Shown here piece after piece: positions 1-64,000 of a stretch of DNA of 64,000 nucleotides. Position numbers and translations under genes: made by a program. The stretch is from Cryobacterium glucosi (GTDB lineage Bacteria; Actinomycetota; Actinomycetes; Actinomycetales; Microbacteriaceae). The notes under the pieces are model-generated. The model did not search any database. It had not been told where the DNA came from and saw nothing but the letters and a program-made list of their open reading frames with translations. Location: positions 248,001 through 312,000 of the forward strand of contig NZ_SOFS01000012.1 in NCBI RefSeq assembly GCF_004402235.1. The letters are read 5' to 3'. The number at the start of each line of letters is the position of its first letter. The first letter of the stretch is position 1.

Positions 1-212
1 AAAGAGGCGCGCGAGATATCGAAAGCGACGGCGATGTGCGAGGGGTTCTCGGTGCGCAGCAGGCTCAGCAGCATCGAGATGAACCCGTGAATGCCGTTGG
101 TGTGCTGGCCGTCCCGGGTCTGGAAACTGTCGACCGGGAGCGCATGGAACGCCCGGTAGGCCAGTGAATGGCCGTCGATGATCATCAGGGTAGGCTTTTC
201 GGAATCCGACAC
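1..212 (-). CDS. polA: DNA polymerase I, N-terminal fragment (cut by window edge)
   Basis: Only the first 70 codons are in the window; the rest lies off the left edge. The product is DNA polymerase I, which processes Okazaki fragments and fills repair gaps. The visible part is the start of the 5'-3' exonuclease domain: it reads LMIIDGHSLAYRAFHALPVD, with the conserved metal-binding Asp in IIDGHS, followed by the NGIHGF segment typical of bacterial PolA. I chose the GTG at 210-212 because it gives the usual short leader VSDSEKPTL before the domain; an ATG at 183-185 is possible but would cut into the first strand. It is divergent from the thioesterase gene. Confidence 0.93.
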   Translation of the reverse strand, partial: MSDSEKPTLMIIDGHSLAYRAFHALPVDSFQTRDGQHTNGIHGFISMLLSLLRTENPSHIAVAFDISRAS

Positions 213-265
213 ACAGACAGCCTACAAGCGTCGTCCGACGGCGCAGGGCCCTATCCAAGGTGACC

Positions 266-691
266 ATGACCCAGAAGACCGAAGACGCCCTCAGCTGGGT
301 GCAGCAGCGCGGCGGCGGGGCCCTCGCCGACAAGATGGGCATCGAATTCCTCGAGTTCAGCCTCGAGCGGGCGGTGGCACGGATGCCGGTGTTCGGCAAT
401 ACCCAGCCGGCCATGCTCCTGCACGGGGGCGCCTTCGTGGTGCTCGGCGAGAGCCTCGGATCGATGTCCGCGAACCTGCACGCGGGACCGGGCAAGCTCG
501 CCGTCGGCATCGAGATCAACGCGACGCACACCCGCTCGGCGACGAGCGGCTGGGTCACCGGCGTCTGCACGCCGATCCACCTCGGGCGCACCCTGACGAC
601 CCACTCGATCGAGATCGACGACGATCAAGGCAGGCGCTGCTCGACGATCCGGATCACGAACCTGATCACCGACCGCCCCGGCATCGCCTGA
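266..691 (+). CDS. Hotdog-fold PaaI-type thioesterase
   Basis: A 141-residue single-domain hotdog protein, the normal size for PaaI/YbgC-like acyl-CoA thioesterases. It probably hydrolyses a small or aromatic acyl-CoA in the cytoplasm; the substrate cannot be told. The hotdog signature is visible: NTQPAMLLHGG followed by a helix with Glu62 (HGG-x6-E, His at residue 53), then the strands INATHTRSA and the basic HLGRTL segment. I preferred the ATG at 266 because AAGG at 257-260 is well placed as a ribosome site; a GTG at 260 would add two residues. It is divergent from polA and convergent with pdtaR, sharing a terminator with it. A thioesterase beside polA and pdtaR is a common actinobacterial arrangement. 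Confidence 0.85.
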   Translation: MTQKTEDALSWVQQRGGGALADKMGIEFLEFSLERAVARMPVFGNTQPAMLLHGGAFVVLGESLGSMSANLHAGPGKLAVGIEINATHTRSATSGWVTGVCTPIHLGRTLTTHSIEIDDDQGRRCSTIRITNLITDRPGIA

Positions 692-719
692 TCTGTCACG
701 CCCGCCGTGCACACACGAC

Positions 720-757
720 AAAGGCGGGCCCGGTCGCCATTGACCGGACCCGCCTTT
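720..757. terminator. Bidirectional Rho-independent terminator
   Basis: A 16-bp stem (720-735 with 742-757, one G-T type mismatch) closes a 6-nt loop and is flanked by A and T runs (AAAGGCGGG ... CCCGCCTTT). It lies between the convergent thioesterase and pdtaR genes and can serve both. Confidence 0.85.
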
Positions 758-773
758 CGTCTGTGCAGTGGTG

Positions 774-1379
774 CTACTTCTTTGCGGAGAGCTGCTCGAT
801 GATCGCCTGGGCGACATCGTGCATGGTGAGGCGGCGGTCCATCGACGCCTTCTGGATCCAGCGGAACGACTCCGGTTCGGTGAGGCCCATCTTCTCGTTG
901 AGCAGGCCCTTGGCCCGGTCGACGAGCTTGCGGGTCTCGAAGCGCTCGACGAGGTCGGCGACCTCGGCTTCGAGGGTGATGATCTGGCTGTAACGGGACA
1001 ACGCGATCTCGATCGCGGGCAGCAGGTCGTTCGGGGTGAACGGCTTGACGACGTATGCGAGTGCGCCGGCTTCCGTCGCCCGCTCGACCAGTTCCTTCTG
1101 GCTGAACGCGGTGAGGAGCACAACCGGGGCGATGTGCGCCTTGGTGATCCGCTCCGCGGCCGAGATGCCGTCGAGGTGCGGCATCTTGACGTCCATGATC
1201 ACCAGGTCGGGTCGCAGCTCGGTCGCCAGGGCCACAGCGGTTTCGCCGTCGCCGGCCTCGCCGACGACCTCGAATCCGGCGTCACGAAGGATTTCGACGA
1301 TGTCGAGACGAATGAGGGACTCATCCTCGGCCACGACAACACGGCGAGGAGGTACTGGGGTTGAATCTTGGTCGGTCAC
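774..1379 (-). CDS. pdtaR: ANTAR-domain response regulator (PdtaR type)
   Basis: A 201-residue cytoplasmic response regulator. Residues about 12-125 form a receiver domain: acidic pocket AEDES, phosphoacceptor Asp63 in VIMDVKMP, switch Thr in LLTAFS and Lys112 in VVKPF. Residues about 130-195 form an ANTAR RNA-binding domain (RAKGLLNEKMGLTEPESFRWI is its core). Proteins of this family bind paired hairpins in nascent mRNA and antagonise termination when phosphorylated; M. tuberculosis PdtaR pairs with the kinase PdtaS. No kinase gene is adjacent here, which is usual. It ends at the shared terminator and its start lies 38 bp from the divergent tRNA-Leu. Confidence 0.93.
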   Translation of the reverse strand: MTDQDSTPVPPRRVVVAEDESLIRLDIVEILRDAGFEVVGEAGDGETAVALATELRPDLVIMDVKMPHLDGISAAERITKAHIAPVVLLTAFSQKELVERATEAGALAYVVKPFTPNDLLPAIEIALSRYSQIITLEAEVADLVERFETRKLVDRAKGLLNEKMGLTEPESFRWIQKASMDRRLTMHDVAQAIIEQLSAKK

Positions 1380-1395
1380 GGGTCAAAGCCTACGG

Positions 1396-1401
1396 TATTC
1401 T
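1396..1401 (+). promoter_or_regulatory. Candidate -10 box of tRNA-Leu
   Basis: TATTCT ends 16 nt before the first base of tRNA-Leu, a normal distance for a tRNA promoter. No clear -35 box is seen at the right spacing. Confidence 0.4.
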
Positions 1402-1417
1402 GAACCAGGTGTTGTGA

Positions 1418-1503
1418 GCCGGTGTGGCGGAATGGCAGACGCGGAGCACTCAAAATGCTTTGTTCGAGAGGACGTGTGGGTTCGAGTCCCACCACCGGTA
1501 CCA
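1418..1503 (+). tRNA. tRNA-Leu (anticodon CAA)
   Basis: An 86-nt class II tRNA. The acceptor arm GCCGGTG pairs with CACCGGT at 1493-1499 (one G-U pair), followed by discriminator A1500 and an encoded CCA. The anticodon stem GAGCA/TGCTT encloses the loop CTCAAAA, so the anticodon is CAA and the tRNA reads UUG. A long variable arm and the T arm GTGGGTTCGAGTCCCAC follow. tRNA 3' ends are common integration sites; the atypical region begins directly downstream, but I found no repeat of the 3' end. Confidence 0.95.
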
Positions 1504-1676
1504 ACACAGGTCAGTCATGACGCGGAACTCGGGCGAATCAGGCGCCGGTGGCCCACACGTGAAGCTCCGATTGCGTGATCGAGGCGGTCTGCGACGGCGT
1601 CCAGGTCGTCGTCGTCAAAGAGGTCTTCTGCATCAGCCAGGTGGCGACTAGTCCCGTTTCGCCAGTCTTGCCGAGG

Positions 1677-1682
1677 TATCGT
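1677..1682 (+). promoter_or_regulatory. Candidate -10 box for leaderless zwf transcription
   Basis: TATCGT followed by exactly 6 nt and then the ATG at 1689. This TANNNT-N6-ATG geometry fits leaderless transcription, which is frequent in actinobacteria. No purine-rich ribosome site is present. The 185-base stretch 1504-1688 between tRNA and zwf shows no other feature. Confidence 0.4.
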
Positions 1683-1688
1683 GTGCGC

Positions 1689-3056
1689 ATGGCTGACCGC
1701 ATCGGAACTCTCGTCATATTCGGAGCGGGCGGGGATCTCTCAAAGAGGTTGCTTCTTCCGGGCCTGGGCCAGTTGCTCAGTAGCTCCCGGGGCTACGATC
1801 TTCGCCTGATCGGTGTGGGATCCGATCCCATGACGAGTGCGCAGTGGCGTTCCCGTGTCGTCGAGTCCTTCGCCGCAGGGGGATCCGAGAGCGCCCGGTC
1901 TGCCAGGGTGGCGAACAACTCGATATACCTCCAGGCCGACGTGACGAAACCAGCTGACCTCGCTCGCGTGCTTGCTGCCGCAACGGGCACACCGGCGCTC
2001 TACTTCGCTCTGCCGCCGAACGTGACGATTCTCTCGATCGCTGCACTGGGGAAGGTCAGGCTGCCTAAGAACACCGTTCTCGGGATGGAGAAACCGTTCG
2101 GCACCGACTTGCGCAGCGCCCAGGCGCTCAATAGGCGGCTCGTGAGGCTTCTGCCAGAGAACCACATCCACCGGGTGGACCACTTTCTGGGAAAGTCCAC
2201 GGTGCTCAACCTGCTCGGCCTCCGTTTCACCAACCGCTTGTTCGAGCAGGTCTGGAGCGCAGAGCACATCGAGCGAGTGGATATCGTCTTCGACGAGACC
2301 CTTGGCCTCGAGGGTCGCGCCGGGTATTACGACAAGGCGGGCGCCCTCGTTGACATGATCCAGAGCCACCTGCTTCTCGTGATGGCGCTCACTGCGATGG
2401 AGCCCCCGTCGAGTCTGGACGCCGACGATCTGCGCGGATCAATGGCCCAGGTACTCCGCGCCACCCGCGCCTGGAAGGGCGACCCGGTAGCCAGCAGCCG
2501 CCGTGCCCGATACACCGCCGGCACAATTGACGGGCGAAGACTTCCCGCTTACGTGAAAGAGACGGGCGTGACTCCCGAACTCGACACCGAAACACTCGCG
2601 GAGGTGACCGTCGGGATCGAGAACTGGCGTTGGGCCGGCGTTCCATTCCGACTTCGGTCGGGAAAAGCCATGGCCGACCGCCGCCAACAGATCGTCGTAA
2701 CTTTCAAGGATGTACCGCACCGGCCCTACGGCTTCACCGGCAACCCCGGTCCCGCGCGGCTCACTATCTCGCTCACCCCGGACAGTATCGATCTCGACCT
2801 CAACATCAACGGCGAAGATGATCCTTTCGCTCTCGACCGGGTCAATCTTCAGGTGCAATTCGCCCAGGGAGAACTAGGCCCGTACGGCGAAGTACTGCAC
2901 GGAATCCTCTCCGACGAACCCACCCTTTCGGTGCGTGCAGACGCGGTGGAAGAGTGCTGGCGCATTGTCACTCCGATCCTCTCCGCCTGGCGCAAAAGCT
3001 CCGTACCTCTCGACAACTATCGAGCCGGCTCCGCGGGGCCAACCACCTGGCGCTAG
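1689..3056 (+). CDS. zwf: Glucose-6-phosphate dehydrogenase
   Basis: A 455-residue enzyme that oxidises glucose-6-phosphate to 6-phosphogluconolactone with NAD(P)+, the first step of the oxidative pentose phosphate pathway. The Rossmann motif FGAGGDLSKR is at residues 11-20, EKPFGTD at 134-140, and the catalytic substrate-binding motif HRVDHFLGK at 161-169. I chose ATG 1689 because the domain begins at once and the 38 codons upstream look noncoding. It is somewhat shorter than typical Zwf (about 490-515 residues). The usual partners opcA, tal, tkt and pgi are absent and the neighbours are unrelated, so it may be a second copy in an accessory region. No terminator is seen between it and the peptidase gene. 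Confidence 0.9.
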   Translation: MADRIGTLVIFGAGGDLSKRLLLPGLGQLLSSSRGYDLRLIGVGSDPMTSAQWRSRVVESFAAGGSESARSARVANNSIYLQADVTKPADLARVLAAATGTPALYFALPPNVTILSIAALGKVRLPKNTVLGMEKPFGTDLRSAQALNRRLVRLLPENHIHRVDHFLGKSTVLNLLGLRFTNRLFEQVWSAEHIERVDIVFDETLGLEGRAGYYDKAGALVDMIQSHLLLVMALTAMEPPSSLDADDLRGSMAQVLRATRAWKGDPVASSRRARYTAGTIDGRRLPAYVKETGVTPELDTETLAEVTVGIENWRWAGVPFRLRSGKAMADRRQQIVVTFKDVPHRPYGFTGNPGPARLTISLTPDSIDLDLNINGEDDPFALDRVNLQVQFAQGELGPYGEVLHGILSDEPTLSVRADAVEECWRIVTPILSAWRKSSVPLDNYRAGSAGPTTWR

Positions 3057-3181
3057 AAAAACTCCTCCCGTGGTCGGCCTCGTCCGGGGTTCCCAATCCG
3101 AACCGCACGGGGGATGATCGAGCCAACACCTCGAGCGCGAACACTCACCGTTTGACATTGTCGCGGAGGAAGAAGGCACCG

Positions 3182-5248
3182 ATGGGGGTCGCCACACCAG
3201 GAGACCAGCCGCCAGCGCGCCTGGGACCGCGTAACGATCCGCCGGTGCGGCTGCCCGCTCGGCGGCCGTTGCCGGTCTACGCGTTCGATCCGATGTCAAC
3301 TCGACTGAGCGGCCGATTTTTGACGGTCGATGTTCCGTTCGAGCGCGATTTGGAGCCGGGACCATCGGGCCGGCTGGTGCAGGTCGTCGACTACGACGCG
3401 GCTCGCGATGTCTGGTATCGGCCGGTCGATCTGAATGATCCGGCGATCCTGGCCCAGGGCGGGCTTCGTCCGTCCGAAAGCGATCCGCGCACCCACCAGC
3501 AGGTTGTCTACGCCGTCGCGATGAGCGTGATCGAACGGTTCGAACGTTTCGGTGGGCAGCGTTTCCGCTGGCGGGGCGGGCGGGAGTTGCGGATCGTGCC
3601 GCACGCGTTTGAAGGCCGCAATGCGTTCTTTGATCCAACGCGGCGTGCGGTGCTCTTCGGCTACTACAAGGCCGACGAACGCGATCCGGGATCGAATCTG
3701 CCCGGCCAGGTGATGTTCACGTGCTTGAGCGTCGATGTTGTGGCGCACGAAGTGACGCATGCAATCGTCCATCGCATCCGCAAGTACTTCTCGGAGGCAT
3801 CGAATCCGGATGTGTTCGCGTGGCACGAGGCATTCGCCGACCTGGTGGCGCTGTTTCACCACTTTCTCTTCCCGGACGTGGTGGCTGAGGCGGTGGCCAA
3901 CTCGAGCACAGACCTTCGGGAAGGGTCGGCATTGCTCGACCTGGCGCTCGAATTCGGGGAGTCGACAGGCCGCGGTGCGGCGCTGAGGTCGGCCATCGGG
4001 TCGCCGCGCACGCCGGACGCGTTCCTGGCGGCGACCGAGCCGCACGCGCGGGGGGCGTGCTTCGTGGCGGCGGTCTTCGACGCCTACCTCGACACCTATT
4101 TGAAACAGATCAACGATCTGCGCCGGCTGGCAACCGGCGGAACCGGAGTCCTCCCACCAGGGGCCTTGCCAACCGACCTGGTGAAACGGGTGACGGTCGA
4201 GGCGATCCGGAACGCAGACCGTATCCTTGGGATGGTCGTGCGGGCTTTCCAATACCTGCCGGTGGTCGACGTGACGTTCGGGGACGTGGTCCGCGGTATC
4301 GTGACGGCCGACCGGGCGCTCTACCCGGATGATGCGATGCGTTTGAGGACGAACCTCGTGGAAGCTCTGCGGCGGCGCGGGATCTATCCGCCGTCGGTGT
4401 CCTCGCTGACAGAAGAAGCATTGACCTGGCCGGGGCCGGCGGATCCGGCACTCAGCCTGACCCGCGGGGCACACAGTGTCGACTTGGCGCCCCTCATCCT
4501 GGAGGCGACGCAGAACCTCGACTTGGGCGGCGAGGCGTCGACGACCATCACCGGAGCGGACGCGGACCCGGAGATCGAGGGGCCGGACAAGTCGGATGCA
4601 CGGCCACGGGTATCCACTCGTGCGCGACCCGCGGTGCCGGCGGTTCCGGCGGTTCCGGCGGTTCCGGCGGCACAGTCGGGAGCCCTGAAACCGGCGCCGG
4701 CGACGACAGCGAATTCGGCGACGGTCGTGGCGCTCATCGAGTGGGGCAGGTATCACGCGTACGAACTCGGCCTGGATCCGGACCTCCCTCTGGAATTGGT
4801 GGGCGTGCACGCGGTGTTCGTGCAAGCATCCGACCTGCAGCCCCGGCCGATCGTGGTGGCGCAGTTCGCGCAACGCCATCAGGAGCTCGAAGACCAGTCC
4901 CTGCCCGCGGGTAAACGCATGGCGATCCGAGCGGGAACGACGGTCATCGCCCGCGTCGACGGGCAAGTCGTGCACGTGGTGGCCAAGCCACTTCCCTTGT
5001 CGAACCCCGATGCGTTGACGAAGCCGGAGACATTCACCGGGAAACCGGACGCGGTGCGAGCGTTCGCGGAATCGAGTGCTGCGATCGGTGCGAAGCGGGC
5101 GAAAGCGCTGCAGGCGTGGAGCGACCACGTGACGTCGGCGGATGCGCTCGCGGCCTGGACCGACCAGCCCTCGCTGCTTCGCATGACGTTCGCGTCTCTC
5201 CACGCCGCAGAGGAGGTCCCGATGCCGAAAGTCGTGCCCCATGCCTGA
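3182..5248 (+). CDS. Thermolysin-like (gluzincin) metallopeptidase, cytoplasmic, with long C-terminal region
   Basis: A 688-residue protein with a zinc peptidase core. HEVTH at residues 189-193 supplies two zinc His and the catalytic Glu. HEAFADLVALF about 24 residues later supplies the third ligand (Glu216) and an Asp four residues on, the E-x3-D pattern of thermolysin. There is no signal peptide or membrane segment, which is unusual for this clan. A linker with four VPA-type repeats (around residues 485-497) leads to a C-terminal region of about 190 residues that I do not recognise. The ATG at 3182 follows a strong AGGAAGAAGG; in-frame codons upstream overlap zwf and look noncoding. Its stop overlaps the MBL-fold gene by 8 bp, so the two are probably translated together. 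Its target is unknown. Confidence 0.75.
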   Translation: MGVATPGDQPPARLGPRNDPPVRLPARRPLPVYAFDPMSTRLSGRFLTVDVPFERDLEPGPSGRLVQVVDYDAARDVWYRPVDLNDPAILAQGGLRPSESDPRTHQQVVYAVAMSVIERFERFGGQRFRWRGGRELRIVPHAFEGRNAFFDPTRRAVLFGYYKADERDPGSNLPGQVMFTCLSVDVVAHEVTHAIVHRIRKYFSEASNPDVFAWHEAFADLVALFHHFLFPDVVAEAVANSSTDLREGSALLDLALEFGESTGRGAALRSAIGSPRTPDAFLAATEPHARGACFVAAVFDAYLDTYLKQINDLRRLATGGTGVLPPGALPTDLVKRVTVEAIRNADRILGMVVRAFQYLPVVDVTFGDVVRGIVTADRALYPDDAMRLRTNLVEALRRRGIYPPSVSSLTEEALTWPGPADPALSLTRGAHSVDLAPLILEATQNLDLGGEASTTITGADADPEIEGPDKSDARPRVSTRARPAVPAVPAVPAVPAAQSGALKPAPATTANSATVVALIEWGRYHAYELGLDPDLPLELVGVHAVFVQASDLQPRPIVVAQFAQRHQELEDQSLPAGKRMAIRAGTTVIARVDGQVVHVVAKPLPLSNPDALTKPETFTGKPDAVRAFAESSAAIGAKRAKALQAWSDHVTSADALAAWTDQPSLLRMTFASLHAAEEVPMPKVVPHA
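4631..4666 (+). repeat. 9-bp in-frame tandem repeat, four copies
   Basis: Four copies of GCGGTTCCG (first copy GCGGTGCCG) encode an A-V-P tripeptide run in the linker of the metallopeptidase. Confidence 0.9.
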
Positions 5249-6527
5249 CCAGACGACCGTTGCCGTGCGGATGTACAACGTTGGCTTTGGTGACTGCTTC
5301 CTGGTCACGATCACACGAGGTCTACAGGTGTGGCGGATGCTCGTCGATTGCGGTGTGCACAGTCAGGGCCGCGCGACGATCAACGGTGTCACCCGGGACA
5401 TTTCCGATGTGGTCCACACGGTCATCGCGGACCTCACAGCGGTTGCCGCTGCCGGCTCTCCCCCGCACCTCGACGTTGTCGTCGCCACCCACCACCACCA
5501 GGACCACATCAGCGGCTTCGCGGTCGACGAGTGGACCAGCGTCGATGTCGGCCAGGTGCTGGTCCCGTTCGTGGAGGACACGAGCGATCCGGCTGCCCAG
5601 GCGCTGCGCAATTCACTCGTGTCCACAGCGACCCAGATCCACGGTTTCATCGAGGCGAAGGCCCAGACGAACTCAGGGGATCTGCCGGCTCCGCTGGCAT
5701 TGGCCAGCGCCCTGGCAGCCAACTCGATGGGCAACGCGAAAGCAACCGACCGGCTGCTCAGCCGCAACGGCACCCAGTTCAAGAACACGCCGCCGGTCAT
5801 GTTCGTTCCCAACCGGGACCCCGCGAAGAACGTGATCGCCGTGCCCATCGAGGGGGTGAGCATCCACCTGCTCGGCCCGTCGCGCGATCCGAAGCAGCTC
5901 GCGTTGATGGACCCGCCGGTGTCAGCACAGTGGCTGCAACTCGATCCCGACCAGCACCCCGACGACGACGACGAAACACCGACCATCTTCGATCCGATCT
6001 ATGTAGTGGCGGACGAGGACGTCCAGTCGATCCCTTCGGAGCTGAGGGACGCGCGCGCCTCCCTGCGCCTGACCCAGCTCGGCACCGACGACGACGCGCT
6101 GCTCGACGCAGCGGCCGTTCTCGAACGCTCCGTCAACAACACGAGCGTGTACTTCGTGCTCGACGTGTCCGGGACGCGGTTGCTGTTCGTGGGCGACTCG
6201 CAGGAAGGCGCCTGGGAGCACGTGCTCGACGACCCCGTGTCGAAGGCTCTGGTCAGCAGTGTCGCGTTCTACAAGATCGGGCACCATGGATCGCACAACG
6301 CGACTCCGAAGCCGTTCGTTGAGTCCGTGCTCGGGCAGGGGGCCTATGCGATGCTGCCCTGGGGACTGGTCAAACAGTGGGAGAACACCATTCCCAAGGC
6401 AGAACTTCTCACGGCCCTGGCTCAACTCAACACGCATGTGGTTCGAGCGGATGCGCCAGTCGCCGCGCCACCGGCTGTAGTGGTGGACCCGGGACTGCTG
6501 TGGAGTCAGGTGACCTTCACGGTGTAG
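5241..6527 (+). CDS. MBL-fold (ComEC/Rec2-like) metallohydrolase
   Basis: A 428-residue soluble metallo-beta-lactamase-fold protein. The first metal motif THHHQDH is at residues 83-89 (His84, His86, Asp88, His89). A GDSQEGAWE segment near residue 317 and GHHGSHN near residue 347 match the later metal ligands of the ComEC/Rec2-type branch. The N-terminus VRMYNVGFGDCFLV is the typical first strand pair of that branch. No signal peptide or membrane channel is present, so this is a stand-alone hydrolase rather than a DNA uptake channel. Members hydrolyse phosphodiesters or similar bonds; the substrate here is unknown. It overlaps the peptidase stop by 8 bp and its 3' end overlaps the convergent DUF2235 gene by 11 bp. 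Confidence 0.8.
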   Translation: MPDQTTVAVRMYNVGFGDCFLVTITRGLQVWRMLVDCGVHSQGRATINGVTRDISDVVHTVIADLTAVAAAGSPPHLDVVVATHHHQDHISGFAVDEWTSVDVGQVLVPFVEDTSDPAAQALRNSLVSTATQIHGFIEAKAQTNSGDLPAPLALASALAANSMGNAKATDRLLSRNGTQFKNTPPVMFVPNRDPAKNVIAVPIEGVSIHLLGPSRDPKQLALMDPPVSAQWLQLDPDQHPDDDDETPTIFDPIYVVADEDVQSIPSELRDARASLRLTQLGTDDDALLDAAAVLERSVNNTSVYFVLDVSGTRLLFVGDSQEGAWEHVLDDPVSKALVSSVAFYKIGHHGSHNATPKPFVESVLGQGAYAMLPWGLVKQWENTIPKAELLTALAQLNTHVVRADAPVAAPPAVVVDPGLLWSQVTFTV

Positions 6528-7737
6528 TGGGTCGGGTCGCTACGGCCGCTGGCGCGGGATGCTCCGTAGGCGCCGGAGCGGACTCGATCGGATTGGCGGC
6601 TCGGACCGGGACGGGCGCGAGGTCGATCCAATTCGGGTCAGCCCACTGCACGCCCGATGGGATCCGCGTTTCATAGAGGCCCGGGGCCTCCATACGGGGC
6701 CTGACGCTGGAGTGGATGAACGCGTTCGCCGGGATCGGGCGTGTTCGGTCGATAAAGATCTTCCACATCCAGCTATTCGCGTGCACGGTTCCGTCGGCGC
6801 TCAGCTCAGTGACGGTGCACGCTTTCGCGTACGGACCAGGTTCAACGAGCATTCCCTCCTCAAGGGCGCCCTCGACGATCCACTTGAGGGTGACGTTCGA
6901 GAGGCGCGGGTCGTCCTCGAAAGTGCCCCCGACATCCGTGTGCACACCCGCGAACCAGACCTCCTCAAGCTGGGACTGAGGGGACGGCGTGACGAGGTAT
7001 TCGCGGAAGGGTCGGCGCTTCTCATCGATCGACACGGCATGACGCACGCGCACATCATTGTCCAGCTTGCGCGTATAGGGCCATTTGATATCCCATTTGA
7101 GGAATCCAGCCGCCTTCACCGTGTCGAATGCGCCGAGGTACGCGACGCGCACGGTACTCCGCCCGTTGACTTTGCGGGCGAAGTTCTCGGAGAACTCGTC
7201 GATTCCTGCCCAGAATGCCCTCGACGCGACAGTCTGCGGGGTGCGAGGTGCGGCGTTCGTGGGGGTCTTCCCGCTCGGGGTGGTGACGCCGTCCTTTCCC
7301 TGGGGACGGTCATCCTTGCTGCGCTTGGTGAACTCGGAAACTGCATAGGGCACGAGGTTCTCCGAGCCGGCATGAAGAAGGCCGATCGTGCGCAGCATGC
7401 CTGATAGAGCGCGGGCGGTGTATGCGCCGCGGCTGAATCCGAACACGAAGATGCGGTCACCCGGATTCCACTCCCGCATCAACCATGTGTATGCCTCGCC
7501 CAGGTTCTGGCGAAGCCCATTGCCGAACGCAAGCCCGCCGACGCGCGAGAGCCAACGCGCGAGCGGACCCCACGAGGCCGACGACGAGAATGTGCCCACC
7601 CCCGGGTCGTAGTAGGCGATCTGTTTCGTCGGGTCGGTGAGGTCGAGCATCCCGAACACCTTGATGACGTTCGAGTCACCCCGTGCTCGCGGCTGGGCGC
7701 CCGTGCCATCAAGACAGATGACCAGATTCCTAGCCAT
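6517..7737 (-). CDS. DUF2235 alpha/beta hydrolase (Tle1-like lipase family)
   Basis: A 406-residue protein of the DUF2235 family. The N-terminus NLVICLDGTGAQ, the segment YYDPGVGTF and the nucleophile elbow GFSRGAYTAR (residues 100-109, Ser102) are diagnostic. Characterised relatives include type VI secretion phospholipases (Tle1) and fungal or bacterial hydrolases of unknown role. No signal peptide, VgrG or other secretion partner is nearby, so an intracellular role is as likely as an exported one. The ATG at 7735-7737 has a strong GGGAGGAA ribosome site. It faces the peptidase/MBL pair, with the 3' ends overlapping, which suggests they travel together. The 180 bases 7738-7917 upstream hold no gene I can support. 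Confidence 0.8.
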   Translation of the reverse strand: MARNLVICLDGTGAQPRARGDSNVIKVFGMLDLTDPTKQIAYYDPGVGTFSSSASWGPLARWLSRVGGLAFGNGLRQNLGEAYTWLMREWNPGDRIFVFGFSRGAYTARALSGMLRTIGLLHAGSENLVPYAVSEFTKRSKDDRPQGKDGVTTPSGKTPTNAAPRTPQTVASRAFWAGIDEFSENFARKVNGRSTVRVAYLGAFDTVKAAGFLKWDIKWPYTRKLDNDVRVRHAVSIDEKRRPFREYLVTPSPQSQLEEVWFAGVHTDVGGTFEDDPRLSNVTLKWIVEGALEEGMLVEPGPYAKACTVTELSADGTVHANSWMWKIFIDRTRPIPANAFIHSSVRPRMEAPGLYETRIPSGVQWADPNWIDLAPVPVRAANPIESAPAPTEHPAPAAVATRPTTP

Positions 7738-7917
7738 GAAGTTCCTCCCCTGGCTCGCGTAGCGGTATCAACCGGACGGGTAACAAGATAGCCGTGGTTT
7801 GAGCGCAGTTACCAGAGCGATCACGCGGGATGGGTGCAGCGGGACCGTGCTTCGAAGTGCCCGGCATTCCCCTCCGTGTGAATGTTCGCCTCCGCCGCTT
7901 GCCATTCCTGATCGGGA

Positions 7918-8640
7918 TCAACGGAACCTGACCGGCTCTGACCGTCGTGCAGCGAGCCAGAGCACGTCGCGGCCAAAGGATTCGAGGAGCAGGACGAGCG
8001 CCAGCGCGACGAGCAGGGCATCAAGACCGGGGAGAAGCCGTGTCGCGGCCGTCGCCAGGGCGATGCCCTGCACGGCCGTGACGACCTTCCGCCAATACCG
8101 GGATGGCAGCTGCCGGCGGAGCCAGGGAAAGATCCACCCGGCGATGACGAAGAGGTACCGCATGGTGCCGATCGCGAGGACCCAGGTCCCCAGGTTCTTC
8201 GACACATAAACGCTCAGCACGAGCAACAGGAACGCATCGACTTCCATGTCGAACCGCGCGCCCAGCTCGCTCGTGGAGTTCGTGTGCCGCGCGACCCAGC
8301 CGTCGACGGCGTCCAGGACGAGGGCAGGCACGACGAGGGCCATCATCAGGGTGGTGGGAACCGGCGCGACGAACGATGCAACGACGATCCCGCTGATCAT
8401 CCCGACGAGCGTCGACCGCACGGCCGTGACACGGTTCGCTGGTCCAAATCGTGTCGAGTTTCTGCTCCGTAGCCCGCGCACGAGCAGGGCATTCGACACG
8501 ACCAGGTAGCTGAGGGCCACCAGCCAGCCGACAGCGGGCGCCCACGACCGGTCCCAGGACCCAGCGGCAAGGCCGAGGACCGTCGCGGCCGCCGTCCCCG
8601 CGATTGCTGAGGAAATCGGCGCGAATTGAACTCTGCGCAT
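7918..8640 (-). CDS. CDP-alcohol phosphatidyltransferase family membrane protein
   Basis: A 240-residue integral membrane enzyme with about six hydrophobic segments. The full CDP-alcohol phosphotransferase signature D-x2-D-G-x2-A-R-x8-G-x3-D-x3-D is present with Asp110, Asp113, Gly127, Asp131 and Asp135. Such enzymes join a CDP-linked lipid or alcohol to a second alcohol (glycerol phosphate, inositol phosphate or others); the acceptor cannot be told. It starts 76 bp from the divergent seven-gene operon and probably shares its control region. A lipid head-group function would fit the membrane and glycosyl functions of that operon. Confidence 0.85.
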   Translation of the reverse strand: MRRVQFAPISSAIAGTAAATVLGLAAGSWDRSWAPAVGWLVALSYLVVSNALLVRGLRSRNSTRFGPANRVTAVRSTLVGMISGIVVASFVAPVPTTLMMALVVPALVLDAVDGWVARHTNSTSELGARFDMEVDAFLLLVLSVYVSKNLGTWVLAIGTMRYLFVIAGWIFPWLRRQLPSRYWRKVVTAVQGIALATAATRLLPGLDALLVALALVLLLESFGRDVLWLAARRSEPVRFR

Positions 8641-8656
8641 CCCTGTCTCGTTTCTT

Positions 8657-8694
8657 TGTTAACTCATCTGTTAAGACGGCGCTCCGGCATAAAT
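8657..8694. promoter_or_regulatory. Divergent control region with TGTTAA repeats
   Basis: TGTTAA occurs at 8657-8662 and 8669-8674, one helical-turn-like 12 bp apart, and the same bases form the inverted repeat TTAAC-N6-GTTAA. An AT-rich CATAAAT at 8688-8694 could be a -10 element for the rightward operon. The region sits between two divergent genes and looks like an operator, but no binding protein is encoded nearby. Confidence 0.35.
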
Positions 8695-8715
8695 CGTTCA
8701 CGAACGGGAGGGACT

Positions 8716-9696
8716 GTGGTCGAGTCATCCGCATTCTGGGTGGAGTCGCCCCACGTCGGGGTGCTCCGCCGGGAAACCGTGCCGAAACCCGGCGATGGAG
8801 AGGTGCTCGTAAGGACCCTCTACACCGGGGTCAGCCGAGGCACGGAGATTTCGGTATTCAGCGGACACGTCCCGCAGAGCGAGTTCGACCGGATGCGTGC
8901 CCCCCACCAGGACGGTGAGCTTCCGGGCCCGGTCAAATACGGTTATCTGAATGTCGGCGTCGTAGACCAGGGACCCGAATCCCTCGAGGGCCGGATCGTG
9001 TTCACGCTGTTCCCCCACCAGTCAGCGTTCGTCGTCCCCGCCGATGCGGTCGTGCCGGTTCCCGCCGGGATACCGGCACGTCGCGCCGTGCTCACGGGCG
9101 CGGTCGAAACAGCCATCAATGTGCTCTGGGATGCTCGTCCACTTATCGGCGACCGGGTGTCCGTCATCGGCGCCGGCATGATCGGGTGTTGTGTCGCACG
9201 ACTGCTCCGCGGCATCCCCGGGGTCGAGGTCACTCTGATCGACGTCAACCCGGCGCGCCAGGTGGTTGCGGATCGACTGGGCGTGGGCTTCGCCGACGTC
9301 GCGCGGCCGCCGGGTGACCGGGACATCGTAATCAACACGAGCGGTTCGGCCGCCGGGTTGCAGCTCGCCCTCGAAACAGTGGTCACCGACGGTGAGGTCC
9401 TCGAGGCGAGCTGGTACGGCGATCGCCCGGTCACGCTCATGCTGGGCGCCGACTTCCACTCGCGACGATTGACGATCCGGTCGAGCCAGGTCGGAGCGGT
9501 GGCGGCGAGTCGCCGGGGAAACCGGTCGAGGCGTGAACGCCTGGAGCTGGCCATGCGGCTCCTGCACGACCCGGCCTTCGATGCCGTGCTGACCGGTGAG
9601 TCCTCGTGGCGCGACCTTCCCGAGGTGATGGCGAGCCTCGCCCGGGGGGCTCCGGATGTCCTGTGTCACACCATCACGTGGGGAGAACCAAAATGA
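8716..9696 (+). CDS. MDR-superfamily dehydrogenase without catalytic zinc ligands
   Basis: A 326-residue medium-chain dehydrogenase/reductase. The GroES-like N-terminal half carries YTGVSRGTE, like the SRGTE segment of BchC-type enzymes, and lacks the usual Cys and GHE zinc ligands of alcohol dehydrogenases. The Rossmann motif VIGAGMIG begins at about residue 150. It should be a NAD(P)-dependent oxidoreductase; the substrate is unknown. I chose GTG 8716 because GGGAGG lies at 8706-8711; upstream in-frame codons look noncoding. It is the first gene of the operon and its stop overlaps the next start (ATGA). Confidence 0.8.
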   Translation: MVESSAFWVESPHVGVLRRETVPKPGDGEVLVRTLYTGVSRGTEISVFSGHVPQSEFDRMRAPHQDGELPGPVKYGYLNVGVVDQGPESLEGRIVFTLFPHQSAFVVPADAVVPVPAGIPARRAVLTGAVETAINVLWDARPLIGDRVSVIGAGMIGCCVARLLRGIPGVEVTLIDVNPARQVVADRLGVGFADVARPPGDRDIVINTSGSAAGLQLALETVVTDGEVLEASWYGDRPVTLMLGADFHSRRLTIRSSQVGAVAASRRGNRSRRERLELAMRLLHDPAFDAVLTGESSWRDLPEVMASLARGAPDVLCHTITWGEPK

Positions 9697-10091
9697 CGTA
9701 CACGGTCACGGTCCGCGATCATCTGATGATCGCCCACAGTCTCACGGGCGACGCCTTCGGTGCTGCCCAGCGACTCCACGGAGCCACATTCATCGTCGAC
9801 GCGACCGTCGCGTCGGGCGGCCTCGACGCCAACGGTGTGGTCGTGGACATCGGCAGACTGGCGAGCGCGCTCGCGGAGATCACGGGGGCGCTCACGTATC
9901 GCAACCTCGACGAAGACCCGCGGTTCCGGGGCCGGAACACAACCACCGAAGTGCTCTGCACAGCGATCGCCGATCTGCTGGCCGAAGGGGTGAAGGCAGG
10001 GTCACTCGGCCCCGTTCAGCAGCTGGACTCCATCACGGTCACGCTTCATGAGTCACACATCGCGTGGGCAAGCTACACGAGGACGGCATGA
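9693..10091 (+). CDS. 6-pyruvoyl-tetrahydropterin synthase/QueD homologue with altered active site
   Basis: A 132-residue protein of the T-fold PTPS/QueD family, which act on dihydroneopterin triphosphate. It keeps His15 (IAHSL), His29 (LHGA), Asp52 in VVDIGRL, the NLDEDPRF and NTTTEVLC segments, and the late Glu in VTLHES. The canonical zinc motif HGH is HGA, and the catalytic Cys four residues before it is Ala25. It may therefore do different chemistry or serve as a binding protein. The ATG at 9693 overlaps the preceding stop by 4 bp, and its own stop overlaps the glycosyltransferase start the same way. The family call is sound; activity is open. Confidence 0.78.
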   Translation: MTYTVTVRDHLMIAHSLTGDAFGAAQRLHGATFIVDATVASGGLDANGVVVDIGRLASALAEITGALTYRNLDEDPRFRGRNTTTEVLCTAIADLLAEGVKAGSLGPVQQLDSITVTLHESHIAWASYTRTA

Positions 10092-11128
10092 GCATGTCCG
10101 CCGAACGTCGGGTCTCCTTCTTCGTGCCCGCAGCGATCGACGACCCCGCCAGGGTCAGCGGTGGCAACGTCTACGACCAGCACGTTCGCGACGGGCTCCG
10201 ACGCAGCGGCTGGGAGGTGCACATGGTTCCGATCCCGCCGGATGACGGCATGCTCACGGGCCTGACCCTGTCGAGGCTGCCGGACGGTGCCCTCGCCCTG
10301 GTCGACGGCCTGATCGCCGCACGCGAATCGGTGGCATTGGGCCTCCAGGCCACCCGGCTCCGGTTGATCGTCCTCGCGCACATGGTCACGGCCGACAGCC
10401 GTGAACGAGACGCATTCCGGGCTGCGAAACGCATCATCGCCACGAGCGGATGGACCCGGTCTGAGATCATCACGCGTCACTCCCACGCGGCCCACGACGT
10501 CATCGTCGCTTACCCGGGAACGGATCCCGCCGCCACGACGAACGCTTCACCAGCAGGCGACCGGCTGCTCTGCATTGGCGTGGTTGCCCCGCACAAGGGC
10601 CAGGACCTGCTGATCGGCGCCTTGGCGCACCTCACCGACGTTGACGGCTGGACGTGCACCTTCGTCGGATCACTCGACGGTGCACCAGGTTTTGTCGACG
10701 AGCTGACGCGCGCCCGTCACCGGGCACGCCTCACCGCCAGGGCACCGTTCAGGGGTGCGCTGGTCGGAACACGGTTGGACAGCGCATACGCCAGGACCGA
10801 CCTTGTCGTCGTGCCATCCCGGTACGAGAGCTTCGGAATGGTCGTCGCAGAGGCCCAGGCCCGCGGCATCCCCGTCCTGGCCTCCCGTATCGGTGGCATT
10901 CCGGAAGCGCTCTCGAACGAGTCGGCGGGGATCCTCGTCGCGCCGGAGGATCCGCGGGCGCTCGAGGTCGCGCTGCGCCACTGGTTAGCCAGTCCGGCAC
11001 AGCGGTCGCAGCTCAAGGCAGCCGCCGTGGCGGCCAGCAGACGGGCCAGGCCGTGGAGTGCGACGGTAGCCGCCATTGCGTCAACGCTCATCGAGGTGGC
11101 ATTCCGTGAAACGGCGGTTTCCCCATGA
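10088..11128 (+). CDS. GT4-type glycosyltransferase
   Basis: A 346-residue GT-B glycosyltransferase, cytoplasmic or membrane-associated. The N-terminal half has the loop SGGNVYDQHV, and the C-terminal half has APHKGQDLLIGAL and VPSRYESFGMVVAEAQARG with the E-x7-E pattern of retaining GT4 enzymes, followed by GGIPEAL. It would transfer a sugar from a nucleotide donor to an unknown acceptor. Given its neighbours, the acceptor may be a pterin-like product or a lipid. It begins at an ATGA overlap with the PTPS-like gene and ends in an ATGA overlap with the methyltransferase. Confidence 0.85.
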   Translation: MSMSAERRVSFFVPAAIDDPARVSGGNVYDQHVRDGLRRSGWEVHMVPIPPDDGMLTGLTLSRLPDGALALVDGLIAARESVALGLQATRLRLIVLAHMVTADSRERDAFRAAKRIIATSGWTRSEIITRHSHAAHDVIVAYPGTDPAATTNASPAGDRLLCIGVVAPHKGQDLLIGALAHLTDVDGWTCTFVGSLDGAPGFVDELTRARHRARLTARAPFRGALVGTRLDSAYARTDLVVVPSRYESFGMVVAEAQARGIPVLASRIGGIPEALSNESAGILVAPEDPRALEVALRHWLASPAQRSQLKAAAVAASRRARPWSATVAAIASTLIEVAFRETAVSP

Positions 11129-11946
11129 CCGGCATTCCCCTGGTCAGTCCGGACTGGCTGGCGCTGCGTGAACCGGAGGACGCAGCTGCGCGCTCACGCG
11201 ATCTTGCGCTCACCGCCGCCGCCAAAATCCCGGATGGACCGGTGATCGTTCACGATCTCGGCAGCGGGACCGGTTCGATGATGCGCTGGCTCGCTCCCCT
11301 CCTCCCCGGTCCGCAGACCTGGATCCTGCACGACTGGAATCCGGACCTGATCGAATCGGCCATCGGCAGGATGCGTCCGCGGGACGGGAACTCGGCAGCG
11401 ATCTCCGTTCTCGCCCGACCGGGGAACCTCGCCGACCTGCGGGCATCCGACCTTGAGGGTGCGTCCCTCGTGACGGCATCCGCCCTGCTCGATGTGCTGA
11501 CCTCCCACGAGACCCACACCATCGTGGACGCCTGCGTTGACGCCAGCTGCCCCGCTCTTCTCACCCTCAGCGTGACAGGCCGGGTTCGCCTGAGCCCACG
11601 GGACCACCTCGACGCGGCATTCGAGGAAGCCTTCAACGCACATCAACTTCGACTGGCAGACAATCGCAGGCAGCTCGGTCCGTATGGCGCGCCGATTGCG
11701 CGCGGACTGTTCACACAGGCCGGCTGGGAGGTGCGCCAGACCGCCACGGAATGGCTGCTCGACCACAGCAGGCACCGCCTGCTCCTCGACTGGTTCTGCG
11801 GATGGGTGGACGCCGCCGTCGAGCAGGATCCCCGGCTGGGCGCTGAGGCCGCGCGCTTCCGGCGACTTCGGATGTCCCAGATCCGACGCGGGGAGCTGGC
11901 AGCGCGCATCCGCCACGTCGACCTGCTGGCCTGGCCGCGCGGATGA
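11125..11946 (+). CDS. Class I SAM-dependent methyltransferase
   Basis: A 273-residue protein with a Rossmann-type methyltransferase core: motif I HDLGSGTGS at about residues 43-51, then a second acidic strand LHDWNPD that would hold the ribose of SAM, and a LVTASALLDVL motif later. No membrane segment. The substrate is not recognisable; position in the operon suggests modification of the same product made by the neighbouring oxidoreductases and glycosyltransferase. It starts at an ATGA overlap and ends in an ATGA overlap with the flippase-like gene. Confidence 0.8.
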   Translation: MTGIPLVSPDWLALREPEDAAARSRDLALTAAAKIPDGPVIVHDLGSGTGSMMRWLAPLLPGPQTWILHDWNPDLIESAIGRMRPRDGNSAAISVLARPGNLADLRASDLEGASLVTASALLDVLTSHETHTIVDACVDASCPALLTLSVTGRVRLSPRDHLDAAFEEAFNAHQLRLADNRRQLGPYGAPIARGLFTQAGWEVRQTATEWLLDHSRHRLLLDWFCGWVDAAVEQDPRLGAEAARFRRLRMSQIRRGELAARIRHVDLLAWPRG

Positions 11947-12932
11947 CCCACCGCAGCCGAGCCCTGATTCGCCAGGTCTTGCGGTCGGCGGGATTCCGCC
12001 GTGCCATCCGTCCGGTCCTCGGCGCCGGCGTCCTCATCAGCGTCATCGGCCAGGTGGGAACGGGCCCGTTCCTGCAGGGCATCGTCAGCCTGGACGGACC
12101 GACGATCGGCGCGGCGCTGCTTCTTTCGGCCGTTGCAACGGTGGCTGCTTCGTGGCGGTGGCAGCTCATCGCGACCCGCCTGGGAGTTCCGCTCCGCTTG
12201 TCGACCGCCATCGGAATGTACTACCAGTCCCAGTTCTTGAACACGATCCTTCCGGGCGGAATCGTCGGGGACATCCGCCGGGCAGTCGACAGCGGCCCGC
12301 GCGGCACAAGCGTCAGGCCCGCCGCGCGCGCTGTCGCGGTCGAGCGCCTGTCGGGGCAGGTCGTGCAGCTCGGCCTGGCGCTGATAGTGCTGGCGTGCTT
12401 CGGAACCGAGTTCGAGGGCTACCTGCTGCCGGCGCTCGGGATCGGATTCGGCGTTGTCGTCGCCGGGCTTGCCGCGACGATAGCGCTGAGCACACGCGCC
12501 CGTGCGGTGCTGTTCAGCGAGGCGCGCGAACTCCGGGCCGGCCTCGGATCACTGCGCACCTCCCTGCAGGTCGCGATCGCGTCGGTCATCGTCGTCGGCT
12601 GCCATGTCACGACTCTCACGCTCGCAACTACGGCCGTTGGCGCGAGGATGCCGGGGCTGCGGATGCTCACTCTCGCTCTCGTCATCCTGCTCGGCGCCTC
12701 GATCCCGCTGAACATCGGCGGCTGGGGACCTCGCGAGGGCATCGCCGGCTGCGCATTCGCAGTTGCGGGATTGGGCGCGCCGGCGGGGGTGGCGGCATCC
12801 ACCCTGTTCGGCGTGCTCACGATGCTCTCGATCACGCCGGGCGCGCTCGTCGCCGCCGCTGTCGCCGTTCGTCTGCGCCGACCGGAGTCCATTCTCGTTC
12901 CACACGCTCTCGACCAAGAGGAGACATCGTGA
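11943..12932 (+). CDS. UPF0104/LPG-synthase-TM family flippase-like membrane protein
   Basis: A 329-residue polytopic membrane protein with about eight hydrophobic segments. The motifs QFLNTILPGGIVGD and NIGGWGPREG are typical of the UPF0104 / lysylphosphatidylglycerol synthase transmembrane family, which includes the flippase part of MprF and many proteins linked to glycosyltransferases. It could move a glycolipid or the operon's product across the membrane. The C-terminal synthase domain of MprF is absent. It begins at an ATGA overlap and ends in a GTGA overlap with the reductase. Confidence 0.82.
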   Translation: MTHRSRALIRQVLRSAGFRRAIRPVLGAGVLISVIGQVGTGPFLQGIVSLDGPTIGAALLLSAVATVAASWRWQLIATRLGVPLRLSTAIGMYYQSQFLNTILPGGIVGDIRRAVDSGPRGTSVRPAARAVAVERLSGQVVQLGLALIVLACFGTEFEGYLLPALGIGFGVVVAGLAATIALSTRARAVLFSEARELRAGLGSLRTSLQVAIASVIVVGCHVTTLTLATTAVGARMPGLRMLTLALVILLGASIPLNIGGWGPREGIAGCAFAVAGLGAPAGVAASTLFGVLTMLSITPGALVAAAVAVRLRRPESILVPHALDQEETS

Positions 12933-13675
12933 CACTCACGCCATACGTCACCCTGAGCTGCGCCATCTCGCTCGACGGGTATCTCGACACAGCGCGTCCA
13001 CCGCGGCTCACCCTGTCGAATGCAGCCGACCTCGATCGTGTTGACGCCGTGCGGGCAAGGAACGACGCAATCCTGGTCGGTGCACGAACCGTGCGAGCCG
13101 ACAACCCGCGATTGCTGGTGAGGAGCGCTGCCCGCCAGAACCGTCGAGAGGCAGCCGGCCTGCCGCGCTCACCGTGGAAGGTCACGGTGACGGCAACGGG
13201 CGACCTCGATCCGAACGCGGCATTCTTCACATCCGGCGACACCACACGGCTCGTGTACTGCCCCGCACCGCTGGCCGGCGGCCTCCGGCGACGACTCGGA
13301 CCCGCCGCCGTTGTCGTCGGTCTGGACGGTGGAGTGAGAATGGCCGACCTCGTCGCCGACCTGGGTCAGCGTGGGATCAGCACGCTCATGGTCGAGGGAG
13401 GAGCGATAGTCCACACGCAGTTTCTGGCGGCCGATCTTGTCGACGAGCTCCAGCTATGCGTGGCACCGTTCTTTGTCGGCTCAGCCGGGGGCGCCCGCTT
13501 CGTCGGCGACGCCCTGTTTCCCTGGACGAGTGACCGGCGGGCTCACCTCGCAGAAGCCAGGCCGATCGGTGACATGGTTCTGATGCGCTACGCGCTCTCA
13601 GATCGGTTCACCGAGCACGACGCGGAAGCCCACCCGGCTGTGATCACGGCGCCTCTCATGGCGGGAATGCGGTGA
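12929..13675 (+). CDS. RibD C-terminal-type (dihydrofolate reductase family) reductase
   Basis: A 248-residue stand-alone reductase of the RibD_C family. SCAISLDGYL at residues 8-17, VRARNDAILVGARTVRADNP, and MVEGGAIVHTQFL (NADPH phosphate loop) are the family hallmarks. Relatives reduce the ribosyl chain of a riboflavin or deazaflavin precursor; no deaminase domain is present and no other riboflavin gene is nearby. With the PTPS-like gene it suggests pteridine or pyrimidine-type chemistry. The GTG start is forced by the GTGA overlap; its stop forms another GTGA overlap. Confidence 0.85.
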   Translation: MTLTPYVTLSCAISLDGYLDTARPPRLTLSNAADLDRVDAVRARNDAILVGARTVRADNPRLLVRSAARQNRREAAGLPRSPWKVTVTATGDLDPNAAFFTSGDTTRLVYCPAPLAGGLRRRLGPAAVVVGLDGGVRMADLVADLGQRGISTLMVEGGAIVHTQFLAADLVDELQLCVAPFFVGSAGGARFVGDALFPWTSDRRAHLAEARPIGDMVLMRYALSDRFTEHDAEAHPAVITAPLMAGMR

Positions 13676-15294
13676 GCGCCAACCGTCCGCCGATGGTTCG
13701 ACGACGGGTGGGTTTGGCCGCCGCCCTCGTCCTGGCATTCGTCTCTGTCCTCGCGCCTGGATGGATCAGCACGGGGTCGCTGCTGGCCCTGGTGCGCGTA
13801 CCCCTGGAATCGGTCGTCGTCGTCCTGATCCTGGCGGGACTTCGGCGTCCGTTCGCGCGCCGGACCGTCTCGATCCTCGCCGCCATGGTCTTCGTCGCAA
13901 CCATCGCTCTCGCGGCTCTCGATCGGGGGTTCAGAAGCACGGTCGGTCAGCCGTTCAATGTGGTGACCGGCTGGCCGGAGGTGCGGGACGCCTACGGTGT
14001 CCTCCGGGATTCTGCCGGCCCGGTCGCATCGGTCACACTGCTCATCCTGATCCCGATATCGTTTTCGGCTGTCACTCTCATTCTCGCTGGTGCATTCCTT
14101 CGGATCACGGACGCAGTGGGTCGGCACCGCCGCCCCGCAGCGATCGGTGGCTTCGTGATCGCAGCGAGTTGGATCGCGCTCGGATTCAGCGGCGCCCAGG
14201 TCGTACCCGGCGAATCCGTCGCCGCTGCGGACACGATCCACACGGTCGTCGTGAAAGCCGAGCAGGTCAGGATCGCGGATGCCGACCAGGCCAGATTCGC
14301 ACGCGCAAGCGCAACCGACGAATACGCCCGATTGCCGGCATCCTCTCTCCTCACCGGGCTGAAGGGAAAGGACGTCATCGTCGCGTTCATCGAAAGCTAT
14401 GGCCAGGTCGCCGTCCAGGACACGTTCTTCTCCGTCGGCGTCGACGACGTCCTGCGCAGGGGAAACACGGAGCTCGCGGCCAAGGGCTATTCGGAACGCA
14501 GCGCCTTTCTCACTTCGCCGACGTTTGGCGGAATCAGTTGGCTCGCCCACGCCACCCTGCAGACCGGGCTCTGGATTGATTCACAACAGAAATACGATCA
14601 GGTGACCGCTGGAAACCGGCTCACCCTCAGCAGGGCCTTCGCTGAGGCGGGCTGGCAAACCATCAGCGACGTGCCATCGGACAGCGGGCCGTGGCCGATC
14701 GGCCGATCGTTCTATCATTTCGGGACAGAACTCACCTCCCAGAACGTCGGATATCAGGGTCCTCCGTTCAGCTATGCCCTGATACCCGACCAGTACACCT
14801 GGGAATACTTCCAGAAGCACGAACTGGCCGGACCACACCGTCCGCTGATGGCGGAGATCGACCTGGTGTCCTCGCACACCCCGTGGACTCCCCTGCCCCA
14901 CGAGGTGCCGTGGACCGCTGTCGGGGACGGCTCACTCTACGACCCCCAGCCGGACCAGGGACTGTCTCCGAGCGAGGTCTGGCAGAACCCGCATCTGGTG
15001 CAACAGCTCTACGGACAATCCGTTGAATACTCGCTCAGCACGCTCATCTCGTTCCTCACCACCTACGACAACCCGAACCTCGTCCTCGTCGTTCTCGGCG
15101 ACCACCAACCGGCGACCGTGGTCAGTGGCGAAGGCGCGAACCACACCGTGCCGATCAGCATCATCTCCCGGGATCCCGAGGTCATGAGTCGGATCGCTTC
15201 CTGGCAGTGGCAACCGGGAATTCTGCCGGATCGCGCGGCACCCGAATGGCGGATGGACGAGTTCCGTGACCGGTTTTTCGCGGCATTTGAGTGA
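13672..15294 (+). CDS. Membrane-anchored sulfatase/LtaS-like hydrolase or transferase
   Basis: A 540-residue protein with about five membrane segments in residues 12-175 and a large domain after residue 205, probably outside the cell. That domain is of the alkaline phosphatase/sulfatase fold: the metal-binding strand VIVAFIESYG near residue 240, a SPTFGGISWLAH segment with a candidate nucleophile near residue 285, and LGDHQP near residue 475. LtaS, which polymerises phosphoglycerol, has the same layout. It could transfer or remove a phospho group on a surface lipid. It is the last gene of the operon, reached by a GTGA overlap; no terminator is obvious in the 93 bases after it. Confidence 0.75.
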   Translation: MSANRPPMVRRRVGLAAALVLAFVSVLAPGWISTGSLLALVRVPLESVVVVLILAGLRRPFARRTVSILAAMVFVATIALAALDRGFRSTVGQPFNVVTGWPEVRDAYGVLRDSAGPVASVTLLILIPISFSAVTLILAGAFLRITDAVGRHRRPAAIGGFVIAASWIALGFSGAQVVPGESVAAADTIHTVVVKAEQVRIADADQARFARASATDEYARLPASSLLTGLKGKDVIVAFIESYGQVAVQDTFFSVGVDDVLRRGNTELAAKGYSERSAFLTSPTFGGISWLAHATLQTGLWIDSQQKYDQVTAGNRLTLSRAFAEAGWQTISDVPSDSGPWPIGRSFYHFGTELTSQNVGYQGPPFSYALIPDQYTWEYFQKHELAGPHRPLMAEIDLVSSHTPWTPLPHEVPWTAVGDGSLYDPQPDQGLSPSEVWQNPHLVQQLYGQSVEYSLSTLISFLTTYDNPNLVLVVLGDHQPATVVSGEGANHTVPISIISRDPEVMSRIASWQWQPGILPDRAAPEWRMDEFRDRFFAAFE

Positions 15295-15375
15295 CGACCT
15301 GTCCTCAATAGTGTGCTGGTCAGAGGAAGTTTCCACACACCTGAGCCATGCTCACAGAATGTCGGTGGTCGGTCG

Positions 15376-15381
15376 TAACGT
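15376..15381 (+). promoter_or_regulatory. Candidate -10 box for leaderless DUF222-HNH transcription
   Basis: TAACGT followed by 6 nt and the ATG at 15388, the same geometry as upstream of zwf and the GST gene. The 6 nt are GGGGGC, so a weak ribosome site is also possible. Confidence 0.35.
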
Positions 15382-15387
15382 GGGGGC

Positions 15388-17145
15388 ATGACCAACCTCC
15401 CGGAGTCGCCCGCCTCACCCGACAAGCCGCACGGCGACCGGGAGCATGACGACCCGGTGCTCGGCGGCGGCGTGCTCGGCGGCGGAGTGCTCGGCGGGTT
15501 GCGCTCGATGGCAAATGTCGTCACCGGGTTGGGCGGTTCGTCCGCCGCCGTCGACACGCTCAGTGACGAGGCGGTGCTCGAGGGACACGCACTGATCGCG
15601 AAAGCCCGGCGGGCCCTCGACACCCAGGCAGCATGGTTCGCAGCGACCCTGGCCCGCAGGTCCCGGCCCGACCTCGGCGGGAAGGGTCTTGCGGCCCGGA
15701 AGGGGTTCCGCTCCCCGGAGGACCTGCTGCAGTCGATCTCCGGGTCGAGCAAGGGCGATGCGGTCAAGCTCCTCGGGGTGGGCCGGCTGGTGGCCGAGAT
15801 CGACGCCGCTGAGAAGGCCGCCCGCGACGCCGCCGAGGCCCAGAAGCTGCTCGACGGCACCCCGCCCCTCGACGGGGCCGCTCCAGATCTGCCGCCGGTC
15901 GACCAGCCGGTTCCGTCGGCAGCGGTACCACCGTGGCACGCCCCGATCGGCCGCGCCCTCGCCGAGGGCTGGCTCAGCGTCGAGAAGGCGGACTCGCTCC
16001 GGAAAGGGCTCGGCGACCTGGACCGGGCGATCACCCCGGAGAAACTCGCGACGGCCCTGGCCCGGCTCCTCGCCGAGGCGCGCACGGTGAACGCTGACCA
16101 GTTGTTCAAGCGCGCCCGGCGGGTGCGGGACGTGCTCGATGAGGCCGGCATCGCCGCCCGCGAGAAGGCCGTCTACGACGACCGGTCCCTGCGGTTCTGG
16201 CGACTCCACACGGGGCAGGTGCGCCTGGTCGGCCTGTTCGCCCCCGAAGACGGCGAATACCTGATGAGTACCTACGACGCCATCACCAGCCCCCGCCGGG
16301 GCGGGGTCCGCTTTGTGAACAAGGAGCAGGCAGCGTGGGCGAAGCGCGTGCAGGACGACCCGCGCACCACCGAACAGCTCACCGCGGACGCATTCCTCGC
16401 CCTGACCAAACTCGGCGTCAAAGCCGACCCCAAGCGCATCGCCGGAGGACGAAGCCCCGCCGTCCGCATGATCACCATCCGCCCCAGGAGCACCACACCG
16501 ACCAGCACCACACCGACGGGGACCGCATCCACCGGCACCGCACTCATCGGCGTCGCACCGCACGGGACCGCGCCGGTCCGGACCGCGTCGATCGAGACCG
16601 CAGCCGGTAGGACTGAACCGAGCTGGCCGACTCCCGACGCGGTGACCGGACCCACGTCCGATGCCGAGGCAGGCCGCCGAGACGAGGCACCCGCGCTCCA
16701 GCCGGGCGTGATCGAGGGAACCGCGGTTCCGGTCTCCACCGAGACTCTAGAACGGAACCGGTGCGACACCGGACTCCTCGACGTCACCTTCGACGACCAC
16801 GGCAGCGGCGTCGACCTCGGCCGCGAACAACGCACCTTCAGCCCCGCCCAACGCGACGCCCTCGCCCTTCGCGACGGCGGCTGCATGTGGCCCGGCTGCG
16901 ACCGACCACCCTCCTGGACCGAAACCCACCACATCCAGCACTGGAAAGACGACACCGGCGCAACCAACCTCGCCGACGGGATCCTGCTCTGCCGGGCCGA
17001 CCACCTCAGACTCCACAACGAACACTGGCGCATCACACGCGACGACACCGGCCACTACTGGCTCACACCACCCCCGGGACTCGACCCCGAACAGAGACCC
17101 ATCCTCCTTACCAGCAAAAGCCCGATCCTCCGGGACGACGACTGA
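15388..17145 (+). CDS. DUF222 (13E12-type) HNH endonuclease
   Basis: A 585-residue protein of the family that is expanded in many actinobacterial genomes. The helical DUF222 region covers roughly residues 55-350. A low-complexity linker of eight degenerate pentapeptides spans about 368-407. The HNH nuclease domain is near the C-terminus: CMWPGCDRP, the ETHHIQHW strand-loop with the catalytic His, and LCRADHLRLHN. It may be a mobile-element or DNA-processing nuclease; no function is established for most members. It has its own putative promoter and is flanked downstream by a 15-bp repeat tract, so it may mark a recombination-prone site. Confidence 0.88.
   Translation: MTNLPESPASPDKPHGDREHDDPVLGGGVLGGGVLGGLRSMANVVTGLGGSSAAVDTLSDEAVLEGHALIAKARRALDTQAAWFAATLARRSRPDLGGKGLAARKGFRSPEDLLQSISGSSKGDAVKLLGVGRLVAEIDAAEKAARDAAEAQKLLDGTPPLDGAAPDLPPVDQPVPSAAVPPWHAPIGRALAEGWLSVEKADSLRKGLGDLDRAITPEKLATALARLLAEARTVNADQLFKRARRVRDVLDEAGIAAREKAVYDDRSLRFWRLHTGQVRLVGLFAPEDGEYLMSTYDAITSPRRGGVRFVNKEQAAWAKRVQDDPRTTEQLTADAFLALTKLGVKADPKRIAGGRSPAVRMITIRPRSTTPTSTTPTGTASTGTALIGVAPHGTAPVRTASIETAAGRTEPSWPTPDAVTGPTSDAEAGRRDEAPALQPGVIEGTAVPVSTETLERNRCDTGLLDVTFDDHGSGVDLGREQRTFSPAQRDALALRDGGCMWPGCDRPPSWTETHHIQHWKDDTGATNLADGILLCRADHLRLHNEHWRITRDDTGHYWLTPPPGLDPEQRPILLTSKSPILRDDD
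16489..16608 (+). repeat. Degenerate 15-bp coding repeat, eight units
   Basis: Eight in-frame 15-bp units encode pentapeptides (STTPT, STTPT, GTAST, GTALI, GVAPH, GTAPV, RTASI, ETAAG) in the linker between the DUF222 and HNH parts. Confidence 0.85.
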
Positions 17146-17253
17146 GTCGGCGAGGAAGATCGGCGGTGTAGCGGGGACGGCAGCGGCACCGACCGCCGAG
17201 TCTCCTTGTTCCGTACTAACGGTGTTCGAAACTGGACGTTTCGGACCCGGCAG

Positions 17254-17328
17254 TTCAGACATCGGCGCTTCAGACCTCACCGCTTCAGACCTCACCGCTT
17301 CACACTTCACGGTTTCAGACCAACCGTC
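17254..17328 (+). repeat. Noncoding 15-bp tandem repeat, five units
   Basis: Units of TTCAGACCTCACCGC: two perfect copies at 17269-17283 and 17284-17298, with three diverged copies around them. The tract lies in the 217-base gap between the HNH gene and the convergent glycosyltransferase; nothing else was recognised there. Confidence 0.9.
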
Positions 17329-17362
17329 TTGCCCGCGGCGGGTCCGACCGCCGGATCCGCTC

Positions 17363-18652
17363 CTACTGGTGCGGGACCTCGGCGGTGTCCCGCAGCGGGG
17401 CGAACATCCGGTCGAAGACGTTGCGCCGGTCGAACTGCATCGCATACTCGCGCGCACGGTCAGCCCAGTCCCTGCGCTCCTCCGCCGTGGTCTCGAGAAT
17501 TGCGCGGTCGATCGCCTCGGCGATCGCCTGCGGGTCTTCGACGGGGATGATCAGGGCGTGGTCGCCCACGGCTTCGCCGATGCCACCGGTGACGGTGGTG
17601 ATCACGGGACCGCCGCCGGCGAGCATCTTCTCGGCCAGTGCGATGCCGAACGTCTCCACGAACTCCGGCCGCGGCTTGCTCGGAAGCACGAAGGCGGCGC
17701 ATCCGGCCATCAGGTACGGCTTCTCCGCATCGCCGACGTCGTCGAGGAACCGGATGCGATCGGCGAGCGGCGAGGCCGCGGCGATGGCCCGGAGTGCCTC
17801 GGACTGCGGGCCGCGGCCTGCGATCACGAGGATCTTGTCCTGGCTGGCTGCGCTGATCGCGTAACCGGCGATGAGATCGTCGACGCCCTTCGCCGCGGTG
17901 AGCCGGGAGAGGAACAGGATGTACCCGTCCCGTTCGAGGCCGCGGGCGGTGAGAACGTCGTCCGTCACGCTCTCGTCGAGGTGCAGGTAGGAGTCTGCGT
18001 CGATCGCCGGGTAGGAGATCGTGATCCTTTCGCGGCACTGGGCCGCGTAGCGGGTGCCGTGGTGCTGGTCGACGAGTTCGGCCTCGGTGATGATGAGCTG
18101 CCGGGTGTACTCGGACACTGCGACGCAATAATCCTGGCTGAGATAGCTCGACAGGATGTGCGCAGCGGCGCCGAATCGTCCCTCGTTGACCGCGGTGCGC
18201 ACGACATTCGTGACGTCCGAACCCACGGCTTCCGCGATCGTGGTCACGTTGACGGGCAGTCCGGTCCCCCAGGCAGCGCGCACGGCGTCGGAGACCGCGA
18301 GCGTGTGCGGCGTGAGGTAGAGCGAGAGGCAGACCGTGGGCACGCCATCGGTGAAGAGCTCGATCAGCCGGCCGGTGACCCCGGCGAGGTGGCGCCCGTC
18401 GAGCACCTTGTAGTCCCCGACCGGTGCGGGGCGGTCGACGAAGATCCCGGGACTGTACGGCAGCACGGAATCGAGCGGTTTGAGCGGCAGTCCGGACGCC
18501 TGGAGCTTGTCGATCGGCCACGTCACGATGCGCACCTCGTCGAAGCCGCGCTCGAGCGCGGTCTCAGCGAGATTACGCGCTTCGACGGAGTGGCCGCAGA
18601 TGACCGGATCGGCCCGGACCACGATGACAAGCCGGTTCTCAACAGAATTCAT
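17363..18652 (-). CDS. GT4-type glycosyltransferase
   Basis: A 429-residue GT-B glycosyltransferase. The N-terminus LVIVVRADPVICGHSVEARN is the donor-side loop; the C-terminal half has LSRLTAAKGVDDLI, AGRGPQSEAL and EFVETFGIALAEKM, the E-x7-E-like signature of GT4, followed by TGGIGEAVG. The donor and acceptor are unknown. Its start overlaps the stop of the GH92 mannosidase by 4 bp, so the two are co-translated and probably belong to one glycan pathway, with mannose as a likely sugar. No membrane segment or signal peptide is present. Confidence 0.87.
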   Translation of the reverse strand: MNSVENRLVIVVRADPVICGHSVEARNLAETALERGFDEVRIVTWPIDKLQASGLPLKPLDSVLPYSPGIFVDRPAPVGDYKVLDGRHLAGVTGRLIELFTDGVPTVCLSLYLTPHTLAVSDAVRAAWGTGLPVNVTTIAEAVGSDVTNVVRTAVNEGRFGAAAHILSSYLSQDYCVAVSEYTRQLIITEAELVDQHHGTRYAAQCRERITISYPAIDADSYLHLDESVTDDVLTARGLERDGYILFLSRLTAAKGVDDLIAGYAISAASQDKILVIAGRGPQSEALRAIAAASPLADRIRFLDDVGDAEKPYLMAGCAAFVLPSKPRPEFVETFGIALAEKMLAGGGPVITTVTGGIGEAVGDHALIIPVEDPQAIAEAIDRAILETTAEERRDWADRAREYAMQFDRRNVFDRMFAPLRDTAEVPHQ

Positions 18653-20886
18653 GGTGTCTCTCCCGTGGATCGTGACGCTCGTGATGGTGACAAGGATGAT
18701 GGCGTCGAGGGTGGGAAGTCCGTCGTTCCCCAGCTGCCCGGCTCAGGCCCCAACTCCACGACGAGTTCGCCACCGGCGTGGAATTCATTTCCACTGAGCC
18801 AGGTGCGCCCGAGCGGTTCCCCGTTGAATTCCATAGCCTGCACATACTGTACGGGTCCGCCCGGTGCCGGTTCAATGAATCCACGAGTACGGATGGTGAA
18901 CGAGTGCTTACCGACAGAAAACGTCGACTTCTCGAAGGAGGGTGCGTTGACGAGGAAGATGTTCTGGCCGGCCACCGGGAACAGCCCGAGTGACGCCCAG
19001 ACGAACCAGGAACTGAGCCCGCCGGAGTCGTCGTTTCCTGGCAGCCCTCCCCGGCCGGTGCCGAACTGCTGATGCACGATGTTGTGCACGATCTCGGCCG
19101 TGCGGTCCGGCCGGCCCACGTAATGGTACGACCACGGCGCTTCCATGTCGGGCTCGTTGTTGAGTCCCTCGAATCGGCCGAGTCGGTAGCCGGCGATGAC
19201 TTCCTCCGGGCCGGAGCCCCGGACGAGCTGCTTCACCGGCTCGGCGCCGTAGCCGAAGAACTCGTCGAGCTGGGCGATGAACCGCTCGGCCCCTCCGCTC
19301 AGGGCGATGCGGGCATCCATGTCCTGCACCAGCCGGAACGAGTAGTTGTGCCGGGTGCCCTCGTAGTACGTGGAGTCCTTCAGGAGACCGGTGACCGGGT
19401 CGTACGCATTCACCCAGCGTTCAGCGAGGGCGACGAACTGCTCGACGAGGGCCCTGTCGCCGACGTGCCCGGCGACCTTCGCGGTGCACCAGTATCCGAA
19501 AGCCAGGTCGAGGGTGTGGCTGATCGGATGCGCCTCCCCGTGAACCAGGAACTCCTCGCCGTAGGTGCGGCGCAGGTCGTCGGACATGTGCACGAGGGCC
19601 CAGTCCCAGTCGATGCCGGGGAGGCCGAGCTGGCACAGGTCGGCGAGGAAGGTATGGGCGAGAGCACTCGCCTGCCGTGAGAAACGGTCGCTTCCGCGGG
19701 CCATCCGGTACCCGATGGGGAAGTTGCCCTCCTCCTCCGAGATGGTGATCATCGCGTTCGCGAGCTCGACCGCTCGTTCCGGCATCAGCGCAGTGATCAG
19801 GGGAAGCTGGGTGCGGTAGATGTCCCACATGGTGCTGATGTCGAAGACGAACGGTCCGTCCGTCGGCCAGAACGGGCTCTCCGAGGGGGCCAGGCAGGGC
19901 TTGATCAGGGCGTGGTAGAGCGCCGTCGAGAACACCGTCTGGCGAGCGGCAGACGGTGTCCTGACCGTGATGCCCTTGAGCTTTTTGCGCCAGACCTTCT
20001 GGGTCCGCTCCCGGCGGGGCGTGAACTGCGCCGGTCCGGTTCCGCAATCCGCCTCGAGGTTGCGCTTGGCCTGGTCGACGCCCCGCAGGGAGAATCCGAT
20101 CCGCAGCTCGATCGTCTGGCCCTCCTCGCTCGGACCGGCCCACATCAGGCCGAACGGGCGCAAGGTCGTCGGGCGGATGTGGTCGAAGTCGAGCCGGGTC
20201 CCACCCGGCATCAGGCGTCTGTCGTACCAGAGCATCTGACGCCACTGGGGGTTGTCGCACTCGATGTACACCGAAAGAGGGGCGCCCTCCACCACGATCT
20301 CCCCGCTGGCGACTCCGGGCTCGAGGCACTCGAGATGGGCCCGCACCGGGATCGTAGCGCCGTACGGAATCGACAGTCCACCGTGCGAGAAGTCGATGAC
20401 CACCCGCGCCTTGGAATGTGCCGGAAAGGTATACCGGTGCACCGCACTCTTCGGCCCGACGGTGAGCTCTGCGGTGATGCCGGAGTCGAGGGTTCCTGAA
20501 TACCAGCCCGGCTCGGCTTGTTCGTCGGTCAGCTCCCAGGTCCGACCGAGCACGTCGAGTGGTTCGATCATCGGCGTGACGCGGAAGTAGTTGTAGTACT
20601 TTCGGATGGCGCCGGTACCGGACTGCTGGAAGTGCGCGAATCCCGAAGCGAGGTGACGCTCGTGCAGGAGGGGCGGGATGCCCTCGAGAGAGAGGTCGTA
20701 CCGGCCGTACCCTGTCGGATAGGCCCCCGAATACGCGCAGGCCGATACCATCCCGAGCGGGTAGGTAGCGCCCGGGTGCGTGTTCCCGATTTGAGGCTTC
20801 GGCCACCACCAGGTGGCGGCGAGGCCGGTCTGGGGAGGAAGGTCCGTAACCTCGGTGCCGATAAACGGGTCAACGCGACCGATCAT
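18649..20886 (-). CDS. GH92-family alpha-mannosidase
   Basis: A 745-residue glycoside hydrolase of family GH92, calcium-dependent exo-alpha-mannosidases. Family marks are VDPFIGTE at the N-terminus, GNTHPGATYPLGMV near residue 33, and GNDDSGGLSSWFVWASLGLFP near the C-terminus. There is no signal peptide: I chose the ATG at 20884-20886 because AGGAG sits just upstream, and the longer in-frame start (15 extra residues) adds no export signal either. It thus looks cytoplasmic, whereas many characterised GH92 enzymes are exported. It is the first gene of a pair with a GT4 glycosyltransferase. Confidence 0.88.
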   Translation of the reverse strand: MIGRVDPFIGTEVTDLPPQTGLAATWWWPKPQIGNTHPGATYPLGMVSACAYSGAYPTGYGRYDLSLEGIPPLLHERHLASGFAHFQQSGTGAIRKYYNYFRVTPMIEPLDVLGRTWELTDEQAEPGWYSGTLDSGITAELTVGPKSAVHRYTFPAHSKARVVIDFSHGGLSIPYGATIPVRAHLECLEPGVASGEIVVEGAPLSVYIECDNPQWRQMLWYDRRLMPGGTRLDFDHIRPTTLRPFGLMWAGPSEEGQTIELRIGFSLRGVDQAKRNLEADCGTGPAQFTPRRERTQKVWRKKLKGITVRTPSAARQTVFSTALYHALIKPCLAPSESPFWPTDGPFVFDISTMWDIYRTQLPLITALMPERAVELANAMITISEEEGNFPIGYRMARGSDRFSRQASALAHTFLADLCQLGLPGIDWDWALVHMSDDLRRTYGEEFLVHGEAHPISHTLDLAFGYWCTAKVAGHVGDRALVEQFVALAERWVNAYDPVTGLLKDSTYYEGTRHNYSFRLVQDMDARIALSGGAERFIAQLDEFFGYGAEPVKQLVRGSGPEEVIAGYRLGRFEGLNNEPDMEAPWSYHYVGRPDRTAEIVHNIVHQQFGTGRGGLPGNDDSGGLSSWFVWASLGLFPVAGQNIFLVNAPSFEKSTFSVGKHSFTIRTRGFIEPAPGGPVQYVQAMEFNGEPLGRTWLSGNEFHAGGELVVELGPEPGSWGTTDFPPSTPSSLSPSRASRSTGETP

Positions 20887-20959
20887 GCAGTATCTCCTCT
20901 GAATGCCTTCCTCGGAGAGTAGCCGCTGCACTGCGTCGAAGATGACGCGACTCCGTTAC

Positions 20960-20978
20960 CGCGAGGTAAATTCTCGCG
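20960..20978. promoter_or_regulatory. Inverted repeat between GH92 and GST genes
   Basis: CGCGAG-N7-CTCGCG lies in the divergent control region, just upstream of the GST -10 box and 74 bp upstream of the mannosidase start. It is a plausible operator. Confidence 0.4.
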
Positions 20979-20985
20979 CCGCCGC

Positions 20986-20991
20986 TACCGT
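20986..20991 (+). promoter_or_regulatory. Candidate -10 box for leaderless GST transcription
   Basis: TACCGT followed by 6 nt (TGAAGG) and the ATG at 20998, the TANNNT-N6-ATG pattern. Confidence 0.4.
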
Positions 20992-20997
20992 TGAAGG

Positions 20998-22026
20998 ATG
21001 ACCACCCCAGAGCCCGAGGGCGCAGACCTGACGCCGAGCTACATCGAACCCGGACAGCCCTTCGATCGCGACACCCACTACATCGAGGACCGCATCACCC
21101 GGGACGCCCGTGACGGCTGGCCCGTCGAGCCCGGCCGGTACCGTCTCGTGGCCGCGCGGGCGTGCCCGTGGGCGAACCGGACCGCGATCGTCCGGCGCCT
21201 GCTCGGGCTGGAGGCGGTCATCTCGCTGGGCCTGCCGGGACCGACGCACGACAGGAACAGCTGGACCTTCGACCTCGACCCCGGCGCCGTTGACCCGGTG
21301 CTCGGCATTGAACGGCTTCAGCAGGCCTATTTCGCGAGATTCCCGGATTACCCGCGCGGCATCACCGTTCCCGCGATCGTGGACATTCCGAGCGGACGGG
21401 TCGTCACCAACAACTACCCGCAGATCACGATCGACTTCGAAACCGAATGGGTGGAGTATCACCGTGAGGGTGCTCCCGATCTGTATCCGGTCGAGCATCG
21501 CGCCGAGATCGACGAGGTCGCCGACCTGGTCTTCCACGACGTCAACAACGGCGTCTACAAGTGCGGCTTCGCCGGCAGCCAGAAGTCCTACGAGCGGGCA
21601 TACGACGCCCTCTTCGCCCGCCTGGACTGGCTCGAGGAGCGCCTCGCGACCCAGCGCTTCCTTGTCGGCGACACGATCACCGAGGCCGACATCCGGCTCT
21701 TCACGACGCTCGCACGGTTCGACGCCGTGTATCACGGCCACTTCAAGTGCAACCGCAACAAGCTCAGCGAGATGCCCGTCCTGTGGGCATACGCGAGGGA
21801 CCTCTTCCAGACGCCGGGTTTCGGCGACACGATCGACTTCGAACAGATCAAGCGGCACTACTACGTCACCCACAGCGACATCAATCCGAGCGGCATCGTC
21901 CCGAAGGGGCCGGATGCCCGTGGCTGGCTCGAACCGTCTGGTCGCGAGGCCCTGGGCGGGCGTCCGTTCGGCGACGGCACCCCGCCGGGGTCTCCCCTGC
22001 CGGCAGAGCGGGTGCCGGCGCTCTGA
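20998..22026 (+). CDS. Xi-class glutathione transferase family / S-(thiol)-hydroquinone reductase
   Basis: A 342-residue cytoplasmic protein of the xi-class GST family (YqjG/PcpF-like), which reduce thiol-hydroquinone conjugates. The catalytic CPWA motif is at residues 56-59 (ACPWANR). The thioredoxin-like N-terminal half ends with PQITIDFETEW, and the helical half has VYKCGFA and TEADIRLFTTLARFD, all typical. Actinobacteria generally use mycothiol rather than glutathione, so the natural thiol may be mycothiol; this is inference. It is divergent from the mannosidase and followed by a perfect short palindrome, then the lipoprotein gene. Confidence 0.87.
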   Translation: MTTPEPEGADLTPSYIEPGQPFDRDTHYIEDRITRDARDGWPVEPGRYRLVAARACPWANRTAIVRRLLGLEAVISLGLPGPTHDRNSWTFDLDPGAVDPVLGIERLQQAYFARFPDYPRGITVPAIVDIPSGRVVTNNYPQITIDFETEWVEYHREGAPDLYPVEHRAEIDEVADLVFHDVNNGVYKCGFAGSQKSYERAYDALFARLDWLEERLATQRFLVGDTITEADIRLFTTLARFDAVYHGHFKCNRNKLSEMPVLWAYARDLFQTPGFGDTIDFEQIKRHYYVTHSDINPSGIVPKGPDARGWLEPSGREALGGRPFGDGTPPGSPLPAERVPAL

Positions 22027-22028
22027 CT

Positions 22029-22043
22029 CTGTCCCGGGGACAG
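22029..22043. promoter_or_regulatory. Short palindrome upstream of the lipoprotein/ECF operon
   Basis: CTGTCCC-G-GGGACAG, a perfect 7-bp dyad with a single central base, sits right after the GST stop. The tight centre makes a terminator unlikely; an operator is possible. Confidence 0.25.
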
Positions 22044-22112
22044 CACCGCGGGCATGCTCCGGCACGATGACCCTGCGCGTCTGACGAATTCCGATTCCCG
22101 CCTGCCGCTCAG

Positions 22113-22118
22113 TATTCT
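22113..22118 (+). promoter_or_regulatory. Candidate -10 box of the lipoprotein/ECF operon
   Basis: TATTCT lies 7 nt before the ATG at 22126, with GGGGGG between. The transcript would be leaderless or nearly so. The 99-base gap is too short for a cobalamin riboswitch. Confidence 0.35.
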
Positions 22119-22125
22119 GGGGGGC

Positions 22126-22680
22126 ATGAAGATGCCAGTACTCGTTACGCTCACCCTGCTCGGAGCGCTGGCGCTCAGCGGTTGCGCCACCGGCCCGTCC
22201 ACGTCGCCCAGCGGGACAGCCGCGCCCGGAGCCGCAGCAACGGCCGCCGCCACGGAGTCCGCCTCGCCAGAGGCCTGTTCCGGGGTGAGGGTTGTCGTCG
22301 ATTTCGGAACCCTCGCCGCACCGAAGATCACCGACTGTGTGGACACCGGGACGGCGACCACGATCGCTGCAAGCGCCGTCATGAAGACCGCGGCCGTCGC
22401 GACCGAGGGAACCGTCCAGTACGGCGACCAGGTCGTCTGCCGCGTGAACGGGCGCCCTGCCGCCGACGAGACCGTCACGGTCACGGGCCAGGCCTCGTTC
22501 GTCGAATCGTGCCAGTCGATGGCGCCCGCATACGCATACTGGGCGCTGTGGATCCAGCAGTCCCCCGGCGCGGCCTGGGAGTACGCCCAGGAGGGCCTCG
22601 GGAGCCTCCAGGTGACGCCGGGTCAGTCCCTCGGCCTCGTGTTCACCACCGGTACCGAGACTCCGACGCCCGGGAGCTAG
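22126..22680 (+). CDS. Lipoprotein with a possible DUF4430/transcobalamin-C-like domain
   Basis: A 184-residue exported lipoprotein. The signal peptide MKMPVLVTLTLLGALALSGC ends in a clear lipobox (LSGC, Cys20), then a Ser/Ala/Thr-rich spacer to about residue 45. The C-terminal part has a paired-Trp segment (YAYWALWIQQ ... AAWEYAQEG) and a final VTPGQSLGLVF strand that resemble the DUF4430 domain, which is related to the C-terminal domain of cobalamin carriers such as transcobalamin. I judge this by eye, so it is tentative. It lies 13 bp upstream of the ECF transporter gene and is probably its surface binding partner. Confidence 0.7.
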   Translation: MKMPVLVTLTLLGALALSGCATGPSTSPSGTAAPGAAATAAATESASPEACSGVRVVVDFGTLAAPKITDCVDTGTATTIAASAVMKTAAVATEGTVQYGDQVVCRVNGRPAADETVTVTGQASFVESCQSMAPAYAYWALWIQQSPGAAWEYAQEGLGSLQVTPGQSLGLVFTTGTETPTPGS

Positions 22681-22693
22681 GGCTCCGACCCCG

Positions 22694-24781
22694 GTGTTCC
22701 GCTTTCGCCTGGCCCCCCTCCGCGCGGCCGTGCTCTTCGCGCTCGGATTCGTGGTGCTTCGGATCGGATACCGGGTGCTCTTCGGCGGCGGCGGGGGCAC
22801 GGGGCTGGTGCTGCTCGACCTGCCGCGAGTCCCCCTCGCCGGACCGTTCAGTCACGTCGTGCTGTTCGGACCTGTCACGACCGGCGGCATCGGGAACGCG
22901 GCGCTGAGCGCGCTCCCGGTCGCGGCCGTGATCCTCGTGTTCGGGGTGCTCAACGCGCTCGTCGACGTGAGCCGCCTGTTCGCCCGCGGCGCCAGGCGCG
23001 GGCCGCTGCGCACGGTCTCCCGCGCGCTTGTGATCGCGTGGGCCACGTTTCCCGCACTCCTGGACTCGGTCAGGCGCGTCCGCCTGGCCGCTGCCCTCCG
23101 GGGTGAGCGGACCGTGGCAGCCCTGCTCGTCCCGGTGTTCGAGCAGACCATCGAGCGCGCCCTCGCCCTCGCTGCATCGATGGAGGCGCGGGGGTTCGCG
23201 TCCGTCGGGGCCGTCGGCGGCGCCTGTGACCGGCCCGTCGTCCTGGCGGATGCCGCGCTCGATTTCGACGGGGACTGGCGCCTCGAGCACCTCGACCTCG
23301 CTCTCGCCCCCGGCACCCTCACGGTCATCGTCGGGCCGACCGGTTCGGGCAAGTCCGGCCTGCTCCAGGCGATGAGCGGGCTGTTCCAGCACTTCCACGG
23401 CGGCCGCCAGCACGGCCGGATCGAGATCGGCGGCGTCGACAGGGCCGAGACTCCCCCGCGCGACACCGCCGGTTTCGTCGGCCTGGTGCCACAGGATGTG
23501 CGGCTTTCCTTCGTCGCGGAGACCGTGGCGGAGGAGATTGGTTTCGCCCTCACCGTGCGCGGCGTCGCCGCGGTGATCGTGGAGCAGCGTGTGCGGGAGG
23601 TGGCCGCGCAACTCCGCATCACGCCGTTGCTGGGTCGCCCCGTCTCGGCGCTCTCCGCCGGGGAGGCCACCCTCGTCTCCCTCGGTGGCGCCCTGATCTG
23701 CCGGCCGGTGCTCCTGCTCGTCGACGAACCACTCGCCGAACTCGACACCGAGGCGAGGGACAGGGTCCTCCGCGTGCTCGACCGGCTGGCCCACGAGGCC
23801 GGAGTCTGCGTCGTGGTCGCCGAGCACAACAGCCGCGAGTTCGAAACGATCGCGGATGCCTGGCTCGTGCTCGACGGGCACCGCGCGCGCATGCTGCCTC
23901 CGGGTGATCAGCCGCCGAACCGGGTCGGCGATCGCAGCGTCCCGAGCAGGAACGCACGGGCCGGGCACCGTCCGAGTCCCGGATCGGAGTCGGAGGCCGG
24001 GCTGCGCGCCGCGGTGCCGTTCGCCGGAAAGCCGCTCGCCTGCATCCGCGGGCTGACGGTTCGACACGGCGACCGGACCGTCGTCGACGCGGTGTCACTC
24101 GAGCTGGCAGCCGGCGAGATCGTCGCCCTCGAGGGCCGGAACGGGGCGGGCAAGAGCAGCCTCCTGAACGCGCTCGCGCTGCCGTCGACCCGTGGCACCG
24201 TGATCGTCGCCCGGCAGGATGTTTCGGCCATGCACAGGAGGAACCGGCGCCGGGCGGTCGCGCTCGTTCCGGAGAATTTCGACGACCTGTTCTTCGCTAC
24301 GACGGTCGCGGACGAGTGCCGCCGCAGTGACCGGTCGACGCGGCGACGCGCGGGACGACGCGCGGGCTTCGCACCGGGCTCCACAGCCGGGACGTTCGCG
24401 CGGCTTCTGGGGCACGACTCCGCCGCAGCAGCTCCCCTCCTCGAGCGTCACCCGCGGGACCTTTCTGCGGGCCAGCGGCTCTGCCTCGCGATCGCGATCC
24501 AGCTCGCGGACACCCCTGCCCTGCTACTCGTCGATGAGCCGACCCGAGGCCTCGACGCCGCAGCCCGTTCGCTCGTGGGCACGGCGCTGGAACGCGCGTC
24601 CAGCCGGGAATCCGCGGTGCTGTTCGCGACGCACGACCACGACTTCTCCCGGTTTTTCGCCACCCGGACCCTGCACCTCGAGGCCGGGTGCCTGAGTGCA
24701 GAGCTGTACATCGGCGCCGGGGCGTCGGGCGCGGCCTCAGCTGTCGGTACTCCGGGCCGGGACAAGCCGGTGACGCCGTGA
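22694..24781 (+). CDS. ECF transporter: T component fused to two ATPase domains
   Basis: A 695-residue fusion that carries three parts of an energy-coupling factor transporter in one chain. Residues 1-180 are a membrane T component with hydrophobic segments and the coupling motif SMEARGF. The first ABC ATPase has Walker A GPTGSGKS near residue 214, LSAGE near 320 and LLLVDEP near 343. The second has GRNGAGKSS near 481, LSAGQ near 590 and LLLVDEPTRGLD near 610. The GTG start at 22694 directly precedes the first hydrophobic stretch. Its stop overlaps the S-component start (GTGA), so both are made together. Such fusions are known for cobalamin-type ECF systems. Confidence 0.88.
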   Translation: MFRFRLAPLRAAVLFALGFVVLRIGYRVLFGGGGGTGLVLLDLPRVPLAGPFSHVVLFGPVTTGGIGNAALSALPVAAVILVFGVLNALVDVSRLFARGARRGPLRTVSRALVIAWATFPALLDSVRRVRLAAALRGERTVAALLVPVFEQTIERALALAASMEARGFASVGAVGGACDRPVVLADAALDFDGDWRLEHLDLALAPGTLTVIVGPTGSGKSGLLQAMSGLFQHFHGGRQHGRIEIGGVDRAETPPRDTAGFVGLVPQDVRLSFVAETVAEEIGFALTVRGVAAVIVEQRVREVAAQLRITPLLGRPVSALSAGEATLVSLGGALICRPVLLLVDEPLAELDTEARDRVLRVLDRLAHEAGVCVVVAEHNSREFETIADAWLVLDGHRARMLPPGDQPPNRVGDRSVPSRNARAGHRPSPGSESEAGLRAAVPFAGKPLACIRGLTVRHGDRTVVDAVSLELAAGEIVALEGRNGAGKSSLLNALALPSTRGTVIVARQDVSAMHRRNRRRAVALVPENFDDLFFATTVADECRRSDRSTRRRAGRRAGFAPGSTAGTFARLLGHDSAAAAPLLERHPRDLSAGQRLCLAIAIQLADTPALLLVDEPTRGLDAAARSLVGTALERASSRESAVLFATHDHDFSRFFATRTLHLEAGCLSAELYIGAGASGAASAVGTPGRDKPVTP

Positions 24782-25698
24782 AGCGCCGCAGCGGGCGGTG
24801 GACATCCGCGGTGTTGTGGGTTGGCAGCCTGCTCGCCGCCGCGGGTTTCGGCTGGCCGCTGTTCGCGACCGCCGTTCCCCGGGACGCGCAGGGCGCTGTT
24901 CCGTTCGTCGCGTTCGCCCTCGTGCCCGCCGTGATCGTCGCGCTCGCCCTCGTGGTGGACCGCGAGATGTACACCGCGAAGACGGTGGCCCTGCTCGGGG
25001 TGCTCGCGGCAGTGGGAGCTGCGGTCCGGATCGCGGGCACGGGCGTCGGCGGTGTCGAGGCCGTGTTCATCCTGCTCATCCTGGCCGGACGGGTCTACGG
25101 TGCCCGGTTCGGGCTGCTGCTCGGGCTGCTGACCATCGCCGTGTCTTCGGTGCTCTGGGGCGGGTTCGGGCCGTGGACCCCGTTCCAGATGTTCGCCTGC
25201 GGCTGGGTCGGCGCGGGTGCAGCCCTGCTGCCGCGCCTGCGCGCCGGTGGGCGACTCGGCCCGCGTGCCAGGGCACGCCTCAAGATCGCGCTCCTGGCCG
25301 GGTACGGCGTCGTCGCGTCCTACCTGTTCGGGCTCGTGATGAACCTGTGGTTCTGGCCGTTCGCCGTTGGAACGGGGACCGGCATCTCCTACTCCCCCGG
25401 AGCGTCCCTGGGCACGAACCTGGCCTCCTTCGGCCTCTACTCGCTCGTCACGTCGACGCTGACCTGGGACACCGTTCGCGCCGTCACGACGGTGCTCGGC
25501 ATCTTCCTGGTCGGCCCGGCGGCCCTCGCCGCCCTGCGCCGGGCGAAACTGCCCGCCGCCAGGAGCGCGCCATCGCCGGGCGACGCTAGACCGAGAAGTA
25601 CTTCGCTTCCGGGTGATGGAACACGAACGCATCCGTCGACTGCTCCGGATGAAGCTGCAGCTCCTCGGACAGCACGACGCCCATCCGCTCGGGCCTGA
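24778..25698 (+). CDS. ECF transporter S component (substrate-binding membrane protein)
   Basis: A 306-residue membrane protein with about six or seven hydrophobic segments, the size and layout of ECF S components of the CbrT/DUF6580-like kind. Segments such as VEAVFILLILAGRVYGARFGLLLGLLTIAVSSVLWGGFGPWTPFQM are long and glycine-rich as in the family. The GTG start is set by the GTGA overlap with the ATPase fusion. The substrate is inferred to be cobalamin from the lipoprotein and the neighbouring metH, not proven. The last 40 residues are hydrophilic and overlap the 3' end of metH on the opposite strand by 113 bp. Confidence 0.8.
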   Translation: MKRRSGRWTSAVLWVGSLLAAAGFGWPLFATAVPRDAQGAVPFVAFALVPAVIVALALVVDREMYTAKTVALLGVLAAVGAAVRIAGTGVGGVEAVFILLILAGRVYGARFGLLLGLLTIAVSSVLWGGFGPWTPFQMFACGWVGAGAALLPRLRAGGRLGPRARARLKIALLAGYGVVASYLFGLVMNLWFWPFAVGTGTGISYSPGASLGTNLASFGLYSLVTSTLTWDTVRAVTTVLGIFLVGPAALAALRRAKLPAARSAPSPGDARPRSTSLPGDGTRTHPSTAPDEAAAPRTARRPSARA

Positions 25699-28600
25699 GC
25701 AGTTCGACGACCTTGCGGCGGTCCTCCATCTCGGGGCAGGCCGGATAGCCGAGTGAGAAACGGGCGCCGCGGTATTCGAGCTTGAACATGCCGGCCACGT
25801 CGGCCGGGTCCTCGGCGCCGAGACCGAGCTCTGAGCGCACGCGAGCGTGCCAGTACTCGGCGAGGGACTCGGTCAGCTGCATGGTGAGACCGTTCAGCTC
25901 CAGGTAATCGCGGTACTTGTTCGCAGCGAAGAGCTTCGCGGTCACGCTGTCGACGTTGGCGCCGGCCGTGACGAGCTGGAGGGCGACGACGTCGACCTGC
26001 CCGGACTCGCGCGGACGGACGAAGTCGGCCAGGCACAGGTGCCGGTCCCGTCTCTGGCGCGGGAAGGAGAATCGCAACCGTTCGGTGCCGACCGCTCCGC
26101 CGGAACCGCCGTCGGGCGCGAGCAGGCCCGGCGTGCCGAGGCGCCCGTCCGGGTCGTCGTCGTGGTGCAACACCACGAGGTCGTTGCCCTCGCTGTATGC
26201 GGGGAAGTAGCCGTACGCGACGGAGGCGTCGAGCATGCCCTCCGCGAGGATCCGGTCGAGCCAGTACCGCAGCCGCGGCCTGCCCTCGGTGTCGACGAGT
26301 TCCTGGTAGCTGGCGCCGTCTTCCGCGCGGCTGGGCTTGAGGCCCCACTGGCCCATGAAGGTCGCCCTCTCGTCGAGGAACGCCGAGTATTCGGCGAGGG
26401 CGACGCCCTTGACGATCCTGGTCCCCCAGAACGGCGGAACGGGCACCGGGTTGTCTGCGGCCACGTCGCTGCGCACCGGCATGGCGTCCGGCTCGGTGAC
26501 GGTGAGCAGGCTGCGCTTGTGAATGCGTTGTTTCAGCGGTGGCAGGCCGACGGATGCCGGGTCTGCGCCGCGGGCGATGGCCACGAGCGGCTCCATCAGC
26601 TTCAGGCCCTCGAAGGCGTCCCTGGCGTACCGGACCTGCCCCTCGAACAGTCCGGCGAGGTCTTCCTCGACGTAGGCGCGGGTGAGGGCTGCGCCGCCGA
26701 GGATCACGGGCCACTTCTTCGCGAGCCCCCGGTTGTTCAGTTCGAGCAGGTTCTCCTTCATCACGACCGTGGACTTGACCAGCAGGCCGCTCATCCCGAT
26801 CACGTCGGCGTTGTGCTCCTCCGCGGCCGCGATGATCTCGTTGATCGTCTTCTTGATCCCGATGTTCACGACGTCGTAACCGTTGTTGGTCAGGATGATG
26901 TCGACGAGGTTCTTGCCGATGTCGTGCACGTCGCCGCGCACGGTCGCGAGGACCATCGTGCCCTTGCCCGCTGCCTCCGACTTCTCCATGTGCGGCTCGA
27001 GGAGCGCGACGGCGGCCTTCATCACCTCGGCGGACTGCAGCACGAACGGCAGCTGCATCTCTCCGCTGCCGAACCGGGCGCCGACGATCTGCATGCCGGC
27101 GAGCAGGTGCACGTTGACGATGTCGAGGGCACTCATCCCTCCGGCGCGGGCGAGGTCGAGGTCGGCCTCGAGCCCCTTGGCCTCTCCGTCGATGATGCGT
27201 CGCTCGAGGCGCTCGCCGACCGGCAGGGCCGCGAGCTCCGCCGCGCGCTCGTCCTTCAGTGCGGCGGAGTCGACACCGGCGAACAGGTCGAGGAGCGCGG
27301 CCAGTGGGTCGTAGGTCAGGTTGCCGTCGACGTCGTACTCGCGGCGATCCCAGACCAGGTCGAGCGCCACCTTACGGCGGTCGTCCGGCACCGAGGCGAG
27401 CGGAACGATCTTGGCCGAGTTGACGATGGCGGAGTCGAGCCCGGCCGCTGTCGCCTCGTGCAGGAACACGGAGTTGAGCACCGACCTGGCCGCCGGGTTC
27501 AGCCCGAAGGACACATTCGAGACGCCGAGCGTGGTGTGGATGCCGGGATACTTCGCCTTGATCTGCCGGATCGCCTCGATCGTCTCGATCCCGTCCCTGC
27601 GGGTCTCCTCCTGGCCCGTGGCGATCGGGAAGGTCAGGGCGTCGACGATGATGTCTTCGACCCGCATCCCCCAGGCGTTCACGAGGGTCTCGACGAGCCT
27701 CGTCGCGATGCGCACCTTGTGCTCTGCGGTGCGGGCCTGGCCCTCCTCGTCGATGGTGAGGGCGATCACGGCGGCTCCGTGTTCCTTGACGAGCGGCATG
27801 ATCCGGCCGAAGCGACTGCCGGGTCCCTCGCCGTCCTCGAAGTTGACCGAGTTCACGACCGGGCGTCCGCCGATGAGTTCCATGCCCGCCTGCAGCACCG
27901 CAGGCTCTGTGGAGTCGACGACGAGCGGCAGGGTCGAAGCGCTCGCGAGCCGGGAGATGACCTGGCGGATGTCGGCGACGCCGTCCCGCCCGACGTAGTC
28001 GATGCAGACGTCGAGCAGGTGGGCGCCGTCGCGGACCTGGGCGCGGGCGATGTCGACGCAGTCGTCCCAGCGTTCCTCGAGCATGGCGTCGCGGAATGCC
28101 CGGGAGCCGTTGGCGTTCGTGCGCTCCCCGATCGCGAGGAAGGCACTGTCCTGGTCGAAGCTGACGTGCTGGTAGAGGCTCGCCACGCCGGAGTCCTCTT
28201 CGATCGTGCGTGCACTGACGGTGGCGCCGCGCAGGCGGTCGACGACCGCGCGCATGTGCGCGGGAGTCGTCCCGCAGCATCCGCCGACGAGGCCCAGCCC
28301 GAACTCCTTGACGAACTGTTCGTGCGCCGTCGCGAGCTGGTCCGGCGTGAGCGGGTAGCTCGCCCCCGTCGCCGTCAGCATCGGCAGGCCGGCGTTCGGC
28401 ATGCACATCACCGGAACGTGCGAGTAGCGCGCGAGATGGCGCAGGTGTTCGCTCATCTCTGTCGGACCGGTGGCGCAGTTCAGGCCGATCGCGTCGATGC
28501 CGAGGGGTTCGAGCGCCGTGAGCGCCGCCCCGATCTCACTCCCCATCAACATGGTGCCTGTGGTCTCCACGGTCACCTCGACGAAGATCGGCAGGCGGAT

Positions 28601-29215
28601 GCCGGTCTCCGCGATGGCCTGCTTGCAGCCGTTCACCGCGGACTTGGTCTGGAGCAGGTCCTGGGAGGTCTCGATCAGGAAGGCGTCGGCACCGCCGCGA
28701 ATGAGACCGACGGCCTGCTCGGCGAAGGTCGCCTTGAGGTGGGCGTATGTGGTGTGGCCGAGGCTCGGGAGCTTGGTGCCCGGACCCATCGAACCGAGCA
28801 CCCAGCGCACCCGGCCGTCCCTGTACTCGTAGTCCTCGACGCTCTTCCTGGCGATCGCCGCTCCGAGCCTCGCGAGTTCCTCGATGCGGTCCTCGATGTC
28901 GTAGTCGGAGAGGTTCGACCAGTTGGCTCCGAAGGTGTTGCTCTCGACGGCGTCGATGCCGGTGTCGAGGTACGCGCCGTGGATCGCCTCGATCATGTCG
29001 GGACGACTCACGTTCAGGATCTCGTTGCAGCCCTCGAGCTGCTGGTAGTCGTCGAGGGTGGGGTTGTGCTCCTGCAGCATCGTCCCCATGGCGCCGTCGG
29101 CGATGACGACCCGTTCCTTCATCGTGTCGAGCAGGGCCTGCGACCGGGCCGGGCGCACGGCATCCGCGAATTCGGGGTGCTGCACGGCATCGGATCTCAC
29201 TGTCAGTTCACTCAC
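25586..29215 (-). CDS. metH: Cobalamin-dependent methionine synthase
   Basis: A 1209-residue enzyme that methylates homocysteine from methyltetrahydrofolate via cobalamin. Domain order is complete: homocysteine domain (ADGAMGTML at 39-47; zinc Cys in GLNCATGP and GGCCGTTPAHM near 310), pterin domain (ERTNANGS near 360), cobalamin cap and binding domains (DVHDIGKN near 760, where His is the lower cobalt ligand), and the AdoMet reactivation domain at the C-terminus. I chose GTG 29213-29215, which gives VSELTVRSD; the longer in-frame start would run into the divergent hydrolase control region. Convergent with, and overlapping, the ECF S component. No B12 riboswitch is seen in the 85 bases upstream. 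Confidence 0.95.
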   Translation of the reverse strand: MSELTVRSDAVQHPEFADAVRPARSQALLDTMKERVVIADGAMGTMLQEHNPTLDDYQQLEGCNEILNVSRPDMIEAIHGAYLDTGIDAVESNTFGANWSNLSDYDIEDRIEELARLGAAIARKSVEDYEYRDGRVRWVLGSMGPGTKLPSLGHTTYAHLKATFAEQAVGLIRGGADAFLIETSQDLLQTKSAVNGCKQAIAETGIRLPIFVEVTVETTGTMLMGSEIGAALTALEPLGIDAIGLNCATGPTEMSEHLRHLARYSHVPVMCMPNAGLPMLTATGASYPLTPDQLATAHEQFVKEFGLGLVGGCCGTTPAHMRAVVDRLRGATVSARTIEEDSGVASLYQHVSFDQDSAFLAIGERTNANGSRAFRDAMLEERWDDCVDIARAQVRDGAHLLDVCIDYVGRDGVADIRQVISRLASASTLPLVVDSTEPAVLQAGMELIGGRPVVNSVNFEDGEGPGSRFGRIMPLVKEHGAAVIALTIDEEGQARTAEHKVRIATRLVETLVNAWGMRVEDIIVDALTFPIATGQEETRRDGIETIEAIRQIKAKYPGIHTTLGVSNVSFGLNPAARSVLNSVFLHEATAAGLDSAIVNSAKIVPLASVPDDRRKVALDLVWDRREYDVDGNLTYDPLAALLDLFAGVDSAALKDERAAELAALPVGERLERRIIDGEAKGLEADLDLARAGGMSALDIVNVHLLAGMQIVGARFGSGEMQLPFVLQSAEVMKAAVALLEPHMEKSEAAGKGTMVLATVRGDVHDIGKNLVDIILTNNGYDVVNIGIKKTINEIIAAAEEHNADVIGMSGLLVKSTVVMKENLLELNNRGLAKKWPVILGGAALTRAYVEEDLAGLFEGQVRYARDAFEGLKLMEPLVAIARGADPASVGLPPLKQRIHKRSLLTVTEPDAMPVRSDVAADNPVPVPPFWGTRIVKGVALAEYSAFLDERATFMGQWGLKPSRAEDGASYQELVDTEGRPRLRYWLDRILAEGMLDASVAYGYFPAYSEGNDLVVLHHDDDPDGRLGTPGLLAPDGGSGGAVGTERLRFSFPRQRRDRHLCLADFVRPRESGQVDVVALQLVTAGANVDSVTAKLFAANKYRDYLELNGLTMQLTESLAEYWHARVRSELGLGAEDPADVAGMFKLEYRGARFSLGYPACPEMEDRRKVVELLRPERMGVVLSEELQLHPEQSTDAFVFHHPEAKYFSV

Positions 29216-29300
29216 CCGTCTACAGTAGCGGCCCGGGCCAGAGACCTGGCCGCTCCCCGCAGCGCTCGCCCCGGCCGCCGGCGTGGTCAAATAGTGGACG

Positions 29301-30083
29301 ATGAACACTCGAACAGCGCCCGCCCACCGCTTCGTCTACTCCGCGGACGGGGTCAACCTCGCGACCTACGAATTCGGTGATCCGTCGGACCCGACCGTGC
29401 TCGCCGTGCACGGCTTCGCGTCGAGCGCCGTCGCGAACTGGCACGCCACCGGCTGGACGAGGGACCTCCTGCGCGCGGGCTTCCACGTGATCGCGATCGA
29501 CCAGCGTGGCCACGGCCTGAGCGACAAGCCGCACTCCCCCTCCGCGTACACGATGGACACGCTCGTCGCCGACGTGCAACAGGTCCTCGACGCCTACCTG
29601 CTCGACGAGGTCGCCTACGCGGGCTACTCCCTGGGCGCACGGGTCGGCTGGCAGGCGGCGAGTGAGCTCGAGGGGCGCGTGACCCGCGCGGTACTCGGCG
29701 GCATTCCGGACGGTGACCCGCTCACGCGGTTCCAGGTCGCCGATGCCCGCGCGCACATCGAACACGGCACCGAGGTGGGCGACCGGCTCACTGGCGCGTA
29801 CCTCACCATGGCCAAGGCGTTGCCGGGCAACGATCTCGAGGCGCTCGTCGCGCTCGTCGAGGGCATGCGCGGCGGTCCCCAGCCCGGACCAGACAACGCG
29901 CCGTCCCAGCCGCTCCTGTTCGCGACCGGGAGCGAGGATCGAATCCTCGAGGCTTCGCGGGCCCTCGCGGAGGCCACGCCTGCCGGATCGTTCTTCGAGA
30001 TCCCCGGCCGCAACCACTTCAACGCCCCGACCTCCCGCGCCTTCCGCGACGCGGCCATCGCGTTCCTGGGCACGACGGACTGA
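29301..30083 (+). CDS. Alpha/beta hydrolase
   Basis: A 260-residue single-domain alpha/beta hydrolase. The oxyanion segment VHGFASSA, the strand IAIDQRGHGLSDKP, the nucleophile elbow GYSLGA (Ser nucleophile), the acid in FATGSEDRI and the catalytic His in GRNHFNA are all in order, so it should be active. The substrate (ester, lactone or similar) cannot be told. It is divergent from metH, 85 bp apart, and convergent with pyk, with a shared terminator between. Confidence 0.87.
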   Translation: MNTRTAPAHRFVYSADGVNLATYEFGDPSDPTVLAVHGFASSAVANWHATGWTRDLLRAGFHVIAIDQRGHGLSDKPHSPSAYTMDTLVADVQQVLDAYLLDEVAYAGYSLGARVGWQAASELEGRVTRAVLGGIPDGDPLTRFQVADARAHIEHGTEVGDRLTGAYLTMAKALPGNDLEALVALVEGMRGGPQPGPDNAPSQPLLFATGSEDRILEASRALAEATPAGSFFEIPGRNHFNAPTSRAFRDAAIAFLGTTD

Positions 30084-30101
30084 TCCCGCCCGGACACTGG
30101 A

Positions 30102-30136
30102 AAAGCCCCGCCGACCGAAACGGTCGACGGGGCTTT
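30102..30136. terminator. Bidirectional Rho-independent terminator
   Basis: AAAGCCCCGCCGACCG at 30102-30117 pairs with CGGTCGACGGGGCTTT at 30121-30136 (one mismatch, 3-nt loop), flanked by A and T runs. It separates the convergent hydrolase and pyk genes and closes the long minus-strand block. Confidence 0.88.
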
Positions 30137-30149
30137 CCTTCCAACGGGA

Positions 30150-31595
30150 CTACTGCTTGACGTATGCCGGAGCAACCTCGTTGTGGGCGTCGCCGATGCG
30201 GTGCACCCGGATGTCGTTCGTCGAGCCGGCGATTCCGGGAGGGGAACCGCTGATGACGACGACCTTGTCACCGAGCTGGGCCAGGCCCTGGCCGAGCAGG
30301 ATGTCGTCGACCTGGCCGAACATGGAGTCCGTGTGCGTGACCCGGTCCACGAGGTACGTCTGCACGCCCCAGGTGAGCGCGAGGCGGCGGCGGATGCCGG
30401 GCTCAGGCGTGAAGGCGAGCATCGGGATCTTCGACCGCAGGCGGGACATCCGGCGGGCGGAGTCTCCGGATTCGGTGAAGATGCAGAGGAACTTCGCGTC
30501 GACGAATTCCGCGACCTCGATCGCGGCGAGGGTGATCGCCCCGCCCTGGGTGCGCGGCTTGTTCGTGAGCGGCGCGATGCGCTCCAGGCCGTGGTCTTCG
30601 GTGGATGCGACGATCCGCGCCATGGTCTGAACCGTGACGACGGGGTATTCGCCGACACTGGTCTCGCCGCTGAGCATGACCGCGTCCGCGCCGTCGAGAA
30701 CGGCGTTCGCGACGTCGGACGTTTCCGCACGCGTCGGGACCGGGCTGTGGATCATCGATTCGAGCATCTGCGTCGCGACGATGACCGGCTTGGCCATCCG
30801 GCGGGCGAGCTCGACGGCGTGCTTCTGCACGATCGGCACGGCTTCGAGCGGGAGCTCGACGCCGAGGTCACCACGGGCGACCATGATCGAGTCGAAGGCG
30901 TCGATGATCTCTTCGAGGTGCTCGACGGCCTGCGGCTTCTCGATCTTGGCGATGACGGGGACCTTGCGGCCTTCCTCTGCCATGATCTCGTGCACGCGGG
31001 TGATGTCTGCCGCGTCGCGCACGAAGGAGAGGGCGATCAGGTCGGTGCCGAGGCGGAGGCCCCAGCGCAGGTCTGCTTCGTCCTTCTCGGACAGTGCGGG
31101 AACGTTGACGGCAACACCGGGCAGGTTGATGCCCTTGTTGTTCGAGACCGGGCCGGCGACGATGACGCGCGTCGTGACGACGATGCCGTTTGTCGCGACG
31201 ACCTCGACCTTGACCTTGCCGTCGTCGATCAGCAGGAAGTCGCCGGGCTTGACGTCGTTGGGCAGGCCCTTGTACGTCGTGCCGGAGAGTTCCCTCGTGC
31301 CGAGGACATCGTCCGTGGTGATCTTAAAGATGTCGCCGACGGCCAGTTCATAAGGGCCGCCCTCGAACTTGCCGAGCCGGATCTTCGGGCCCTGCAGGTC
31401 GACCAGGACGGCGACCGCACGACCGGAATCATTCGCTGCCTTGCGGATGTTCGCGTAGACGGCCTCGTGCACGGTGTAGTCACCATGGCTCAGGTTCATC
31501 CGGCAGACATCGACACCCGCGTCGATCAGGGCTCGAATTTGATCGTAACTGGCGGCTGCCGGCCCGAGGGTAGCGACAATTTTGGCGCGTCTCAT
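30150..31595 (-). CDS. pyk: Pyruvate kinase
   Basis: A 481-residue glycolytic enzyme that makes ATP and pyruvate from phosphoenolpyruvate. The N-terminus RRAKIVATLGPA, the MNLSHGDY segment, the active-site signature around IAKIEKPQAVEHLEEI, the MVARGDLGVELP loop and ATQMLESMI are all intact; length is normal. The C-terminal allosteric domain is complete. It is the last gene of the minus-strand block before the terminator. A 106-base gap separates it from gltD, so it probably has its own promoter. Confidence 0.97.
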   Translation of the reverse strand: MRRAKIVATLGPAAASYDQIRALIDAGVDVCRMNLSHGDYTVHEAVYANIRKAANDSGRAVAVLVDLQGPKIRLGKFEGGPYELAVGDIFKITTDDVLGTRELSGTTYKGLPNDVKPGDFLLIDDGKVKVEVVATNGIVVTTRVIVAGPVSNNKGINLPGVAVNVPALSEKDEADLRWGLRLGTDLIALSFVRDAADITRVHEIMAEEGRKVPVIAKIEKPQAVEHLEEIIDAFDSIMVARGDLGVELPLEAVPIVQKHAVELARRMAKPVIVATQMLESMIHSPVPTRAETSDVANAVLDGADAVMLSGETSVGEYPVVTVQTMARIVASTEDHGLERIAPLTNKPRTQGGAITLAAIEVAEFVDAKFLCIFTESGDSARRMSRLRSKIPMLAFTPEPGIRRRLALTWGVQTYLVDRVTHTDSMFGQVDDILLGQGLAQLGDKVVVISGSPPGIAGSTNDIRVHRIGDAHNEVAPAYVKQ

Positions 31596-31650
31596 TCTGA
31601 AAGTGCTCCGTTTTCCGCGCCGGGTAGGCGCATTCTTGTTCTGTGGTTCT

Positions 31651-31674
31651 GGAGGCCGCTTGGTGGCGTCCTCC
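31651..31674. terminator. Weak hairpin between gltD and pyk
   Basis: GGAGGcCGC and GCGtCCTCC can pair around a 6-nt loop. There is no T tract on the minus strand, so it may attenuate or only bound gltBD transcription. Confidence 0.25.
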
Positions 31675-31701
31675 GGCTAATCGCTCACTTCACAGGGACC
31701 G

Positions 31702-33151
<1,450 letters not shown>

Positions 33152-33159
<8 letters not shown>

Positions 33160-36100
33160 TGGTAACCTCCAGGATGCGGTTCCAGACGACGTCGCCGTCG
33201 GGGTCGAGACCCTCGGCGACGGCGTTCTGCCTGGTCGCCAGGACGGCGGCGTAGTCCCGCGGCAGAACCTTGACGAATGTGGACATGGTTGTTTCGAGAT
33301 CCGACAGGAGAGCCGCGGCGAGCACGGAATCCGTCTGGTCCCGGTGTTGTTCGAGGAGATCGCTGACGATCTCCCTGTCGGCGCTTCCGAGCGGGAGAAG
33401 AGTGAGCTCCCCGGACTCGAGCGCCTGGCTGTTGACGTCCTCCGTGCGGAGTCCGTAGACGTATGCGGTGCCGCCGCTCATGCCCGCACCGAGATTGCGG
33501 CCGGTCTGGCCGAGGATCAGGGCGAGCCCGCCCGTCATGTATTCGAGGGCGTGGTCCCCGACGCCTTCGACGACCGCGGTCGCTCCGGAGTTGCGCACCA
33601 GGAACCGTTCGCCGACGATGCCGCGGATGAACATGCTGCCCTGGGTGGCGCCGTAGCCGATCACGTTGCCGGCAATGACGTTCTCCTCGGCGGAGAAGAT
33701 GCTCGAACGGTCGGGGCGGACCACGATCTGACCGCCGGAGAGGCCCTTTCCGACGTAGTCGTTCGAGTCGCCTTCCAGCCTGAGGGTGATCCCGCCCGGC
33801 AGGAAGGCCCCGAACGACTGTCCCGCCGAACCGGTCAGCGTCACGTCGATCGAGCCGGCCGGAAGGCCGTTCTCGCCGTGCCGGATCGTCACCTCGTGGC
33901 CGAGCATCGTGCCGACGGCCCGTTCGGTGTTGCGGATCGGCAGGGCGATCTCGACCCGGCCGCCGTGCTCGAGCACGCTTCCCGCGCGCCTGATGAGCTC
34001 GTTGTCGAAGTGTTTGTCGAGTTCGTGTTCCTGGGGTCGACCGAACTGTCTCGGCTCGGAATCCGGGAAGTCAGGTCCGTCGAGGATCGGCGCGAGGTCG
34101 AGGCCCGCTGCCTTCCAGTGTTCGAGTGCGCCGTCGACGTCGAGGATCTCGTGGTGGCCGACGGCCTCCTGGAGGCTGCGGAAGCCGAGCTCCGCGAGAT
34201 ACTCGCGCACCTCCTGGGCGATGAACTCGAAGAAGTTCACGACATGGTCTGCCTTGCCCGTGAAGCGCTTCCGCAGCTCGGGGTTCTGGGTGGCGACGCC
34301 GACAGGGCAGGTGTCAAGGTGACAGACCCGCATCATGACGCAACCCTCGACGATCAGGGGCGCGGTCGCGAAGCCGAACTCCTCCGCTCCGAGCAGCGCG
34401 CCGATGATGACGTCCCTGCCGGTCTTGAGCTGGCCGTCGACCTGCAGGACGACGCGGTCACGCAGGCCGTTGAGCATCAGGGTCTGCTGGGTTTCCGCGA
34501 GTCCGAGTTCCCAGGGCGTCCCCGCGTGCTTGAGCGAGTTGAGCGGGCTCGCCCCGGTGCCGCCGTCATGGCCGGAGACCAGGATCACGTCCGACAACGC
34601 CTTGGCGACGCCGGCAGCGACAGCGCCGATGCCGGACTGGCTGACGAGCTTCGTGTGGATGCGAGCATCCGGGTTCGCCCGTTTGAGGTCGAAGATGAGC
34701 TGCTTGAGGTCTTCGATCGAGTAGATGTCGTGGTGCGGCGGCGGTGAGATCAGACCGACGCCCGCCGTGGCGTGCCGGGTGCGCGCGATCCAGGGATACA
34801 CCTTGGTCGGCGGCAGCTGGCCGCCCTCACCGGGCTTGGCTCCCTGGGCGAGTTTGATCTGGATGTCGTCGGCGTGCGACAGGTACATGCTCGTCACCCC
34901 GAACCGTCCGGAGGCGACCTGCTTGACGGCGCTGCGGCGCTGCGGGTCGATCAGCCGGTCGAGGTCCTCGCCGCCCTCCCCGGTGTTCGACTTGCCGCCG
35001 ATCCGGTTCATGGCGATCGCAAGGGTTTCGTGGGCCTCCGGGGAGATCGAGCCGTAGCTCATCGCACCGGTCGCGAAGCGCGTGACGATCGACGCGACCG
35101 ATTCGACCTCGTCGAGGGGTACGGGGTGCCGCTTGTGCGTGTCGAAGGTGAACATGCCGCGGAGCGTCATGAGGCTCTCGGCCTGGTCGTCGACGAGTTT
35201 GGTGTACTCGCGGAAGATGTCGTAACGGCCGGTCCTGGTCGCGTGCTGGAGCCGGAAGATCGTCTCCGGGTTGAACAGGTGCGGGGAGCCGTCGCGGCGC
35301 CACTGGTACTCGCCGCCGGTGCTGAGGCGTTCGTGCGCCGTGACCGCTGCATCTTCCGGGTAGGCCGAGGCGTGGCGTGCTTCGTTTTCCGCGGCGATGA
35401 CATCGATGCCGATGCCGCCGAGCTTGCTCGTCGTCCCGGTGAAGTACTGGGCGACAAAGTCCTGGCTCAGGCCGACGGCCTCGAAGGTCTGGGCTCCCGC
35501 ATAGGACGACACCGTCGAGATGCCCATCTTGGACATGATCTTGAGCACGCCCTTGCCCAGGGCCTTGATGACGTTGCGCACGGCCTTCTCGGGTGAGACG
35601 TTCGTGATGTACCCGCTGCGGACCAGGTCCTCGCAGGTTTCCATCGCGAGGTACGGGTTGACCGCTGAGGCGCCATAGCCGATCAGGAGCGCGACGTGGT
35701 GCACCTCGCGCACGTCACCGGCCTCGACGACAATGCCGACCTTCATCCGGTTCTCCGTGCGGATCAGGTGGTGGTGCACGGCGGCGATCATCAGGAGCGA
35801 CGGGATCGGCGCGAGATCCTTGTTGGAATCGCGGTCGGAGAGCACGATGAAACGGGCTCCGGCCTCGATGGCGTCGTCGACTTCGAGGCACATCGCGTCG
35901 ATGCGGTTGGCCAGGGCGTCCGGGCCATCGTCGAAACGGTACAGGCCCCGGATGGTCGAGGTCGTCCGGCTGCCGGGGGCGGGGTCGATGTGCTGGATCT
36001 TGGCGAGTTCGTCGTTGTCGATGACCGGGAAGTCCAGGACCACCTGGCGCGCATGCTCCGGTCCGACGGACAGGAGGTTCCGCTCCGGCCCGAGTCCGAG

Positions 36101-37729
36101 CTTGAGGGAGGTCACGACCTCCTCCCGGATCGAGTCGAGGGGCGGGTTTGTCACCTGGGCGAACTGCTGGGTGAAGTAGTCGAAGATGAGCCGGGGCCGG
36201 TCGCTCAGAACGGCGATCGGCGTGTCGCTGCCCATGGCGCCGAGGGGTTCCCCGCCGGTGCGGGCCATCGGGGCGAGCAGGATGCGCACTTCTTCTTCGG
36301 TGTAGCCGAAGGTGCGCTGGCGGCGCACGACGGATGCCGGCGGGTGCACGATGTGCTCGCGCTCAGGGAGGTCCTTGAGGTTGATCCGGCCGGCGTCGAG
36401 CCAGTCCCCCCACGGTTCCATCGCGGCGAGTTCTGCCTTGATCTCGTCGTCCTCGATCAGCCGGCCCGCGACGGTGTCGACGAGGAACATCTTGCCGGGG
36501 CGGAGCCGGCCCTTGCGGACCACGCGGGCGGGGTCGATGTCGAGCACGCCGATCTCGCTCGCGAGCACGACGAGGCCGTCGTCGGTGATCAGGTACCGGC
36601 CGGGGCGGAGCCCGTTGCGGTCGAGCGTGGCGCCGACGAGGGAACCGTCGGTGAAGACGATCGCCGCGGGACCGTCCCACGGCTCCATCAGCATCGAGTG
36701 GTACTCGTAGAACGCGCGTCGTTCCTCGTCGAGCGCGGTCTGGTTCTCCCAGGCCTCAGGGACCATCATCATGACGGCGTGCGGCAGGGAGCGGCCGGAG
36801 AGGCTCAGGAGCTCGACGACCTCGTCGAAGGACGCGGAGTCGCTGCCGCCGGGGGTGACGATCGGCAGCAGCGGGGCGAGGTCTCCGAGCAGGGAGGATT
36901 CGAGCTGGGACTGGCGCGCGCGCATCCAGTTGCGGTTGCCCTGCACGGTGTTGATCTCACCGTTGTGCGCGATCATCCGGAACGGCTGCGCGAGCGGCCA
37001 CGACGGGAAGGTGTTGGTCGAGTACCGGGAGTGCACGAGGGCGAGCTTCGAGACGAAGCGCGGGTCGGAGAGGTCCGGGTAGAAAGGTTCGAGCTGGAGG
37101 GTCGTGACCATGCCCTTGTAGACCAGGGTGCGGCAGGAGAGCGACGCGAAGTACGTCTCGAGTTCCCGCTCCGCGCGCTTCCGCAGCCGGACGGTCTGGC
37201 GGTCGAGCGCGATGTCCGCGACGCGTTCACCGTCGTCCTCCGTGCGCGAACTCTGGACGAAGAGCTGCTGGATCGCGGGCATGGCCGCCCTGGCCAGGTT
37301 TCCGACCTCGTCGGGGCGCACGGGGACTTCGCGCCAGCCGAGGATCTCGAGGCACTCCTCCTGGGCGATCCGGCCGATCTGGCGCTTGACGGCGCTGCGT
37401 TCGGTCGGGTCTGTCGGGAGGAACACGTTGCCGACGGCGTACCGCCCGGCGGCGGGGAGCTCGAATTCGACGACCTGGCTCAGGAAGTCGTGCGGGATCT
37501 GCGTGATGATGCCTGCGCCGTCGCCGGTTCCGGCGTCTGACCCGACCGCGCCGCGGTGTTCGAGGTTCCGGAGGGCGTCGAGGGCGATCGTGATGATGTC
37601 GTGCCCGGCGGTTCCGCGGAGTGTCGCGACCATGGCGAGCCCGCAGGCGTCCCGCTCGTCGGCAGGGTTGTACAGCCCCTGGGGCTGGGGAACGGTGCTG
37701 AAGCGGGAAAAGAGGGGTGACTGCGGCAT
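33152..37729 (-). CDS. gltB: Glutamate synthase (NADPH) large subunit
   Basis: A 1525-residue enzyme that converts glutamine and 2-oxoglutarate to two glutamates. A class II amidotransferase domain begins at Cys29 (DACGLAMV), which becomes the N-terminal nucleophile after the first 28 residues are removed. The central and FMN domains follow, with the 3Fe-4S cluster motif CHLDTCPVG, and the beta-helix GXGXG domain ends the protein. I chose the ATG at 37727-37729; the in-frame start 21 codons upstream adds a stretch unlike the family. Paired with gltD. The 125 bases upstream, toward lgt, hold no recognised feature beyond the gltB promoter that must be there. Confidence 0.97.
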
Positions 37730-37854
37730 GGGACCGTCCTCAGAGATAGCTGGCAAGTGGGGACGACGCTGGCCCGCGGGGGTGGAGATCATCTGCGTAC
37801 AGTTGCGCGCCGACCCGTCGTACCGGGAGGGAGGCGGGAGCCGGGTGTACGGTC

Positions 37855-38838
37855 TCAGGCCTGGAGGCGCGGGTTGCTGGTGCTTGTGGCTGCAACGTCG
37901 CCCGATGCGGCGGGTTCGACGGCCTCATCACCGTGGTCCTCGAAATCCGTATCAAACTCTTCAGATTCTACCTCAGGGACGGGGCGCTTCCATTCCCGAC
38001 CTGGGCGATAGACGCTGACTTCGAGTCCGGGGTGCCTGCGGCCCTGCACCACGATGAGGATGATGCCGAGGACCACCGCGATGATCGCTGCCCAGACGTT
38101 GGTGCGGATTCCGAAGAAGATCTCGCTCGGGTCGATGCGGATCGATTCGAAGAACGTCCGGCCGAGGCCGTACCAGACCAGGTACACACCGAAGGCGCGG
38201 CCCCAGCGGAGCGTGATCCGGCGTTCGATGAGGAGGATGACGATCACGCCGATCGTGTTCCAGATCATCTCGTAGAGGAAGGTCGGGTGGAACAGGGTGC
38301 CGGCCGGGAGCCCGACGGGGAAGGCCGGGTTGGTCGACGGCACCTCGAGGCCCCAGGGCAGGGTCGTCGGCAGGCCGAACAGTTCGGTGTTGAACCAGTT
38401 GCCGAGGCGTCCCATCGCCTGCGCGATGAGCATTCCGGGGGCGAGGGCATCCGCGAAGGACCAGAATTTCACGCCGGAGATCCGGCAGCCGATGTATGCT
38501 CCGACGGCCCCGCCGATGAGCGCACCGAAGATGGCGTTTCCGCCGTGCCAGATCGCGAAGACCTCCCAGGGGTTCGCACCGGCGTAGAAGTAGTCGGCAG
38601 GGTGGGTGAGCACGTGGTACGCCCGGGCGCCGACGATGCCGAGCGGAACGGCCCAGAGGATGATGTCGAGCACGACGCCCGGCTCGCCGCCGCGATTGCT
38701 GAGGCGCCTGCTCGTCATGACCGTCGCCGCGATGATGCCGGCCAGGATGCACAGCGCGTACGCGTGGATCGGGAACATACCGAGGTTGAAAGAACTCCAC
38801 TCGGGGCCTGGGCTCGGAATGCTCAGCAGAAAAGACAC
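37855..38838 (-). CDS. lgt: Prolipoprotein diacylglyceryl transferase
   Basis: A 327-residue membrane enzyme that attaches diacylglycerol to the lipobox Cys of prolipoproteins, such as the one encoded at 22126-22680. About seven hydrophobic segments are present, with the conserved [15 protein letters not shown] segment and the signature [14 protein letters not shown]. The C-terminal tail after about residue 285 is long, acidic and variable, as in other actinobacteria. It lies 73 bp downstream of trpA in the order trpCBA-lgt that is conserved in this phylum. Confidence 0.95.
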
Positions 38839-38911
38839 CTGGGTATTACCTTTCGTAGCGGGGAAGCGTGGGAGCTCGCCTCGGTCAACTTACCCTAAAC
38901 GGTCGCGTGCC

Positions 38912-39750
38912 CTAAACGGCGGCGCGGATCCCGGTCGCTCCGGCTGCAAGCCGGGCGGCCAGGGCTCCGAGGGCGGGGACTCCCCCGTCGGACAGCGCCT
39001 TGACCAGCGCGGAACCGACGATGGCGCCGTCCGCGTAGCCGAGGATCTCGCGCACCTGCTCCGGTGTCGAGATCCCGAGCCCGACGCACGCGCTCGTCGC
39101 GCCGGCGAGGCGCAGCCGGTCGATCAGGATGCGGGCGGCCGAGTCGACGTCGGAACGCGCCCCGGTGATGCCCATGGTGGAGACGGCGTACACGAAACCC
39201 CGGCTGACCTCGACCGCGTGGGCGAGCCGTTCGTCTGACGACGAGGGCGCGGCGAGGAAGACCCGGTCGAGCCCGGTGCGGTCGCTCGCCGCGAACCAGT
39301 CTGCTGCGTCGTCGGGGATGAGGTCGGGGGTGATCAGGCCTGCGCCGCCTGCGGCGAGCAGGTCGTCGGCGAAGCGGTCGACCCCGTACTGCAGGATCGG
39401 GTTCCAGTAGGTCATCACGAGGACAGGGGCGTCGACGCGTGCGGTGATCGCCGCGACGGCTTCGATTCCGTGGCGGAGCCGGAAACCGTTGGCGAGGGCC
39501 TGCTGGGTGGCCGCCTGGATCACGGGGCCGTCCATCACGGGGTCGGAGTACGGGAGCCCGAGCTCGATGATGTCGACGCCGTTCTCCGCGAGGGCGACGG
39601 CGGCCTCGATGCTCTCAGCGAGGGTGGGGAATCCGACGGGAAGATAGCCGATCAGGGCACCGCCGCCCTCTGCCTTGCGCCGGGCGATCGTGGCTTCGAC
39701 CCTGCTGGTGCGGTTGGGCGTCATCGGTGTGCTGGTCTTCGTCGTTGCGG

Positions 39751-39754
<4 letters not shown>
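38912..39754 (-). CDS. trpA: Tryptophan synthase alpha chain
   Basis: A 280-residue TIM-barrel subunit that cleaves indole-3-glycerol phosphate to indole. The catalytic Glu is in [17 protein letters not shown] and the phosphate-binding end is in [11 protein letters not shown] and IVGSALVK. It starts at an ATGA overlap with trpB, so the two chains are coupled. An internal ATG ten codons later is an alternative start, as the first ten residues are low-complexity. Confidence 0.97.
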
Positions 39755-40968
<1,214 letters not shown>

Positions 40969-41739
40969 TTAGACCGCCAGAAATTCGGTAAGGGTGAGGA
41001 TGGGATCGTTCGTGACGAGCGCTTCGCCGACGAGGACGACGTCGGCGCCGGCGGCACGATAGTGGGCGACGTCCGCGGCCGTCTTGACCGCTGATTCGGC
41101 GACGCGGATGACACCGGAGGGGATCCGGTCTGCGAGGCGGCCGAAGAGCTCCTGGTCGAGCTGGAACGTCGACAGGTCGCGGGCGTTGACCCCGACGAGG
41201 CTTGCACCGATATCCAGCGCACGGTCGACTTCTTCGGCGCTATGGGTCTCGACGAGGGCCGTCATGCCGAGTTCGCGGACGAGGGCCTGGAGGGACCCGA
41301 GGGTGGCCTGGTCGAGTGCCGCGACGATGAGGAGCACGAGGTCTGCGCCCGCGGCCCTGGCCTCGAGGACCTGGTACGGCTCGCCGATGAAGTCCTTGCG
41401 GAGGACAGGGATGGACACGGCGGATCGCACCTGTTCGAGGTCGGCGAGGGACCCGAGGAAACGGCGTCCCTCTGTGAGCACGCTGATGGCGCTCGCCCCG
41501 CCGAACTCATAGGAGACGGCGAGGGCGGCAGGGTCCGAGATCTCGGCGAGGGTGCCCCGGGAAGGACTCGCCCGCTTCACTTCCGCGATGATCTTGACCC
41601 TGTCGGCCGGTGCGAGGGCGTGCAGTGCGTCGATGGCGGGGGCGCGATCGAGGGCCGCCGATTCGACGGCGGCGAACGGACGGGTGAGGCGCCGTTCAGC
41701 GGCGTCTGACAGTGCCCCGGCGAGGAGTTCGGACAGCAC
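40969..41739 (-). CDS. trpC: Indole-3-glycerol phosphate synthase
   Basis: A 256-residue TIM barrel that closes the indole ring from CdRP. The catalytic Lys is in IIAEVKRASPSRG, with VLRKDFIGEPYQ, LVGVNARDLSTF and VAESAV as the later active-site strands. It is stand-alone, not fused to TrpF. It starts 4 bp after the small membrane protein and abuts trpB. Confidence 0.97.
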   Translation of the reverse strand: MLSELLAGALSDAAERRLTRPFAAVESAALDRAPAIDALHALAPADRVKIIAEVKRASPSRGTLAEISDPAALAVSYEFGGASAISVLTEGRRFLGSLADLEQVRSAVSIPVLRKDFIGEPYQVLEARAAGADLVLLIVAALDQATLGSLQALVRELGMTALVETHSAEEVDRALDIGASLVGVNARDLSTFQLDQELFGRLADRIPSGVIRVAESAVKTAADVAHYRAAGADVVLVGEALVTNDPILTLTEFLAV

Positions 41740-41743
41740 TCGG

Positions 41744-41971
41744 CTAATGACTTTCGTGCGGCGCTGCGTCGGCGACGCCGTAGCCCAGCCGGCTCAGTAC
41801 GAACCCGGCGATCGGGCCGAGGACGAGGAGGACGACAGAGGCCCACACCAGCCACGGCACATCGAGGAAGAAGGCGACGGTGCCGATCGTGATCGCGACG
41901 AGCATGACGACGACAGCCGTCCAGGCCGCGATCGAGTGGCCTTCGCCTGGGTCTACCGACTCGAAGCTCAT
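41744..41971 (-). CDS. Small trp-operon membrane protein (HGxxxAAWTA type, DUF6704-like)
   Basis: A 75-residue protein with two membrane helices (about residues 15-36 and 42-62) and the N-terminal HSIAAWTAVVVML segment typical of small membrane proteins found between trpE and trpC in actinobacteria. The function is unknown. The ATG at 41969-41971 has a good GGAG ribosome site (AGAAGGAGAACC); a longer in-frame start would overlap the next gene upstream and looks noncoding. Confidence 0.8.
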   Translation of the reverse strand: MSFESVDPGEGHSIAAWTAVVVMLVAITIGTVAFFLDVPWLVWASVVLLVLGPIAGFVLSRLGYGVADAAPHESH

Positions 41972-42069
41972 GGTTCTCCTTCTGGGCGTCAACTGCGTAC
42001 GCATGGGCGTCATCTGCGGACGCGTGGATTGTGGGTCCTGGTGCGGCTCAAGTCTAGCGGCGGCGCCGA

Positions 42070-42717
42070 TCACCGGTCACCGGCCGTTTCGGTGGGATCA
42101 TCGCCGCGCGTGAGCCCGTCCCAGGTGATGACGGCATCCTCTCGCGCGTCTTCACCGGCGGAAGCAGCCGGCTGGCCGCCGGGTGCACCGTCCGCGGGCT
42201 CGAAGCGCACGGCCTGGTATCGACTCGTCGCGCCGGGCCAGCGGCGATTCGTGACGAGGATGCCGACACCGGCCGCGGCCATGATGACACCGGCCGCGAA
42301 GCCGGCGAAGGCCCAGGGTGTGAGGGCGGCCGCAGTGACGCCGTCCTGGATCGAGGCGTTACCCGCGATGCCCGTCGCTTTGGTGATCGCGGCCGCGCTC
42401 GCTGCGGCGGGGTTGCCGATGGCGAGGCCGGCACCGAGGGAGACCGAGAAGCCGAGAAGCACCTCGAGGGCGCCGAGTACGACCCGGATCACGGGGCCCG
42501 CGATCGTGAGTGCGCCGGCGAGGGCGAGCCCGGCGAGGGCGAGGGCGCTCAGCGCGCCCGCTGCGGTCGAACCGCTGATCGGCAGGTCGACGGTCGATGA
42601 CCCCTGCACGACGCGCACGTCGATCCAGACCTGGCTCCAGGCGAGGAGCGCGAGTCCGCTCGCGGCGATGACGAGGAGCACCAGCCGGAGCTTGAGGGTG
42701 CGACCGGTTCGCTTCAC
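42070..42717 (-). CDS. Trp biosynthesis-associated membrane protein
   Basis: A 215-residue protein with four membrane helices in residues 10-150 and a hydrophilic tail. It matches the family (Trp_oprn_chp) seen beside trpE in many actinobacteria: a first helix followed by SQVWIDV, an extracellular loop, and three more helices ending in NRRWPG. The function is not established. It abuts the trpE stop. Confidence 0.87.
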   Translation of the reverse strand: MKRTGRTLKLRLVLLVIAASGLALLAWSQVWIDVRVVQGSSTVDLPISGSTAAGALSALALAGLALAGALTIAGPVIRVVLGALEVLLGFSVSLGAGLAIGNPAAASAAAITKATGIAGNASIQDGVTAAALTPWAFAGFAAGVIMAAAGVGILVTNRRWPGATSRYQAVRFEPADGAPGGQPAASAGEDAREDAVITWDGLTRGDDPTETAGDR

Positions 42718-44262
42718 CTAGTGCACCCGCTTCATGGCGTTGGCGATCGCGACGGCGCGCAGCGGTGCCGCGGCCTTGTTGACCGATTCCTGGAACTCGC
42801 TCGCGGGATCGGAGTCTGCGACGAGGCCTCCCCCGGCCTGCACCCTGGCCACACCGTTGCTGATCGTGGCGGTGCGGATGGCGATGGCCAGGTCCGCGTC
42901 CCCGGCGAACCCGAAGTAGCCGACCACTCCCCCGTAGACACCGCGCTGGGTGGGCTCGAGATCGTCGATGATTTCGAGCGCCCGCGGCTTCGGCGCCCCG
43001 GACAGGGTTCCGGCCGGGAAGGTCGCCCGGAACACGTCGATGGCCGTCTTCCCCTGCAGCAGGTTGCCCTCGACGGACGAGACGAGGTGCATGATGTGGC
43101 TGAATCGCTCGATGCGTTTGAACTCGGTGACCTCGACGGAGCCGGGTGCGCAGACCTTGAGCAGGTCGTTCCTGGCGAGGTCGACGAGCATCAGGTGTTC
43201 CGCACCTTCCTTGGGGTCACCGGCGAGCTCGGTCTCGAAGTCGGCGTCCTGCTCCGGGGTGGTACCGCGCGGCTTGGATCCGGCGATCGGGTGGGTGAAC
43301 ACGCGCCCGTTCTGGACCTTGACGAGGGCCTCAGGGGACGATCCGACGATCCAGTACGGTTCCCCTGTCGCGGACTCGAGGCCGAGCAGGTACATGTACG
43401 GGCTCGGGTTGAGGCTGCGGAGCACCCGGTAGACGTCGATCGGGTCGGCCGTGCACTCCTGGTCGAAACGCTGGGAGATGACGACCTGGAAGATGTCCCC
43501 GTCGACGATGTGCCGCTTGGCGGTGTCGACGGAGGCCAGGAAGTCGTCGCGGGTGGTGCGGGCGCGCATCGTCGCGGGGGCCGACATGTCGACCTCGGCG
43601 AGCCAGGCCTCCGCAGGCACGGCGAGCCTGGCCTGCATCGAATCGAGCCTGGCCTGGGCGGTCGCCCAGAGCGTGTCCGCGGCGTCGATCCCGTCGTTCA
43701 GGACGTTGGCGATCAGCTGGACCGTGCCGAACTTGTGGTCGATCGCGACGAGGTCTGCCACGAAACTGAAGGCCTGGCCTGGTACGTCATAGTCTGCGGT
43801 GGGCTGGTTGGGCAGGCGTTCCAGCTGACGAACGGCCTCCCAGCCGATGAACCCGACGAGACCGCCGGTCAACGGCGGGTGCCCGGGAAGCCGCGGCGTC
43901 TGCCAGCGGGCGTACAGGGTGGCGAGGGCCTCGAGCGGCGGCTGGGCCGCTGCCGGGCCGAGGACGCGTGCGGCGTCGACGCCGTAGGGGATCCACCGGG
44001 TTTCCGAACCCTGCTGGGTCAGGACGCCGAACGACGACACCCCGACAAAGGAGAACCGCGACCAGATGCCGCCCTGTTCCGCCGACTCGAGCAGGAAGCT
44101 GCCCGGTTGACCGGCCGCGAGTTTGCGGTAGATGCCGACGGGGGTCTCCCCGTCCGCGAAGAGTTCGCGGATCACGGGGATGACGCGGTGCCCTGCTACC
44201 AGCGCGTCGAACTGCGCGGCCGTCGTCGTGCCGGCCGTACTCGTCTGGGAATCCGTCGTCAT
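42718..44262 (-). CDS. trpE: Anthranilate synthase component I
   Basis: A 514-residue enzyme that makes anthranilate from chorismate. The N-terminal feedback site LLESAEQGG and the chorismate site (PIAGSKPRGTTPEQD, DLARNDLLKVC, FPAGTLSGAPKPRA) are intact. The glutamine amidotransferase partner (trpG) is not in this window. The ATG at 44260-44262 overlaps the hisI stop (ATGA), linking his and trp genes in one transcript. Confidence 0.97.
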   Translation of the reverse strand: MTTDSQTSTAGTTTAAQFDALVAGHRVIPVIRELFADGETPVGIYRKLAAGQPGSFLLESAEQGGIWSRFSFVGVSSFGVLTQQGSETRWIPYGVDAARVLGPAAAQPPLEALATLYARWQTPRLPGHPPLTGGLVGFIGWEAVRQLERLPNQPTADYDVPGQAFSFVADLVAIDHKFGTVQLIANVLNDGIDAADTLWATAQARLDSMQARLAVPAEAWLAEVDMSAPATMRARTTRDDFLASVDTAKRHIVDGDIFQVVISQRFDQECTADPIDVYRVLRSLNPSPYMYLLGLESATGEPYWIVGSSPEALVKVQNGRVFTHPIAGSKPRGTTPEQDADFETELAGDPKEGAEHLMLVDLARNDLLKVCAPGSVEVTEFKRIERFSHIMHLVSSVEGNLLQGKTAIDVFRATFPAGTLSGAPKPRALEIIDDLEPTQRGVYGGVVGYFGFAGDADLAIAIRTATISNGVARVQAGGGLVADSDPASEFQESVNKAAAPLRAVAIANAMKRVH

Positions 44263-44693
44263 GCGTGTTCTCCGTCTGTCGCGTCGGGGTCTGTCGCATC
44301 GGGGTCTGTCGCATCGGGGTCTGTCGCATCGGGCCTGGCGCCGTGGGCGACGTCGATGTCCCGCCCGTCGAAGCACGTGTGGGTTCCGGTGTGGCAGGCC
44401 CCGCCGACCTGGTCGACCTGGACGAGCAGGGTGTCTGCGTCGCAGTCGAACGCTGCGCCGCGCACGTACTGAGCGTGCCCGGACGTGTCGCCCTTGCGCC
44501 AGTATTCCTGGCGCGAACGTGACCAGAATGTCACGCGGCCCTCTGAGAAGGTCCGCCGGAGGGCTTCCTCGTTCATCCAGCCCAGCATGAGCACCTCGCG
44601 GGTGTCCCACTGCTGGATCACGGCGGGCAGGAGGCCGTCCGCATTGAAGACGGCGCACCCGAGGGCATCCTCGATGGTCTGCAGGGGTGTCAT
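44259..44693 (-). CDS. hisI: Phosphoribosyl-AMP cyclohydrolase
   Basis: A 144-residue enzyme of the third step of histidine synthesis. The catalytic and zinc-binding motifs are present: MLGWMNEEAL, FWSRSRQEYWRKGDTSGH, and the cysteines in FDCDAD and GGACHTGTHTCF. The core is of normal length. After it comes a tail of four D-A-T-D-P repeats and GEHA, encoded by a 15-bp DNA repeat. It overlaps trpE by 4 bp and hisF by 1 bp. Confidence 0.96.
   Translation of the reverse strand: MTPLQTIEDALGCAVFNADGLLPAVIQQWDTREVLMLGWMNEEALRRTFSEGRVTFWSRSRQEYWRKGDTSGHAQYVRGAAFDCDADTLLVQVDQVGGACHTGTHTCFDGRDIDVAHGARPDATDPDATDPDATDPDATDGEHA
44276..44335. repeat. 15-bp in-frame tandem repeat, four copies (hisI tail)
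   Basis: Units of CTGTCGCATCGGGGT on the plus strand (first and last copies slightly diverged) encode the DATDP repeats at the C-terminus of HisI. Confidence 0.95.
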
Positions 44694-45454
44694 CAGCGCA
44701 CCACGAGTCCTTCCCTGGCGAGTTCGTGTTTGACGTCTCCGATACTGAGTTCGCCGTTGTGAAAGACGGATGCCGCGAGGACGGCGTCTGCGCCTGCCCG
44801 GATCGCGGGCGGAAAATCTTCGACCCGTCCAGCGCCGCCGGAGGCGATCACGGGTACGCTGCTGATTTCGCGCATGAGGCCGATCAGCTCGAGGTCGAAG
44901 CCATTCTTGGTCCCGTCCGCGTCGATGGAGTTGACGAGCAGCTCCCCCGCTCCGAGTTCGATCGCGAGCCTGGCCCAGGCGAGGGCGTCGAGGTCGGTCT
45001 CCGTGCGGCCGCCGTGGGTCGTCACGACGAACCCGGATTCCGTGCGGTCGCTGCGCTTCACGTCGAGGGACAGCACGAGCACCTGTGAACCGAAGCGGTC
45101 GGCGATCTCGCCGATCAGGGCAGGGCGGAGGATTGCGGCGCTATTGACGCCGACCTTGTCAGCGCCGCTCGCCTGCAGCCGCGAGACGTCTTCGACTCCC
45201 CGGATCCCGCCGCCGACGGTGAGCGGGATGAAGACCTGCTCCGCTGTGGCGCGCACGACGTCGTACGTCGTCGCCCGGTTGTCGACGGTCGCGGTGACGT
45301 CGAGGAACGTGAGTTCGTCTGCACCCTGCTCGTAGTACCGTCGCGCCAGTTCGACCGGGTCGCCCGCGTCCCTGAGGTTCTGGAAGTTGACGCCTTTGAC
45401 GACCCGGCCGTTGGCCACGTCGAGGCACGGGATGACCCGCACGGCAAGACTCAC
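44693..45454 (-). CDS. hisF: Imidazole glycerol phosphate synthase, cyclase subunit
   Basis: A 253-residue TIM barrel that forms the imidazole ring with HisH. The phosphate loops and catalytic Asp residues lie in [43 protein letters not shown] and VIASGGAG. The GTG start at 45452-45454 follows GGAGG at a good distance. hisH and hisA are not in the window. Confidence 0.97.
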
Positions 45455-45522
45455 GATTGCACCTCCGGGGCTCTGCTGCCCAGTGTTGTTCCGCCCGTTG
45501 CTATTCTGCCCACAATCGGGTT

Positions 45523-46362
45523 CTACAGGCGGGCGTTGTGGATGGCGCTGATCAGGATGGCCCGGGCGCCGAGCTCGTAGAGGGCGTCCATGATGTGGTT
45601 GCTGTCGTGACGCGGGACCATCACGCGCACGGCGACCCAGTCGGGGTCGTGCAGGCTCGACACCGTGGGTGACTCGATCCCGGGGGCGAGCAGGCAGGCC
45701 GCGTCGAGTTTGACGAGCGGGATGTCGTAGTCCATCAGCACGTACTGGCGGGCGACGAGCACGCCCTGCAGACGGCGGAGGAGCGTGTGGATGCCGGCGT
45801 TCTCGTTCTCGGAGGTGATCAGGACCGCCGTCGATTCGAGGATGACCGGGCCGAAGATCTCGAGGCCGGCCTTGCGCAGGGTCGTTCCGGTCGAGACGAC
45901 GTCGGCGACAGCATCCGCGACACCCAGCTGGACGGCGGACTCGACGGCGCCGTCGAGGGTCACGAGGGTGACCGTGACGGAGTGACGGGCCAGGAAGGCT
46001 TCGACGAGACCGGGGTAGCTCGTCGCGACGCGGAGCCCTTCGAGGTCACTCAGCTCGCCGAAGCGTCCGGCGGGGCCCGCGAAGCGGAAGGTCGAGTCGC
46101 CGAAGTCGAGGCTCGCGATCTCCCGTGCCGGGGAGCCGGAATCAAGCAGAAGGTCCCGGCCGGTGATTCCGACGTCGAGCGCCCCGCTGCCGACGTAGGT
46201 GGCGATGTCCCGCGGACGCAGGTAGAAGAACTCGACGCCGTTGCGCGGGTCGGACACGACGAGGTCGCGCGGGTCGCGACGCCCGGTGTACCCGGCCTCG
46301 TGCAGCATCTGCGCCGCGGTTTCGGACAGGGAGCCCTTGTTGGGCACGGCAATTCTCAGCAT
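45523..46362 (-). CDS. hisG: ATP phosphoribosyltransferase, long form
   Basis: A 279-residue first enzyme of histidine synthesis. It is the long form: the N-terminal catalytic region ([31 protein letters not shown]) is followed from about residue 205 by a C-terminal regulatory domain that binds histidine ([23 protein letters not shown]). No HisZ is needed. It lies after hisE with a 66-bp gap, and 68 bp before hisF. Confidence 0.96.
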
Positions 46363-46428
46363 CTCAACACTCTCAGCAGGTCAGTTCTCGGGGTAGGGAT
46401 GGCGGCGCCGGCCGCTGCGGCGGCCGGT

Positions 46429-46692
46429 TCAGAGGTGCTTGTAGACGTCGGCGAGGGTGAGCCCCTTCGCCAGCATCATGACCTGCACGTGGTAGAGCAG
46501 CTGGCTCATCTCTGCGGCGGTTTCCTCGTCGCTCTGGAACTCCGCTGCCATCCAGACTTCGGCAGCTTCTTCGACGATCTTCTTGCCGATGGCATGCACT
46601 CCCGCGTCGAGTTCATGGACGGTTCCGGAGCCTTCCGGCCGGTTGAGTGCTTTTTCGCCCAGTTCAGCGAAGAGGTTGTCGAATGTTTTCAC
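46429..46692 (-). CDS. hisE: Phosphoribosyl-ATP diphosphatase
   Basis: An 87-residue all-alpha enzyme, the second step of histidine synthesis. The metal-binding helices [18 protein letters not shown] and [12 protein letters not shown] are clear. It is separate from hisI, as is usual in actinobacteria, and lies 12 bp after rpe. Confidence 0.96.
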
Positions 46693-46704
46693 TCCCCTAG
46701 GTTA

Positions 46705-47373
46705 CTAGTGCGCGTGCGAGTGCGCGGTCGCAGCAGTCCTCAGGAGAGCGATCCGGGCCTCGGGATCCGGGAAACCGAACACGCTCGAGCCGGCGACGAA
46801 GGTATCCGCGCCCGCCTCTGCGGCCACGACGATGGTCTCCTCCGTGATGCCGCCGTCGACCTGCAGCCAGATGTCCCTGCCACTGGCCCTGACGGCATCC
46901 GCCACCGTGCGGAGCTTGCGCATGGTCGACGGCAGGAAGCTCTGGCCGCCGAAACCGGGCTCGACGGTCATCACGAGGACCTGGTCGAATTCGGCGAGGA
47001 ACTCGAGGTACGGCTCGATGGCGGTGCCCGGCTTCAGGGCGATGCCCGCGCGGGCGCCTGCTGCCCGGAGCTTGCGCGCAAGCGCGACCGGGTTGGTCGT
47101 CGCCTCACCGTGGAAGGTCACGGAGAACGCTCCGGCCTCGGCGAATTTCGGTGCCCACCGTTCCGGATCCTCGATCATGAGGTGCGCGTCGACGGGCAGC
47201 GCAGAGACCTGCATGATGCGCTCGGCGACGGGGAGCCCGAAGGTGAGGTTCGGCACGAAATGGTTGTCCATCACGTCGACGTGCACGAGGTCGGCGGTGC
47301 GGATGCGACCGAGGTCGCGTTCCAGGTTCGCGAAGTCTGCGGCGAGAATGCTGGGGCTGATCCTGATCGGCAT
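46705..47373 (-). CDS. rpe: Ribulose-phosphate 3-epimerase
   Basis: A 222-residue TIM barrel that interconverts ribulose-5-phosphate and xylulose-5-phosphate. Key parts are SPSILAADFANL, VHVDVMDNHFVPNLTFG (metal His and catalytic Asp), DAHLMI, TVEPGFGGQ and QVDGGITEET. It precedes hisE and could share control with the his genes, supplying the pentose pool. Upstream lies the long hairpin at 47412-47470. Confidence 0.96.
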   Translation of the reverse strand: MPIRISPSILAADFANLERDLGRIRTADLVHVDVMDNHFVPNLTFGLPVAERIMQVSALPVDAHLMIEDPERWAPKFAEAGAFSVTFHGEATTNPVALARKLRAAGARAGIALKPGTAIEPYLEFLAEFDQVLVMTVEPGFGGQSFLPSTMRKLRTVADAVRASGRDIWLQVDGGITEETIVVAAEAGADTFVAGSSVFGFPDPEARIALLRTAATAHSHAH

Positions 47374-47411
47374 GCCTTCACCCTATCGCCGCAGGCATGC
47401 CACCCCACTCC

Positions 47412-47470
47412 GTGAGGTGTCGCACATCGACCTTCATTCGCCCGGCGAACGTCGATATGCGACACCTCAC
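47412..47470. repeat. Long imperfect palindrome (20-bp arms, inner stem)
   Basis: Arms at 47412-47431 and 47451-47470 (GTGAGGTGTCGCA ... TGCGACACCTCAC) match over 20 bp with one mismatch. Within the loop TTCGCC (47437-47442) pairs with GGCGAA (47444-47449), so the whole element folds into one extended hairpin. It lies in the 105-bp gap between rsmB and rpe, which run in the same direction. There is no T tract, so it is not a classic terminator; a dispersed palindromic element is possible. Confidence 0.85.
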
Positions 47471-47478
47471 GAGTATTG

Positions 47479-48870
47479 CTAAGCGGTGCGCTCGAGCAGG
47501 GTGATGAACATCGCGTCGGTTCCGTGGCGGTGCGGCCACAGCTGCACGCTCGTTCCGTCGCCCGGCAGGTCGAGCGGGGTGCCGCTGAATCCCTGGACGA
47601 CCGCGGCCGTGTCGACGGCCCGCACCCGGTCTCCCCACTTCTTCAGCGCCGTGGCGACAATGCCGCGGCTCTCCGCGATGTGCGGTGAGCACGTGACGTA
47701 TGCAAGGAGGCCGCCGGGCTTCAGTGCGCCGAGCGCCGCGTCGATGAGGCCGGACTGCAGGTCGGAGAGTTCGGCGACGTCGCGCGGAAGCTTGCGCCAG
47801 CGCGCCTCCGGCCGGCGACGCAGTGCGCCGAGACCCGTGCACGGTGCGTCGAGCAGGATGCGGTCGAATTCCTCGGAGTGGTTGACGGCGATGCGGGTCC
47901 CGTCGAGTTCCCAGACCGGAACGGTGCCCGGGACCGCGGAGAGGGCGCGGCGCACGAGCGTGGCCCTCGCCGGAACGAGCTCGTTTGCAACGAGTTCGGC
48001 GCCACCCGCGCGCGCTTCTGCGGCGAGCAGGGCCGCCTTGCCGCCGGGTCCGGCGCAGAGGTCAAGCCAGCGTTCTCCCGGCGTGATGGGGCGTGCCCGG
48101 CTCAGGGTGAGTGCTGCGAGCTGCGAACCCTCGTCCTGCACCCGGATGCGGCCGTCGTGGTCGGTGACGAGGTGAACGGGGTCTCCGCCCGCGAGCATGA
48201 ACCCGACCGGGGAGTACTCGTTGGGTCGGCCGAGGCCGGCGGTCTCCTCTGCTGTCGTGATGCCAGGCAGCGCGACCATGTTGACCCGGGGGGCGGCGTT
48301 ATCGGCGATAAGCAGGTCTTCGAGTTCGTCCTCACGGCCTTCGAGGCGCAGCGACTGCCTGAATGCGCGCACGACCCACACCGGGTGCGAGTGTTCGGCG
48401 GCGAGCCGGTCGTCCGCGGAGCCTGCTCCGGCGAGGACCCGTTCGCGCCACTCCTCCGGGGTCGAGCGGGAGATGGTGCGAAGCACGCCGTTGGTGAAGC
48501 CCGTCGCTGCACGGGAGCCGACCTGGCGGGCCAGTTCGACGGATTCGTTGACGGCGGCGTGGGTCGCGACGCGCGTCGCGAGCAGCTGGTGGGCGCCGAG
48601 GCGCAGTACGTCGAGAATGGCCGGGTCGATCGCGGAGACCGGCCGGCCGGCCGCTTCCGCGATCACGAGATCGTAGTAGCCCTGCATGCGCAGGGTGCCG
48701 TAGGTCAGTTCGGTGGCGAGGGCGGCATCCGCCGTGCTGAGGGCGGCCCGCTGGATACGGGTCGGCAGCAACAGGTTCGCGTAGGCGTCCGACTCACGGA
48801 CGGCCGCGATGACCTCGTAGGCGACGCGGCGGGCGGGCTGGACGAAGCCCTGGTGCTGTTGGACGCTCAT
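47479..48870 (-). CDS. rsmB: 16S rRNA m5C967 methyltransferase
   Basis: A 463-residue rRNA methyltransferase. Residues about 10-140 form the NusB-like RNA-binding domain, then the Rossmann domain with WLDLCAGPGGKAALLA for SAM, and the two catalytic cysteines in LDAPCTGLGALRRRPE and AYVTCSPH. The ATG at 48868-48870 overlaps the fmt stop (ATGA). Neighbouring fmt and rsmB are a very common pair. Confidence 0.95.
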   Translation of the reverse strand: MSVQQHQGFVQPARRVAYEVIAAVRESDAYANLLLPTRIQRAALSTADAALATELTYGTLRMQGYYDLVIAEAAGRPVSAIDPAILDVLRLGAHQLLATRVATHAAVNESVELARQVGSRAATGFTNGVLRTISRSTPEEWRERVLAGAGSADDRLAAEHSHPVWVVRAFRQSLRLEGREDELEDLLIADNAAPRVNMVALPGITTAEETAGLGRPNEYSPVGFMLAGGDPVHLVTDHDGRIRVQDEGSQLAALTLSRARPITPGERWLDLCAGPGGKAALLAAEARAGGAELVANELVPARATLVRRALSAVPGTVPVWELDGTRIAVNHSEEFDRILLDAPCTGLGALRRRPEARWRKLPRDVAELSDLQSGLIDAALGALKPGGLLAYVTCSPHIAESRGIVATALKKWGDRVRAVDTAAVVQGFSGTPLDLPGDGTSVQLWPHRHGTDAMFITLLERTA

Positions 48871-49784
48871 GAGGCGACCACGTCCGTCGCCGCCATGCCG
48901 CGCCACCAGTCGATTGCCTTCATCTGTGTCTTTCCAGCCGGTTGCACCGTGACGAGCTCTAGCGGCTCCGTCCCGGTTCCAACCAGCACTTTCTTGTCGA
49001 ATTCGCGAATCACGCCCGCCGGAAGCGGCTGGGCGCCGTGGGTCGGCGCGAGGTCGAGGACCTTGAGGCGCGCTTCGCCGAGCATGGTGAAGGCTCCGGG
49101 TTCCGGCGTCACGCCGCGCACCCGGTTGTAGACGACCTCAGCGGATGCGGCCCAGTCGATCCTGGCGTCGGCGAGGCCGAGCTTGGCGGCCGTGGTCGGC
49201 TCGCCCACCTGGGGCACCGCCTCGATCGTGCCGGCCTCGAGCTGGTCGACGACGTTCCTGAGCAGCACGGCACCGCTGTGACTCAGGGACTCGAGGAGCC
49301 CGCCGGCGGTCGCGTGCCGGGAGATCGGTTCGGAGAAGCTCGCGAACACGGCGCCGGCGTCGAGCTCGGCGACGAGCTGGAAGACCGCGGCTCCCGTCCG
49401 TTCGTCTCCGGCCATGATGGCGCGCTGCACGGGCGCTGCCCCGCGCCAGCGCGGCAGCAGGGAGAAGTGCAGATTGATCCAGCCGAGGCGGGGAACGGAG
49501 AGCAGGGGTTCCCGCACGAGCCCGCCGTATGCGACGATGACGCCGAGGTCGGGTTCGATGGCTTCGATTCGTTCCGTCGCCGCAGCGTCGAGGCGATTGG
49601 TCTTGAGCAGCGGAAGTCCGAGCCCGGCAGCGGCCTGCGCGAGGGGTGACGGGGTGAGCACGCGCTTCCGGCCGAGGGGGGCATCCGCCCGGGTGATGAC
49701 CGCCGCGATGGAGTGCGGCGAGTCGGCAAGGGCCTGGAGACTGGGCACCGCCACCTGGGGCGTGCCCGCGAATACGAGTTTCAT
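48867..49784 (-). CDS. fmt: Methionyl-tRNA formyltransferase
   Basis: A 305-residue enzyme that formylates initiator Met-tRNA. The N-terminal MKLVFAGTPQVAVPSL, the active-site segment NLHFSLLPRWRGAAPVQRAI and MAGDERTGAAVFQL are intact, with the C-terminal OB-type domain complete. It abuts priA and overlaps rsmB by 4 bp. Confidence 0.97.
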   Translation of the reverse strand: MKLVFAGTPQVAVPSLQALADSPHSIAAVITRADAPLGRKRVLTPSPLAQAAAGLGLPLLKTNRLDAAATERIEAIEPDLGVIVAYGGLVREPLLSVPRLGWINLHFSLLPRWRGAAPVQRAIMAGDERTGAAVFQLVAELDAGAVFASFSEPISRHATAGGLLESLSHSGAVLLRNVVDQLEAGTIEAVPQVGEPTTAAKLGLADARIDWAASAEVVYNRVRGVTPEPGAFTMLGEARLKVLDLAPTHGAQPLPAGVIREFDKKVLVGTGTEPLELVTVQPAGKTQMKAIDWWRGMAATDVVAS

Positions 49785-51854
49785 TTAGAGCAGCTCCGGG
49801 TCGTCGAATCGTACTTTGAGTGTAGGTGCCGGGCGGAAGGCGGCGCCCTTGGCCCGGCGGCGGCGCGCTGCATTGCGCACAATCGCAGCCTTCACGAGCC
49901 TCGCCACGTCGTCGCCGTCGACGTAGTTGAACCGCACGACGGCCCGGACGAGGGGGTCGACGGTTGTGACAGGACCGAGCACATCGAGGCCGGGAACGTC
50001 CGTGAGATCCTCGACCGCCGCTGCGACATCGGCGGCGGTCCCCGTCACAGAGGCGACGCGCACGGCGGGCGGGAAGCGCAGCTGCCTGCGGTCAGCGAGT
50101 TCTGCCGCTGCGAAGGCACCGGGCTGCCACGCGTTGAGCGCCGTCGCGAGTGCCCCGCCGACGCCGGCGAGCATGACGGACGCGCCGGGGGCGGCGAGGG
50201 CTGCTGCGTTGCTCCACCAGCGCAGGCAGTCCTCTGCGACGCCGAGGGACTCGCGGGCGAGCATCTTCTCACCGTCGAGCAGGAGGATCGCCCGGTAGCC
50301 GCCTTCGGGGATCGGCTCGGCACCGCGCGTCGCGACGACGAGGGCAGGGGCGGCCCCGATCTGCTGCAGCGGATGCTCCCCGTCGGCGACGAGGACCAGC
50401 GCGCCGGGAAAGGCGCGGCCCAGTTCCTCGGCGGTGCGCCCGGTTCCGAGGGACACCACCCGCAGGGACCTGCCCTCACAGTGCAGGCAGCTCCAGCCTG
50501 CCGCAAGCTTGCCGCACCAACGGCAGGACGGCACGGCGTTCGCGCTCGCGAGGGCGAGCGGTCCCTGGCAGTGCGTGCAGCGGGCCGATTTCTTGCAGGT
50601 CTGGCAGGCGAGGGTCGGCGCGTACCCGGGGCTCGCGACCTGGACGAGGACGGGTCCGTCAGCGAGGGCGGCCCTGGCCACCTGCCAGGCGGCGGAGGGG
50701 ATCCGGTTGGTCCGCTCCTGGCGGTCGGGACTGAGCTGGAATTCAGTAGGGATCACCCGGGGATGCCGAGGGCTCAGGGGGTGCGCCTCGCCGAGAAAGC
50801 CCAGTTCGAGGAGCCGCTGCACGGGCACGCTGCGGGTGTGCCCGAAGAACATCAGTGCGCACCCGCTCAGGGCCTGGCGGACCAGTGCTGCGTCGCGGGC
50901 ATGGACGTAGGGGCTGAGCGGTTCGGAGTGCAGGGGGTCCCCGTCGTCCCAGAGCAGGATCGCCCCGAGGTTGTGCGCCGGCGCGTAGACCGCAGACCGG
51001 TTGCCGAGGATGATCCGCGGGGTGGGTTCCAGGCAGGCGAGGAAGGCGCGGTAGCGCTCGGGGTTGGGCTGGCGGGCATCGACCCTGCTCACGGTTCCCG
51101 CGGGCGCGCAGGCATCGAGGGCGGCCTGGAGCTGGTCCTGGTCGCGGTAGTCGGGAACGCAGAGGATGGCGCTTCGCCCGCTCCGAACGGTTGCCGTGGC
51201 GAGTTCGGCCATCGTGGTGGCCCAGTGGCCGACGGTGCGCCCGTCCGGCAGGGCGACGAGGGCGGGTACGGCGGCCACGCTGAGGCGCCTCTGCTCGGCC
51301 AGGGCCGCGTCGAGCAGACCGGCCGGGTAGTCAGCGAAACCGGCGGATGCCGCCGGTTCGGCTTCCGGAGCAGGTTCGGCTTCGTCCTGCGCGGCTTCGT
51401 CCTGCGCGGCTTCGTCCTGCGCGGCGAGCCAGGCCTTCTCGACCCGCACAGCGCGAGGGGGGATCGCGAGCCGGAGCACGTCGCTCGCGTTGCCGGCCGC
51501 GCGGTCGGCGACGCGACGTGCGAGCCGCCAGACCTCCGCCGTGAGCACAGGGGCAGCGGACACGATGGCCTCGACCGGGCTCAGGGCGCCATGGAAGTCG
51601 GCGGCGGCGTCCTTCGGGGGCTCGATGCCGGACACCGGTGCGTTCAGGGTCGCGAGGACGGCTCCCCCGGCATCGAGGACCTCGATCAGGTAGCCGTCGG
51701 CGACGCGTCCGGCCGAGCGCAGGGGCACCCGGACCCGCACTCCCGGCCGCGCGGCCGCGGCGAGGTCGTCCGGGATGCCGTAATCGAAGAGATGGTCGAG
51801 CTGGGGCAGTGTCGACTCGATCAGGACGCGTGCCACGAGGCCCGTGCGTCCCAT
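49785..51854 (-). CDS. priA: Primosomal protein N' lacking the helicase Walker A motif
   Basis: A 689-residue PriA homologue for replication restart. The N-terminal DNA-binding domain (ARVLIESTLPQLDHLFDYGIP) and the zinc-binding region with paired cysteines (CQTCKKSARCTHC, CRWCGKLAAGWSCLHC) are present. Where helicases have G-x-T-G-S-G-K-T, this protein has SAILCVPDYRDQDQLQAAL, so ATP-driven helicase activity is unlikely. This is known for actinobacterial PriA. An insert with three AAQDE repeats and Glu/Pro/Ala residues lies near residue 150. I chose the ATG at 51852-51854, 2 bp after the metK stop. Confidence 0.92.
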   Translation of the reverse strand: MGRTGLVARVLIESTLPQLDHLFDYGIPDDLAAAARPGVRVRVPLRSAGRVADGYLIEVLDAGGAVLATLNAPVSGIEPPKDAAADFHGALSPVEAIVSAAPVLTAEVWRLARRVADRAAGNASDVLRLAIPPRAVRVEKAWLAAQDEAAQDEAAQDEAEPAPEAEPAASAGFADYPAGLLDAALAEQRRLSVAAVPALVALPDGRTVGHWATTMAELATATVRSGRSAILCVPDYRDQDQLQAALDACAPAGTVSRVDARQPNPERYRAFLACLEPTPRIILGNRSAVYAPAHNLGAILLWDDGDPLHSEPLSPYVHARDAALVRQALSGCALMFFGHTRSVPVQRLLELGFLGEAHPLSPRHPRVIPTEFQLSPDRQERTNRIPSAAWQVARAALADGPVLVQVASPGYAPTLACQTCKKSARCTHCQGPLALASANAVPSCRWCGKLAAGWSCLHCEGRSLRVVSLGTGRTAEELGRAFPGALVLVADGEHPLQQIGAAPALVVATRGAEPIPEGGYRAILLLDGEKMLARESLGVAEDCLRWWSNAAALAAPGASVMLAGVGGALATALNAWQPGAFAAAELADRRQLRFPPAVRVASVTGTAADVAAAVEDLTDVPGLDVLGPVTTVDPLVRAVVRFNYVDGDDVARLVKAAIVRNAARRRRAKGAAFRPAPTLKVRFDDPELL
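51379..51423. repeat. 15-bp in-frame tandem repeat, three perfect copies (priA)
   Basis: GGCTTCGTCCTGCGC repeated three times without mismatch, encoding A-A-Q-D-E on the minus strand within priA. Confidence 0.95.
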
Positions 51855-51856
51855 GA

Positions 51857-53050
51857 TCAGATCCCGGAGGCGCTTCTCAGCTCGTCGACGCGGTCCAGCC
51901 TCTCCCAAGTGAACTCGGGGAGCTCGCGACCGAAATGACCGTATGTCGCCGTCTTCTGGTAGATCGGGCGGAGCAGGTCGAGGTGGTGGATGATCGCGGC
52001 CGGTCGCAGGTCGAAGACCTCGCGGATCGCCGCGGTGATCTCCTTGTCCGGCAGTGCCCCTGTTCCGAAGGTCTCGACGTAGAGCCCGACGGGCGCTGCT
52101 TTGCCGATCGCGTATGCGACCTGGATCTCGAGCCGTTCGGCCAGCCCGGCTGCCACGGCGTTCTTGGCGACCCAGCGCATCGCGTAGGCGGCGGAGCGGT
52201 CGACCTTGGACGGGTCCTTGCCGCTGAAGGCGCCACCGCCGTGACGGCTGGATCCGCCGTAGGTGTCGATGATGATCTTGCGGCCGGTGAGTCCGGCGTC
52301 GCCCTGGGGGCCACCGATCTCGAAGCGGCCCGTCGGGTTGATCAGCATGGTCAGGCTCGAGGAATCGAGTTCGACGCGGGACAGCACCGGGCGGATCACG
52401 AGCTCTTCGACCTCGGCGCGAAGACGCTCCGTCGTGACGGAAGGGGCGTGCTGGGTGGACAGGACGACGGTCTCGACGGTGCGCGGGATGATGCCGTCGT
52501 AGCCGATCGTGACCTGGGTCTTGCCGTCGGGGCGGAGGTAGTCGAGTTCGCCGGACTTGCGGACTTCGGCGAGGCGTTCGGCGAGGCGGTGCGCGATCCA
52601 GATCGGGATCGGCATGAGCTCGGGGGTCTCCCGGGTGGCGTAGCCGAACATGATGCCCTGGTCCCCGGCACCCTGGCGGTCGTAGTCTTCGGCACTCGCC
52701 TGTTCGCGGTGCTCGAAGGCGTCGTCGACGCCCTGGGCGATGTCGGGAGACTGGCCGCCGATGGAGATCTCAACGCCGCAGGAGCGGCCGTCGAACCAGA
52801 CGTCGGAGGAGTCGTAGCCGATGTCGGTGATGCACTTGCGCACGATCGACGGGATCTCGACGTACGCTTCCGTCGAGACTTCGCCGGCGACGTGGACGAG
52901 GCCGGTCGTGACCAGGGTCTCGACGGCGACGCGGCTGTTCGGGTCCTCGGTGAGGAGGGCGTCGAGGATGCTGTCGGAGATCTGGTCGCAGATCTTGTCC
53001 GGGTGACCTTCGGTGACGGATTCGGAAGTGAAGAGGCGAAGATCGCTCAT
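51857..53050 (-). CDS. metK: S-adenosylmethionine synthetase
   Basis: A 397-residue enzyme that makes SAM from methionine and ATP. The signatures [18 protein letters not shown], the [12 protein letters not shown] loop and [18 protein letters not shown] are intact. The ATG at 53048-53050 starts directly before RLFTSES; a longer in-frame start looks noncoding. It supplies SAM to the cell and, with metH, covers the methionine cycle in this window. It is 46 bp downstream of coaBC. Confidence 0.98.
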
Positions 53051-53096
53051 CTGGCCTGTCTCTGTGTCGTTGGTAGAAAAGTATGGATGGAGGGGA

Positions 53097-54311
53097 TCAG
53101 CCGAGTCCGGCGACCACAACGTCAAGGATGCGTCCGGCCACCGACATTTTTGTCCCCGCGGCCTCCGCCACTATAACTCCGGCAGAATCGAGGATCCGAA
53201 CCTCGTTGCGTTCCGCGGCGAACCCTTCGGTCCAGCCGACCCTGTTGAGAACAAGGTAGTCGCAGCCCTTGCGCGCGAGCTTCTCGCGGCCGAGGGAGAG
53301 GAGCCGGTCGGGGTCCGCCTCCGTCTCTGCCGCGAATCCGATCACGAGCTGACCGGTGGTCTTCGCCGCGGCGAGGCCCGCGAGGATGTCCGGGTTCCTG
53401 ACGAGTTCGAGGGTGAGGGTGTCCCCCTCGTCGTCTTTCTTGATCTTGTCGCCGCGGACCGTGGCCGGGCGGTAGTCCGCGACCGCTGCGGCCATGATGA
53501 CGGCGTCCGCGCCCGCAGCCGCGTCGGTCACGGCGGACTGGAGTTCGAGTGCGGTGCCGACGAGGCGGGTCTCGATGCCCGCGGGTACCGGGATCTCGAG
53601 GTTCGCCGCGATGAGCACGACCGACGCTCCCCGCGCGGTGGCGGCTTCGGCGAGGCGGACGCCCTGCTTGCCACTCGATCGATTGCCGAGGAAGCGGACG
53701 GGGTCGAGGGGTTCCCTGGTGCCGCCGGCTGTGATGACGATGCGCCTGCCGGAGAGGTCTCTGGCCGGGGTTCCCGGGTGAAGGGCGGCGAGGGCCGCAG
53801 CGACGATGACGTCGGGTTCTTCCATCCGGCCGGCACCGGAATCCGATCCGGTCAGGCGTCCCACGCCGGGGCCGACGACGATGACGCCGCGGTTCCGGAG
53901 GGTCTGCACGTTGTGCACGGTCGCCGGGTTGTTCCACATCTCGGTGTGCATCGCCGGGGCGATCACGAGTGGCGCGGTGCTCGCGAGGATCGTGTTGCCG
54001 AGCAGGTCGTCGGCGAGGCCGGCCGCGAGCTTGGCGATCGTGTTCGCCGTCGCAGGGGCCACCACGATCAGGTCCGCCGACTGCCCGATCGCGACGTGGC
54101 GGACTTCGGCGACGCCCTCGTAGAGGTCGGTGTGCACCGGGTTCCGGGAGATCGCCTCGAGTGTCGGCCTGCCGACGAAGCGCAGGGCCGCTGGGGTCGC
54201 CACCACGTGGACGGAGTCCCCGAGCAGCACAAAAGCGCGCACGATGTTGACCGCTTTGTACGCGGCGATGCCGCCGGTGATTCCGACGACGATCGTGCGT
54301 CCTTGCGACAT
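53097..54311 (-). CDS. coaBC: Bifunctional phosphopantothenoylcysteine decarboxylase/synthase
   Basis: A 404-residue fusion for coenzyme A synthesis. The N-terminal CoaC flavoprotein has [12 protein letters not shown], the catalytic His region [12 protein letters not shown] and [12 protein letters not shown]. The C-terminal CoaB domain has [26 protein letters not shown] and AAVADYRP. The ATG at 54309-54311 begins at the flavodoxin strand; upstream codons overlap the rpoZ region. It is 37 bp downstream of rpoZ. Confidence 0.97.
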
Positions 54312-54348
54312 CCTGCGCGCTTCTGGTGTGCTTCTGGTCTGCTTCGTG

Positions 54349-54606
54349 TTACTCGACGATCGGTCGGGAAACGAGCTTGTCTTCGTTGATTTCGCGGAGG
54401 GCGACGGAGAGCGGCTTGTCGTCAACGGTCGAGTCGACGAGCGGTCCGACGTTGTCGAAGAGGCTGCCTTCGTGCAGGTCAGCGTAGTAGTCGTTGATCT
54501 GACGAGCGCGCTTGGACGCGAAGATCACGAGCGCGTACTTGGAGTCGACCTTGGTGAGCAGGTCGTCGATGGGCGGGTCAATGATACCGGTGGGCTTGTT
54601 GGCCAA
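54349..54606 (-). CDS. rpoZ: RNA polymerase omega subunit
   Basis: An 85-residue subunit that helps fold the beta' subunit. The segments [32 protein letters not shown] and PLSVALREI are typical. The order gmk-rpoZ-coaBC-metK is conserved in actinobacteria. Confidence 0.97.
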
Positions 54607-54659
54607 GGTGGCACTCCTTCAGAGCGTTTGCGGCGAGTAGACGGATAAGTCGGAGTGCG

Positions 54660-55580
54660 TTAAAGCAGCGAGGGTGCTTTACGCAGATTCATCAAGTCTA
54701 CGACTTCCCGGGCCGCCACATTGACCTCCTGGTTGACCACACGGAAATCGAACTCGTCCTGGGCCGCCAGCTCGAGCTTCGCGGTCTCCAGGCGGCGTGC
54801 CTGTTCCGCGGGGCTTTCGGTGCCGCGGCCGATGAGGCGGCGGACCAGTTCATCCCAGCTCGGCGGAAGCAGGAAGACCATTCGCGCTTCGGACATGGCC
54901 GCGCGCACGGAGCGTGCGCCCTGAAGGTCGATTTCGAGGAGGACGCTGTGTCCGCTCGCGAGTGCCTGTTCCACGGGCTCGCGAGGGGTCCCGTAGCGGA
55001 AGGCATTGTGGACGACGGCCCACTCGAGCAGCTCCCCCGACGCGACCATACGGTCGAATTCGGCGTCGGAGACGAAGAAGTAGCTCTTTCCTTCGACTTC
55101 GCCCGGCCGCGGGGCACGGGTCGTCGCCGACACGGAAAGATGCACATCGGGGTAGTTCTCGCGGATATAGCCGGCGACGGCACCCTTACCGACCGCCGTC
55201 GGCCCGGCGAGCACGACGAGGTGTGCGTCGGTGGATCCACGACGGGACACGGTCCGGTTCGCGAGGAATTCGCGCAGGCGGTCGCGCTGGTGCTTGCCGA
55301 GGCCGCCGAGCCGTTTGGACGGCGAGATCTCGAGCTGGGTCATGATCCGGCGCATCTTCGTGACACCGATGGCCGGGATGCTGACGAGGAACTCCGTCGC
55401 GCGCAGGCGTCCTTCGACGCCGTCCGGATGCTCGATGGCGGCAGAGAGCACGGCAAGCGGCGTGCGCTTCCCTGCTGCGATCTCGGCCTTGACCGCTGCG
55501 CGCGCTCGGCGCGCTGCCACGGCTGCGCGCGATGCGGCAACCCGATCGACGTCTGGTGGGGTAGGGCGATTCTCAGCCAC
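54660..55580 (-). CDS. gmk: Actinobacterial integration host factor fused to guanylate kinase
   Basis: A 306-residue fusion. Residues about 8-110 match mIHF, the actinobacterial nucleoid protein: the basic helix ARRARAAVKAEIAAGK and the DNA-binding region IPAIGVTKMRRIM. Residues about 118-300 are guanylate kinase (GMP to GDP) with Walker A GPTAVGKGAVAG and ATTRAPRPGEVEGKSYFFV. In mycobacteria these are two adjacent genes. The GTG at 55578-55580 has AGGAG upstream and overlaps the pyrF stop by 8 bp; a start upstream would run further into pyrF. No stop or second start separates the two domains. Confidence 0.95.
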   Translation of the reverse strand: MAENRPTPPDVDRVAASRAAVAARRARAAVKAEIAAGKRTPLAVLSAAIEHPDGVEGRLRATEFLVSIPAIGVTKMRRIMTQLEISPSKRLGGLGKHQRDRLREFLANRTVSRRGSTDAHLVVLAGPTAVGKGAVAGYIRENYPDVHLSVSATTRAPRPGEVEGKSYFFVSDAEFDRMVASGELLEWAVVHNAFRYGTPREPVEQALASGHSVLLEIDLQGARSVRAAMSEARMVFLLPPSWDELVRRLIGRGTESPAEQARRLETAKLELAAQDEFDFRVVNQEVNVAAREVVDLMNLRKAPSLL

Positions 55581-56442
55581 GGGCCGCTCCTGCTTCAAGT
55601 ACTCGGCGTGCGATCGCCTGTCCGATTCGTTCCGGGCCTGCTGACAACACGCTACGAGATTCACTCACTATTACGGAATGAGCGTACCCCCCAAAGAGGT
55701 TTCCCAGATCAGCGACATGCGCACCCTGGTGACCAAATCCGGGAGCGAGGATCGGGGTGGCTCCTCCGACGGGTGCAACCGAGAGGTCGAGGCCGAAATC
55801 GGCGAGGTCGAGTGTCGCACCGAGCACGACGCCGATCGAGCCGAGCCGACCCGTTCCCCCCGCCCTCGCGTTGCGTTCGGCGACGTCGTCGAAGACGGCA
55901 CGGGCCACTGTGGCACCGGCGTGCGGGCCGTCGGGGACGCGGGCGCGCTGGATGGCGCTCGCCTCCGGATTCGAGGTTGCCGAGAGCACGAAGAGCCCCT
56001 TGCCCGCAGCGGCGGCCCGTTCGAAGACGGGCTCGAGCGAACCGACGCCCATGTACGCGTTGACGGTGATCGCATCCACTTCGAGCGGGGAACCGGGGGT
56101 GAGCCAGGCCTCACCGTACGCAGCGACGCTCGTTCCGAGATCGCCGCGCTTCACGTCCGCGATCACGAGCAGTCCTGCTGCGTGGGCATCCGCGAGCACG
56201 CGTTCGAAGGCGAGGTACCCCCGCGACCCGAAACGCTCGTAGAAGGCGAGCTGGGGCTTGATGAGGCCGACCCTGCCTGCGCACGCGGCGACGACGAGAC
56301 GCCCGAAGGTCTCGGCGCCGTCAGCGGTGTCCGGCAGGTTCCAGTCCGACAACAGCCAGGCGTGGGGGTCGATACCCACGCAGAGCTGGCCCCACCGGCC
56401 GAACGCGGCCTCGACACGGTCGCCGAACGTGGCGTCGATCAC
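55573..56442 (-). CDS. pyrF: Orotidine 5'-phosphate decarboxylase (subfamily 2)
   Basis: A 289-residue enzyme of the last UMP step. The catalytic D-x-K-R-x-D is in [12 protein letters not shown], and GIDPHAWLL and [12 protein letters not shown] are the other active-site pieces. The length and motifs are those of the actinobacterial subfamily. Its start overlaps carB by 4 bp and its stop overlaps gmk by 8 bp. Confidence 0.97.
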
Positions 56443-59400
56443 AGGGCGGCTTCCCGCGTGAGTGCATATTCCTGGAGCGATGTCACCTCGAACCCGCCTC
56501 GAATCGCGTCGATGGATGCGACGGCAGCGCTGAGCTCCGCGATCGTCGTGAACAACGGCAGGTCCGCGGCGACGGCCGCCGCCCGGATCTCGTAGCCGTC
56601 GGCACGGGCGGTGCGACCGCCGGGGGTGTTGATGACGATCTGAACCTCTTCGCGGCGGATCAGCTCGACGATCGACGTGTCTTCCTCATCGTGCTTCTCG
56701 CTGAACTTCGTGACGACCCTCGCGCGGATTCCGTTGCGCTGCAACACCTCCGCGGTGCCCTCCGTGGCGGCGATCTCGTAGCCGAGCTGCTGCAGGCGCA
56801 GCATCGGCAGGATGATCGCACGCTTGTCGCGGTCGGAGACCGAGACGAACACGGTTCCGCTGAGCGGGATTCCACCGTACGCGGCGAGCTGGCTCTTGGC
56901 GAAGGCGCGGGGGAAGTCACGGTCGATGCCCATCACCTCTCCGGTCGAGCGCATCTCCGGGCCGAGCACGGAATCGACGACGTGGCCTTCCGGGGTGCGG
57001 AACCGGTTGAAGGGAAGCACGGCCTCCTTCACGGCGACCGGCGATTCCATCGGGACGCGGGAGCCGTCGATGAGCGGCAGCTTTCCACTCGCCTTGAGTT
57101 CGGCGATGCTGGTTCCGACCATGATGAGCGCGGCGGCCTTGGCGAGGGTGATCCCGAGAGCCTTCGCGACGAAGGGCACCGTGCGGGAGGCCCGCGGGTT
57201 GGCCTCGAGCACGTAGAGCACGCCGGCCCCGATGGCGAACTGCACGTTGAGCAGGCCGCGCACGCCGATGCCCTGCGCGATCCCGAGGGTGGCCTCGCGG
57301 ACCCGGTTGATCTCGGCACGGCCGAGGGTCACGGGTGGCAGGGTGCAGCTCGAGTCACCGGAGTGGATGCCGGCTTCCTCGATGTGCTCCATGACGCCGC
57401 CGATGTACAGCTCGGTGCCGTCGTAGATCGCGTCGACGTCGATCTCGATGGCGTCGTCCAGGAACCGGTCGACGAGCACGGGGTGCGACGGGCCGATGAT
57501 GCCCTGGCCCTGCATCCGCTCGAAGTAGTCGGCGAGGGACAGGGAATCGTAGATGATCTCCATGCCGCGGCCGCCGAGCACGTAGCTCGGGCGGACGAGG
57601 ACGGGGTAGCCGATCTCCTCAGCGACGACGACGGCACCGGTGAAGTCGGTGGCGACGCCGTTGCGGGGGGCGAGCAGGCCGGCCTCGTCGAGGATCTTCG
57701 AGAACAGGCCGCGCTCCTCCGCGAGGTCGATCGCGGTGGGCGAGGTGCCGAGGATCGGGATTCCCTCCGCCTCGAGCCCCTTCGCGAGCCCGAGGGCCGT
57801 CTGGCCGCCGAGTTGCACGACGACGCCGACGAGTTCGCCGCTCTGGCTCTCCGCGTGGATGACCTCGAGCACGTCCTCGAGGGTGAGCGGCTCGAAGTAG
57901 AGCCGGTCGCTCGTGTCGTAGTCCGTCGAGACGGTCTCGGGGTTGCAGTTGATCATGATGGTCTCGTAGCCGGCCTCGGAGAGGGCGAACGAGGCGTGAA
58001 CACACGAGTAGTCGAACTCGACGCCCTGGCCGATGCGGTTCGGGCCTGAGCCGAGGATGACGACCTTGCGGCGGTCGCTGGGGACGACCTCCGTCTCCTC
58101 GTCGTAGCTCGAGTAGTGGTACGGGGTCAGGGCGGGGAACTCCCCCGCGCAGGTGTCGACGGTCTTGTAGACCGGGCGCACGCCGAGGATGTGTCGGACC
58201 TTGCGGACATCCGCTTCGCCGAAGCCGCGGAGCTCGCCGATCTGGGCGTCGGAGAAACCGTGGTCCTTCGCGGTACGGAGGATGTCCATGTCGAGCCGTT
58301 CGGCGGCGGCGACGTCTGCGGCGATCTCGTTGATCAGGACGATCTGGTCGATGAACCACGGGTCGATCTTGGTGGCTTCGAAGACCTGATCGATCGTGGC
58401 GCCCTTGCGGAGGGCCTGCTGAACGGTGACGATGCGGCCGTCCGTCGGGATCGAGGCAACCTCGAGGAGTTCCTCGAGCGTGCGGGTCTCCTCACCCCAG
58501 TGGAAGGACGATCCGCGCTTCTCGAGCGAACGCAAGGCCTTCTGCAGGGCGGATGCGTAGGTGCGGCCGATCGCCATGGCCTCGCCGACGGACTTCATGG
58601 TCGTGGTGAGGCGCGGGTCTGCGGCGGGGAACTTCTCGAACGCGAAGCGCGGGACCTTGACCACGACGTAGTCGAGGGTCGGTTCGAAGCTCGCCGGGGT
58701 GACCTGGGTGATGTCGTTCGGGATCTCGTCCAGGCGGTAACCGAGGGCGAGCTTCGCCGCGATCTTCGCGATCGGGAAGCCGGTGGCCTTGCTCGCGAGG
58801 GCGGACGAACGCGACACGCGCGGGTTCATCTCGATCACGATGATGCGCCCGTCGGCCGGGTCGATCGCGAACTGGATGTTGCAGCCGCCGGTGTCGACGC
58901 CGACGGCACGGATGATGTCGATGCCGATGTCGCGGAGCTTCTGGTACTCGCGGTCCGTGAGGGTGAGCGCGGGGGCGACGGTGATCGAGTCACCGGTGTG
59001 CACGCCGACCGGGTCGACGTTCTCGATCGAACAGACGACGACCGTGTTGTCGGCCGTGTCGCGCATCATCTCGAGTTCGTATTCCTTCCAGCCGAGGATG
59101 GATTCCTCGAGGAGGACCTCGGTGGTCGGGCTCTGGTGCAGGCCGTCGCCGACGATGCGGCGCAGTTCCTCTTCGGTGTACGCGAATCCGGAGCCGAGGC
59201 CGCCCATCGTGAAGGAGGGGCGCACCACGAGCGGATAGCCGAGGTCTTCGGCGAAGCCGATGGCCTCATCGACGGTGTGCGCGATGTGCGAGCGGGCGAC
59301 GTCTGCGCCGGCGTCGAGCACGAGCTGCTTGAAGATCTGGCGGTCTTCGCCCTTCTGGATGGCCTCGAAGGACGCTCCGATCAGTTCGACGTCGTACTTC

Positions 59401-59726
59401 TCGAGGATGCCGCGCTCGTGCAACTGGATGGCCGCGTTGAGCGCGGTCTGGCCGCCGAGGGTCGGTAGGATGGCGTCGGGGCGTTCCTTCGCGATGATCG
59501 TCTCGAGGATCTCCGGAGTGATCGGCTCGATGTAGGTCGCATCCGCGAAGTCGGGGTCCGTCATGATCGTGGCCGGGTTCGAATTGACCAGGATGACCCT
59601 GACGCCCTCTGCGCGCAGCACGCGGCAGGCCTGGGTTCCTGAGTAGTCGAATTCGCAGGCCTGGCCGATGACGATCGGCCCGCTTCCGATGACCAGGACG
59701 CTGTTGATATCGTCGCGCTTGGGCAT
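56439..59726 (-). CDS. carB: Carbamoyl-phosphate synthase, large subunit
   Basis: A 1095-residue enzyme that makes carbamoyl phosphate for pyrimidines and arginine. Two ATP-grasp halves are visible ([13 protein letters not shown] and [26 protein letters not shown] and [13 protein letters not shown]), with the MGS-type allosteric domain at the C-terminus. It begins with a 1-bp overlap (TAATG) with carA. Confidence 0.98.
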
Positions 59727-60955
59727 TACTTGGCGTCTCCTGCTCCGGTGGCCGCCGTGTGGGCGGTCACCATGTCCCTGAACCGATCAAAGAGGTAGTT
59801 GGCGTCGTGCGGGCCTGCCGCAGACTCGGGGTGGTACTGCACGGAGAACGCGGGGATGTCGAGGCAGCGGATGCCTTCGACGACCTGGTCGTTCAGGCTG
59901 TAGTGGCTGACCTCGACGCGGCCGAAGCCGGTGCGGGAGTCGCTGACGCCTTCGATCGGCATGTCCACGGCGAAGCCGTGGTTCTGCGACGTGATCTCGA
60001 CGCGGCCGGTGGTCTTGTCGAGCACGGGCTGGTTGATGCCGCGGTGGCCGAAGGGGAGCTTGTAGGTGCGGAAGCCGAGCGCCCTGCCGAGGAGCTGGTT
60101 GCCGAAGCAGATGCCGAAGTACGGCACGCCGGCGCGGAGGACCTCCTGCAGCAGGGTGACGTGCGCATCGGACGCCGCAGGATCACCGGGTCCGTTGGAG
60201 AAGAAAAGCGCGGTCGGATTGAGCGAGAGCACGTGCTCCGCCGTGACCGACTGGGGCAGCACGAGCACTTCGAAGCCGCGTTCGGCGAGGTAGTTCAGCG
60301 TCGACGTCTTGACGCCGAGGTCGAGCACCGCGACGGAGCCGATCCGTTCGCCCTTCGCCGGAATCTGGAACGGTTCGACCGTCGACACCTGGTCTGACAG
60401 GTTGCGGCCGCGCATGGGGGCGCCGCCGCGGACGAGTTCGAGCTGCTCGCCTGCCGACAGGTCGAAGGCGGGCCCGGAGAAGATGCCGCTCTTCATGGCG
60501 CCGGCCGAGCGGATGTGCCGGGTGATCGCCCGGGTGTCGATGCCGCTGATCCCGACGACCTCGTTGTTCGTGAGGTCCTCGTCGAGGGTGCGCGTCGAGC
60601 GGAAGTTCGAGGCGATCCTGGCCGGTTCGCGCACGATGAACCCGGCAACCCAGATCCGGGAGGATTCCATGTCCTCGTCGTTGGCCCCGGTGTTGCCGAT
60701 GTGCGGGGCGGTCATCAGGACGATCTGGCCGGCGTACGACGGGTCGGTCAGGGTCTCCTGGTAGCCGGTCATTCCGGTCGCAAAGACGATCTCGCCGAGG
60801 GTCTGTCCTCGGCTGCCGTATGCGTGGCCGACGAAGCGCCTGCCGTCCTCCAGGACGAGCACGGCGGGAGCCGTGGTCGGCGTGGTGGGTGTCTCCGGTG
60901 TCGTCGGTGTCGTCTCGTCGGGTGCCGCCTGGGCCTGGGCCTCGGTGTCGCTCAC
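59726..60955 (-). CDS. carA: Carbamoyl-phosphate synthase, small subunit
   Basis: A 409-residue glutaminase subunit. The class I amidotransferase Cys is in [12 protein letters not shown] and the catalytic His and Glu in [14 protein letters not shown] chose the GTG at 60953-60955, next to the stop of the PH-like gene; the first 30 residues are a Thr/Pro-rich stretch that ends at [10 protein letters not shown], where the conserved domain begins, so translation could also start internally. Confidence 0.95.
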
Positions 60956-60956
60956 G

Positions 60957-61505
60957 CTACGCCTCGCTTTCGTCGTGCGCGTCCGGGTGCAGGGCACCCG
61001 CCGCTTCGGTTCGGATCGACGCGCTCACGCGGGCGCGGTCGGTGGGGTCAAGGATGCGGAAGTAGCTGTCGACGACCTGACCTGCGGCATCCGCTTGCGG
61101 CTGGAGGCGCCAGCGGAGCAGGAGCAGACCGCCGGTCTCGACGGCGCGGTCGATGGTCCAGGTGGCGTCCTCGAGTCCGGTGACGGCCGCCATCGGGATG
61201 AAGACCGGGTTCTCGCCGACGAGATCGAGCAGAACGCCGGTCCCGGTCACGGTGACCAGGGCGCGGGCCCGAAAGCCGAGGCCGCGGATGTTCAGGCGTT
61301 CGAGCTGTCGGCCTTCCCGTGTGGTCGCGACGTAGAACGCTTCGGCCGTTGCGAGCACGGCATCGGCCGATTCCGGTCCTGGGAGCGGGTAGCCCGCGGC
61401 CAGCGCGGCATCGCGGCGGGTGCGTGCACGCCAGCTTCGGAGCATGAGCGCGAGCACGGCGACGAGGACCAGACCGATCAGGATGGCGGGGATGGTGCTA
61501 TCCAT
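60957..61505 (-). CDS. Membrane-anchored PH-like protein of the pyr operon
   Basis: A 182-residue protein with one N-terminal membrane helix (about residues 5-22) and a cytoplasmic beta-rich domain ([50 protein letters not shown]). Proteins of this layout lie between pyrC and carA in many actinobacteria and are classed as PH-like. The role is unknown; the conserved position suggests a link to pyrimidine synthesis or membrane placement. It overlaps the pyrC stop by 8 bp and ends 1 bp before carA. Confidence 0.82.
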
Positions 61506-62838
61506 GCTGGGGTTCCTCTCGTCCGCCGAGTTCAGCGGGGGCCCTGAGGACCCCGTCGAGCACGGTCGCCGTGCCGCGGTGGAAGACGGCGACGACCCGA
61601 CCGGGCAGGGTCATCGCGAGGTATGGCGAGTTGGTGCTCTTGCCGGCGAGGTCGTCCCTGCCGAACTCCCGGCTCGCTGCCGGGTCGTAGAGGGTGACGT
61701 TGGCGGGGGCGCCGACCTCGAGCGGCCTGCCCTGGCTCGCGAGGCGCCCGATCCGTGCCGGGGTGGCCGAGAGCACCCGGGACACGTCCCGCCAGTCGAG
61801 AAGTCCGGTGTCGACGACGGATGCCTGCACGACCGAGAGCGCGGATTCGAGTCCGACCATCCCGTTGGCGGCCGCATCCCATTCACAGTCCTTGGACTCG
61901 ACGGGGTGCGGGGCGTGATCGGTTGCGACGATGTCGATCGTGCCGTCGGCGAGGCCGGCGCGGAGGGCGTCGACGTCTTCGCGGCGGCGCAGCGGCGGAT
62001 TGACCTTGTAGCGGGCGTCGTAGCCGCGGACCAGGTCCTCGGTGAGGAGCAGGTGGTGCGGGGTGGCCTCCGCGGTCACGTTGATGCCGCGCGCCTTGGC
62101 CCAGCGGATCACGTCGACGGCGCCTGCTGTCGAGACGTGGCAGACGTGCAGGCGGCTCCCGACGTGCTCGGCGAGCAGCACGTCGCGCGCGATGATGGAT
62201 TCCTCGGCGACGGCAGGCCAGCCGGCGAGGCCGAGTTCGCTCGAGAGTGCGCCCTCGTTCATCTGGGCCTTCTCGGTGAGGCGCGGTTCCTGGGAGTGCT
62301 GGGCGATGACGCCGTCGAAGGCCTTGACGTATTCGAGGGCGCGACGCATCAGCAGCGGGTCGGAGACGCAGAAGCCGTCGTCGGAGAAGACCCGGACCCG
62401 GGCGCGGCTGGTCGCCATGGCGCCGAGCTCGGCGAGCCGCTCCCCCGCGAGCCCGAGGGTGACGGCGCCGATCGGCTGGACCGTGACGTACCCGGCCCGT
62501 TCACCGAGGGCGAGTACCTGTTCGACGACGCCGGCGGTGTCCTGCACCGGCGAGGTGTTGGCCATTGCGAAGACGCTCGTGAAGCCGCCGATCGCGGCGG
62601 CCTGGCTGCCGGTGAGGATCGTCTCGCTCTGCTCGTAGCCGGGTTCGCGCAAGTGGGTGTGCAGGTCGACGAGTCCGGGAAGGGCGACGAGGCCGTCGGC
62701 GTCGATCACCGTCGCGCCGGCGTGTGAGAGCGCGGTGCCGATTTCCTGGATGCGACCGCCGAAGAGCAACAGGTCGGTGCGGGTGCCGTCGGCGAGGCTC
62801 GCGTTTCGGATCAGATAGCGGGTGGCCGTGTTGTTCAT
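61498..62838 (-). CDS. pyrC: Dihydroorotase
   Basis: A 446-residue zinc amidohydrolase that closes the dihydroorotate ring. The metal His pair is in LVDLHTHLREPGYE, later His are in RLHVCHVSTAGAV, and the catalytic Asp is in IVATDHAPHPVESKD. Length is normal for the multifunctional-type family. It abuts pyrB. Confidence 0.97.
   Translation of the reverse strand: MNNTATRYLIRNASLADGTRTDLLLFGGRIQEIGTALSHAGATVIDADGLVALPGLVDLHTHLREPGYEQSETILTGSQAAAIGGFTSVFAMANTSPVQDTAGVVEQVLALGERAGYVTVQPIGAVTLGLAGERLAELGAMATSRARVRVFSDDGFCVSDPLLMRRALEYVKAFDGVIAQHSQEPRLTEKAQMNEGALSSELGLAGWPAVAEESIIARDVLLAEHVGSRLHVCHVSTAGAVDVIRWAKARGINVTAEATPHHLLLTEDLVRGYDARYKVNPPLRRREDVDALRAGLADGTIDIVATDHAPHPVESKDCEWDAAANGMVGLESALSVVQASVVDTGLLDWRDVSRVLSATPARIGRLASQGRPLEVGAPANVTLYDPAASREFGRDDLAGKSTNSPYLAMTLPGRVVAVFHRGTATVLDGVLRAPAELGGREEPQHG

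Positions 62839-64000
<1,162 letters not shown>

Follow-up and report, generated by a model that had tools for sequence, protein, structure and literature searches.

Cyanobacteria and green sulfur bacteria make glycosylated pterins by way of GTP cyclohydrolase I and a PTPS that is catalytically competent. The locus described here, which lies in a 64,000-nucleotide stretch of Cryobacterium glucosi DNA (the window), shares with these systems the pairing of a pterin with a glycosyltransferase; it differs in that the cyclohydrolase linked to such clusters is of type II and in a PTPS without the catalytic residues. The closest described proteins belong to the PTPS-IV subfamily of COG0720, represented by SCO6650 (PDB 3d7j, an entry named an uncharacterized protein), for which the accessible part of one report gives PF00925 and PF01872 as gene neighbours (PMC5445326). 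Our locus agrees with it in motif and profile match, and its family in the neighbourhood of GTP cyclohydrolase II (GCHII) and RibD_C. The same part of the report names those two neighbours, and contains neither the CDP-alcohol phosphatidyltransferase, MDR, GT4, methyltransferase, UPF0104, creatininase and LtaS-like genes nor the linkage of a cyclohydrolase Tyr with creatininase that are described below. The open-licence literature searched yielded no demonstrated reaction for PTPS-IV. The sequence-only reading had known of no characterised pathway with this set, and none matching the cluster was found in open-licence literature, which leaves out most subscription papers; the GCHII and RibD neighbourhood of PTPS-IV was already in print.

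Seven ORFs on the forward strand occupy positions 8716 to 15294 of the window, encoding in order an MDR-type dehydrogenase, a PTPS-IV protein, a GT4 glycosyltransferase, a methyltransferase, a UPF0104 membrane protein, a RibD-type reductase and an LtaS-like protein. As had been noted from the letters, they are joined by six consecutive 4-bp overlaps, seen in the ORFs and the sequence as ATGA at 9693, 10088, 11125 and 11943 and as GTGA at 12929 and 13672. The earlier list lacked an eighth member, a CDP-alcohol phosphatidyltransferase gene (CDP-OH-PT; 7918 to 8640, reverse strand), which stands as their divergent partner. The names of the MDR protein, the methyltransferase and the last gene follow from weak family matches, a BchC match below its cut-off and, for the last two, predicted folds.

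Relatives of the locus are encoded on at least 582 stretches of a one-genome-per-species collection, of which the best 80 were scanned, a sample that over-represents near relatives. Among these best 80, the 54 loci that span 19 kb or more (the long loci) all carried the MDR, PTPS and GT4 genes, and UPF0104 was found in 52, CDP-OH-PT in 49, the methyltransferase in 48, GCHII in 45, RibD in 43, the LtaS-like gene in 28 and creatininase in 21. The MDR, PTPS and GT4 genes also occurred together in all nine other genomes carrying PTPS out of 59 genomes searched, and since they recur in this way the grouping is not due to chance; in one locus (L101), the MDR gene is placed apart from the other two. 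The cluster is patchy, with PTPS present in 2 of 36 congeners. Comparison with three related loci gave pN < pS in all 23 gene pairs, two ORFs of one of them (L022) being abnormally long or short. A chance or antisense artefact is ruled out by the conservation together with pN < pS. A defence role was also considered; PADLOC returned one weak match (E1-E2, 19.3 bits, on the MDR protein), which was taken as cofactor-fold noise. The sequence-only reading had expected the products to work together and had named a lack of conserved order as grounds for abandoning that idea; the genes form one conserved unit, with an order that recurs across Actinobacteria.

The PTPS protein (9693 to 10091) matched PF01242 at 78.5 bits (cut-off 22.4), and its top match in the PDB was 3d7j (E 1e-60 with a profile). 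Its signature FGAAQ is one letter off FGPAQ, the form found in 79 of 84 aligned rows, while FGxAQ was found in 83 of 84. By sequence, it is a member of the orphan subfamily PTPS-IV. PTPS and QueD are recognised by a catalytic Cys, an Asp-His pair and three zinc His residues, a combination that the window protein does not show. The catalytic Cys and the third zinc His were both replaced by Ala in 84 of 84 rows, the catalytic His by Tyr in 83, and the Asp place was held by T, N, S, A or H in 83. H15 and H29 were kept in all 84 rows, as were E86 and E120, and the alignment further displayed invariant D52 and D73 with a near-invariant Y69. The PTPS homologue named by the sequence-only reading is present, with the PTPS catalytic residues replaced. 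With these losses and the retained E86 and E120, PTPS-IV might not be an enzyme and might instead bind a pterin-like ligand, or act as its scaffold, in this or a neighbouring pathway. We regard this as distinctly unlikely; H15 and H29 are kept, and D52, D73 and Y69 look like a re-purposed site.

The Streptomyces coelicolor GCHII paralogue SCO6655, which carries Met where the deformylating Tyr would be, reportedly (Spoonamore, 2006) stops at the formylamino intermediate. The same Met was found at the position of E. coli Tyr105 in the ten Streptomyces loci with GCHII, and unlike these, the window cluster has no GCHII or creatininase of its own. The only GCHII found in the genome of the window is a Tyr-bearing RibBA on another contig, and a search for creatininase in that genome gave no match. 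Whether GTP cyclohydrolase or creatininase-type genes join such clusters had been posed as a check, and both were found in the clusters of relatives. All 22 loci whose GCHII lacks the Tyr carry a creatininase-family gene, vs 0 of the 37 in which GCHII keeps it, an agreement that amounts to one change on the tree, a single event (76 of the 80 loci, 55 with a GCHII state). According to the accessible part of PMC9478397, BrbF is a creatininase-family formamidase acting on the formylamino-pyrimidine intermediate of riboflavin synthesis. By analogy with BrbF and ArfB, of the same superfamily, the cluster creatininase would act on the same formylamino-pyrimidine; the cluster protein of locus L078 differs, with 35 bits for ArfB and a higher 147.6 bits for MftE, neither of which reaches the cut-off.

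The RibD-type reductase (12929 to 13675), recognised as such from the start, matched PF01872 (RibD_C) at 140.6 bits (cut-off 24.1) and, below cut-off, TIGR01508, the family of the archaeal and fungal type of diaminopyrimidinone reductase that acts on the 2,5-diamino substrate, at 110.3 bits (cut-off 186.45). RibD_C was the only RibD domain found by Pfam. The Lys of TLKxAxSLDG, which we take to have a role in riboflavin RibD, was replaced by Ser, Gln or Asn in 55 of 55 cluster RibDs and present in three presumed canonical RibDs; its loss is not diagnostic, because other RibD_C paralogues also lack it. The cluster protein thus does not combine a deaminase domain with a Lys-bearing reductase as a riboflavin RibD does, and a second RibD_C protein near RibBA on contig C36 is the presumed riboflavin RibD of the genome. 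In twelve creatininase-bearing loci, no RibD was seen close to the cluster. A search for an unlinked one covered the genomes of nine (all but L083, L085 and L095; L070, which keeps the Tyr and shows no RibD, was also left out), and a cluster-type RibD was located elsewhere in all nine, at 218–356 bits vs 85–99 bits for a pair of presumed riboflavin RibDs scored alongside.

The association was also followed in a phylum sample of 396 genomes, in which 39 matched PTPS at E up to 1e-15. Ten of these, at E up to 1e-30, were counted as strong PTPS-IV and the 29 weaker ones as being without it; up to 10 PTPS and 7 RibD candidates were scored per genome in the large searches. Cluster-type RibD (E up to 1e-40) was present in 9 of the 10 strong PTPS-IV genomes vs 5 of the 386 others; among the nine, three have it inside the cluster and six have it unlinked to PTPS-IV. 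Since it is unlinked in six genomes and present without PTPS-IV in five, the reductase may have a second use. Among related genomes, RibD at E up to 1e-100 was found in 5 of 10 with PTPS vs 0 of 50 others, and two genomes (G041 and G059) carried MDR-PTPS-GT4 with no RibD in the stretch examined or in the genome at E up to 1e-20.

The remaining soluble enzymes were characterised by motif and fold. The MDR protein (8716 to 9696) is BchC-like, with weak matches to NCBIfam BchC (38.5 bits, cut-off 291) and, below cut-off, to Pfam ADH_zinc_N. Its motifs S40-R-G-T-E44 and G76-Y77-L78 recur in 81–83 of the 83 rows. S40 and Y77, invariant in 83 of 83, occupy what we assume from the motif to be the usual catalytic zinc ligand places, so a zinc-dependent MDR is not indicated. 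The class I SAM methyltransferase (11125 to 11946) was likewise below cut-off in Pfam, and its earlier name draws on a predicted fold (AlphaFold2 pLDDT 95.7), for which the top Foldseek match was the methyltransferase 3mgg (E 1.8e-12). D44, G46, G48 and G50 are invariant in the 52 rows of its alignment, which held the window protein and 51 of 63 relatives. The GT4 assignment (10088 to 11128) stands, with PF00534 (Glycos_transf_1) at 97 bits and an EX7E motif at residue 247; as the strict motif fits 5 of 77 relatives only, it is claimed for the window protein alone.

Three genes encode membrane or lipid-type proteins. CDP-OH-PT passed the Pfam cut-off (PF01066, 51.3 bits, cut-off 22), and the motif DxxDGxxARx8GxxxDxxxD is intact in the window protein, with 69 of 70 relatives sharing it. 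The flippase-like UPF0104/LPG_synthase_TM protein (11943 to 12932), also named as such earlier, matched PF03706 at 96.7 bits (cut-off 33.4) and TIGR00374 at 37 bits, below the cut-off of 43.2. The last gene (13672 to 15294) had no Pfam match, and a PDB sequence search returned two antibody chains only (E 0.75 and above). Its AlphaFold2 model (pLDDT 87.3) resembled LtaS (Z 21.0) and full-length EptA (Z 19.1 over 436 residues, membrane part included). In place of the sulfatase-like enzyme of the sequence-only reading, it is a membrane-anchored protein with a predicted fold of the LtaS/EptA phosphoalcohol-transferase type. E241, S289, H402, D477 and H478 were found in 34 of 34 rows, an alignment that joins the window protein to all available relatives but one (33 of 34, L022 being left out). 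The fold matches to LtaS, GacH and EptA (Z 19–21) are accompanied by the invariant E241, D477 and H478; the window protein differs in its identity to these chains of 9–15% and in having Ser vs Thr at what is probably the nucleophile. CDP-OH-PT and LtaS-like domains were joined in one ORF in 5 of the 37 loci with an LtaS-like domain; two long loci with such a joint ORF come on top of the 49 counted above for CDP-OH-PT.

The gene content, its conservation, the residue losses, the GCHII-creatininase linkage, the RibD co-occurrence and the shared lipid ORF are established at the level of sequence, while we infer all reactions and the order in which they run, as well as the product and the lipid step. 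We give an even chance to the proposal that these eight genes supply the greater part of a conserved pathway of actinobacteria branching off early riboflavin synthesis, the early steps of which are fairly well supported. GTP would be opened to 2,5-diamino-6-ribosylamino-4(3H)-pyrimidinone 5'-phosphate, here by RibBA and elsewhere by a dedicated cluster cyclohydrolase, paired with a creatininase-family formamidase where it lacks the deformylating Tyr. The free-standing RibD reductase would then give the ribityl compound without deamination, and PTPS-IV, with its ring-anchoring Glu kept, and the zinc-less MDR protein may act on the ring or the side chain, building or oxidising it. GT4 would attach a sugar, and the methyltransferase would supply a methyl group. 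CDP-OH-PT could link a phosphoalcohol to a lipid, the UPF0104 protein would flip the lipid-linked compound, and the LtaS/EptA-type enzyme would move phospho-X to an acceptor outside the membrane. In its full form, with a glycosylated, methylated ribityl-pyrimidine or pterin from GTP, built by a repurposed PTPS, as a lipid headgroup that is put on an outside acceptor by the LtaS/EptA-type enzyme, the proposal is tentative and rather unlikely. The glycosylated pteridine of the sequence-only reading is one candidate product. We know of no counterpart to such a GTP-derived class of envelope lipid; if the lipid step is right, the headgroup would represent a new kind of envelope chemistry. The gene set, the linkage and the co-occurrence provide PTPS-IV with a pathway context, a testable substrate and laboratory organisms, and the at least 582 stretches encoding relatives suggest that the product may be widespread in actinobacteria.

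The late steps are where other readings compete. The product could be a soluble, secreted compound (a glycosylated, methylated pterin, pyrimidine or flavin analogue), with the membrane proteins serving export or another lipid, which is possible if somewhat unlikely. It would suit the near-constant GT4 and methyltransferase genes, the patchy spread, and a deeper relative (L111) where an MFS transporter and a PHP-domain protein lie close by, together with a protein that resembles an acyltransferase below cut-off. Of the 54 long loci among the best 80, 26 have no LtaS-like gene (and 6 no methyltransferase), and outside transfer by the LtaS-like enzyme therefore cannot be universal. However, in those loci CDP-OH-PT and UPF0104 come close to PTPS-IV in constancy, and five loci join CDP-OH-PT to the LtaS-like domain. 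Conversely, CDP-OH-PT, GT4, UPF0104 and the LtaS-like gene belong to gene types employed in making teichoic acid-like polymers, and the locus might serve an envelope glycopolymer, the riboflavin-type paralogues being there by chance or hitch-hiking. This is very unlikely, as PTPS-IV, MDR and GT4 form a constant centre that persists where envelope genes were not found (L018 and L019), and genomes carry a cluster-type RibD even where it is not linked.

Deazaflavins, to which the sequence-only reading had also pointed, have precursors that share GCHII and RibD chemistry. PTPS-IV itself has been tied to a deazaflavin or F420 cofactor on unpublished work, as stated in the accessible part of PMC5041015. 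A pathway of this kind is nevertheless extremely improbable here, because a search covering CofH gave no match in the genome of the window (completeness 100). A CofD-family protein was found there, a match that is not specific because E. coli and other controls respond to that search too. The branch from early riboflavin synthesis remains the reading that we prefer.

Six of the weaker PTPS genomes of the phylum sample were opened. In two (L113 and L114), the PTPS has Cys and HGH, and no cluster surrounds its gene. The other four contain a deeper form of the cluster with the gene set RibD-MDR-PTPS-GT4, in which the PTPS keeps all three zinc His residues without the Cys.

Inspection of the ORFs and the sequence confirmed that the seven genes of the operon (8716–15294, forward strand) are joined by six 4-bp overlaps, as the sequence-only reading had claimed. 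The family names that it gave stood in part: Pfam and NCBIfam support the PTPS, the GT4 glycosyltransferase, UPF0104 and the RibD_C reductase (RibD), while the MDR dehydrogenase and methyltransferase matches fell below the cut-off and the last gene had none. The predicted structure of the methyltransferase, searched with Foldseek, points to a class I fold. A divergent CDP-alcohol phosphatidyltransferase gene (7918–8640, reverse strand) starts 75 bases upstream of the MDR gene (8640 versus 8716). Further upstream, the gene at 6517–7737 (reverse strand) encodes a match to PF09994, the Tle1-like phospholipase catalytic domain, at 243 bits; a DUF222-HNH endonuclease gene lies immediately downstream of the operon (15388–17145, forward strand), and a tandem pair of GT4 glycosyltransferase and GH92 family glycoside hydrolase genes occupies 17363–20931 (reverse strand).

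The PTPS was present in two of 36 congeners, and that of Cryobacterium breve was 95% identical to the window protein. At 10300–15400 of the C. breve locus (L022), the GT4 and LtaS-like genes match piecewise with abnormal ORF lengths, suggesting frameshifts or sequencing errors. A first relatives search found PTPS in 10 of 60 genomes, that of the window counted, with MDR, PTPS and GT4 adjacent in all ten. A one-genome-per-species scan then gave at least 582 stretches encoding PTPS relatives, of which the best 80 were kept as loci; family counts were taken in the 54 of at least 19 kb. MDR, PTPS and GT4 each occurred in all 54, UPF0104 in 52, the methyltransferase in 48, RibD in 43 and the LtaS-like gene in 28. 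The CDP-alcohol phosphatidyltransferase was included in the unit because it was found in 49/54, with L035 and L061 unscored as the ORF is shared there with a partner domain. The expectation that a GTP cyclohydrolase and a creatininase-family gene join the cluster elsewhere was borne out, by GTP cyclohydrolase II (GCHII) in 45/54 and creatininase in 21/54. The 4-base overlap, judged on automatic starts, recurs between PTPS and GT4 in 41 of the 80 loci and between GT4 and methyltransferase in 46. Nocardiopsis clusters carry about 3–4 kb extra between the latter two genes (L054, 11373–14151; L089, 11421–15458), where one ORF of L089 encodes a Methyltransf_19 protein.

The window PTPS belongs to PTPS-IV, a subfamily with the signature FGPAQ (FGAAQ in the window protein). 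A ten-member profile matched PDB 3d7j (SCO6650; E 1e-60), whose structure paper reportedly describes no zinc and no PTPS activity. Aligned to the putative PTPS 2g64, the profile has Ala at the catalytic Cys, Ala at the third zinc His and Thr-Tyr at Asp-His. Across 84 rows, the window included, both Ala replacements were found in 84/84 and Tyr for His in 83/84, and H15, H29, E86 and E120 were retained throughout. One paper (PMC5445326) already records a PTPS-IV neighbourhood with GCHII and RibD_C, and another (PMC5041015), citing unpublished work, assigns PTPS-IV to archaeal F420. An F420 role is unlikely here, as CofH had no match in the window's genome.

GCHII was seen in 59 of the 80 loci; in the Streptomyces version (L078), Met falls on Tyr105 of E. 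coli GCHII (2bz0), and the residue at this place was Tyr in 37 loci, Met in 12, His in nine and Gln in one. A creatininase-family gene accompanied 22/22 non-Tyr GCHII loci versus 0/37 Tyr loci; L052 has creatininase with no GCHII in view, and 20 of the 80, many of them cut short, have neither. On a tree of MDR and PTPS each trait changes once, and the match is therefore a single event, which is consistent with, and no proof of, a functional trade. BrbF (PMC9478397) is a creatininase-family formamidase converting the formylamino intermediate to the diamino compound. The window's genome has one RibBA, its GCHII-bearing protein, which keeps Tyr, so that no creatininase would be needed, and none was matched in that genome. 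In L078, L090 and L097 only, CbtA-type and histidine-phosphatase genes adjoin the Streptomyces cluster beyond creatininase.

The operon RibD lacks a deaminase domain. Contig C36 encodes, close to RibBA, a second RibD_C protein, presumably the one for riboflavin; its Lys is Ser, Gln or Asn in 55/55 cluster RibDs and is also missing in other RibD_C paralogues. Twelve creatininase-bearing loci had no RibD nearby, and a cluster-type RibD with Ser at the Lys place was found elsewhere in all nine of their genomes searched (218–356 bits with the cluster model versus 85–99 for two presumed riboflavin RibDs). In a phylum sample of 396 genomes, cluster RibD (E up to 1e-40) occurred in 9/10 genomes with strong PTPS-IV (E up to 1e-30) versus 5/386 others, a figure of genome co-occurrence rather than linkage, since RibD lay outside the cluster in six of the nine: on the PTPS-IV contig at more than 2.8 Mb in four and on another contig in two (inside in G000, G086 and G260). 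With the limit set at E 1e-100, the 60 relatives had it in 5/10 PTPS genomes versus 0/50 others; of the remaining five, two carry a Streptomyces-type RibD at the locus itself, one has a truncated locus, and in two no RibD was seen. The four phylum genomes with RibD more than 2.8 Mb from PTPS-IV (L165, L170, L171, L172) and the five with it but without a strong PTPS-IV match (L163, L164, L166, L167, L173) possibly put the reductase to a second use.

Enzymes of the LtaS/EptA kind transfer a phosphoalcohol from a phospholipid to an acceptor outside the membrane. For the last gene of the operon, the predicted protein structure (pLDDT 87.3) resembles LtaS, GacH and EptA (Z 19–21), the EptA membrane part included, and Foldseek likewise gave LtaP (E 4.6e-8). 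All 34 rows of its alignment keep E241, S289, H402, D477 and H478. The LtaS-like and phosphatidyltransferase domains form a single ORF in five of the 37 loci having the LtaS-like gene (L035, L059, L061, L093 and L086, where a contig end cuts the ORF). From this fold, the ORF sharing and the known chemistry we infer a lipid step, in which the phosphatidyltransferase could supply the phospholipid from which the LtaS/EptA-type enzyme takes its phosphoalcohol.

A conserved pathway starting from early riboflavin intermediates is fairly well supported; the complete model, which includes attachment to lipid and transfer outside, is tentative and rather doubtful, and for early pathway and product model taken as one statement the chances are about even. 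The kinds of parts are already known and the gene neighbourhood is in part recorded; no description of the pathway or product was found in the open-licence literature searched.

RibD, MDR, PTPS and GT4 recur in L110, L111, L112 and L115, four loci belonging to a different family within the phylum, with a methyltransferase, by Pfam, fused to GT4 in L111 and encoded after it in L115; this suggests that the RibD-MDR-PTPS-GT4-methyltransferase core predates the link with envelope genes. The PTPS of all four keeps the three zinc His (HGH), with Cys absent. In L111 a PHP-domain protein follows the fusion, and FolB, an acyltransferase-like protein and an MFS transporter are encoded on the other side.
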